Assembly: GCA_946541955.1 (NCBI GenBank)
Contig: CAMNJZ010000009.1
Span: 1 to 40,180, forward strand
Direction: 5' to 3'
Length of the DNA: 40,180 nt
Source: an uncultured Lachnospiraceae bacterium
Lineage (GTDB): Bacteria; Bacillota; Clostridia; Lachnospirales; Lachnospiraceae
Shown: positions 1 through 40,180 of the stretch, one piece after another
How the letters are laid out: every line of letters begins with the position of its first letter
Position numbering within the stretch: the first letter of the stretch is position 1
The notes under the pieces: model-generated
The model's input: the letters and a program-made list of their open reading frames with translations, nothing else
What the model was told of the DNA's origin: nothing
Database searches by the model: none
Program-made: the position numbers and the translations under genes

Positions 1-1
1 G

Positions 2-85
2 CAGTACAGCCAGCCGCAGCAGCAGTACAGCCAGCCGCAGTACAGTCAGCCGCAGTACAGTCAGCCGCAGCAGTACGGCCAGCCC
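2..85 (+). repeat. In-frame 15-bp tandem repeat CAGTACAGYCAGCCG encoding QYSQP units
   Basis: Units at 2-16, 23-37, 38-52, 53-67 and a degenerate unit at 71-85. Confidence 0.85.
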
Positions 86-514
86 CAGAGTAATTTCGCA
101 GGCGGCTATACCGGAAATACAAATGGCGGGACGGTGGTCCTGAACAATGTAAGTATATCTGAAGGAACGACCGTTCTGAATCCATCCATGAACAATCTCG
201 GAAAAGCGGCCCCTGTGCTTCAGCCTTATATTGTCCGCTGTAAAACCAATGAAGAAATCCGCATTGCAAAGGATGTCTTCCGAATCGGCAAGGAAAGAAG
301 CTTTGTGGATTATTTCATCATGGATAATCCGACTGTATCCAGAAGCCATGCGGATATTGTAAGGCATAACAATGAATACTTTATCAAAGACAATAATTCT
401 CTGAACCATACCTTCATTGAGGGAAATCAGCTTGAGCCAAATAAAGAGTATCCGCTGAAAACAGGCATGCACTTTGTGCTTTCCAATGAGGAATTCGAGT
501 TTAAGTTACGATAA
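2..514 (+). CDS. FHA-domain protein, C-terminal part (5' end outside window), with Q/Y/S/P-rich linker before the FHA domain
   Basis: Frame is open to the left edge (QYSQPQQQYSQPQ...). C-terminus has FHA hallmarks: FRIGKERSFVDYFIMDNPTVSRSHADIV...YFIKDNNSLNHTFIEG. Confidence 0.85.
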   Translation, partial: QYSQPQQQYSQPQYSQPQYSQPQQYGQPQSNFAGGYTGNTNGGTVVLNNVSISEGTTVLNPSMNNLGKAAPVLQPYIVRCKTNEEIRIAKDVFRIGKERSFVDYFIMDNPTVSRSHADIVRHNNEYFIKDNNSLNHTFIEGNQLEPNKEYPLKTGMHFVLSNEEFEFKLR

Positions 515-532
515 ATCAGCAAGGGGCAAAGT

Positions 533-1303
533 ATGAGAATAGAGACAGCTTACTCTACAGACATCGGGAAGAAGCAGACAAATCAGGACTCCTGCATGCT
601 CGATACAGCAGAAACCTATTATGGCCCAGTTTCATTGGCGGTCGTTGCTGACGGGATGGGAGGACTGCAGAAAGGAGAACTTGCCAGTGCAGAAGTGGTC
701 CGGGCCTTGGATCAATGGTTCCAGAATGACTTCCCAAACATGATCAGCCACGATATTTCCAGCAGCAGTATCTTTGACAGCTGGAGAACCATTTTAGAAA
801 ATATGAATTCCCGGCTGACCAGGTTTGGGCAGAAATCAGGGGTCAATATCGGGACTACAGTGGCGATCCTTCTTAATATTGCCGACAGATATTATTTTAT
901 GAACGTCGGAGACTCCCGCATATACCTTGTTACGGATGAGGATACACAGATCATTACAAAGGATCATACCCTTGTAATGCATGAAGTAGAACAGGGAAGA
1001 CTCCGTCCTGACCAGGTGGAGACAGATGCCCGCAGAAATGTTCTTTTGCAGTGCATAGGCGCGTCTCCCGTTATTAATCCCTACTACGCAGAAGGAAGAA
1101 TACAAAAAGATTCAGTCTTTGTTTTGTGTTCAGATGGTTTCCGGCATGTGATCAGTACTGGAGAAATCCATGCTGCAATGCGGCCCTGTGTCCAGAATGG
1201 AGAACAGGATATGGAAAGGCATCTGAGAAGTCTGATCGACCTCGATATGCAGCGAGGAGAGAATGACAATATAACGGCAGTTGCTGTTTTGGTCCGCTCG
1301 TAA
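533..1303 (+). CDS. PP2C-family Ser/Thr protein phosphatase (Stp/PrpC-like)
   Basis: Motifs TDIGKKQTNQDS, VVADGMGG, GTTVAILL, NVGDSRIY, FVLCSDGF, DNITAVAV. Confidence 0.93.
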   Translation: MRIETAYSTDIGKKQTNQDSCMLDTAETYYGPVSLAVVADGMGGLQKGELASAEVVRALDQWFQNDFPNMISHDISSSSIFDSWRTILENMNSRLTRFGQKSGVNIGTTVAILLNIADRYYFMNVGDSRIYLVTDEDTQIITKDHTLVMHEVEQGRLRPDQVETDARRNVLLQCIGASPVINPYYAEGRIQKDSVFVLCSDGFRHVISTGEIHAAMRPCVQNGEQDMERHLRSLIDLDMQRGENDNITAVAVLVRS

Positions 1304-1328
1304 AAATGGCAGAAGGGAGCATAACGAT

Positions 1329-3344
1329 ATGGAAAATGTTCATTTATTGCCGCGAGGGACAGTCATTGGCGGCAAATACGAAGTCCTGAGAAAAATCGGC
1401 GAAGGCGGCATGAGTGTTGTCTACCTTGTCATGGATACACACCTCAACAAAAACTGGGCTTTAAAAGAAGTGCGAAGAGATCTGGTCCAGGATTTTGAGG
1501 TGGTCAAACAGGGGCTTGTTGTTGAAACAAATATGCTGAAAAAGCTGAGCCATCCATTTCTTCCCAGAATCGTTGACATTATTGAAACAGAAGGCGTCTT
1601 CTATGTAGTCATGGACTATATAGAAGGCATGACGCTGAAACAGGTCCTGGATGAATATGGTGCACAGCCCCAGGAGAAAGTGATTGAATGGGCCACAGAT
1701 CTTTGTGAGGTCCTCAACTATCTGCATACAAGAAATCCTGCAATCATTTACAGGGATATGAAGCCCGGCAATATAATGCTGAAGCCGGAAGGCGGCATTG
1801 TATTATTTGACTTTGGTATTGCCAGAGAATTTAAGGAAAAAAATGTAGCAGATACGACCTGTCTTGGAACCATCGGATATGCTGCGCCTGAACAGTTCGG
1901 CGGTCAGGGACAGACAACGGAAAGAACAGATATCTACGGCCTGGGAGCAACGCTTTACCACCTGGTGACCGGAATGGATCCCAGTGCACCGCCCTATGAA
2001 ATGGTGCCGATCCGTCAGGTGAATCCTGGCTTATCCTCCGGACTGGAGAAAATAATCCTTAAATGTACCCAGCGCAATCCTAACGACAGATACCAGAGCT
2101 GCGCGGAACTCATGTATGCCTTACAGCATTACAACGAAATGGATGTCGAGTTCCGAAAAAGGCAGAGGAATAAGCTGATTTCCTTCCTTGTCCCTCTATG
2201 CATCAGCCTGATCAGCATTGGCGTCGCAATTTTTTCCTATTTTGGTCTGCAGACGCAGATACGGAACAATTATAACGAGATGCTGAGCATGGCGAACGAT
2301 GCAGCGACCCAGAGCCTGTATGCCGGGGAATATGATGTCAATGTGGTCAACCTCTTTACCGACACCATAGATATTGATCCCAGCATGGAAGATGCATATA
2401 TACGACTGTTGAATTACTGCAACAGGATCGGAGAAACGGAAGCGGGACTCAATGCGGTATGCACAAGGATCGATGCAGGTGTAGGCAATATTGATGAGAA
2501 TTCGAATCTGGTCATGCAGGTTGCAGAGCTGTATTTCGGAGGGAATTCTTATGATGACGATTTTGCCGTTGATTATACACTTGCAGCAAAGTACTTTTCT
2601 TTGGTCGATGAAGCAAAGGAGCCTGGCGTAAGGTACTATTCCGCCCTGGCGAGCGCTCTGGGAAGCTTCAGTGCAAATATCAACTGGAAGGACGTATCCT
2701 CTCTTCTGGACGAGTTCTCATCCTACAATGAGGGACAAACCCTGGATAAGAACCGGGTCAACAATTACATCCTTTCTGCAAATGTCTATACGGCGAACAA
2801 AAGAAACCTTAGCAGTGCAGGCGTTGATCCATATGAAAAGGCGATCGCTTTGCTGCATAAAGCAAATGAAGATGTAGAAATCCTGCTGAAAGATTTAAGG
2901 GCAGATTCCTCAAAATCAGCTGCAGAAGAAATGGAGATGGAAGACATACAGCGTCAGATCATCAGTGATCTTGCATCGAATTACAGTATGGCCTTCACCA
3001 TAGACAGTCCGGTGGGAGATTATGATCAGTCTCTGGAATATTATTCTCAGCTTCTCTCGCTTACAGACAATGCAGATGATGTGCGCAACATATATTTCAG
3101 AATGGCTGATATTTATGTTTCAAAAGGGAATAACGAGCAGACACAGAAGTACTTTGAAGACTTGATCAAGAGATATTCCTCCACTGCTTCTTCCTACCTT
3201 GCTTATGCTTCATGGCTTTATGAACAGGAAGACGCAGATGCAGCTGCAGAAATGTACAAGAGAGCCAGCCAGTGCGCAGATGCAGAAGAGGATTCCAATT
3301 ATCAAAGACTTGGAACGAAACTGAGAAATGCCGGAAAGATATAG
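1329..3344 (+). CDS. Transmembrane Ser/Thr protein kinase with C-terminal extracytoplasmic TPR-like region
   Basis: Kinase motifs GEGGMSVVYLV, ALKEV, YRDMKPGNIML, DFGIARE, GTIGYAAPEQF; TM helix LISFLVPLCISLISIGVAIFSYFG; helical repeats after the TM. ATG at 1329 has a GGGAG upstream. Confidence 0.92.
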   Translation: MENVHLLPRGTVIGGKYEVLRKIGEGGMSVVYLVMDTHLNKNWALKEVRRDLVQDFEVVKQGLVVETNMLKKLSHPFLPRIVDIIETEGVFYVVMDYIEGMTLKQVLDEYGAQPQEKVIEWATDLCEVLNYLHTRNPAIIYRDMKPGNIMLKPEGGIVLFDFGIAREFKEKNVADTTCLGTIGYAAPEQFGGQGQTTERTDIYGLGATLYHLVTGMDPSAPPYEMVPIRQVNPGLSSGLEKIILKCTQRNPNDRYQSCAELMYALQHYNEMDVEFRKRQRNKLISFLVPLCISLISIGVAIFSYFGLQTQIRNNYNEMLSMANDAATQSLYAGEYDVNVVNLFTDTIDIDPSMEDAYIRLLNYCNRIGETEAGLNAVCTRIDAGVGNIDENSNLVMQVAELYFGGNSYDDDFAVDYTLAAKYFSLVDEAKEPGVRYYSALASALGSFSANINWKDVSSLLDEFSSYNEGQTLDKNRVNNYILSANVYTANKRNLSSAGVDPYEKAIALLHKANEDVEILLKDLRADSSKSAAEEMEMEDIQRQIISDLASNYSMAFTIDSPVGDYDQSLEYYSQLLSLTDNADDVRNIYFRMADIYVSKGNNEQTQKYFEDLIKRYSSTASSYLAYASWLYEQEDADAAAEMYKRASQCADAEEDSNYQRLGTKLRNAGKI

Positions 3345-3360
3345 AAGGGAGAGATGACAA

Positions 3361-4038
3361 GTGCCGTATGAAGTGATGATGTATGCTGCACTCGCCTGTG
3401 CTGCTGTATCTTTCACCATTGCTTTGATTTTGTTTATTAATCTTAAGATCCCATCTGTGATCGGTGATTTAACAGGAAGTACTGCCAAAAAAGAAATTGC
3501 CGAAATGCAGAAGGAAGGTCGAATTGGAAGTTCCGGTACCTCAAGGACATCCAAAAACGAAGCGAAAGGCAGAAAGAAAAAACATAAAGAAAAGCCAGCA
3601 AAACACAATGAGCTTTCGGGGAGTACTGCAAAGCTTACGCAGAATGAGACGATGGATCCTGCTCCGGCCTTTGAAGGAACGGAGATCCCTCAGGAGAGAC
3701 CAGTACAAACCGCAGCAGCACAGACCTATTATGAGCCGGTCAATAGGCCCGGACCGGAAATGGATTACCAGACGAATCAGAACAGAAATCAGATGGTATA
3801 TCCGGCTGAGAATAAGGAAATAGCGCCAGCGAACAATACCTATAATACACAAAGACCCGCAGCCGGTAATGCTTCCTACAGAGGCACCATGGCTGGACAG
3901 ACGATTTGGATCAATGGGCCAGGAAGACAGGAAGAACAGGGAACCATCGTCCTGTCATCCGAAGATCAGAAATATCCTTCTCATTTTACATTGCTAAAAC
4001 ATGTAGTAGTTGTTAATACACAGGAACGCATAGACTGA
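3361..4038 (+). CDS. Single-TM protein with a long low-complexity tail, unknown function (GTG start)
   Basis: Co-directional, 17 nt after the kinase; N-terminal TM segment; Lys-rich then Q/N/P/T-rich tail; SD-like AAGGGAGAG upstream. Confidence 0.75.
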   Translation: MPYEVMMYAALACAAVSFTIALILFINLKIPSVIGDLTGSTAKKEIAEMQKEGRIGSSGTSRTSKNEAKGRKKKHKEKPAKHNELSGSTAKLTQNETMDPAPAFEGTEIPQERPVQTAAAQTYYEPVNRPGPEMDYQTNQNRNQMVYPAENKEIAPANNTYNTQRPAAGNASYRGTMAGQTIWINGPGRQEEQGTIVLSSEDQKYPSHFTLLKHVVVVNTQERID

Positions 4039-4058
4039 AGTTAAAGGGAGAGCAAGAA

Positions 4059-7000
4059 ATGGTAACCCGAAACAAATGGAGACAGCTCATTGGAATTCTG
4101 TCAGTTATCGTAATAACTGCGACGTCCTTTCCCGCAAATGTCATCGCGGAAGGCGGTACAGAAGAACCGAGCGTAACAGAAGAGACACAAGGTGCTTCTT
4201 CAGAAGAAAAAAAGTCGGACTCTGAAAATACCGGAAATACTGGAAATACAGAGACGCCTGCCTCAGAAGGGAAGCAGGAGAATACAGGGAACACTTCTGA
4301 AAATCAGACTGATAATTCAGAACCCGAAACAAATCAGGGAAATGACAATCCGACGGCAGAGACTGCGACGGCCAAAGTATCGATCAGCTCTGAGTCCGGA
4401 TCTTTTGTGATTGGAAAGACTGCCGATACCAGCAGTATTCGTTTAAAAGCAGCGGTCAGCGAATATGAGGGCAGCTACAACCTGGCATGGACTGGCACGA
4501 ACGGTATTTCTATTCAGGGAGCCGACAAAGAAACCGCAACAGTTACCGGTTCAAAGGCCGGAACAGCAGAAGTAACTGTTAAGGTGACCAGTTCAGACGG
4601 TATGGTACTGGGAACAGATACAGTGGAAGTAAAAGTCTGGACAGACCGTGCTGTATCTTCCCGCGTCTATACCGATACACCGAATAATAATTCCAAGGCA
4701 ACAAAAAAGGCATATGTAGGCGAAAGCCTCCGCTGGGTCATCGAATCTTCCAATGACGAGAATGATGCAGAAAGCAATTATACTTTCCAGTGGATGAAGA
4801 AAGAAAACAATGCGTTTTCTGCAATCAAAAATGCTGTGAAAGAATCCTACAGCCCCAAGGAACCTGGAACCTATAAGGTTGTCGTATCCAGATCTGAAGG
4901 AAATTATTATCATGAATTTTCCTTTGAATCTGAGGAAGTCACAGTCGAAAAGACCCCTGTAACAGTCAGCTGGGAGAGCGCTTCCAGAGAATTTGTGCGT
5001 GGCCTCAAGACATTTAACTATACTGGAAAATCTACGGTTACGGCGAAGGATTCTGTTTCCGGCGCTTCTTATGAAAAGGACAGTCTGTCAGCATCCATTA
5101 ACAATAAGACTTTTGATATCTCCTCCGCGCAGGTGGGGACATATACCATCCATCCTGCAAATGGTCTTGATGCTGAGAAGTATGATATTACAGATCATGG
5201 TGCAGAGGTAAAAATTACCAAAGCGGTTCTTGCAGTTACAGTAAAGCTCTCCGACAAGCAGTTTGATAATACAGAGGAACTGAAGGAAGATACAGAGATC
5301 ACGATTACTTTTGATGTAGATGATCTTTCAAAAGCAAGTCTTTCTGCAGAAACTACGGAACTCGTTCATGAAGATGGGACCCCTGTTACCATTCAGGATT
5401 TCATGATTTCTACCAAGGGACAGGTCGACCAGGATACAGACGCCAAGGTCAGTATCAGGGATGGAATAAAGTTCTTTGTTAAGACGCAAAAAGGCGTAAG
5501 CAGTAATTTTGGCGCAGAAGTTACTCTGTCGGATATTGTTATTAAGAAGAACGAATGGACCTTTGAGCAGGTCGGTGAATTAAAGGAAGCCGATGGTGTT
5601 GTTTACAGGGACTCCGATGGTATTTCCTGGACTAAAACAGGCGATGATGGCGCTTCCGTAGAGATCCTTGCCAAGGACGGGTTTACCTTATCTGATTCCC
5701 TGGAGGGAGATTACAAGGAGTCTGTCCAGATCAGATTCGGAACAGAACATACCTTTACAGTTTATGCGACGGATGCGGATGGCAATATCGGCCAGATTGT
5801 TTATGACGATGTATCCATTGACAACGAGGCACCGGAGGTTGATCTGGAAAAATCAACCTACGAAGTATTTGGACATCAGAACCGCACGAATACATATGCT
5901 GTTTCTGACACAGGCAGCGGCATCAAGGATATCGCTTATAGAATCAGTGAAACAGAAATTGATCCTGCCTATTCTGCAGGCAGTACTGAATGGACCCATG
6001 TACAGGTCCCTGAAAAGGAAGATGGAAAGGTAGAGCTGAAGCTTACAGTTCCGACCTATGGATATGTGTATTTCTATCTGGAGGATCACCTTGGAAATGC
6101 GGAAATCCGTAAGCTCCATATGCTTGTCCTTGAGGATGGAAAACCGGCTGTTTCCATGGAGTTAAAGGCTGAGGAAGTCGACGCTTCTAAAGCTTCGGTT
6201 CAGGTGACCGCAGAGGACAAAGGAAGCAGTGGAAATAATGCTTCCGGCATATCTTATATTGAATTCGCTTTAACAGACAGCGAGGGCAGAGACGTTACAG
6301 ACCAGGCTTCCTTCCTGATGGATGAAAAAGATGGCTACGTTCAGAACGGAACGAGAGTTGGCTTTGAAGAAGCTCCCGCAGATATTCAGTCCCTGAGCAA
6401 ATACACAAAGGCGGAAGCTGGAATGCAGATTTCCGGCAAGGACCTTGAAGGAACATACACACTGACTGTAAAAGCTGTAGATTTTTGCGGAAACGTCAGT
6501 GAGAGTAAAAGCGTAGATCTTGTTTTTGACACAAAGGCCCCTACTGTAACAGTCAGTATGGAGAACGGAAACCAGGTAGGGGATACATGGTATTACAACA
6601 AGAATAACTGCGGCGTAACCCTGATTTTTGAGGATTTGAATCTCTCCGAAGGCGGTACCTTCAGAGCTGTCATAACAGACAGTGCAGATACAGCGATTGA
6701 AAAAGAGATTTCAACAGCCGAACTGGAAGACAGCACGCAGGCAAGCATCAGATTCAGTGCTACAGAAATTGCAGCGCTTGCTGACGGCACGATCAATATT
6801 TCTGTCACTGCTGTTGACGCAAATGCAAACAGTACGAAAGACATCACCGCAATAGGAACCACTGCATCTGGAACAAAGGCTGCTTTTGTGCTGGATACAA
6901 TTGCTCCTCAGATCATCTCTGCGAAGCGCCAGAGTGCTGGTAAGGTGAATGACAAAGACATTAAAAAATTCATTGGTTCCAATAACCTCGCCATGACGCT

Positions 7001-10000
7001 GGTGATCGAGGATGAAAATATTGACAGTAAGCAGTTTAAAGGATCTTCGACCAAGGGAAAAGTTGGCTTTATGGCCACGGCTGAGGGAAACCAGGTGACA
7101 GCTGTCTTTGCCATGACAAAAGGTAAATATGGCTACCTGCTCATAGATGGAACAGACTATGCCGGAAATGTTCTTACAGTCTCTCCTACATATGAACATG
7201 GAAAGTATTCTGTCTGGACAAACACAGAGACCGGTGCAACAACCGACAGCACCTATGAAATCGTAACAGGTGAGCCGGCTGCTCATATTACATATAAGAA
7301 TGGCGTGAATGACCTTGAAAAGAGGTTTGTTTACGGAAAGGATGCATATTTCAATTCTTCTGTCGCAAGTGCCAGCGTGACGCTCAGTAATGTTGAAGCA
7401 GAGGACTATCCTTACTTATCTGCAGCCCTGATCGCGGAAGGCGAAGATCCTGAAACTGCTGAATTCAAAGTGTTTGATTCAGAGTCTATGACTTTCGAAT
7501 TCCCTGCAGATGGAGCCTACTATGTCCTTATTAAAGGCAGTAACCGCGCCATGACGCCTGTTACTGTCCAGGAACAGAATCTGGCGGGCGGAGAAGATCT
7601 CTCAGCAAAGCAGAGCAGCGAAACAAAAGTATATCAGTCTTCCTATAGGCTGATCCGGGATACCAAAGCTCCCAGAGCCGTAATCAATCTGATTCCGGGC
7701 GAGGGAACTGCAAATACGGAAATCAATTCCGAATATGGAGAACGGTATTACTTTAACAAGAGCTTCACTGCAGAACTGACTGTCAGCGACATTCATCTTG
7801 ATGAGGAAGCATCCACTGTACATTTTGTACAGGCATCTGCTGCAGATTATGAAGATGCATCCACAGTTACTTTCGCTTCCATAGATGATTACAGCAGTGA
7901 GATTGCCGGTACCTACAGTGCAGCTGATAATGCGGGCATTTTCAGAACCGAGATTACAACAGACGGTGTATACAGCTTTGCTGTATATGGCGAAGACCTT
8001 GCCGGTAATGCAGTCATTCTCGATTCTGTTCAATATGCTGATGGAAGCATTGCCGTCAACAAAGAAGAATGCAATGACAAGGAAGCCAACAAATCCAACA
8101 TTGTAGTACTTGATACAGTTATTCCGACCGGTAAGATTTTCGTTACTGCCGGAGAGGAGACTGTATATGAAATGACAACGGAAGGACAGGTATCTGTTTT
8201 AAAGCCTTATATCAATGAGAAAAAGGTTACGGTATCGGCTTTAGTAGATGAAAATGAAAAGACACCTGTCTCAATCAGCTTTATGCTGAATGAGAAAAAC
8301 AAACCTGCAGACCTTCCTGAAACAAGCGCTGATTATAAAGTTGGCCAGAGGGTGGATCTTGAGGCTGCCGCCAGCCAGGTATTTACTGTGAGCAATCTTG
8401 TGATCACAGATCTGGCCGGAAACAGTTCAGCCGCAACGCCTGAATCACGAAAGCTCTATCTGGATACAGATATACCGGATGGAGAATATGGAGATGCGAT
8501 TGCACCTCTGATCCAGATCAGTGCCAATAACGCTTCTTCTTACGGGGACGAAGGAACACCGCTGTTTAATGGAGACAGGGATGTCGAATTTAGAATTACA
8601 GTCGTAGATCCCTATGAACCCGACAAGAGTATGGAAGAGGACGCGGCCTTCAGCAGTTCCGGCTTAGCCAGCGTCAGCTGGAAACTGATCAATACAGCAA
8701 GCGGTCAGGAACTGATCCCTTCATCGGACCTGTATAAATTCGATGGTACTTTCTACCCTACAGCGGAAGAGGCGGCCAAGGAAGTTTATACATACTCTGT
8801 GAATGAGAAGGTCGTTGTCAGCAAGGATTCTTATAACTACAATACGCTGAAGCTGGTCGTTGAAGCCTACGACAATGCCGGAAATCATTTTGAACAGGAC
8901 TATGCCTTTGGTATAGATGCCACAGCCCCCGAAGTGACGGTCTCCTATGAGGGCGGCAGCGCTAAGTCAGGAAACTACTTTGACGGAGCGAGAAAAGCGA
9001 CTGTTACGGTTAAGGAAAGAAACTTTGATCCGGATAAACTGAAAGTGGTAGTTACCGGAGATTCTGAGGGCAGCACCGTAGCGGATGCCGGCGTTGTTAC
9101 AGTTCCTGACGAATGGACACCCGCTTCCGGAAACGGACAGGGCAATGGCGATAATGATACCTATACCAAGGAGATCACATTTAATAATAATGGCCATTAT
9201 ACACTGCATGTCTCCAGTGCGGATTATGGTGAGGACACAGCCGAGGACCATGTAGGAAATAAAGGCACCGTAAATTATACGGGCGAGGCACCCACCGACT
9301 TCTATATTGATACGGTTGGTCCGACCATTAAGTTTGTCATGGCCCTGTCAGAAAATGACAAGGATCCAGACGGCAATTATTACTACCGTGCAGATAACTG
9401 CGGCGTACAGGTAATCTTTTCGGATAATGGACGGCTTCTTGGCAGCTCTGACGGATCTGTCGAGAAATATATGATTTCTGTTGACGGAAAAAATGAAAAG
9501 GTCTTTTCTGACTTTGGCACAGGACAATCGTCAATCAAGCTTGGCTACAGTGCAGATGAACTGGCCAAGGACAGACTGATAGAAGACGGTTCCCATACGA
9601 TTACGATCACGGCAGTTGATGCGTCAGGAAACAGAACCACGGAAGTCATGGCTGACAGTAAGGGCGCAAATTTTGCAGGCAGTTCTAATCCGGGACCTAC
9701 AGCACAGTTTATCCTTGATACGGTAAATCCTGCTGTTACAGCTGTCTCTACGGATGCGGCTGATGGAAACAGCAGTAACTTCAGCGACTTAAAAGTCTAT
9801 GAAGATACGAACAGTGCATATTACAACAAAAACATCAGGATCACCCTGGATGTTAAGGATCAGTATGCTTCCAGCACTGCTTTCTCCGGAGCAATAAACA
9901 GCGAGAGCGGTGATGCAGTGAACGCTGCTGTCTCAGATCAGGCGGATGGCGTTGCAGCAGTATACTCCCTGAAAGCCGACAGCGCTTATACAGGTCTGAC

Positions 10001-13000
10001 ACTGACCGGTAAAGACAAAGCCGGCAACCCGCTTGTCCTGGATTCCAGCTATGATCATGAGATGTGTGATTCCCTGAATGCAGACAACGGAACGGTCAAA
10101 GCTGTCTATGACAAGGTTGTTGATTCCAAGAAGCCTGAAGTTAAAATTGAGTATTTGTCGGATGACTATGCCAATATGTATGAAGGCGAGACGGATGGTA
10201 AGGAGAGCGCATATTATAACAGTGACATCACGGTAAAAATGAGCATTTCCGACAACTATGCGCTGGATGGCAAGAAAATAACAGCCGGTCAGGGAGAAGA
10301 GGTTTCCGCCATCAGTATTCCTGATAATACGGCCTCCTTCAGCCTGGATGATGTTGTTATTACAGAGGATGGACGTTATACATTCACATGCAGCGGAACA
10401 GACCGTGCATTAAACAAGACCATCGTTTCTGAAATGATTCCTCAGACGGATGATGCGCCGGAGCAGACTTATCTTGACGGCGAAGAGACCTCGGCATATG
10501 TGAGCCGCTACGAGCTGGTACTGGATAAAACTGCGCCTACATTTGTATTTGATATTAAGACAGATGCAGATGTGAAGAATCTTTCTGCCCAGGGGAACAG
10601 ATACTATTTTAATGCGGGCTATACCGCGACCCTGACGGTAACAGATGTCAACTTCGATCCTGAAAAAGTCGAATTAAAGAAGGGATCGGTCAAGACAGGA
10701 AAGTATAACAGCTCTACAGAAATCGTAGAAACCTTTACCGAATCTGTGACCAGTCAGACAAATGTCTATGTTGACGAGGCAGATACAACAAACGGCGTCT
10801 TCAGATATGTTATTTTCGGCAGTGATAAAGCAGGAAACGCTCTGGTTGCTGAGAATACAAAAAATCTGGACGGAACCGTAAACAGTGCTGTCGATGAAGA
10901 AACAGAAGTGTCCAGAGGATCTCTTGAGAAGGAAGCAGATGCTTCTAATCATATTGTAGTAGATACAGTAGATCCCAAAGGAAAAGTAGAGGTCAGTAAG
11001 TCCGCTTCTTCGGATGTGTATTACAGCATGGATACAGATGAACAGGTATCTTATGCAGAGCCGTACAGAAGTGAAACCGCAGCACATATCCTCTTTACCG
11101 TTGACACTGCCGTTGAGCGGACACCTGTAAAAATCTACTATCAGATCACTTCAAGTACAGATACAGGTGCGCCTTCCGAGTATGCTTCCTCAGAGTATGC
11201 ATACAATGCCTCCGCATCCAAAGAGCAGAAAGGGCAGCAGATTTTCCGGATCAGCAGCTATAAGCTGACTGACCTGGCCGGCAACAGTGTTTCCTGCAGC
11301 TCGAAGAATAAGATCTATCTTGATGTGGAACCTCCTGTAGAAGATCAGCTGGCGCCTACAATCAATGTTTCGGCCACAGCTAGAGAAGAATGCAGAGATG
11401 GAAATGGACAGCCTCTGTTCAACAAAGATGTTCCTATTAGGATTGTAGTGGAGGATAAGCATCAAAACGCCAGCAGTTCCGGTCTGGCTGACATCACGTA
11501 TGAGATGTATATCAATGGTTCTTCTGAACCTGTAAAAGGTGAAACCCAGACCCTTCATGCAGCAGCACAGAAGAAGCATGAATCGGCATATGATGATGCA
11601 GAACTGGACTACAAGCTGGATCGGACGATCACTGTAGACAGTAAGAGCCATAACTATAACAATCTCAGAGTTGTGGTCAAAGCAACGGATAATGCCGGAA
11701 ATGTTTCTTCAAAAGAATACAGATTTGGCATCGATATCACCAAGCCTACAATTTCGGTTGACTATGACAATAACAGTGCCCAGAACGGCAAGTATTTCAA
11801 GGCCAATCGTGTGGCGACGGTTGTCGTTAAGGAAAGAAATTTTGACAGTTCTCTGATCAAGATTACAACTGAAGGCGGAGCTGCCATCAGTGGATGGAAA
11901 CATACAAGAGCAAACGACAGCAATGGCGACGGTGATACCTGGTCATGTACCATAACATATTCAAGAGACGGCAACTATCATCTTACACTGGCAGGCTCTG
12001 ATATGGTTGGATGGCAGGCCGAGAATATTTCTTATAAAGGCACCGCTCCCAGAGACTTTGTTATTGATAAGACAGCACCCAGAGTGGTCGTCAGCTATGA
12101 CAATAACAGTGTCCAGAATGGAAAGTATTATAAGGATTCCAGAACTGCTACAGCGACCGTAACGGATGTGAACTTTAATGGAGCAAATGCTATAAAGATC
12201 AGTGCATCCGGAGGCGGAACAGCCCCTGGTGTCCGTTTCAATGGAAAAACAGCTTCTATGCCGTTTACAAGCGATGGTGTATATAAGATAACCGGAACAG
12301 TAACGGATATGGCAGGAAATGTGTCTAATGTACTGAATGAGGCTGAATTTGTCATTGATAAGACTGCACCGGAGATTTCTCTCTCAGGCGTAAAGGATCT
12401 GTCGGCAAATAATGTTCCTTTGAACATTACCCTGAAAATGGTCGACACAAACTATAATCCGGATGGTTTTGAGCCTGTTCTCAAAGGCACAAATCATGGA
12501 CGTGTTGCGATCAGTGGTGAGCCTAAATATGTTGACGACGGAATTACTTATGTTCTGGAAGAGATAAAGGTAGATGATTACTATGAGCTTGTTTATACTG
12601 CTACGGATCTTGCAGGTAATACAAGTGAAATGAAGGTGTCATTCTCTGAAAACCAGAACGGTACTTCATTTAAGTTTGTTCAGGATGAGTACAATGGAAA
12701 GGCTACAAACAAGACCTTTAATCCGGAGTTTATACTGAGCAATATTGATGAAATAACAATTATGTCAGTCACACTGAACGGTAAGGAAACACCTTATACG
12801 TTCAAAAACAACCATCTCGTGCTGAATACCAAAACAGACACGGATGGAAAATATACTATTACTATCGATACCAAGGATGCGGCCGGAAATCTGACATCCA
12901 TGGATCCTGTTGAGTTCCAGATTGATACGAAAGCGCCTGTCCTTACGGTCGATGGACTGAATGGCAAGGCAAAGTATTATTTTGATGAATTCAACCTGAC

Positions 13001-13346
13001 TTTCTATCACGATAATCCAGACGATATTTTCTCAGTCATCAAAATGAACGGAATTGATCTGGATCAGAGTGAATATACCGTGAATGATGATGGATCTATT
13101 ACGATTCATATTGGACAGTATCAGGATTATGATATTGAAATCCAGGTTTCTGATGCAGCCGGAAATGTCAGTGAATTTGAGAATATCCGGTTCACAATGA
13201 CCAGAAACCCCTTCATCCGCTGGTATACCAATACGCCTCTTTTCTTACTTTCTCTCGTCGTTCTTACGGCCATTATTGTATGGCTGATCCTGCTGTGGAA
13301 GAGAAGAAAAGATGAAGATGAGGAAGAAGAAGGCGCAAGTGCATAA
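4059..13346 (+). CDS. Giant (3095 aa) secreted, membrane-anchored multi-Ig-like-domain surface protein
   Basis: N-terminal signal-like segment; about 16 recurrences of the D-x-x-x-P-x-(V/I) Ig-like boundary (DTKAPTVTV, DTIAPQIIS, DKTAPRVVV, DTKAPVLTV); C-terminal TM LFLLSLVVLTAIIVWLILLW then KRRKDEDEEEEGASA. Confidence 0.92.
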   Translation: MVTRNKWRQLIGILSVIVITATSFPANVIAEGGTEEPSVTEETQGASSEEKKSDSENTGNTGNTETPASEGKQENTGNTSENQTDNSEPETNQGNDNPTAETATAKVSISSESGSFVIGKTADTSSIRLKAAVSEYEGSYNLAWTGTNGISIQGADKETATVTGSKAGTAEVTVKVTSSDGMVLGTDTVEVKVWTDRAVSSRVYTDTPNNNSKATKKAYVGESLRWVIESSNDENDAESNYTFQWMKKENNAFSAIKNAVKESYSPKEPGTYKVVVSRSEGNYYHEFSFESEEVTVEKTPVTVSWESASREFVRGLKTFNYTGKSTVTAKDSVSGASYEKDSLSASINNKTFDISSAQVGTYTIHPANGLDAEKYDITDHGAEVKITKAVLAVTVKLSDKQFDNTEELKEDTEITITFDVDDLSKASLSAETTELVHEDGTPVTIQDFMISTKGQVDQDTDAKVSIRDGIKFFVKTQKGVSSNFGAEVTLSDIVIKKNEWTFEQVGELKEADGVVYRDSDGISWTKTGDDGASVEILAKDGFTLSDSLEGDYKESVQIRFGTEHTFTVYATDADGNIGQIVYDDVSIDNEAPEVDLEKSTYEVFGHQNRTNTYAVSDTGSGIKDIAYRISETEIDPAYSAGSTEWTHVQVPEKEDGKVELKLTVPTYGYVYFYLEDHLGNAEIRKLHMLVLEDGKPAVSMELKAEEVDASKASVQVTAEDKGSSGNNASGISYIEFALTDSEGRDVTDQASFLMDEKDGYVQNGTRVGFEEAPADIQSLSKYTKAEAGMQISGKDLEGTYTLTVKAVDFCGNVSESKSVDLVFDTKAPTVTVSMENGNQVGDTWYYNKNNCGVTLIFEDLNLSEGGTFRAVITDSADTAIEKEISTAELEDSTQASIRFSATEIAALADGTINISVTAVDANANSTKDITAIGTTASGTKAAFVLDTIAPQIISAKRQSAGKVNDKDIKKFIGSNNLAMTLVIEDENIDSKQFKGSSTKGKVGFMATAEGNQVTAVFAMTKGKYGYLLIDGTDYAGNVLTVSPTYEHGKYSVWTNTETGATTDSTYEIVTGEPAAHITYKNGVNDLEKRFVYGKDAYFNSSVASASVTLSNVEAEDYPYLSAALIAEGEDPETAEFKVFDSESMTFEFPADGAYYVLIKGSNRAMTPVTVQEQNLAGGEDLSAKQSSETKVYQSSYRLIRDTKAPRAVINLIPGEGTANTEINSEYGERYYFNKSFTAELTVSDIHLDEEASTVHFVQASAADYEDASTVTFASIDDYSSEIAGTYSAADNAGIFRTEITTDGVYSFAVYGEDLAGNAVILDSVQYADGSIAVNKEECNDKEANKSNIVVLDTVIPTGKIFVTAGEETVYEMTTEGQVSVLKPYINEKKVTVSALVDENEKTPVSISFMLNEKNKPADLPETSADYKVGQRVDLEAAASQVFTVSNLVITDLAGNSSAATPESRKLYLDTDIPDGEYGDAIAPLIQISANNASSYGDEGTPLFNGDRDVEFRITVVDPYEPDKSMEEDAAFSSSGLASVSWKLINTASGQELIPSSDLYKFDGTFYPTAEEAAKEVYTYSVNEKVVVSKDSYNYNTLKLVVEAYDNAGNHFEQDYAFGIDATAPEVTVSYEGGSAKSGNYFDGARKATVTVKERNFDPDKLKVVVTGDSEGSTVADAGVVTVPDEWTPASGNGQGNGDNDTYTKEITFNNNGHYTLHVSSADYGEDTAEDHVGNKGTVNYTGEAPTDFYIDTVGPTIKFVMALSENDKDPDGNYYYRADNCGVQVIFSDNGRLLGSSDGSVEKYMISVDGKNEKVFSDFGTGQSSIKLGYSADELAKDRLIEDGSHTITITAVDASGNRTTEVMADSKGANFAGSSNPGPTAQFILDTVNPAVTAVSTDAADGNSSNFSDLKVYEDTNSAYYNKNIRITLDVKDQYASSTAFSGAINSESGDAVNAAVSDQADGVAAVYSLKADSAYTGLTLTGKDKAGNPLVLDSSYDHEMCDSLNADNGTVKAVYDKVVDSKKPEVKIEYLSDDYANMYEGETDGKESAYYNSDITVKMSISDNYALDGKKITAGQGEEVSAISIPDNTASFSLDDVVITEDGRYTFTCSGTDRALNKTIVSEMIPQTDDAPEQTYLDGEETSAYVSRYELVLDKTAPTFVFDIKTDADVKNLSAQGNRYYFNAGYTATLTVTDVNFDPEKVELKKGSVKTGKYNSSTEIVETFTESVTSQTNVYVDEADTTNGVFRYVIFGSDKAGNALVAENTKNLDGTVNSAVDEETEVSRGSLEKEADASNHIVVDTVDPKGKVEVSKSASSDVYYSMDTDEQVSYAEPYRSETAAHILFTVDTAVERTPVKIYYQITSSTDTGAPSEYASSEYAYNASASKEQKGQQIFRISSYKLTDLAGNSVSCSSKNKIYLDVEPPVEDQLAPTINVSATAREECRDGNGQPLFNKDVPIRIVVEDKHQNASSSGLADITYEMYINGSSEPVKGETQTLHAAAQKKHESAYDDAELDYKLDRTITVDSKSHNYNNLRVVVKATDNAGNVSSKEYRFGIDITKPTISVDYDNNSAQNGKYFKANRVATVVVKERNFDSSLIKITTEGGAAISGWKHTRANDSNGDGDTWSCTITYSRDGNYHLTLAGSDMVGWQAENISYKGTAPRDFVIDKTAPRVVVSYDNNSVQNGKYYKDSRTATATVTDVNFNGANAIKISASGGGTAPGVRFNGKTASMPFTSDGVYKITGTVTDMAGNVSNVLNEAEFVIDKTAPEISLSGVKDLSANNVPLNITLKMVDTNYNPDGFEPVLKGTNHGRVAISGEPKYVDDGITYVLEEIKVDDYYELVYTATDLAGNTSEMKVSFSENQNGTSFKFVQDEYNGKATNKTFNPEFILSNIDEITIMSVTLNGKETPYTFKNNHLVLNTKTDTDGKYTITIDTKDAAGNLTSMDPVEFQIDTKAPVLTVDGLNGKAKYYFDEFNLTFYHDNPDDIFSVIKMNGIDLDQSEYTVNDDGSITIHIGQYQDYDIEIQVSDAAGNVSEFENIRFTMTRNPFIRWYTNTPLFLLSLVVLTAIIVWLILLWKRRKDEDEEEEGASA
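6530..12060 (+). repeat. Diverged tandem duplication of a roughly 2.8-kb seven-domain Ig super-module in the giant gene (copy A about 6530-9310, copy B about 9310-12060)
   Basis: Domain order repeats: DNCGV/NNCGV domain, DTxxP domain, AYxNS domain, RYYFN domain, DTVxPxGK domain, AP(L/T)I...PLFN domain, FGID...VKERNFD domain. Boundaries are approximate, set by eye from protein motifs. Confidence 0.75.
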
Positions 13347-13383
13347 GCAGGTCGCGTTCAGATACAGGTAAAATGTAATAGCT

Positions 13384-13435
13384 AACAGGACAAATGGGGG
13401 ATACCGTTATTTCGATTTCCTTCGTTTGTCCTGTT
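13384..13435. repeat. 11-bp perfect inverted repeat AACAGGACAAA / TTTGTCCTGTT with 30-nt loop, between giant gene and zinc-ribbon gene
   Basis: Arms at 13384-13394 and 13425-13435; no clear T-tract after it. Confidence 0.7.
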
Positions 13436-13458
13436 CATTTAGAGGGAGTATATGCTAT

Positions 13459-14598
13459 ATGGTTACTGTCAGGTGCCGGAAATGCGGAAATATTGTGCCA
13501 TCGAGCAGTGTATATTGTTCCTATTGCGGATTTCCTTTGGCCAGCTCTCATCAGAAACCACGGCATGAGACAGCGGTTCTGGACAGAGGGAACAGAGGCC
13601 GCGAAAGCCATGTTCCCCAGACAGAGCAAGGGCAGGAAGGAAGGCAGATTTCGAGGCCTGGCGGCTATTATAAGGAAACGAATGCCGATGGATCTTTGCA
13701 AAGGGCAGGAATCATCCATGATCAGCAGATAAGGAGTCAAGGAGAAATACAATATAAAACTTCACAATATGGAACAGCACAGCCATATGTTTTATATAAT
13801 CAATCCAATTCGCAGGAGAATAGCCGTGCTTCGCATAAACCCGACAGGCCTTCACAGCTTTATGGTACAGAATACTACCCTATGAATACGAAAGGCTATG
13901 AGCCGGCTACTGCCAAACTATATGACAGCAAAGAAGAGGAAATTGCAGAAAAAAGAAGAGAATCCAGAAAAAAGAGAAAGGATTTGCGAAAAGAAGAAAA
14001 GAGACAGGCAAGAAAGGAACTGTCAGACATTGTGGAAGTGACATCCGGAGTGCACAGGTTTCTTGGACAGCTGCTGCTGTTTGTCAGCTGGAATATGCTG
14101 CTGGTACTGTCTGCGGCCTATATTCTCTGGTTTTCCAGCATAATAATGATTGGAGAACTGGATTTCAGCATCGATGTTACCACGAGTCCCATGGGCATGC
14201 ATCTTTTGGGGGTGCTTGCGGTTTTTGCTTTCTCATACCTGGTGGGGAGGCTTTCAGTGAATCTTCTGAAGATCAATGCAGAGATCCCAACCGTTTTCTT
14301 TATTATGCTGAGCGGCTGTATCCATTCCCTGCAGATTACATTGTTTTATCCCTTTTTATCACCAGGGATGGGAGCGGTGATTGCTGCAATAGGAACGGCA
14401 ATTGGCTTATTACTCTTACAGCCCGTATATAAGAAGCCGGGCATGAAACGAATTCTATGGGCCTGCCTGGTTGTGGTCGTTTTATTCGTCATTTTGAGCA
14501 CCATAGCAAGGCCTCAGCTGATCTTCCTTTTTGAAAGACTGGTGGAGAGGTTAGAAATGCTGTTTTCACCGATTGAGCTTTATGGGGAAATGATATAG
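13459..14598 (+). CDS. Zinc-ribbon domain protein with basic linker and multi-pass TM C-terminus
   Basis: MVTVRCRKCGNIVPSSSVYCSYCGFPL (CxxC...CxxC), KKRKDLRKEEKRQARKE linker, then several hydrophobic helices. ATG at 13459 has an upstream GAGGGAG. Confidence 0.85.
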   Translation: MVTVRCRKCGNIVPSSSVYCSYCGFPLASSHQKPRHETAVLDRGNRGRESHVPQTEQGQEGRQISRPGGYYKETNADGSLQRAGIIHDQQIRSQGEIQYKTSQYGTAQPYVLYNQSNSQENSRASHKPDRPSQLYGTEYYPMNTKGYEPATAKLYDSKEEEIAEKRRESRKKRKDLRKEEKRQARKELSDIVEVTSGVHRFLGQLLLFVSWNMLLVLSAAYILWFSSIIMIGELDFSIDVTTSPMGMHLLGVLAVFAFSYLVGRLSVNLLKINAEIPTVFFIMLSGCIHSLQITLFYPFLSPGMGAVIAAIGTAIGLLLLQPVYKKPGMKRILWACLVVVVLFVILSTIARPQLIFLFERLVERLEMLFSPIELYGEMI

Positions 14599-14649
14599 CC
14601 AGTACTTTTTTGTATGATCTGGCAGCAGATTTAAGAAATGTGCTGATTC

Positions 14650-14871
14650 TTAGTGATTCTCAGAATTTTGCAGAGGAAGCTGATTCATAAAATGGGTCTT
14701 GATTAAATCCTCCGTTTCCTGGACTTGATCAAGGATCATTTCGGTAATAATACTTGGATCAAAACTGTCATCGGAAAGATCACAGCACTCCTTATACATT
14801 TTCAGAAGGGTCAACGCCTTGAAGTTCGAATACTCGATCTTTCCAATTACTTTGAGTATTTCAGTATCCAT
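14650..14871 (-). CDS. Small hypothetical protein (73 aa)
   Basis: Intact ORF in an otherwise gene-free stretch; AAAGGAG upstream of the ATG. Confidence 0.5.
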   Translation of the reverse strand: MDTEILKVIGKIEYSNFKALTLLKMYKECCDLSDDSFDPSIITEMILDQVQETEDLIKTHFMNQLPLQNSENH

Positions 14872-15154
14872 ATCTATGATAATCTCCTTTGAATGTTCCT
14901 GACTGTGTTACGGGATATACGCTGCTGTCGTATGCGTGATTATTTGGGGAAAATCCGAACAAAGGATATATAACTATGAAAGTATAAGGAATATTTAGAT
15001 TATAGCAGAAATATATAAAAAGCTAAATGGAAATTGCACCTACAGATAAAACAGGAGACATTTTTCCTATCTTTTATTAAAAAATATTGGGCTTTGGCCA
15101 TAGGACATAATGGGGCTGTCATTGATTCGAAGCATGTGAGAATAAAAATTTTTT

Positions 15155-15187
15155 TATAAAAAAGGACCTGGCCGACGGCCAGGTCCT
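15155..15187 (-). terminator. Intrinsic terminator of the minus-strand FN3 gene
   Basis: Perfect stem AGGACCTGGCC-GAC-GGCCAGGTCCT at 15163-15187, followed on the minus strand by a T-rich tract. Confidence 0.9.
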
Positions 15188-15232
15188 CTGCGTTCCATAT
15201 GAAGTTGTAATGCTAAGCTGTCGGATCCTCTA

Positions 15233-15922
15233 TCAGTCAAGAACCTGAGACAGGATGGTCTTTGTAGGAGCGGAGAAGTATACGGTCTTGCCATCCTTGA
15301 TGTAAGCGAGACCCTTGATGAAGTATGCTTCGCCCTTCTTGAGGCCGGTGATCTTGACAGACTTGGTGTCTGTCTTGAAGGCATCGATATCCTTGGTCTT
15401 GGTGTCTGTCCACTTGAAGCTGGGGCTCCACTCGACCTCATAGCCGTCAGCCTTGGCGTTTTTGCTGAAGCGGACTCTGCAGTAGGTGTTGTCGAGGTTA
15501 GCATCCTTCAGTGTAAGCTTGGGAGTCTCGATGCGATAGAAGAACAGAGCCTTGCTGTATTTGCTCAGGGTGTTGCCCTTAGCGTCGACGCATCTGACCT
15601 TGTAGGTGTAGCCTGTGCCGTTCTTGACCTGCTTGTCAACGATGTAGGTGTTGGTGGTGGTGCGAAGAAGCTTGTAGGAGCCTTCCTCTACCTTGCGGTA
15701 TACGGCATAATACTTGGCGCCGGATACCTTCTTCCACTCGACACGCAGACCGTTCCTGGTGTTCCTGACGGATGTCATGGTGGGTCTGCTGAGGCTGGTG
15801 CTGTCAGCCTGGGACACAACCTTGTTGGTGCTGGTCGCGACCGGTGCAGCCATAGCTGTCAGAGAGCTGCAGGCGATTGCTGCTGCGAGGACCGCAGCGG
15901 TGATGATTTTTCTCAGTTTCAT
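15233..15922 (-). CDS. Secreted fibronectin type III-like domain protein
   Basis: Signal peptide MKLRKIITAAVLAAAIACSSLTAMAA; FN3-like pattern (NGLRVEWKKVSGAKYYAVYRK...YKVRCVDAKGN...SVKITGLKKGEAYFIKGLAY). Confidence 0.85.
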   Translation of the reverse strand: MKLRKIITAAVLAAAIACSSLTAMAAPVATSTNKVVSQADSTSLSRPTMTSVRNTRNGLRVEWKKVSGAKYYAVYRKVEEGSYKLLRTTTNTYIVDKQVKNGTGYTYKVRCVDAKGNTLSKYSKALFFYRIETPKLTLKDANLDNTYCRVRFSKNAKADGYEVEWSPSFKWTDTKTKDIDAFKTDTKSVKITGLKKGEAYFIKGLAYIKDGKTVYFSAPTKTILSQVLD

Positions 15923-15990
15923 GATTAAACCTCCTTGCGTATAAGAAATCCTATACTAGAATCATACTCCATTTTCAGCCTTATGGCACA

Positions 15991-16026
15991 GTAAATTTTG
16001 TAAATTTTGTAAATCTTTGGATTTAC
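15991..16026. repeat. Three direct copies of GTAAAT(TTT), the last forming an inverted repeat GTAAATC-TTTG-GATTTAC
   Basis: Copies at 15991-15999, 16000-16008 and 16009-16014; inverted repeat at 16009-16026, in the divergent intergenic region. Confidence 0.85.
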
Positions 16027-16157
16027 AGACCGGGGAGCGGGAGAGTGTATGGAGGGAATCCTTCCTTAATAAAGGGAAACAGGGAAAATTTCATTGCATT
16101 CCTTCTTGCGTTTCTGTAATGTGGAAGTATACTATTGCCGGAAAAGGAGGATGCATC

Positions 16158-18209
16158 ATGACCAAATCTTACTGGCTCTGGTATCCCGGAGACATGGAAT
16201 TATACTACGCAATGAAACAGAATTTCAGCCGTGTGGAACGGGGCTATGGCTGGCCGGCCTTCTGGAAGAGTGAGGGCTTCCGGAACCGGGTAGTCTTTCG
16301 AAGGACCTATATGCTGGAGGAGGATACGGATTTCATGGTCCGGTCCAGAGATACGGGCTTTGTCATGGTCAATGACATCAAGTATCCCTTCGGCGTGGCC
16401 GTCACAGCGCCGGAAGGAGAGGTAAAGATCTCCATTCACTGTGCCAGGATCGAGGCCTTCCCGGCAGTTTATATCGAGGGCGACACGGTCTGCTCCGATC
16501 CGGGCTGGATGGCAGGCGACTATGACGCTCCTGAAAAGCCCGCGGGCTTTTCCGAATATTTCACAGACCCCTGGCAGGATCCCTCCGTATGGGAGTACTC
16601 CGAGAAGGTCTACAGCCCCGTTTCCATTGAGAAGGTCTTTGTGGAAAAGGACGACAAGGGAAACGTGGTCGAGACCAGGGCGCCGGGCGCCGGCGCGGTA
16701 TCCGGCTATCTCTATACCTTTGAAACAGAGCTGACAGCCGTGCTGGAGGTCCTCAATACAGACGGGACGCCCATCGACATGCTGGACGTCAAGACCATGC
16801 AGGTCTGCTGCGGCGAATCCAGGGAGGAAGCCCTGGACATGCTCCACTGCTATTACAGCTGGCACGTCGATCCCCAGACCGGGCGCTGCCCCAGGTGTGC
16901 GCTCCGCTGCGTATTTATTCCCGGCAGGCCCAGAGAGGTCTACGCCATTCACCAGTATGTGGATATCCCGGTCCGGGCCTATTTAAAGACCGGAGACGGC
17001 CTGCTCAACCGGATCTGGGAGGTGGCGGCCCATACCTTCAGCCTCTGCAGCGGGATCTTCTTTATAGACGGAATCAAGAGGGACAAGTGGATCTGGTCCG
17101 GCGACGCCTACCAGAGCATCCATATCAATCCCTATCTTCTGGCGGATCCTTCCATTGACAGAAGGACCCTGACCGCCCTGCGGGGCAATGACCCCATGAC
17201 GACCCATATCAATACCATCACGGATTATTCCATGCTCTGGCTGATGGGGGTCTGGGACCACTGCAGACTTTACAAGGACCTGGACTATCTGCGGGCCATG
17301 TATCCCAGGATGCAGAGCCTGATGGATTTTTTGAGATCCCAGACCGATGAGGCGGGCTTTTTCACCGGCCGGCCCGGGGACTGGATCTATATCGACTGGG
17401 CCGACCTGGACAAGGAAGGGCCCCTGGGCGCGGAGCAGATGCTCTATGCCTGCTGCTGGAGGGACATGGCCGGAGCCGCAGCCCTTCTTGGCAGGGAGGG
17501 CGACGGCGCCTTCTACGAGGACCAGGCAGCCAGGCTGGAGAAGGCCATCGAAAAGGCCTACTGGGACCCTGAAAAGGGCGCCTATATCGATTCCTTTGTC
17601 AGCGGCAGGCGCCATGTATCCCGCCAGACCAATATCTTTGCCCTGCGCTGCGGCGTGGCCAGAGGGGAAAGGCGGAAGGAGGTCATTGAAAATGTCCTTT
17701 TAAACGACAGCATTCCGCCCATCACGACCCCCTATTTCACCTTCTTTGAGCTGGACGAGCTGGGCCGGGAAGGCAGGACCGACGTCCTCTATGAGCGCAT
17801 GACCGCCTACTGGGGCGGCATGCTGGCCAGGGGCGCCGTGACCTTCTGGGAAGAATTCGATCCTCTGGTCCCTGTCAGCCGGCAGTATGATATGTACGGG
17901 GACCGCTTCGGCAAGAGTCTCTGCCACGCCTGGGGCGCATCGCCCCTGTATCTGATCGGCCGCTATCTGGTGGGCCTGTCCCATACCATGGATGAAGAGG
18001 GGAATACAGGCTTTGTCCTTTCGCCAAGCCTGGACCATCTGGGGAGCCTGGACTGCGCTTTCCCTGTCTGCGGGGGTGAAAAGACGGTCCGGATCCGTCA
18101 TAAAAACGGGATCCTCCGGATCAGCACCGACGCTGAGGGAGGGACCCTTGTCATGGAAGGGGCCAGGATCCCCCTCCATCCCGACCGCGAATATGAAATA
18201 GAGATCTGA
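16158..18209 (+). CDS. Alpha-L-rhamnosidase (GH78)-like glycoside hydrolase
   Basis: ATG 7 nt after AAAAGGAGG; (alpha/alpha)6-barrel-like features DGIKRDKWIWSGDAYQS, YWGGMLARGAVTFWEEFDP, SLCHAWGASPLYLIGRYLVG. Confidence 0.82.
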   Translation: MTKSYWLWYPGDMELYYAMKQNFSRVERGYGWPAFWKSEGFRNRVVFRRTYMLEEDTDFMVRSRDTGFVMVNDIKYPFGVAVTAPEGEVKISIHCARIEAFPAVYIEGDTVCSDPGWMAGDYDAPEKPAGFSEYFTDPWQDPSVWEYSEKVYSPVSIEKVFVEKDDKGNVVETRAPGAGAVSGYLYTFETELTAVLEVLNTDGTPIDMLDVKTMQVCCGESREEALDMLHCYYSWHVDPQTGRCPRCALRCVFIPGRPREVYAIHQYVDIPVRAYLKTGDGLLNRIWEVAAHTFSLCSGIFFIDGIKRDKWIWSGDAYQSIHINPYLLADPSIDRRTLTALRGNDPMTTHINTITDYSMLWLMGVWDHCRLYKDLDYLRAMYPRMQSLMDFLRSQTDEAGFFTGRPGDWIYIDWADLDKEGPLGAEQMLYACCWRDMAGAAALLGREGDGAFYEDQAARLEKAIEKAYWDPEKGAYIDSFVSGRRHVSRQTNIFALRCGVARGERRKEVIENVLLNDSIPPITTPYFTFFELDELGREGRTDVLYERMTAYWGGMLARGAVTFWEEFDPLVPVSRQYDMYGDRFGKSLCHAWGASPLYLIGRYLVGLSHTMDEEGNTGFVLSPSLDHLGSLDCAFPVCGGEKTVRIRHKNGILRISTDAEGGTLVMEGARIPLHPDREYEIEI

Positions 18210-18228
18210 CTCCAAAAGGAGACTATCC

Positions 18229-19095
18229 ATGCTGCGATCTGACTTTGAGGAAGATGTTTTTCTGGACCTGCTGGACAAAGTCACCGTCATGAGCCGGGAC
18301 AACGGCAGGAAATTTACCGATACAGGGCGTCTGGACGCGATCCGGGACCTGCTCTGGGATACGCCCTACCGCAGGGTCAACGCCCAGGGCCTCTTCCACC
18401 TCTACGCCAGGCATCCCCTGGAGCAAATCCAGGGAAGGATCATTCTGGTCTCTTCCCATGTGGACTGTCAGGTGGGCATCACCCGCTGCTCCTGGAAGCG
18501 GAAGGCCCCGGGCTTTCTTCGGGGGACCTTCGACAATTCCATTACCAATGCGGTCCTGCTCTATCTTATGCGCAGGGGGGCTCTGCCCGAAAACGTGGCC
18601 GTGGCCTTTACAGGCGATGAAGAGGAGGATTCCCATGGCGCCCGCCAGGCCATCCGCTATCTGCGCCGCAGGAACAAGGCTTTTGGGGCCATTATCCTGG
18701 ATGTGACGGAGATGGGCTTTGCCGAGAAGGTCCATATCAGCGTGGAGAACGATTTCTGGACGGATAGAATGGGCAGGCAGATCACAGAGATCCTGGAGGA
18801 TCTGACCGTGAAGGACCAGATCTCCTGGCTCTACGTGCCTGCGGACCCGGAGGGGGTCCCGCCCTATGTGCCCCGGGAGCGGAACCTGGGCCTGGAGGCC
18901 GATGCCGACGAGAGCTGGGCCTATGACGAAAAGGGCGTTCCCTGCTTTGCTCTCTGCCTGCCTGTGGAGGGCAACATGCACCGCAATTCCGGCGTCCTGG
19001 TGGCAAATGAGGCCATCCGGGGCTATACGGCGGCTCTGGCCTGCCTTCTTGAAAGGATCAGGACAGAGGGCATACAAGAAGAAACAATGAGGTAA
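18229..19095 (+). CDS. M42/M20/M28-like zinc aminopeptidase family protein
   Basis: Metal-site-like motifs VSSHVD, GTFDNSITNAV, FTGDEEEDSHGA, ILDVTEMG. Confidence 0.72.
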   Translation: MLRSDFEEDVFLDLLDKVTVMSRDNGRKFTDTGRLDAIRDLLWDTPYRRVNAQGLFHLYARHPLEQIQGRIILVSSHVDCQVGITRCSWKRKAPGFLRGTFDNSITNAVLLYLMRRGALPENVAVAFTGDEEEDSHGARQAIRYLRRRNKAFGAIILDVTEMGFAEKVHISVENDFWTDRMGRQITEILEDLTVKDQISWLYVPADPEGVPPYVPRERNLGLEADADESWAYDEKGVPCFALCLPVEGNMHRNSGVLVANEAIRGYTAALACLLERIRTEGIQEETMR

Positions 19096-19097
19096 TT

Positions 19098-20582
19098 ATG
19101 CATCAGGTATTTGATTTTAATTCCATGCCGGAGGATTCCAAAGAGCCGGTCTGTACCTATAGGGTCTTTCTCTCTGACGAGAGGAGCGCTGACCCGGAGA
19201 GGCCCATCCTGGTCCTGGACAACCGGACGGGCGAATGGCCCCATCACGCCGGCGGCGTCTTCATGAATCCCGTGAAGCGGACCGCCTTTGTTTTCAGCGA
19301 TACCCAGGCCAGCACGGATATCCTGCGGATCGACGCCCGCTTTACCAGCCTCCTCAAATGGCTGGGAGAGAATCACATCCCGGTCCGTCTTTCCGGCCGC
19401 AACATGCCGGAGGGCTACTGCGTCTATCGGATCCGGGAGGCGGCCTACGGGGGCGCTTCCAAGCTTTCCGCCGAAGACGGCTTCCTCCAGTTCATGATCG
19501 AGCGGCTCTTTGCTTCCGACGCTCCCCAGGGGGATCCGGTCCCCGAGGAGGAAAAGGAGGAGACCGGGGACGACATGAAGCTGACCTCCCTCCAGAGCAT
19601 TACGGACTTTCTGGTCTGCGCCGGCAGGACGCTGCCTGACAACATCCGGCTCTGGGCCAGGCGGAACCTGGCCGTGGCCAATTCTAACGAGGTGACCCAG
19701 GAGGAGAGACGCCACGCCCAGAGGGCCCTGTCCATGATGATGAATATCCAGTGGAAGGCGGATTATTTTCCCTCCATCGACATGGAGGAAGCCAGGAGGA
19801 TCCTGGACTCCCAGCTCTTTGGCCTGGACAAGGTCAAGCAGCGGATCATGGAGACCATCGTCCAGATCAACCGGACCCATACCCTGCCGGCCTACGGCCT
19901 GCTTCTGGTGGGCCCTGCGGGCGTGGGCAAGTCCCAGATCGCCTATGCCGTGGCCCAGATCCTGCAGCTCCCCTGGACTGTCATGGATATGAGCTCCATC
20001 AACGACCCGGAGCAGCTCACCGGCTCCTCCCGGATCTATGCCAACGCCAAGCCCGGCCTGATCATGGAGGCCTTCGCGGCGGCCGGCCAGTCCAGCCTGG
20101 TCTTTATCATCAACGAGCTGGACAAGGCGGCGGCCGGCAAGGGCAGCGGCAATCCCGCCGATGTCCTTCTGACCCTTCTGGACAATCTGGGCTTTACCGA
20201 CAACTACATTGAATGCAATATCCCCACCGGCGGGGTCTATCCCATTGCCACGGCCAACTTCAAGGACCAGATTTCCACCCCCCTTCTGTCCCGTTTTGCC
20301 GTCATTGAGATCCCCGACTATTCGGACGAAGAGAAAAAGACCATCTTCCGCCGTTTCTCCTTCCCCAAGGTCCTGGCCAGGATCGGCATGCGGGAGGAGG
20401 AATGCGTCATTACGGACGAGGCCCTGGAGGCGGTGATCGAGTACTGCAGAGGCACCACGGGCATCCGGGACCTGGAGCAGGCCGCCGAGCACCTGGCCGC
20501 CAACGCCCTCTACCACATCGAGGCCGAGCATGCCGGGCAGGTGGTCTACGACGGGGAAAGAGCCCGAAGAGTTCTGAACTGA
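19098..20582 (+). CDS. Lon-like AAA+ ATPase lacking the C-terminal Lon protease domain
   Basis: LFGLDKVKQRIMETI, Walker A GPAGVGKS, VFIINELDK, IATAN sensor-1, PLLSRFAVIEIPDY, GTTGIRDLEQ sensor-2-like; ORF ends right after the AAA lid. Confidence 0.85.
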   Translation: MHQVFDFNSMPEDSKEPVCTYRVFLSDERSADPERPILVLDNRTGEWPHHAGGVFMNPVKRTAFVFSDTQASTDILRIDARFTSLLKWLGENHIPVRLSGRNMPEGYCVYRIREAAYGGASKLSAEDGFLQFMIERLFASDAPQGDPVPEEEKEETGDDMKLTSLQSITDFLVCAGRTLPDNIRLWARRNLAVANSNEVTQEERRHAQRALSMMMNIQWKADYFPSIDMEEARRILDSQLFGLDKVKQRIMETIVQINRTHTLPAYGLLLVGPAGVGKSQIAYAVAQILQLPWTVMDMSSINDPEQLTGSSRIYANAKPGLIMEAFAAAGQSSLVFIINELDKAAAGKGSGNPADVLLTLLDNLGFTDNYIECNIPTGGVYPIATANFKDQISTPLLSRFAVIEIPDYSDEEKKTIFRRFSFPKVLARIGMREEECVITDEALEAVIEYCRGTTGIRDLEQAAEHLAANALYHIEAEHAGQVVYDGERARRVLN

Positions 20583-20600
20583 TTATTTCGGAGAATACCT

Positions 20601-22670
20601 ATGATATCCATGAATCCTGCTCAGCTGGAGGCGGTCCATACAGTGGAAGGGCCCCTCATCATCATCAGCTGCCCGGGGTCCGGCAAGACCACGACCCTGA
20701 TCCACAGGGTCCGCTATTTGACAGAGTGCGGGATCGATCCCGCCTCGATCCTGACAGTGACCTTTACCAATGCGGCGGCGGCCCGGATGAAGTCCTACTA
20801 CCAGAAGGTCTTCGGCCGGGAGGCCCGCGCCCATTTCATGACCATTCATTCCCTCTGCTTTGGGATCCTCCGGGAGGAAGGGCTCTATGGCCCCGGCGAT
20901 ATCCTGAAGGAGGAGGAAAAGCGCCGCTTTCTCTACCAGCATATTTCCCGCATGAGCTGGGTCAACGACCCCTGGGAGCTGACCCAGGCGGTGATGACGC
21001 ATTTTTCCGTTGTGCGCAACAACGACCTGGATCCGGAGACCTATGAACCGGAGGAATGTCCCGGCAGGGTCTTCCGGGACCTGCTCCGCCTTTATGATGA
21101 TTTCCGGGACCAGCAGCATAAGATCGACTTTGACGACATGCTGATCCAGTGCAGGGAGGTCCTCCGGGATCCGGAGATCCTTGCCAGGTGGCAGGACCGC
21201 TTTCGCTATATCCAGTGCGACGAGTACCAGGACACCAACAATCTCCAGAAGGATATCCTCTATCTCCTGGCCGGGGACAGAAAGAACCTCTGCGTGGTGG
21301 GGGACGACGACCAGTCCATCTACATGTTCCGGGGCGCAAGGCCCGAGATCATGCTCCGCTTTGAAGAGGACTTTCCCGGCTGCAAGGTCGTGCATCTGTC
21401 CGTCAATTACAGATCCGGGGCCCGGATCGTGGACAGGGCGGCCCTGGTGATCGCCCATAACAGAGCCCGCTATCAGAAGGAGTTCATCTCCAGCAGAGGA
21501 GAAGAGGGCGTGGAAGGACAGGTGGTCTTTCAGCACTTCGACGGAAGGGCCGAGGAGATGGACTACCTGGTGACCTGCATCCAGGCTGCCATGAAAAAGG
21601 GCCTTGCCCCCCGCCAGATCGCGGTGCTTTTCCGGACGGGCAGACAGGCCCAGCTTCCCGCAGCGGCCCTGATGAAGGCAAATATTCCCGTTTATTCCAC
21701 CGAGGCCTTCCGGTCCATCTATGAGGGCTGGGTCTTTGAAGGAATCCGGACCTACATAACTCTTTCCCTGGGCCAGGCGGGCCCCGGCGGCATGCTCTAT
21801 GTGCTCAACCGTCCCTCCCGCTATCTCAAGGAGGAATACTTCCGAAACTGCCCCTATTCCCTTTCCGCCATGCTCCGGGCGGCCTCCTATCTGAAAAAGG
21901 ACGCCTACTGGAAATATGAGGCGGCCAGGGACTCCCTGACGGCCTGGATGAAGGCCTTTGGGCCTGCGGTCCTTCGGCCCACCGATCCGCCCATCAGGGT
22001 CTTTGAGGCCCTGAAATCGGAGACGGGCGGGATCGGCTATGACGACTACATCCGGTCCTATGCCGAATACAGAAAGCTGGACGCCGAAGCCCTCCTGGGC
22101 GACTTTGCCCAGATGGAGGCGGACGCCAGGACCTTCAAGACCATCCAGGACTGGCTGGACTACGCCATGGATGCAGCGGCCCGGATCAAGGCCTCCGCCA
22201 TACCAAAGAACCCCGAGGGGGTCGCGCTGACCACCATGCACAAGGCCAAGGGCCTGGAGTGGAAGTGCGTCTTTGTGATCGACGTCAACCAGGACCTTGT
22301 CCCCCATAAGAATGCAGAATCCCCGGAGGAGACCGAGGAGGAAAGACGGCTCTTTTATGTGTCCATGACCCGGGCCGCGGATTCCCTCTTTCTTCTGGGG
22401 AGCGGAAAGGAATCCTCCTTTATGCGGGATCTGAAGGAAGACCTGCGCAGGGAGGAAGCCGGCCGCTTTTATCAGGAATACAAAAAGAGTCAGGGAGGGC
22501 CGGTCTATGTCCGCCACAGCGCCTGGGGGATCGGCCTGGTCATGGACCTCTACGAGGGCAAAAAGAGCCTGCGCATGCGGGTGAATTTCGACGGGATGGA
22601 GAAGGTCTTTCCCTTCCCCAGGGCCTTTATGGACGGGCATCTGTCCTGGGCCAGGAGCCTCCTGGATTAA
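20601..22670 (+). CDS. UvrD/PcrA/Rep-like superfamily 1 DNA helicase
   Basis: MNPAQLEAV (Q motif), CPGSGKTTTL, TFTNAAAARM, CDEYQDTN, VVGDDDQSIYMFRGA, LSVNYRSG, TTMHKAKGLEWKCVFVID, RRLFYVSMTRA. Confidence 0.95.
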   Translation: MISMNPAQLEAVHTVEGPLIIISCPGSGKTTTLIHRVRYLTECGIDPASILTVTFTNAAAARMKSYYQKVFGREARAHFMTIHSLCFGILREEGLYGPGDILKEEEKRRFLYQHISRMSWVNDPWELTQAVMTHFSVVRNNDLDPETYEPEECPGRVFRDLLRLYDDFRDQQHKIDFDDMLIQCREVLRDPEILARWQDRFRYIQCDEYQDTNNLQKDILYLLAGDRKNLCVVGDDDQSIYMFRGARPEIMLRFEEDFPGCKVVHLSVNYRSGARIVDRAALVIAHNRARYQKEFISSRGEEGVEGQVVFQHFDGRAEEMDYLVTCIQAAMKKGLAPRQIAVLFRTGRQAQLPAAALMKANIPVYSTEAFRSIYEGWVFEGIRTYITLSLGQAGPGGMLYVLNRPSRYLKEEYFRNCPYSLSAMLRAASYLKKDAYWKYEAARDSLTAWMKAFGPAVLRPTDPPIRVFEALKSETGGIGYDDYIRSYAEYRKLDAEALLGDFAQMEADARTFKTIQDWLDYAMDAAARIKASAIPKNPEGVALTTMHKAKGLEWKCVFVIDVNQDLVPHKNAESPEETEEERRLFYVSMTRAADSLFLLGSGKESSFMRDLKEDLRREEAGRFYQEYKKSQGGPVYVRHSAWGIGLVMDLYEGKKSLRMRVNFDGMEKVFPFPRAFMDGHLSWARSLLD

Positions 22671-22791
22671 AAAGAGCCTTTGTCCGAAGGTTTTGGTTTA
22701 ACATAATGCGCCTCCTACCTTTCCGGGAGAGATTGTGTTATTATTATTTATGTTGTAATCATCTGAACAGTGAAGGGACTTTTATATAGAT

Positions 22792-23850
22792 ATGAATACC
22801 AGAAAAGCATCTTTCAGGCAGCCTGTGATCATGCTGATCTTATTTTGCGTTTATACATTCCTTGTGGCCATGGTGGACTTTAAGCCCATCGGGCCCGGCG
22901 GCTCGGAGGTGGGCTTTGCCACGGTAAACCGCTTCTTCCAGCAGCATCTGGCCTACAACGACCTTTTCTATGTCCTGTCCAAGATCCTGGGATATGTCTG
23001 CTTCATTATTCCCGGCATCAACGTGGCGGTGGCCATCCGGGACATTATCCGCAAGAAGAACATCCTCAAGATCGGGCCGGACGTGCTGGGATCCTTCGTC
23101 ATCTACGTGCTTCTGGGCCTTGCCTATATTCTCTTTGAGGTGGTGGTCCTGAACTACAGGCCCATGCTGATGGACGGAGAGCTGGAAGCCTCCTATCCTT
23201 CCTCCCACTCCATGCTGGGCATGACCGTCTATCTGACGGCGGCCCTCCAGCTCAATTTCCGGGACCGCAACAGGGAACGCCGGGTAAGGAACCAGCGGAT
23301 CCTTCTGGCCCTGGGCATCCTGACCGTGCTGACAAGGTTCTTGTCCGGCGTCCACTGGTTTACGGACATCCTGGGCGGCGTTCTGCTGGGCCTGACTCTG
23401 GTAGCCCTCTATGTGCCCCTGGTCAGAGCCATCGGAAAGCTGTTCTATCATGACAAGAAGAAAAAGCCTGTCCGCAGGCCCCAAAACGGAGCCGGAAAGG
23501 GACAGGGACATGGCCAGGGCCATGCCAGAAAGCCCCGCCCCGACCGGGTGGAGGCTGAGAAAGCAAATGCAGCAACTGCAGCAAATGCAGCAAATGCAGC
23601 ATCACCCGCCCCTGTGCAGAAGGAGGAAGAAGCCCTGAAGGCGGCTTCGCCTGCAAAGGAAAAGGGCAAAGAAGCTGCCCGGGCCGAAGAAGAAAAGCTT
23701 GCCGCAGCGCCTGAAGAGAAGGCCAAAGGAGCAGGGCCCGTTCCGGCAGGGAAGGAGCCTGCAGCCGCAGATCCTGCACAGGAAGTAAAAGCGGAAGTGC
23801 AAAAGACAGAAGCTGAAATAACAGAACCTGAAGCAGCAAAAGCAGAATAA
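22792..23850 (+). CDS. PAP2-family membrane phosphatase with Ala/Lys/Glu-rich C-terminal tail
   Basis: RP...YPSSHSMLGMTVY...TRFLSGVHWFTDILGGVLLG in a multi-TM protein; low-complexity tail of roughly 130 aa. Confidence 0.88.
   Translation: MNTRKASFRQPVIMLILFCVYTFLVAMVDFKPIGPGGSEVGFATVNRFFQQHLAYNDLFYVLSKILGYVCFIIPGINVAVAIRDIIRKKNILKIGPDVLGSFVIYVLLGLAYILFEVVVLNYRPMLMDGELEASYPSSHSMLGMTVYLTAALQLNFRDRNRERRVRNQRILLALGILTVLTRFLSGVHWFTDILGGVLLGLTLVALYVPLVRAIGKLFYHDKKKKPVRRPQNGAGKGQGHGQGHARKPRPDRVEAEKANAATAANAANAASPAPVQKEEEALKAASPAKEKGKEAARAEEEKLAAAPEEKAKGAGPVPAGKEPAAADPAQEVKAEVQKTEAEITEPEAAKAE
23563..23598 (+). repeat. 9-bp tandem repeat GCAAATGCA x4 (one variant) in the PAP2 gene tail
   Basis: GCAAATGCA GCAACTGCA GCAAATGCA GCAAATGCA. 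Confidence 0.9.
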
Positions 23851-23891
23851 AGAGAAGAAAAGCCCGCCCGGTAAGCCGGCAGGCAGATTGG

Positions 23892-23919
23892 AAGCGGGCG
23901 CCGGGAGGCGTCCGCTTTT
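23892..23919 (+). terminator. Intrinsic terminator-like hairpin between PAP2 and SGNH genes
   Basis: AAGCGGGCGCC-GGGA-GGCGTCCGCTT with one G-T pair, then TT. Confidence 0.7.
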
Positions 23920-23939
23920 GTCACATAGGAGGAGACGCG

Positions 23940-24578
23940 ATGGGACAGAGAGTTTATAAGGTCCTTTGCTATGGAGATTCCAATACCTACGGCTTCGATC
24001 CCCGGATGGGAGCCCCGGAGCAGCTGCCAAAGGATGTCCGATGGACCGGCATCCTGGACGCTTTGCCCGGTTATGAAATCGTCAACCGGGGGCTGAACGG
24101 ACGGGAGATCCCCCACAGCCAGAGTGCCTGCCGGGACCTGGAATATACCCTGGAGAGGCACAGGGACTGCGATATCCTGGTCATCATGCTGGGGACCAAT
24201 GACCTGGCCTGTATGTGGCATCCCTCGGCCGAAAGGGTGGGAAAGAGACTGCGGGACCTCTACAGCCTGGTTCCGGGCCTTCGCTGCTTCAAGGAGGGCG
24301 AAAAAAAGACCCTCCTCCTGTCCCCGCCGCTGCTGGATCTGGCGGATGACAGGGAGGAGGGAGTCCTTCTGGAGGCCTCCAGGGGCCTGGCCGGGGTCTA
24401 CAGGCAGGCGGCCGCCGACCTGGGCCTTTATTTTGCGGATACTGCCCTCTGGCAGATCCATATGACCTTTGACGACGTCCATTTCTCCAGGGCAGGCCAT
24501 GCGGCCTTTGCCGCAAGGATGCAGGAGGTCCTGGCCCGCCTTGTGGTTTCGGAGAGCCCTGCGGAGATCGGCGTTTAA
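23940..24578 (+). CDS. SGNH/GDSL-family hydrolase
   Basis: VLCYGDSNTYGFDP (block I), LGTNDLA (block III), TFDDVHFSRAGHAAFA (catalytic DxxH). Confidence 0.92.
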   Translation: MGQRVYKVLCYGDSNTYGFDPRMGAPEQLPKDVRWTGILDALPGYEIVNRGLNGREIPHSQSACRDLEYTLERHRDCDILVIMLGTNDLACMWHPSAERVGKRLRDLYSLVPGLRCFKEGEKKTLLLSPPLLDLADDREEGVLLEASRGLAGVYRQAAADLGLYFADTALWQIHMTFDDVHFSRAGHAAFAARMQEVLARLVVSESPAEIGV

Positions 24579-25360
24579 GCTTCCTCCTCCAGCGTGGGGG
24601 CTTCGTCTTCCTCCTTTTTCCGGATGCTTTCTTCAATGGCCAGCTCCTGGTTGAGGGGCTCATAGATGATGAGCTCGGACAGGAAGATGGGGAACCAGAG
24701 GCCGATGAAGGGGATCAGGATCACGGTCCAGGGAGCGAAGAGGGCAATGACCAGGACGAAGAGGAGCTTCACCAGGGCGGCGCCCAGGACCCGCCACATG
24801 TATTTGGCAGTAAAGAGGATCCCGTTGCGGATGCTGACGGAGGCCGGCTGGGAGAAAAGGACCAGCTGGGGCCAGAGGAGCATGCTGACGAGGAGAAAGA
24901 CATAGAGGGAAATCACAAAAAAGAGGAGGGTGGTCAGGGTAAAGCTGCCCCCGCCCCAGAACATGATATAAGCCATAAATACATAGACGCCAAACACAAG
25001 GCCTGTCAGAGCACCGGGAAGGAGGGCCTCCTTCCAGTTCTGGGCAAGGCCTTTTTTGTAGCTTCTGCCCCATCTGCCCGGCGAATCCCGAAGGCCCCGC
25101 ATGATCATGTCATAGAGGGCTGCCAGGAAGGGACCGAAGATGAGGCCTCCCAGGATTGAAGCGGGCAGGAGGACCAGCAGGGAGGAGGAGAGGACGGAGA
25201 GGGTCACGCCGGCCAGAAGGGGCAGGCCCCCGATGGAGGTGGCGACGGAGGATTTGAACCAGGTCCCCGCGTAGAAGGAAAGGAGCTGCCGGTAGCGGTA
25301 AAAGCCGGTCATCCGCGTGGACTCATCATAGGAACTGTCATCCGCAAAAAACAAAGCCAT
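24575..25360 (-). CDS. Multi-pass membrane protein (DUF624/YesL-like layout), function unknown
   Basis: Several hydrophobic helices; stop overlaps the convergent SGNH gene stop. Confidence 0.7.
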   Translation of the reverse strand: MALFFADDSSYDESTRMTGFYRYRQLLSFYAGTWFKSSVATSIGGLPLLAGVTLSVLSSSLLVLLPASILGGLIFGPFLAALYDMIMRGLRDSPGRWGRSYKKGLAQNWKEALLPGALTGLVFGVYVFMAYIMFWGGGSFTLTTLLFFVISLYVFLLVSMLLWPQLVLFSQPASVSIRNGILFTAKYMWRVLGAALVKLLFVLVIALFAPWTVILIPFIGLWFPIFLSELIIYEPLNQELAIEESIRKKEEDEAPTLEEEA

Positions 25361-25363
25361 ACA

Positions 25364-25993
25364 TTACCTCCTGATCTCACTGTTATAATGGCAGGCCGAA
25401 AGAAAGTCCTCCAGGACCTGGTCCGGGTCTTCGCTGCACAGGTCCCTTTCTGAAAACTCCACGTTGATGGAGTAATTCCCGAAGACGGCAAAGGCGCTGG
25501 CGCCCCGGCTGTAGGGATTGGAATCGGAAAGGACCCTGTAATCCAGGACGGTATAGGTCATATCTGCGACGGTGACCTCCCTTTCCTCCAGGATCTCATA
25601 GGATTCCTTTTCCCGGTCCATCCAGTCCTTTATGGTGGAGGCGGGATCCTCCCCCTTCTTTTCGTCATTTCCGTAGACCAGCATATAGACCTGGGCCTCG
25701 TAGAGGTCCGTTTCCTTCCCTTCTTCATTGGTAAAGGGCTCCGGCTCTCCCATGGACCAGGTGGCGTAGAAGGTATCGCTTCCCGTCAGGACCACCGGAT
25801 TTTCCAGGGGGACCAGGCCGTGGCCCGGATCCTCCACGCCGACGACCCTGCCCAGGATGGTCCAGTCCTCCTGCCAGGCGTTCCCCTGGGTATCGGTACT
25901 GGGATAGGACTGGCAGGCGCAAAGGCCCAGGGAAAGGGAGAGGGCCGCCAGAAGGGCGGGGATCTTCCTGGATCTGACAATTCTTTCTTTCAT
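25364..25993 (-). CDS. Lipoprotein, unknown function
   Basis: Signal peptide with lipobox LSLGLCAC-QS. Confidence 0.8.
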   Translation of the reverse strand: MKERIVRSRKIPALLAALSLSLGLCACQSYPSTDTQGNAWQEDWTILGRVVGVEDPGHGLVPLENPVVLTGSDTFYATWSMGEPEPFTNEEGKETDLYEAQVYMLVYGNDEKKGEDPASTIKDWMDREKESYEILEEREVTVADMTYTVLDYRVLSDSNPYSRGASAFAVFGNYSINVEFSERDLCSEDPDQVLEDFLSACHYNSEIRR

Positions 25994-26033
25994 CTTTCTA
26001 TCTCCTTGACCTTATAGAACGGATGTCCCTGCT

Positions 26034-26768
26034 TCAGCTTCCTTTTGTCAGGACCTCCCAGAGGGCGTCACACCCTTCCTTATGCTTTACGGTCTTATCG
26101 GTCCAAAAGCCCCTTCTTGCCAGGAAGAGGGGACGAACCAGGTCATTGCCGGAGCCTTTTAGGGTCTGTCCGGCTGCCTGCTCTTCATAGGTTCCAAGGT
26201 CCATGGCGGCAAGGACAGGGGCGTCCTCCCAGGCTATGGCGTAGAGCCCGTCCTTTTCCCCTTCGGCCGGCAGGGTCCCGTCCGGATGGGCGAGGATCTG
26301 GTAATCCCGCTCAAAGCCCGCCGGGTCCTCCAGCAGGAAGAAATAGGACTCGCAGTCCTCCATATCCGCCATCAGGGCCGCTTCGGTGGCCGTATTGTAG
26401 GAGGCGTTCTCTCTGGCGGCTTCGCCGCCTTCTGTATTCTTTATATACTGGTGCAGGCTGGCGATCACCTGGCCGTCTCCGTTGAGATCCGCGCCGCAGG
26501 CCGCGAAAGCCTCTTCCAGAGCCGTCTGGGTCTGGGCCGGCAGGGGATAGGTCCCCACATAGGCGATCTGATAATCGGGGAAGGTCTTTCCGATGCCCAG
26601 GGTGCCGGCAGCGATCTCCCAGACGATCCAGGCGGCCGCCGCTCCTGCCAGCAGGTGGACTTTATGATAATAGAGCCAGTTCTTTACTTTGGCGCTGCCC
26701 TGGAGGGGCGGCGCTTCTTCTTTGGGCTTTTCGTCCTTTACCTGCCATTTGATATATTCACTTGCCAT
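26034..26768 (-). CDS. Single-TM membrane protein, unknown function
   Basis: Conserved-looking ORF with one TM (LLAGAAAAWIVWEIAAG); 5' end overlaps the lacI-type gene 3' end by 11 nt. Confidence 0.75.
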   Translation of the reverse strand: MASEYIKWQVKDEKPKEEAPPLQGSAKVKNWLYYHKVHLLAGAAAAWIVWEIAAGTLGIGKTFPDYQIAYVGTYPLPAQTQTALEEAFAACGADLNGDGQVIASLHQYIKNTEGGEAARENASYNTATEAALMADMEDCESYFFLLEDPAGFERDYQILAHPDGTLPAEGEKDGLYAIAWEDAPVLAAMDLGTYEEQAAGQTLKGSGNDLVRPLFLARRGFWTDKTVKHKEGCDALWEVLTKGS

Positions 26769-27813
26769 TGCTTCTTCCCTGTTCCCGGTCTTCGGTCCCG
26801 TAGATATAGTCCAGCTTCACAGCCTCTCTGGTGGTCCCGCCGGCCCGGTAGTGGACGGGAAGGCAGGTCAGGGTGGGAATCTGGCTCTTGTCGGAGGAGA
26901 GCAGGAGGGAGACGGCCGTTTCGGCCATGTCCTGCACCGGCTGGACGATGGAGGAAACGCAGGGCATCAGATAGTCTCCGAACATGTTGGTGCCGTCGAA
27001 GCCGATGACCTGGACCTCCTCGGGGACCCTGATCCCCTGTTCCTTGAGGATCTGGCAGACCACGTAGGCCATCTTGTCCGTATTGCAGAAGATGCCGTCG
27101 AAATCGGGCTTTCCGTCATGGATCCGTTCCCTGATGCTCTGCAGGAAGGGCCGGAAGGCCAGGGAATCGCTGCTGATGAGGGACTCAAAGGGAATGCCGT
27201 TGGACCGGCACCAGGATTCAAAACCGTACTGGCGCTTGTCGGGCTCGCCCGGAACGTCCGGGGCGATATTGAAGAACAGGAGCTTTGTGGCGCCCAGCTC
27301 TATGAGCTTTCTGGCTGCCAGGGTGCCTCCTGAATAGTTGTCGCAGGAAACGCAGGGAACCGCGTCTGAATAGAAGCGGTCGATGCTGACAAAGGGAAGC
27401 CCCGGGTCGATCCGCAGATCCGGATTATAGGTCAGGGCGATGATCCCGTCGACCTTGTTCTCGGTGACCATCTGGATGCATTTCTGCTCCATGTCCAGGC
27501 TGTACTGGGTGATGGCCAGCATCATGCGGTAGCCCCGCTCCAGCAGGGCCTTGTTGATGTAATTGGCCAGATCCCCGAAGAAGGGATGATCGGTCCCGGG
27601 ACAGATGAAGGCAACGGTCCGGGTCTGGTTGGTCTTCAGACCCCTGGCGTAGCGGTTGACCTTGTAGCCCAGCTTTCTGGCGGCTTCCTCTACCTTTATT
27701 TTATAGGACTCACTGACCTGAGCCCCGTTGAATACATTGGATACGGTCCCCAGAGAAACCCCGGCCTCCCTGGCGACATCCTTCATGGTGGGGGTGGAAC
27801 TTTTCTTGTTCAT
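26758..27813 (-). CDS. LacI-family transcriptional regulator
   Basis: N-terminal HTH MKDVAREAGVSLGTVSNVFNGAQVSESYKIKVEEAARKLGYKVNRYARGLK plus full-length sugar-binding core (FDGIFCNTDKMAY...QVIGFDGTNM). Confidence 0.96.
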   Translation of the reverse strand: MNKKSSTPTMKDVAREAGVSLGTVSNVFNGAQVSESYKIKVEEAARKLGYKVNRYARGLKTNQTRTVAFICPGTDHPFFGDLANYINKALLERGYRMMLAITQYSLDMEQKCIQMVTENKVDGIIALTYNPDLRIDPGLPFVSIDRFYSDAVPCVSCDNYSGGTLAARKLIELGATKLLFFNIAPDVPGEPDKRQYGFESWCRSNGIPFESLISSDSLAFRPFLQSIRERIHDGKPDFDGIFCNTDKMAYVVCQILKEQGIRVPEEVQVIGFDGTNMFGDYLMPCVSSIVQPVQDMAETAVSLLLSSDKSQIPTLTCLPVHYRAGGTTREAVKLDYIYGTEDREQGRSNGK

Positions 27814-27836
27814 GGCGGCCTCCTTATCTGGTATAT

Positions 27837-27865
27837 ATTATAGGTTTGATTTCATGAAAATTCAA
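27837..27865 (-). promoter_or_regulatory. Sigma-A-type promoter of the lacI-type gene (TTGAAT-N17-TATAAT on minus)
   Basis: -35 complement ATTCAA at 27860-27865; -10 complement ATTATA at 27837-27842; 17-bp spacer. Confidence 0.8.
27850..27859. promoter_or_regulatory. TTTCATGAAA palindrome inside the lacI promoter spacer (candidate autoregulatory site)
   Basis: Perfect 10-bp palindrome abutting the -35; second copy at 27873-27882. Confidence 0.55.
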
Positions 27866-27872
27866 TCTTTTA

Positions 27873-27882
27873 TTTCATGAAA
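27873..27882. promoter_or_regulatory. Second TTTCATGAAA palindrome, 23 bp centre-to-centre from the first
   Basis: Read directly; upstream of the lacI -35. Confidence 0.5.
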
Positions 27883-27960
27883 CGATACCAGGAAAATTAA
27901 CAAAAACGGATGGTTAAGTTTGTGTAAATCGTGGAAATGGCCTGTTTACAGGAAAAAATG

Positions 27961-27989
27961 TTGACATGAGAAGGTGGGAACCTTACAAT
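27961..27989 (+). promoter_or_regulatory. Promoter of sugar ABC transporter operon (TTGACA-N17-TACAAT)
   Basis: -35 at 27961-27966, -10 at 27984-27989, 17-bp spacer. Confidence 0.85.
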
Positions 27990-27995
27990 TATCTC

Positions 27996-28013
27996 AAATG
28001 AAACGTTTCATTT
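27996..28013. promoter_or_regulatory. LacI-family operator O1, 18-bp perfect palindrome AAATGAAACGTTTCATTT
   Basis: Perfect dyad with central CG at the predicted transcription start. Confidence 0.88.
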
Positions 28014-28060
28014 ATCCTGAATTGCCCAATACAGAGAAGGGCATTTTTTTAAAAAGTCAA

Positions 28061-28074
28061 ATGAAACGTTTCAT
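28061..28074. promoter_or_regulatory. LacI-family operator O2, 14-bp perfect palindrome ATGAAACGTTTCAT
   Basis: Same core as O1, centres 63 bp apart. Confidence 0.86.
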
Positions 28075-28113
28075 GTAACTGTTGGAGAGTTTCATATAAA
28101 AAAGGAGAGAGAT

Positions 28114-29046
28114 ATGAAATCAAAAGCAAAAACTGCCGCAGTGACGGTTCCCAAACCGCCGCTGGGCAAGAGGCTGAAGGACAACTGGCAGCTCTATCTG
28201 CTTCTCCTGATTCCGATCATCCTGACCTTCATCTACAAGTACATCCCTATGTACGGCATCCAGATCGCCTTCAGGGATTACAAGGCCAGCCGCGGAATTC
28301 TGGGCAGTAAATGGGTTGGCATGGAATGGTTCGAGCGCTTCTTTACCGCACCGACCTGTGCGCGTATGATCCGCAACACCGTTCTCCTGAGCTTTTTCAG
28401 CCTGCTCTGGAGCTTCCCGGTGCCGATCATTCTGTCCCTGTGCATCAACCAGCTTCGCTTTGCCAAGTACAAGAGGGTTGTCCAGACAGTTCTGTACGCA
28501 CCGCACTTCATTTCGACCATGGTCGTATGTGGTATGATCCGAATTTTCCTGAGCCCTTCAGGCGGTCTGATCAACCTGCTTCTCCACACCAGCATCGATT
28601 TCCTGACAGAATCCTCTGCATTCCGTACGATCTATATCGCGTCCGGAATCTGGCAGGACGCAGGCTGGGGCTGCATCATTTATCTGGCAACGCTTTCCGC
28701 AGTCGATACCAGCCTTTATGAGGCGGCCAAGGTCGACGGCGCATCGGTCTTCCAGAGAATCATGGCCATCGACGTTCCTGCGCTTCTGCCTATGGCGATC
28801 CTGAACCTGATCATGAGCGCAGGCTCTCTGATGAATGTCGGCTTCGAGAAGGTATGGCTTCTGCAGACAGATCTGAACAAGGCCACTTCCGACGTCATTG
28901 CCGTTTATGTCTACCAGCAGGGTATTGAAAACGCCAAGTATTCCTACTCGACGGCAGTCGGTCTTTTCAATACAGCGGTCAACATCATTCTTCTGATCAT
29001 TGTCAACCAGATCGCCAAGCGGGCGTCTGACGTAGACTTTGTATAA
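28114..29046 (+). CDS. Carbohydrate ABC transporter permease (LplB-like)
   Basis: Multi-TM with EAA-type loop YEAAKVDGASVFQRIMAIDVPALLP. Confidence 0.93.
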   Translation: MKSKAKTAAVTVPKPPLGKRLKDNWQLYLLLLIPIILTFIYKYIPMYGIQIAFRDYKASRGILGSKWVGMEWFERFFTAPTCARMIRNTVLLSFFSLLWSFPVPIILSLCINQLRFAKYKRVVQTVLYAPHFISTMVVCGMIRIFLSPSGGLINLLLHTSIDFLTESSAFRTIYIASGIWQDAGWGCIIYLATLSAVDTSLYEAAKVDGASVFQRIMAIDVPALLPMAILNLIMSAGSLMNVGFEKVWLLQTDLNKATSDVIAVYVYQQGIENAKYSYSTAVGLFNTAVNIILLIIVNQIAKRASDVDFV

Positions 29047-29058
29047 GGAGGTGCAGCT

Positions 29059-29958
29059 ATGGGAAAGAATTCAAAAACATCCGGCTTCTCCGAACGGACC
29101 AGCGACATCGTCCTGGTAGCCATCACCCTGATCGTCATGCTCCTGGTGGCATACCCTCTGTATTATGTCCTGGTGGCATCCTTCTCCAACCCCTATGATG
29201 TGTACGCCGGCAAGACCTTCCTTCTGCCCAGCGGCTTTACCCTGGACGGCTACAAGGCAGTCTTTGCAGACGCCAACATCTTTACCGGTTACCTCAACTC
29301 CATCAAGTACACCATCATCGGCACCATCTTTTCCGTGACCATGCTCTATATCACAGCATACCCTCTGTCCAGAAAAGAGCTGCCCGGCCGTAAGTTCTTC
29401 AGCCTTTTCTTCCTGCTGACCATGTATTTCGGCGGCGGTCTGATCCCCACCTACCTGGTCGTCAAGCAGACAGGTCTGATCAACAACATGTGGGCCCTGT
29501 TCCTGCCCGGCGGCGTGGCAGTCGGCAACATGATCATCGTCAGGAATTATTTCCAGAACTCCATCCCGCAGGAGCTGATCGAGGCTTCCGAGATCGACGG
29601 CTGCTCCAAGCTGCAGACCTTCTGGAACGTGATCATTCCCCTGTCCACTCCCATCATGGCGGTTATGGTGGTCTTCTCCATGGTCGCTTACTGGAACGAC
29701 TGGTTCACGGCTCTGATCTATCTGACCGGCGCTGAGAAGGCGCCCCTGCCCCTGGTCCTGAGAAACGTCCTGATCAAATCCAGCGCTTCCGCAGCCCAGG
29801 CCAGCACGATTTCCGGCGGTTATGCCGAGCTGAACAAGATCACGGAAATGATCAAGTTCTCCTCCATTATCGTCGCCGCAGCTCCCATGCTGATCGTCTA
29901 TCCCTTCGTTCAGAAGTACTTTGAGAAGGGCATGATGGCCGGCGCGGTCAAGGGCTGA
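29059..29958 (+). CDS. Carbohydrate ABC transporter permease (LplC/YtcP-like)
   Basis: Multi-TM with EAA loop IEASEIDGCSKLQTFWNVIIPLSTPIM. Confidence 0.93.
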   Translation: MGKNSKTSGFSERTSDIVLVAITLIVMLLVAYPLYYVLVASFSNPYDVYAGKTFLLPSGFTLDGYKAVFADANIFTGYLNSIKYTIIGTIFSVTMLYITAYPLSRKELPGRKFFSLFFLLTMYFGGGLIPTYLVVKQTGLINNMWALFLPGGVAVGNMIIVRNYFQNSIPQELIEASEIDGCSKLQTFWNVIIPLSTPIMAVMVVFSMVAYWNDWFTALIYLTGAEKAPLPLVLRNVLIKSSASAAQASTISGGYAELNKITEMIKFSSIIVAAAPMLIVYPFVQKYFEKGMMAGAVKG

Positions 29959-30012
29959 TTTCAGAAAGTTTGTACAGGTGTAATCAACACTTTTAAACAA
30001 AAGGAGGAAAGT

Positions 30013-31674
30013 ATGACAAAATTCAAAAGACTCACAGCGCTGGCACTGACTGGCGTCATGGCCCTTTCTCTGGCGGCCTGCGGCGGATCTTCCGGCGGCA
30101 GCTCCGAGGAAGAGAAGATCGGCAACACCGACCAGACCGAATTCGAGATCATGGGCGGCCAGTCCGCTCTGAGCCCGGGCTACAAGGACAATGAAGTCCT
30201 CAACAAGCTTCAGGAAGAAGCCGGCATCAAGATCACATGGAATACCATGAGCGATTCCCTGGCCGAGCAGGTCAACATCCACATCGCCGGCGGCGAGCTC
30301 CCGGACGCCTTCCAGGGCGTTGGCTTCTCCAACTATGAGCTGGCCAACTACGGCGCAGACGGCACCTTCATCGACCTGACTCCCTACATCACCGAGGAAG
30401 TCATGCCCAACCTGACCAAGATCCTGGATGAGTATCCCAGCATCCGTGCCGCCATTACCATGGACGACGGCAAGATCTACGGCCTTCCCTCCGCTGAGCA
30501 GATGGGTACCGCAGGTATCGGCAAGGAAGAGGATTATTCCATCTTTACCATCCCTCAGTTCTCCATGATCAACAAGGCATGGCTGGACGATCTGGGACTG
30601 GAAGTGCCCACCACCCTGGATGAACTGGAAGTCTGCCTCCAGGCCTTCAAGGACAACGATATGTCCGCCAAGTACTATGGCAACGATCCCGGTTCCACCA
30701 TTCCCATGTCCACAGGCTTTGACCAGTGGTGCTGGGGCCAGAACATCTTCTATGCAGGCTTCGGCTTCACCAACTGGATCAACGACGTCTGCAACGACCT
30801 GGTTCTGCAGCCCGACGGCAAGGTCAACTTCGTATGCGATGACGACGGCTACCGTGCAGCCATGGATTACTTCCATGATTGGTATGCAAAGGGCCTGATG
30901 GATATCGAGACCTTCTCCCAGGATGATACCCAGCTCATGTCCAAGTGCCAGCAGGGCTATGTCGGCGTTTCCACATGGTGGTACATCGAAGAGCTCATGG
31001 GCGAGTATGCAAAAGACTATGTATTCCTTCCTGTTCTTGCAGGTCCCGACGGAACCAAGAACGTGACAGTCCGTACAGGCGGCGGCACCAACTCCGGCCA
31101 GCTTTCCATCACAGAAGCCTGCGAGTCCCCTGCCAATCTGCTGAAGTTCTATGACATGTGGTATGACGGCGAGACCGTTATGCAGCTCCAGTATGGCCCC
31201 ATCGGCGTATTCTTCACCGGTCAGGATGAGAATGGCGTATGGAACTCCATTACCGAAGAAGAAGCCCAGGCGCAGTTCGGCAAGGGTGCCGGCGAGCTCA
31301 AGTCCACCTACGAAGTCGCAGGTCCCAAGCTGATCCTGTCCCACTACTACAACGATACCTTCAAGATGGAAGACAGAGCCGTCGAGAGACTGACAGACCT
31401 CTATGACTACTGGATGCCTCAGGTAGCCGATACCTCCACCTATCCCATCGACTGCGTCTTCACAGCAGACGAGCTGGAGACCATTGACCGTTATAAGACT
31501 GACTTCCAGGATACCGTTGCCGAGAACGAAGGCCTCTGGCTCAAGAACGGCGGCCCCACCGATGAGGAATGGGAAGCTTACAAGCAGAACCTCAACGACA
31601 CCTGCGGTATGGAAGAGCTTCTGAAGGTCTATCAGGATGCTTATGACCGTTATGCGGCTGCCCTTGCAGAATAA
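30013..31674 (+). CDS. Extracellular sugar-binding lipoprotein of the ABC transporter
   Basis: Lipobox LSLAACGG; large solute-binding protein directly after the permeases. Confidence 0.92.
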   Translation: MTKFKRLTALALTGVMALSLAACGGSSGGSSEEEKIGNTDQTEFEIMGGQSALSPGYKDNEVLNKLQEEAGIKITWNTMSDSLAEQVNIHIAGGELPDAFQGVGFSNYELANYGADGTFIDLTPYITEEVMPNLTKILDEYPSIRAAITMDDGKIYGLPSAEQMGTAGIGKEEDYSIFTIPQFSMINKAWLDDLGLEVPTTLDELEVCLQAFKDNDMSAKYYGNDPGSTIPMSTGFDQWCWGQNIFYAGFGFTNWINDVCNDLVLQPDGKVNFVCDDDGYRAAMDYFHDWYAKGLMDIETFSQDDTQLMSKCQQGYVGVSTWWYIEELMGEYAKDYVFLPVLAGPDGTKNVTVRTGGGTNSGQLSITEACESPANLLKFYDMWYDGETVMQLQYGPIGVFFTGQDENGVWNSITEEEAQAQFGKGAGELKSTYEVAGPKLILSHYYNDTFKMEDRAVERLTDLYDYWMPQVADTSTYPIDCVFTADELETIDRYKTDFQDTVAENEGLWLKNGGPTDEEWEAYKQNLNDTCGMEELLKVYQDAYDRYAAALAE

Positions 31675-31675
31675 A

Positions 31676-31704
31676 TTGACATCATAACAGCCAGGTCGTA
31701 TAAT
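31676..31704 (+). promoter_or_regulatory. Exact-consensus promoter TTGACA-N17-TATAAT between binding protein and GH32 gene
   Basis: -35 at 31676-31681, -10 at 31699-31704, spacer 17 bp. Confidence 0.87.
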
Positions 31705-31715
31705 GTGCATTGACT

Positions 31716-31748
31716 GCCGGAGGCACGGGTACGTGCCTCCGGCTTTTT
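31716..31748 (+). terminator. Intrinsic terminator-like hairpin, 12-bp perfect stem, 4-nt loop, T5
   Basis: GCCGGAGGCACG-GGTA-CGTGCCTCCGGC-TTTTT. Confidence 0.92.
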
Positions 31749-31790
31749 CAAAAGAATACTTTATCGAAGGAGCCAATAAGGACAGGAGAC

Positions 31791-33275
31791 ATGATCAGCA
31801 AGAGACTCAGACAGGCAAGAGCCTACGAACAGGAAGCAGAAAAACGAATCAATCCGGAGGACAGACCCTCCTTCCATCTTTCCCCCCGGTGCGGATGGCT
31901 GAATGATCCCAACGGCTTTTCCTACTATAAGGGGCAGTATCATCTCTTTTATCAGTATTATCCTTACAATTCTCATTGGGGACCCATGCACTGGGGCCAC
32001 GCTGTGAGCACAGACCTCCTTCACTGGACCTACCTTCCCTGTGCCATGGCCCCGGATTCCGGCGCCGACATCGGCGGCGTTTTCTCGGGCAGCGCGGTGG
32101 TCCTGGATGACGGGAGGCATCTCCTGATGTATACGGGCGTGGACGATGAGCTCAATACGCCCGGCAGCGACGCCTTCCAGGTCCAGTGTCTGGCTGTGGG
32201 AGACGGAGAAAACTACGACAAATATATGGGCAATCCCGTTCTTTCCGATTCGGATACGCCGGAAGGGTCTGATCCCCACGACTTCAGGGATCCCAAGATC
32301 TGGAGAAGGGACGACGGGACCTACAGGGCCGTGGCAGTCAGCCGGGCGGCCGACGGGACCGGCCAGGCCCTCCTCTTTGAAAGCCCCGACGCCTTCTCCT
32401 GGAAGTTCAAAAAGGTCTTTCTGAAGAACGACGGCGTCTACGGCCTCATGTGGGAGTGCCCGGATTTCTTTACCCTGGACGGCAAGGGAATCCTGATGCT
32501 GAGCCCCATGGACATGCTGCCGGAGGGCTTTGAATTCCACAACGGCAACGGGAATCTCTGCCTGATGGGCGCCTATGACGACAAGGAGGAGACCTTTGCC
32601 CCCGAGAAGGCCCAGGCCATCGATTCGGGCATTGACTTCTACGCCTGCCAGTCCATGCTTGCGCCCGACGGCAGAAGGATCATGATCGGCTGGATGCAGA
32701 ATCCCGACGGCTGCTCCTACCGGGGCGATTCCAAGCCCTGGTACGGCCAGATGACCCTGCCCAGAGAGCTTTTTATTAAGGACGGCAGGCTCTGGCAGCA
32801 GCCCATCCGGGAGCTGGACCAGATCCGGTCCGGCCGCGTTGCCTATGAAAACGTCCATGTGGACGGGGAATGCATGCTGGAAGGCACGGGGGGACGCAGG
32901 ATCGACCTGACGATCCGGATCAGGCCGGAGGATCTGGAGCATCCCTATCACAAGTTCATCCTCCGCTTTGCCATGAACGACAGCTTCTATACCCAGCTTT
33001 CCTTCCGCTTTAAGGAAAATGTCCTCAAGCTGGACCGGAAGTTCTCCGGGACCAGGCGGGCCGTCATCAACCAGAGACGGTGCCTTGTCCGCAGGGACGG
33101 GAAGGAATTAAAGCTCCGGGTCATTCTGGACCGCTACAGCGTGGAGGTCTTTATCAACGACGGCGAGCAGGTCATGACAGCTCTGCTCTATACGGACCAG
33201 GAGGCGGACCAGGTCATGTTCTACTCGGACGGCGCAGCCGTGATCGACGTGGAAAAATACGATCTTGTGGACTGA
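31791..33275 (+). CDS. GH32 beta-fructofuranosidase (sucrose/fructo-oligosaccharide hydrolase), no signal peptide
   Basis: GH32 motifs WLNDPNGF, FRDPKIW, WECPDFF; ATG at 31791 after GACAGGAGAC. Confidence 0.95.
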   Translation: MISKRLRQARAYEQEAEKRINPEDRPSFHLSPRCGWLNDPNGFSYYKGQYHLFYQYYPYNSHWGPMHWGHAVSTDLLHWTYLPCAMAPDSGADIGGVFSGSAVVLDDGRHLLMYTGVDDELNTPGSDAFQVQCLAVGDGENYDKYMGNPVLSDSDTPEGSDPHDFRDPKIWRRDDGTYRAVAVSRAADGTGQALLFESPDAFSWKFKKVFLKNDGVYGLMWECPDFFTLDGKGILMLSPMDMLPEGFEFHNGNGNLCLMGAYDDKEETFAPEKAQAIDSGIDFYACQSMLAPDGRRIMIGWMQNPDGCSYRGDSKPWYGQMTLPRELFIKDGRLWQQPIRELDQIRSGRVAYENVHVDGECMLEGTGGRRIDLTIRIRPEDLEHPYHKFILRFAMNDSFYTQLSFRFKENVLKLDRKFSGTRRAVINQRRCLVRRDGKELKLRVILDRYSVEVFINDGEQVMTALLYTDQEADQVMFYSDGAAVIDVEKYDLVD

Positions 33276-33307
33276 GGACCGTCTTCGGCTTCCCCGGCAG
33301 TTATTAT

Positions 33308-33346
33308 GGGATATGGAAGCAGGGCTTCCATATCCCTTTTCTTTTT
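33308..33346 (+). terminator. Intrinsic terminator of the GH32 gene
   Basis: GGGATATGGAAGC-AGG-GCTTCCATATCCC then TTTTCTTTTT. Confidence 0.95.
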
Positions 33347-33393
33347 CCGGGGGAATTTCCGAAAAGTAAACTGAATCCGTCCCGGAATATGAA

Positions 33394-33422
33394 TTGAGTT
33401 TACTGGCCAAGACGATTATAAT
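33394..33422 (+). promoter_or_regulatory. Promoter of the short LacI-type gene (TTGAGT-N17-TATAAT) overlapped by an inverted repeat
   Basis: -35 at 33394-33399, -10 at 33417-33422; near-perfect arms AGTAAACTGAAT (33365-33376) / ATTGAGTTTACT (33393-33404). Confidence 0.75.
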
Positions 33423-33490
33423 TACCATATCCCCTTTGGTGATATAATAGAAGCAGTCAGCATATGCCTGTGCAGACTGCAGGGAGGTAT

Positions 33491-34021
33491 ATGCTTATGA
33501 CAACTATGAAACAAATCGCAGAACTGGCTCAGTGCTCCAGGGCAACAGTCTCCCGTGTAATTGCAGGGTCTCCCCTGGTGAAAGAGAATACCCGGGTCCG
33601 GGTCCAGTACTGGCTCGATAAGACAGGCTTTCAGCCCAACCGGGCGGCCCAGGGCCTGATCGGAGGCCGGACGGCCCTGATCGGTCTGTGCCTTCCCAGT
33701 CTGACAGAGGACAATTGTGCGGCCTTTGTAGAGGCCTTTGAAGCGGAGACCAAAAAGAGGGGCTACGACCTCCTGCTGGGCGTATCCGGCAGAGATGAGA
33801 AGAGAGAGCGGGTCTTTCCCGCCATGCTCCTGTCCAGACGGGCGGACGGCTTTGCGGCGGTCGGCGTGGGAATCGGAGAGCAGATCCTGGAGAAAAGCCA
33901 GATCCCCGGTCTCTATCTGGACGCAGCGGATCCGGAGAAGGCAGCGGCCCTGGCGGACAGTCTGATCGACAAAATCCAGAACAGGGGCGAGGAGGATCCT
34001 GCAGAGGATACCTCCCTGTAA
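33491..34021 (+). CDS. Half-length LacI-type regulator (HTH plus part of sugar-binding core)
   Basis: MKQIAELAQCSRATVSRVIAGSPLVKENTRVRVQYWLDKTGFQPNRAAQGLIGGRTALIGLCLP; ends about half-way through the core. SD GGGAGGT upstream; start may be 33491 or 33497. Confidence 0.82.
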   Translation: MLMTTMKQIAELAQCSRATVSRVIAGSPLVKENTRVRVQYWLDKTGFQPNRAAQGLIGGRTALIGLCLPSLTEDNCAAFVEAFEAETKKRGYDLLLGVSGRDEKRERVFPAMLLSRRADGFAAVGVGIGEQILEKSQIPGLYLDAADPEKAAALADSLIDKIQNRGEEDPAEDTSL

Positions 34022-34034
34022 AGCGAGGCTGGCA

Positions 34035-34595
34035 ATGCGCGGTGAAAAACTCTTTATGAAGTATCAGTTCGACCTCTATACCAGGCTGCTGATTTTTATG
34101 ATGCTTTTTGTCATAGGCGGGATCAGCGGCTGGCTCTATGAGATGGGCTTTTACCGGATCAACTTCGGCTATTTTGTAAAACGGGGCCATGGCTTTGGTC
34201 CATGGCTTCCCATCTATGGCTTCGGCTGCATCCTGATCCTGCTCTGTTCCTATTCCTTCCGAAAGAGTCCGGTCCTGGTCGTTCTGATCTGCGCTCTGGT
34301 GACGGGCCTTCTGGAATTTGCCACGGGCTATGTCCTGTATCACTATCATGGCGGCCTGCGGCTCTGGGACTATAATACCGAGATCTGGAACTGGGGCAAC
34401 ATAGGCGGCTATGTCTGCTTCCGGTCCGTGGCGGTCTTCGCCCTGGCGGGGGCCCTGGTGGTCTACTTTGTATTCCCCTGGATCTGCTTCGTGGCAAAGC
34501 GCTTTCACGGCCCCATCTTCAGCCTTCTCGCCCTGGGTCCTTTTCTGGTCTGCGCAGCAGACATAGTATACGGATATTTTTTAAAAGGACTGTGA
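34035..34595 (+). CDS. CmpB-like (putative ABC transporter permease family) membrane protein
   Basis: Multi-TM with GGISGWLYEM and GGYVCFRSVAVFALAG; start could be 34035 or 34056. Confidence 0.7.
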   Translation: MRGEKLFMKYQFDLYTRLLIFMMLFVIGGISGWLYEMGFYRINFGYFVKRGHGFGPWLPIYGFGCILILLCSYSFRKSPVLVVLICALVTGLLEFATGYVLYHYHGGLRLWDYNTEIWNWGNIGGYVCFRSVAVFALAGALVVYFVFPWICFVAKRFHGPIFSLLALGPFLVCAADIVYGYFLKGL

Positions 34596-34631
34596 GAAAG
34601 CCGAATATATGATAAAATAAGAAAAACGGAT

Positions 34632-34653
34632 AAAAAGCGGCCAGGACGGCCGC
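34632..34653 (-). terminator. Orphan minus-strand terminator-like hairpin
   Basis: GCGGCC-AGGAC-GGCCGC preceded by AAAAA on plus (TTTTT after the stem on minus). Confidence 0.5.
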
Positions 34654-34775
34654 AGCAGCAATAGATTTCAGCTGGTAATTAAGAAAAATTCATACGAAGC
34701 CGGTGAAGGAGCGCCCGCGGCTTTGGATCCTGCTGCAGGGAATCCCCTGACCGGCGCTCGGGAATGTGAGGAGTT

Positions 34776-35075
34776 ATGTTAAATATCAAAAAAACACTGA
34801 GTGAAGGCAGCGCAGAAGTGGTCCTGGAGGGAAGACTGGATACGACCACGGCGCCTGCTCTGGAAAGCGAACTCAAGGCCTTTCTTCCTTCTGTGACAGA
34901 CCTTGTTTTTGACTTTGAAAAGCTGGAGTATATTTCCTCCGCAGGGCTTCGGATTCTGCTTTCCTCACAGAAGACCATGAACAGACAGGGCAGCATGAAG
35001 CTGATTCATGTGGCGCCGGAAATCAATGAGATCTTCGAAGTCACAGGCTTCTCTGATATTCTGACCATCGAATAA
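34776..35075 (+). CDS. STAS-domain anti-sigma factor antagonist
   Basis: GRLDTTTAPALESEL...DFEKLEYISSAGLRILL; SD GAGGAG. Confidence 0.93.
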   Translation: MLNIKKTLSEGSAEVVLEGRLDTTTAPALESELKAFLPSVTDLVFDFEKLEYISSAGLRILLSSQKTMNRQGSMKLIHVAPEINEIFEVTGFSDILTIE

Positions 35076-35107
35076 TAGAGCTGTCAGTGCATCCAGTGGG
35101 GCAGAAG

Positions 35108-35527
35108 ATGAAAAGTTTAGAGATCAAAGCAGTTACCGATAACCTGGATACGGTACTGGACTTTATCAACGAGCAGCTCGAGACCATGGGCTGCACCATG
35201 AAGAACCAGATCCAGATCGACATGGCCGTAGAGGAACTGTTTGTAAACATTGCGCACTATGCTTATAAAGGCGGCGTGGGAAAGGCCAGGATCCTGACAG
35301 GGGAAGACACCGGATCCCGTGAGCCCGGTATCCTCAGGATCACTCTGATCGACTGGGGCGTTCCCTTTAATCCGCTGGAGAAAAAGGACCCTGACATTTC
35401 TCTTTCCGTTGAGGACAGGGAGATAGGCGGTCTTGGGATTTTTATGGCCAAAAAAGTCATGGACCACATGGACTACTCCTACGAGGAAGGCCGGAATATC
35501 CTGACCATGACCAAAAAGGTCTGCTGA
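35108..35527 (+). CDS. RsbW-like anti-sigma factor / serine kinase (HATPase_c_2)
   Basis: N-box DMAVEELFVNIAHYAY; LIDWGVPFNP; EIGGLGIFMAKKVMDHMDY. Confidence 0.92.
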   Translation: MKSLEIKAVTDNLDTVLDFINEQLETMGCTMKNQIQIDMAVEELFVNIAHYAYKGGVGKARILTGEDTGSREPGILRITLIDWGVPFNPLEKKDPDISLSVEDREIGGLGIFMAKKVMDHMDYSYEEGRNILTMTKKVC

Positions 35528-35541
35528 GAAAGAAGACAGAA

Positions 35542-35841
35542 ATGCTGGTTATCAAGATAGAAAAAGACGGAGATACGCTTACGGTCATGCCCAGGGGGAG
35601 ACTGGATCAGAGCGCGGCGTCCATGCTGGAAGAGGAAATCAGAAAGAATCTGGAAGGCACAGGGCTGCTGGTCCTGGATCTGAAGGATCTTTCCTATCTG
35701 TCTTCGGCCGGCCTTCGGGTCTTTATTGCACTGAAAAAGATCATGGACAGGCAGGGAAAACTGCGTTTTGTCAATGTAGGCGGCGCGGTGGCGGAGGTCT
35801 TCGATCTCACAGGCCTGAGTGTCCTGCTCATGGAAGACTGA
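35542..35841 (+). CDS. Second STAS-domain anti-sigma factor antagonist
   Basis: GRLDQSAASMLEEEI...DLKDLSYLSSAGLRVFI. Confidence 0.93.
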   Translation: MLVIKIEKDGDTLTVMPRGRLDQSAASMLEEEIRKNLEGTGLLVLDLKDLSYLSSAGLRVFIALKKIMDRQGKLRFVNVGGAVAEVFDLTGLSVLLMED

Positions 35842-35953
35842 GCATAAGAAAAATTTATAAGAAGGTCAAAGAGTATAAAAAATAAATAGCGTGGTTTACC
35901 CCCAGTCAACTAATGTGATACCCGAATCCACCTGGTTAGTAGCATTCTTCTGT

Positions 35954-35965
35954 AGACTCTAGTCT
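35954..35965. promoter_or_regulatory. Palindrome AGACT-CT-AGTCT upstream of XRE gene (candidate operator)
   Basis: Perfect 5-bp arms about 20 bp before the start codon. Confidence 0.4.
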
Positions 35966-35983
35966 CAAGAGAGGTAAATTAAT

Positions 35984-36328
35984 ATGTTGGATTTTGGAAT
36001 CAGACTGAAAGAGCTCAGGATCAAAAAAGGCCTGACACAGGAACAGCTCAGCGAACTGCTGGGCGTGACAAAATCGGTGGTCTCTTATTATGAGAGCAAT
36101 AAGAGAGCGCCCTCTCCGGAGGTCCTGGTGGCGATCTCCCATATTTTCCATGTCTCTGCGGACTATCTGCTGGATCTGGATGACGGGAATACGATCAACA
36201 TCGGCGGACTGGACCGGAAGGATGCCGAGGTCGTACGCAGACTGGTCGCCTATATGCGGGAAGTCCAGGACGAGGCAGAGGGAAAGAAAAGATTTCCCAA
36301 TAAGGAAGAATCGGATTTATCCGAGTGA
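35984..36328 (+). CDS. XRE/Cro-CI family transcriptional regulator
   Basis: LKELRIKKGLTQEQLSELLGVTKSVVSYYESNKRAPSPEVLVAISHIFHVSADYLLDLDD. Confidence 0.95.
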   Translation: MLDFGIRLKELRIKKGLTQEQLSELLGVTKSVVSYYESNKRAPSPEVLVAISHIFHVSADYLLDLDDGNTINIGGLDRKDAEVVRRLVAYMREVQDEAEGKKRFPNKEESDLSE

Positions 36329-36353
36329 ACCATGGGTTCCTATGCAGGCAGAG

Positions 36354-36385
36354 GGGCACAGCTTCAGAGGAAGCTGTGCCCTTTC
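36354..36385 (+). terminator. Intrinsic terminator of the XRE gene
   Basis: GGGCACAGCTTC-AGAG-GAAGCTGTGCCC then TTT. Confidence 0.85.
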
Positions 36386-36389
36386 TCTG

Positions 36390-37118
36390 TCATTTGGGCC
36401 TTGCGGCGGCGTTGGCCCTGGCAGCGTCCTCTGCCGAATCATCCAGGGGGGAGAGGGCGCAGAGGGAAGGATCCCGTCTCTGCAGGGCCGTCAGGATCAG
36501 GAAATCCGCGATCTTCGGATTCTTGGGAAGAAGGGGGCCGTGGAGATAGGTGCCGATGGCGTTCTGGTAGAGGATCCCTTCGGTATGGTCTCTGCCGTTG
36601 TTGCCGCTGCCGCTAAGGACCCTGCCCAGGGGCCGGCCTCCTGTCAGAAAGGTCCTTCCGGAATGGTTCTCAAAGCCGGTGACAGAGCCGAAGGCCTCTG
36701 TCTCAATGGTAATGTTGCCCACAAGGCGCCTGTCCCCCGCCAGGGTCCTGGCAGGAAAGGCGCCGATGCCCCGGATCATCTGGCCGCTTTCCGTTACAAA
36801 GCCCTCTCCAAAGAGCTGGTAGAGGCCGCAGATCATAAGGGCGGGGCATCCCTCCTCCACAAGGGCGCGGAGATAGTCTCCCCGAAGGAGCAGGTCTTCC
36901 TCCACCCGGGCCTGGCCGGAGTCCTGGCCGCCCCCGCCAAAGACCAGGTCCACCCGGTCCGGAAAGGGGTCTCCCATCTCCAGGGGCAGGACCCGGACCG
37001 GGATATCCCGCCATTTGCAGCGGCGAACAAGGGCAAGGACATTGCCGTGGTCTCCGTAGAGATTCATTTCTCTGGGATAAAGATGAAGGATGGTCAGCGG
37101 TTCATTTGCAGGGATCAC
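36390..37118 (-). CDS. gatD: Lipid II isoglutaminyl synthase, glutamine amidotransferase subunit GatD
   Basis: LVFGGGGQDSGQ, ALMICGLYQLFG (nucleophile Cys), GFENHSGRT, GTYLHGPLLPKNP; adjacent to murT. Confidence 0.93.
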   Translation of the reverse strand: MIPANEPLTILHLYPREMNLYGDHGNVLALVRRCKWRDIPVRVLPLEMGDPFPDRVDLVFGGGGQDSGQARVEEDLLLRGDYLRALVEEGCPALMICGLYQLFGEGFVTESGQMIRGIGAFPARTLAGDRRLVGNITIETEAFGSVTGFENHSGRTFLTGGRPLGRVLSGSGNNGRDHTEGILYQNAIGTYLHGPLLPKNPKIADFLILTALQRRDPSLCALSPLDDSAEDAARANAAARPK

Positions 37119-38362
37119 AGAAGACTCCTTCCTGTCAGCTGCCTGCGGATCTCCAGCATGGCAGTATAGGTGGCGAAGATCTGACGGGGGCCTGTGCCCT
37201 CCAGAAAGGCCGCCAGGGCCTCTTTCAGATCTGTGTTTACATGTTGGACCGGGACCTGGTCATATTTGAGACGCAGGGCCATTTCCGGGGCCCGGGTGCC
37301 GGAAACGGTATGGACGCCCTCCAGCTTTGAGAAGTCCACGTTCCAGAGCCAGGAGATATCCCTGCCGTCGGCGTCGTAGTCATTGATGACGATCATGACA
37401 GGGTCCTTTCCCCTGCCGAAGGAGAAAAGGCTCTGGCGGAAGGCGGAGGGATTCTTGACCAGAAGGAGGCGGATTCTGGTCTCCCCCACTGTCAGGACCT
37501 CCCCCCTCCCAAAGGCGGAGGTGACCCCGGACAGGGACCGGAGAAGGGCCTCCGGGGAGGCCTCCGGCAGGATCTTTTGGCAGAGGGCCAGGGCGCCGGC
37601 CCCGTTGAAGGCGTTGTAGGCCCCCTCCAGGGAAAGGGTACAGGGAAAGACCCTTTCCCCGATCCGGTAGAGGGCCCTTTCGCCCTCTTCGCTGCTTTCT
37701 GTCTCTTCCAGGATGACGTCTGCAGGAGGCGTCTCGCCGCCCTCCTTTGGCAGGGAGGCGGTCAGGAGGTCCTCGTCGGAGGGAAAGAGGGCCTGCAGGG
37801 CCCCGGAGAGCCCGTAAAAGGAAGACTTTTCTCTGGAGAGGCCTCTGACCAGGGGATCCTCCCGGTTCAGGACCACGGCCTTTTCGGCCGCGCGGGCGGT
37901 CTGTCCCAGAAGGGCCGCCGTATGGTCGAGCTCACAGTAGCGGTCCAGCTGGTCCCGCTGCACGTTGAGGATCAGGGCATAATCGATGGAGGCTGCCTGG
38001 AGGAAGCGGACGCTGTGGGCCTCGTCCAGCTCCAGCACGGCGATATCCGCATCCAGGCGTCCGTCCAGGCGGACCTCCGAAAGCAGGGCGGAGAGGATCC
38101 CGCGGACAAAGTTGCTGCCGGTCCTGTTGGTGAAGACCCGCAGGCCCTGGTCCTGCAGGATCTGTGCCACCATTCTGGTGGTGGTGGTCTTGCCGTTGGT
38201 GCCAAGGACGACCGCCGTGCCAAGGGGGAGGGATGAGAGGACATCCCGCAGAAGACGGGGATCGGTTTTTTCTACGACAAGGCCCGGGAAGGCGGAGCCG
38301 CCGCCGCGCGCTCTGGCGATCTTTAAAAGGAGCCTGCCAAGGACAATACTGGGTCGGATCAT
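37115..38362 (-). CDS. murT: Lipid II isoglutaminyl synthase, Mur ligase-like subunit MurT
   Basis: VVLGTNGKTTTTRMVAQIL; VLNREDPL; C-terminal MurT domain LLLVKNPSAFRQSL...VINDYDADGRDISWLWNVDF. Start at 38362 with AAAGGA upstream. Confidence 0.93.
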   Translation of the reverse strand: MIRPSIVLGRLLLKIARARGGGSAFPGLVVEKTDPRLLRDVLSSLPLGTAVVLGTNGKTTTTRMVAQILQDQGLRVFTNRTGSNFVRGILSALLSEVRLDGRLDADIAVLELDEAHSVRFLQAASIDYALILNVQRDQLDRYCELDHTAALLGQTARAAEKAVVLNREDPLVRGLSREKSSFYGLSGALQALFPSDEDLLTASLPKEGGETPPADVILEETESSEEGERALYRIGERVFPCTLSLEGAYNAFNGAGALALCQKILPEASPEALLRSLSGVTSAFGRGEVLTVGETRIRLLLVKNPSAFRQSLFSFGRGKDPVMIVINDYDADGRDISWLWNVDFSKLEGVHTVSGTRAPEMALRLKYDQVPVQHVNTDLKEALAAFLEGTGPRQIFATYTAMLEIRRQLTGRSLL

Positions 38363-38393
38363 GGAATTCCTTTCTGCTTTCTTACGCACATAT

Positions 38394-38443
38394 AAAAAAG
38401 GTGACAGAGGCACCGGTTCCTGCCGGGACGCCTTTGTCACCTT
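38394..38443 (-). terminator. Terminator-like hairpin in the murT 5' leader
   Basis: On minus: AAGGTGACA-A-AGGC-GTC-CCGG-CAGGAA-CCGG-T-GCCT-C-TGTCACCTT then T-run (TTTTTT). Confidence 0.82.
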
Positions 38444-38455
38444 ATCTGGTTTTAT

Positions 38456-38484
38456 AGCATACGCTCTTTTGGGGAAAAAGTAAA
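38456..38484 (-). promoter_or_regulatory. Candidate murT-gatD promoter (TTTACT-N17-TATGCT on minus)
   Basis: -35 complement AGTAAA at 38479-38484, -10 complement AGCATA at 38456-38461, spacer 17 bp. Confidence 0.6.
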
Positions 38485-38496
38485 TCCTGCCTGCCA

Positions 38497-38521
38497 TATA
38501 TTTGGTCCGCTATATTTGGTC
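38497..38521. repeat. Direct repeat TATATTTGGTC x2 with 14-bp period in the murT / carbohydrate-binding gene divergent region
   Basis: Copies at 38497-38507 and 38511-38521; the second runs into GGTCTG-ATG-CAGACC. Confidence 0.75.
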
Positions 38522-38710
38522 TGATGCAGACCGATTTTTGTGAAATCATGCAAAGAGCAGATTTTTTTAAAAACCTTTCTTTTTAAGTTTCACTTAAGGA
38601 TTGTGTTTTAAGCTGTACCTGTCAAAGAGAAAAGGACAGGAGAAAGCACTGGGAAGAAAGCCTTTTGGCAGGCTTCTCCTGCACAGCCTATAGAAAGAGA
38701 GGAAAATACA

Positions 38711-40174
38711 ATGAAGAAAAAATATGCAGCAAAAGTCATTGCAGCGGCAATGGTCATGACGCTTACCATGTCCATGGCAGGATGTGCCATGGCGGCATCC
38801 TCTGCAGGGGATGCAGAGACAAAGACACAGGCCCAGGCGGAGCCCGCACAGGAAGCGGGCACAGATCTGATCGAAACGGCCGCCGGGGAGGAATCCGGCG
38901 CAGCAGCCTCCCTTTCCGATTATTTTACGGACAGGGATCTGGAGCAGACCGCTGACCTGTCCGGCGCCGTTACCTATGCACTGACGGACGGCCAGGACAT
39001 TTCCATCACCAAGGAGGGCGTCTACGTTCTGCAGGGCACCGCCAGGGACGTAACGGTCACCGTGGACGCCGATCAGGAAGCCAAGGTCCAGCTGGTCCTG
39101 GACGGGGCAGATGTGACCAACACGGATTTCCCGGTCATTTATGTAAAGAGCGCCGATAAGGTCTTTGTCACGACGACAGAGTCTGAAAATACCCTTACCG
39201 TCACAGGAAATTTCTCCGCAGACGGAGATACCAATACCGATGCCGTCATCTTCTCCAGGGACGACCTGGTCCTGAACGGGATGGGAAGCCTTAAGGTCAC
39301 CTCTTCGGAAAACGGGATCACCAGCAAGGATGACCTGAAGATCACCGGCGGCAGCCTTACCGTGGAATCCGGAAAGGACGCCCTGGAAGCCAACGACGGG
39401 ATCTATGTGGCGGATGGCAGCATCACCATCAACTCTGCCAAGGACGGTCTCCACGCCGAGAAGGATGACGACACCACAGTGGGACAGATCTATATCGCGG
39501 ACGGCAGCTTTGTGATCCAGGCCCAGGATGACGCCATCCAGGGCACCACGACCGTGACCATCGCAGGCGGCAGCTTTACCCTGCAGGCGGCGGAAGCCGT
39601 GGAGGGCACCTCTGTGGAGATCGCCGGCGGGACCCTGGACATTCAGGCCAGCGACGACGGCATCAACGCCTCCTCCAAATCCACTTCCGTGCCCACCAGG
39701 ATCGTCATTGACGGCGGGACCATCAATATCACCATGGGCAGCGGCGATACGGACGCGGTGGATTCCAACGGAGATCTGTATATAAACGGCGGAACGGTCA
39801 ACATCACAGCCCAGTCGGCCTTTGACTTCGACGGCGAGGGCCAGCTGAACGGCGGGACTGTTACGGTCAACGGCAGCCAGCTGACTCAGCTGACAAACGC
39901 CATGATGGGCGGCGGCAGGATGGGCGGCCAGGGCTTCCGCGGACAGGATGGCAACATGCCTGGCAATATGCCTGGCAATATGCCTGGCAACATGCCTGAA
40001 GACTCCCAGAGCCAGGATGGCAATATGCCTGGCACTGTGCCTGAAGGCTCCCAGGGCCAGGAGGGCACTATGCCTGGCGAGGGCTTCCGGGGCGGCCAGA
40101 GGCCGGGCCGCGGCGGCATGCGGGGCACAGACCAGGCGCAGCAGGAGACCCGGGAAGAGGGCACATGGTTCTGA
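38711..40174 (+). CDS. Carbohydrate-binding lipoprotein (Cthe_2159/DUF4353-like beta-helix) with Met/Pro/Gly-rich C-terminus
   Basis: Lipobox MSMAGCAM; repeated beta-solenoid pattern (GGSLTVESGKDALEANDGIYVADGSITINSAKDGLHAEKD...GGTVNITAQSAFDFDG). Confidence 0.85.
   Translation: MKKKYAAKVIAAAMVMTLTMSMAGCAMAASSAGDAETKTQAQAEPAQEAGTDLIETAAGEESGAAASLSDYFTDRDLEQTADLSGAVTYALTDGQDISITKEGVYVLQGTARDVTVTVDADQEAKVQLVLDGADVTNTDFPVIYVKSADKVFVTTTESENTLTVTGNFSADGDTNTDAVIFSRDDLVLNGMGSLKVTSSENGITSKDDLKITGGSLTVESGKDALEANDGIYVADGSITINSAKDGLHAEKDDDTTVGQIYIADGSFVIQAQDDAIQGTTTVTIAGGSFTLQAAEAVEGTSVEIAGGTLDIQASDDGINASSKSTSVPTRIVIDGGTINITMGSGDTDAVDSNGDLYINGGTVNITAQSAFDFDGEGQLNGGTVTVNGSQLTQLTNAMMGGGRMGGQGFRGQDGNMPGNMPGNMPGNMPEDSQSQDGNMPGTVPEGSQGQEGTMPGEGFRGGQRPGRGGMRGTDQAQQETREEGTWF
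39953..40000 (+). repeat. 12-bp tandem repeat AAYATGCCTGGC (NMPG) x4, last degenerate
   Basis: AACATGCCTGGC AATATGCCTGGC AATATGCCTGGC AACATGCCTGAA. Confidence 0.9.
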
Positions 40175-40180
40175 CCGGAC

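What the first reader, a model, noticed from the sequence alone, without database searches (positions are those of the whole stretch)
31676..31748. Exact-consensus promoter firing straight into a strong intrinsic terminator ahead of GH32
TTGACA-N17-TATAAT (31676-31704) begins 1 nt after the binding-protein stop codon. Its predicted start (about 31711) lies ~5 nt before a perfect 12-bp stem, GGTA loop and T5. Either the hairpin terminates both read-through and new transcripts, giving an abundant ~35-40-nt RNA, or it acts as a 5' stabilising cap on GH32 mRNA. No TGAAACGTTTCA operator is present, so GH32 may be uncoupled from the LacI control of its transporter.
Basis: partly seen in the sequence, partly recalled or inferred. 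Interest (0 to 1): 0.68.

Follow-up and report, generated by a model that had tools for sequence, protein, structure and literature searches.

The report
Strong promoter aimed into a terminator
In a gut-type clostridial bacterium a textbook-strong gene start signal sits only a few bases before a stop-transcription hairpin, ahead of a fructan- or sucrose-digesting enzyme gene; the layout is real and kept in two sister species, and it most likely throttles the enzyme's supply while giving off a tiny RNA, as in a known E. coli case.

Summary
TTGACA-N17-TATAAT (31676-31704) starts 1 nt after the stop codon of an ABC-importer solute-binding protein (SBP). It is followed 11 nt later by a 12-bp stem with GGTA loop and T5 (31716-31748), then the GH32 gene with no second promoter. 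It is not chance: such consensus promoters are rare in this genome (12 in 2.24 Mb), and the recognisable ones drive tRNA, rpmF and greA genes. In 436 kb, no other of 87 strong terminators has a promoter just upstream.

The promoter hexamers, stem and T5 are 39-40/41 identical in two sister species, where four-fold sites are 59-71% identical. The loop and spacer have changed length.

The hairpin itself is not special. SBP-GH32 junctions in related bacteria often carry one, with or without a promoter, which matches the known "internal terminator after SBP" rule of Clostridia.

Best reading (inferred): one hairpin serves two inputs. It is the internal terminator of the LacI-controlled transporter operon, and also a promoter-proximal attenuator for an operator-less constitutive promoter. 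The outputs are low basal GH32 mRNA plus a ~40-nt RNA, like E. coli greA/GraL. Complete uncoupling of GH32 from LacI is not shown. A dedicated sRNA function is possible but untested. No RNA data were available.

The parts
27961..27989 (+). Transporter promoter TTGACA-N17-TACAAT (11/12), with operator-like TGAAACGTTTCA at 27999-28010 and 28062-28073
   Evidence: TGAAACGTTTCA or one-base variants also found upstream of the transporter genes in the two sister species
26758..27813 (-). LacI-family regulator, divergent from the transporter
   Evidence: Pfam LacI and Peripla_BP
28114..29958 (+). two ABC importer permease genes (28114-29046 and 29059-29958)
   Evidence: Pfam BPD_transp_1
30013..31674 (+). 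ABC importer solute-binding protein (SBP), last gene of the transporter operon
   Evidence: lipoprotein-like N-terminus, position after the permeases, weak TIGR03850 match; no Pfam match
31676..31704 (+). exact-consensus sigma-A-type promoter TTGACA-N17-TATAAT
   Evidence: both hexamers identical in G019 and G020 with a 16-nt spacer
31709..31713 (+). predicted transcription start window (inferred)
   Evidence: 5-9 nt after the -10 hexamer; not measured
31716..31748 (+). intrinsic terminator: 12-bp stem, GGTA loop, T5
   Evidence: pairing kept with left-arm changes and a 6-nt loop in G019 and G020
31767..31774 (+). conserved AAGGAGCC, Shine-Dalgarno-like, 16 nt before ATG; a second AGGAG lies at 31784-31788
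   Evidence: identical in the three species; AAAGGAGC also precedes GH32 in L130 and L147
31791..33275 (+). GH32 glycoside hydrolase (sucrose-6-phosphate hydrolase / beta-fructosidase family)
   Evidence: Pfam Glyco_hydro_32N and 32C, TIGR01322 just under cut-off
33308..33336 (+). terminator at the 3' end of GH32; here the order is the usual one, with the next promoter (33394-33422) after it

Best explanation
One hairpin between the SBP gene and the GH32 gene handles two streams of RNA polymerase. (1) It is the internal terminator of the LacI-controlled transporter operon, so permease/SBP transcription stops there most of the time and only a fraction reads into GH32. (2) It is also a promoter-proximal attenuator: a consensus promoter without an operator, placed between the SBP stop codon and the hairpin, fires constitutively, and most new transcripts end at about +36 to +40, releasing a hairpin RNA of that size. 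The rest read through as GH32 mRNA with the hairpin near its 5' end, where it should also slow 5' decay. The result is a low, steady supply of GH32 topped up when LacI is released. Shown here: sequence, conservation, absence of an operator and absence of a second promoter. Inferred: promoter activity, start point, termination efficiency, RNA abundance, 5' protection.
For: Exact consensus promoter and terminator in the right order and spacing. Conserved in both nearest relatives: 39-40/41 identical over hexamers, stem and T5 against 59-71% at four-fold sites, and 46-52% in the stretch after T5. The loop changes from 4 to 6 nt while pairing is kept, which fits an RNA hairpin better than a DNA operator. 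The same strength class of promoter serves tRNA, rpmF and greA in this genome. No promoter-like site between the terminator and the ATG. Hairpins recur in orthologous and paralogous SBP-GH32 junctions, several with no promoter. In Clostridia, hairpins after SBP genes are internal terminators of 21-96% efficiency (PMC9045158). In E. coli the greA promoters feed a terminator giving 37-59-nt RNAs with about one third read-through (PMC6829880). The stem starts 41 nt after the SBP stop codon, beyond the ~27-30 nt within which ribosomes block a terminator in E. coli (PMC4824070).
Against: No transcript data exist here. The three species are one close clade, so conservation rests on few independent changes. 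A perfect 12-bp stem with T5 may terminate nearly completely, leaving too little GH32 mRNA from this promoter to matter. Most related SBP-GH32 junctions lack the promoter, so it is not needed for the system in general.
Confidence: 0.6

Rival explanations
1. Dedicated small-RNA gene: the ~40-nt hairpin RNA is the selected product (a GraL-like trans-acting RNA) and GH32 is served mainly by operon read-through.
For: Very strong promoter with terminator 3-7 nt after the start; the right arm CGTGCCTCCGGC-TTTTT is identical in all three species while the left arm changes; E. coli GraL acts in trans (PMC6829880).
Against: Almost no unpaired sequence for target pairing; the 5' tail is only 3-8 nt; no copies outside this locus; limited to one small clade; no Rfam match at the element. 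A terminator under selection would also keep one arm.
Confidence: 0.13
2. Plain GH32 promoter with a 5' stabilising hairpin: the hairpin terminates poorly this close to the start and mainly protects GH32 mRNA from 5' exonuclease or RppH attack.
For: Hairpin within 3-8 nt of the predicted 5' end; 5' stem-loops stabilise mRNAs (papA, cited in PMC5927463); promoter-linked early sequences can alter termination (recalled, not tested).
Against: The T5 is identical in all three species and directly abuts the stem; a stabiliser needs no U-tract. GraL shows termination works at 37-59 nt.
Confidence: 0.15
3. The hairpin is only the terminator of the SBP operon and the promoter is a weak or chance sequence; GH32 lives on operon read-through.
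For: Hairpins without a promoter occur at many SBP-GH32 junctions.
Against: Both hexamers are exact and identical in three species although the spacer has drifted in sequence and length; expectation 0.02 per window.
Confidence: 0.08
4. DNA palindrome acting as an operator overlapping +4 to +34 for an unknown repressor.
For: Perfect inverted repeat just downstream of the start.
Against: The loop changes from 4 to 6 nt and the left arm changes to G-U pairs, which breaks DNA symmetry but keeps RNA pairing; followed by T5; does not resemble the TGAAACGTTTCA sites.
Confidence: 0.03

Closest known systems
Internal transcription terminators downstream of SBP genes in ABC importer operons of Clostridia (PMC9045158)
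   Same: GC-rich stem-loop right after an SBP gene in a clostridial sugar-importer operon, with long stem and short U-tract; downstream gene partly insulated.
   Different: In that work the downstream genes are the translocator genes; here SBP is the last transporter gene and GH32 follows. Here a consensus promoter lies between the SBP stop and the hairpin, so the same terminator also meets newly started transcripts.
E. coli greA leader / GraL (PMC6829880)
   Same: Strong promoter, intrinsic terminator in the first ~50 nt, short RNAs of 37-59 nt, partial read-through into the gene.
   Different: Different gene; a 3-8-nt tail before the stem instead of about 18 nt; the stem also ends an upstream operon; no trans target or feedback shown.
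5' terminator attenuators in general (PMC2965389)
   Same: Terminator between promoter and start codon.
   Different: Classical attenuators form an antiterminator upstream; there is no room for one here (3-8 nt before the stem), so it would be a fixed-ratio rather than a switchable device.

Membership tests
Clostridial SBP internal terminator | stem-loop immediately downstream of an SBP gene in an ABC importer cluster | tested here: met
   stem starts 41 nt after the SBP stop
Clostridial SBP internal terminator | a gene of the same operon continues downstream on the same strand | tested here: met
   GH32 directly follows; SBP-GH32 synteny in many relatives
Clostridial SBP internal terminator | partial termination in vivo | not testable with these tools
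   needs Northern blot or Term-seq
GraL-like promoter-proximal terminator RNA | promoter whose start lies within tens of nt upstream of an intrinsic terminator in the leader of the downstream gene | tested here: met
   conserved in two relatives
GraL-like promoter-proximal terminator RNA | short terminated RNAs plus read-through mRNA observed | not testable with these tools
   no RNA data
GraL-like promoter-proximal terminator RNA | located in the greA leader | tested here: not met
   gene is GH32; this genome's greA has an exact-consensus promoter without a comparable terminator (L049)
Riboswitch / T-box / protein-binding attenuator | leader room for an antiterminator upstream of the terminator, or a known aptamer | tested here: not met
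   3-8 nt before the stem; no relevant Rfam match
LacI operon member under TGAAACGTTTCA | own operator at the GH32 promoter | tested here: not met
   none within 2 mismatches near 31676-31791; none found by an exact TGAAACG scan at GH32 in G019/G020 either

The most novel reading that the evidence does not exclude
The locus encodes a dedicated, abundant ~40-nt hairpin RNA, conserved in this clade, that acts beyond GH32 (in trans or as a decoy), with the transporter operon's internal terminator co-opted as its 3' end.
Probability: 0.12. Interest if true: 0.6.

Novelty: new variant of a known kind. Interest (0 to 1): 0.36.

Why it matters
If right, a single terminator sets two ratios at once (transporter to hydrolase, and basal to full-length transcript), which is a compact way to keep a constitutive trickle of a sugar hydrolase beside an inducible importer. 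It also gives a clean natural test of how well an intrinsic terminator works when it ends only about 40 nt from the start. It refines, rather than overturns, the known rule of internal terminators after SBP genes.

Tried and rejected
Rfam on 27500-34000: nothing relevant at the element; the two weak microRNA matches at 33289-33355 fall on the GH32 3' terminator hairpin. Alternative pairing of GGCUUUUU with AAGGAGCC as a switch: predicted for the window but not for the two relatives, and AAAGGAGC is better explained as an old Shine-Dalgarno site. LacI operator or CcpA cre-like site at the GH32 promoter: no operator within 2 mismatches; cre only checked by eye. Repeat-family origin of the hairpin: only one copy per genome. 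A wider ortholog set with the same promoter: 80 GH32 loci from GTDB genomes and 62 genomes of the genus gave only the two sister species; L005/L197 has TATAAT 13 nt before its hairpin but only a 3/6 -35 at 17-nt spacing. In-frame TTG at 31710 running into GH32 considered as an alternative start and rejected: no ribosome site upstream on the predicted transcript and the codons run through the terminator stem.

Full report
WHAT IS THERE. The SBP stop codon ends at 31674. TTGACA (31676-31681), a 17-nt spacer and TATAAT (31699-31704) follow, then 11 nt, then GCCGGAGGCACG-GGTA-CGTGCCTCCGGC-TTTTT (31716-31748), then 42 nt to the GH32 ATG at 31791. The consensus scan ranks this as the only 12/12 promoter in 25000-40180 and lists the hairpin as a terminator with 12 pairs, 10 of them G-C. 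The RNA hairpin folds at -28.4 kcal/mol, z -7.3. No promoter-like site lies between the terminator and the ATG. The next transcription unit shows the usual order: GH32 terminator 33308-33336, then a promoter at 33394-33422.

NOT CHANCE. An exact consensus promoter is expected 0.02 times in the window. The genome (2.24 Mb) has 12 with 16-18-nt spacing, against 1 for the reversed pattern. From their downstream sequences several are tRNA genes, one is rpmF and one greA, so this is the class of strong housekeeping promoters (gene names read from the sequence by me). Only the GH32 one runs straight into a terminator. In 436 kb of the genome I found 87 strong terminator-like hairpins; this is the only one with a promoter of at least 9/12 matches 2-20 nt upstream, and 0.04 such pairs are expected by chance for promoters of at least 11/12.

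CONSERVATION. Two of the other 61 genomes held for the genus carry the same layout: G019 (L002, L163, L191) and G020 (L003, L164, L190), with GH32 86-87% identical and the whole neighbourhood syntenic. Both hexamers are exact; the spacer is 16 instead of 17 nt and has drifted in sequence. The right arm and T5 are identical; the left arm has changes that keep pairing (A-U to G-U, C-G to U-G); the loop is 6 instead of 4 nt. Hexamers, stem and T5 agree at 39-40 of 41 positions, against 59-71% at four-fold degenerate sites of the flanking genes and 46-52% in the rest of the intergenic stretch after T5 (binomial p between 1e-4 and 1e-8 depending on the background chosen). Length changes in loop and spacer with kept pairing fit a promoter plus an RNA hairpin, not a DNA operator.

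THE HAIRPIN IS OLDER THAN THE PROMOTER (inference). SBP-GH32 adjacency is widespread in Lachnospiraceae. Some junctions are 20-50 nt with no hairpin, as in plain operons; many others have a GC-rich hairpin. In the genus, 8 of 10 orthologous junctions have one, and distant paralogous SBP-GH32 pairs have their own, some with T-runs and no room for a promoter before them, e.g. L199. This matches a published rule: in Clostridia, stem-loops after SBP genes are internal terminators with efficiencies of 21-96% (PMC9045158). A consensus promoter upstream of the hairpin appears only in the window's species and its two sisters.

HOW IT MOST LIKELY WORKS. The LacI-family regulator (26758-27813) and the two TGAAACGTTTCA sites by the transporter promoter (27999, 28062) mark the inducible input. 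The hairpin stops most of that stream after the SBP gene; its stem begins 41 nt after the stop codon, outside the zone where a terminating ribosome blocks hairpin folding in E. coli (PMC4824070). The second input is the operator-less consensus promoter, whose transcripts meet the same hairpin at once. The nearest precedent is the E. coli greA leader: two promoters, a terminator within 60 nt, RNAs of 37-59 nt (GraL), and about one third read-through (PMC6829880). By analogy the window should give a ~36-40-nt RNA and a minority of GH32 mRNA that carries the hairpin at its 5' end. Because only 3-8 nt precede the stem, there is no room for an antiterminator, so I expect a fixed ratio rather than a switch. 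Promoter activity, start, termination efficiency and RNA amount are inferred; nothing here measures RNA.

Sequence and coordinates are right. 'Terminates both streams' is the best-supported reading; '5' stabilising cap' is compatible with it for read-through molecules. 'Uncoupled from LacI' is only half right: the promoter has no operator within 2 mismatches in the window, and an exact TGAAACG scan finds none at GH32 in the sisters, but operon read-through through hairpins must supply GH32 in relatives whose junctions hold no promoter, so partial coupling is likely.

NOVELTY AND INTEREST. Each half is known; their sharing of one hairpin at an SBP-hydrolase junction, conserved in a clade, is a new variant. 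The most novel open reading, a dedicated trans-acting ~40-nt RNA, is not excluded but has little unpaired sequence to work with.

Noticed in passing
33464-34021 (+): A half-length LacI-family protein (185 aa; DNA-binding domain, no full sensor domain) follows GH32 with its own promoter TTGAGT-N17-TATAAT. A similarly short 177-aa version with the same promoter hexamers sits at the same place in G019 (L163:9621-10154), so the short form looks conserved rather than a broken gene.
   Followed up: partly
27999-28010 and 28062-28073: Two exact TGAAACGTTTCA sites flank the leader of the transporter operon; exact or one-base variants also lie upstream of the transporter in both sister species, and a variant (TGAAACGTTTTA) lies upstream of a GH32 gene in G048 (L165:6860).
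   Followed up: partly
L197:1442-1681 (G058; same junction as L005): The SBP-GH32 junction has TATAAT 13 nt before a hairpin with a T-rich tail, but no good -35; possibly the same layout in a degraded or different form.
   Followed up: no
L049 (own genome, contig C23): greA of this genome also has an exact-consensus promoter with a small hairpin (GCCACGAAGTGGC) at the predicted start, but no terminator like GraL.
   Followed up: no
4059-13346 (+): A 3095-aa surface-type protein with many repeated Ig-like stretches and a C-terminal membrane anchor, in a cluster with FHA-, PP2C- and Ser/Thr-kinase-like genes (134-4038); names are from reading the sequence, not searched.
   Followed up: no
33289-33355 (+): Weak Rfam matches to microRNA families fall on the GH32 3' terminator hairpin and are clearly spurious.
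   Followed up: yes
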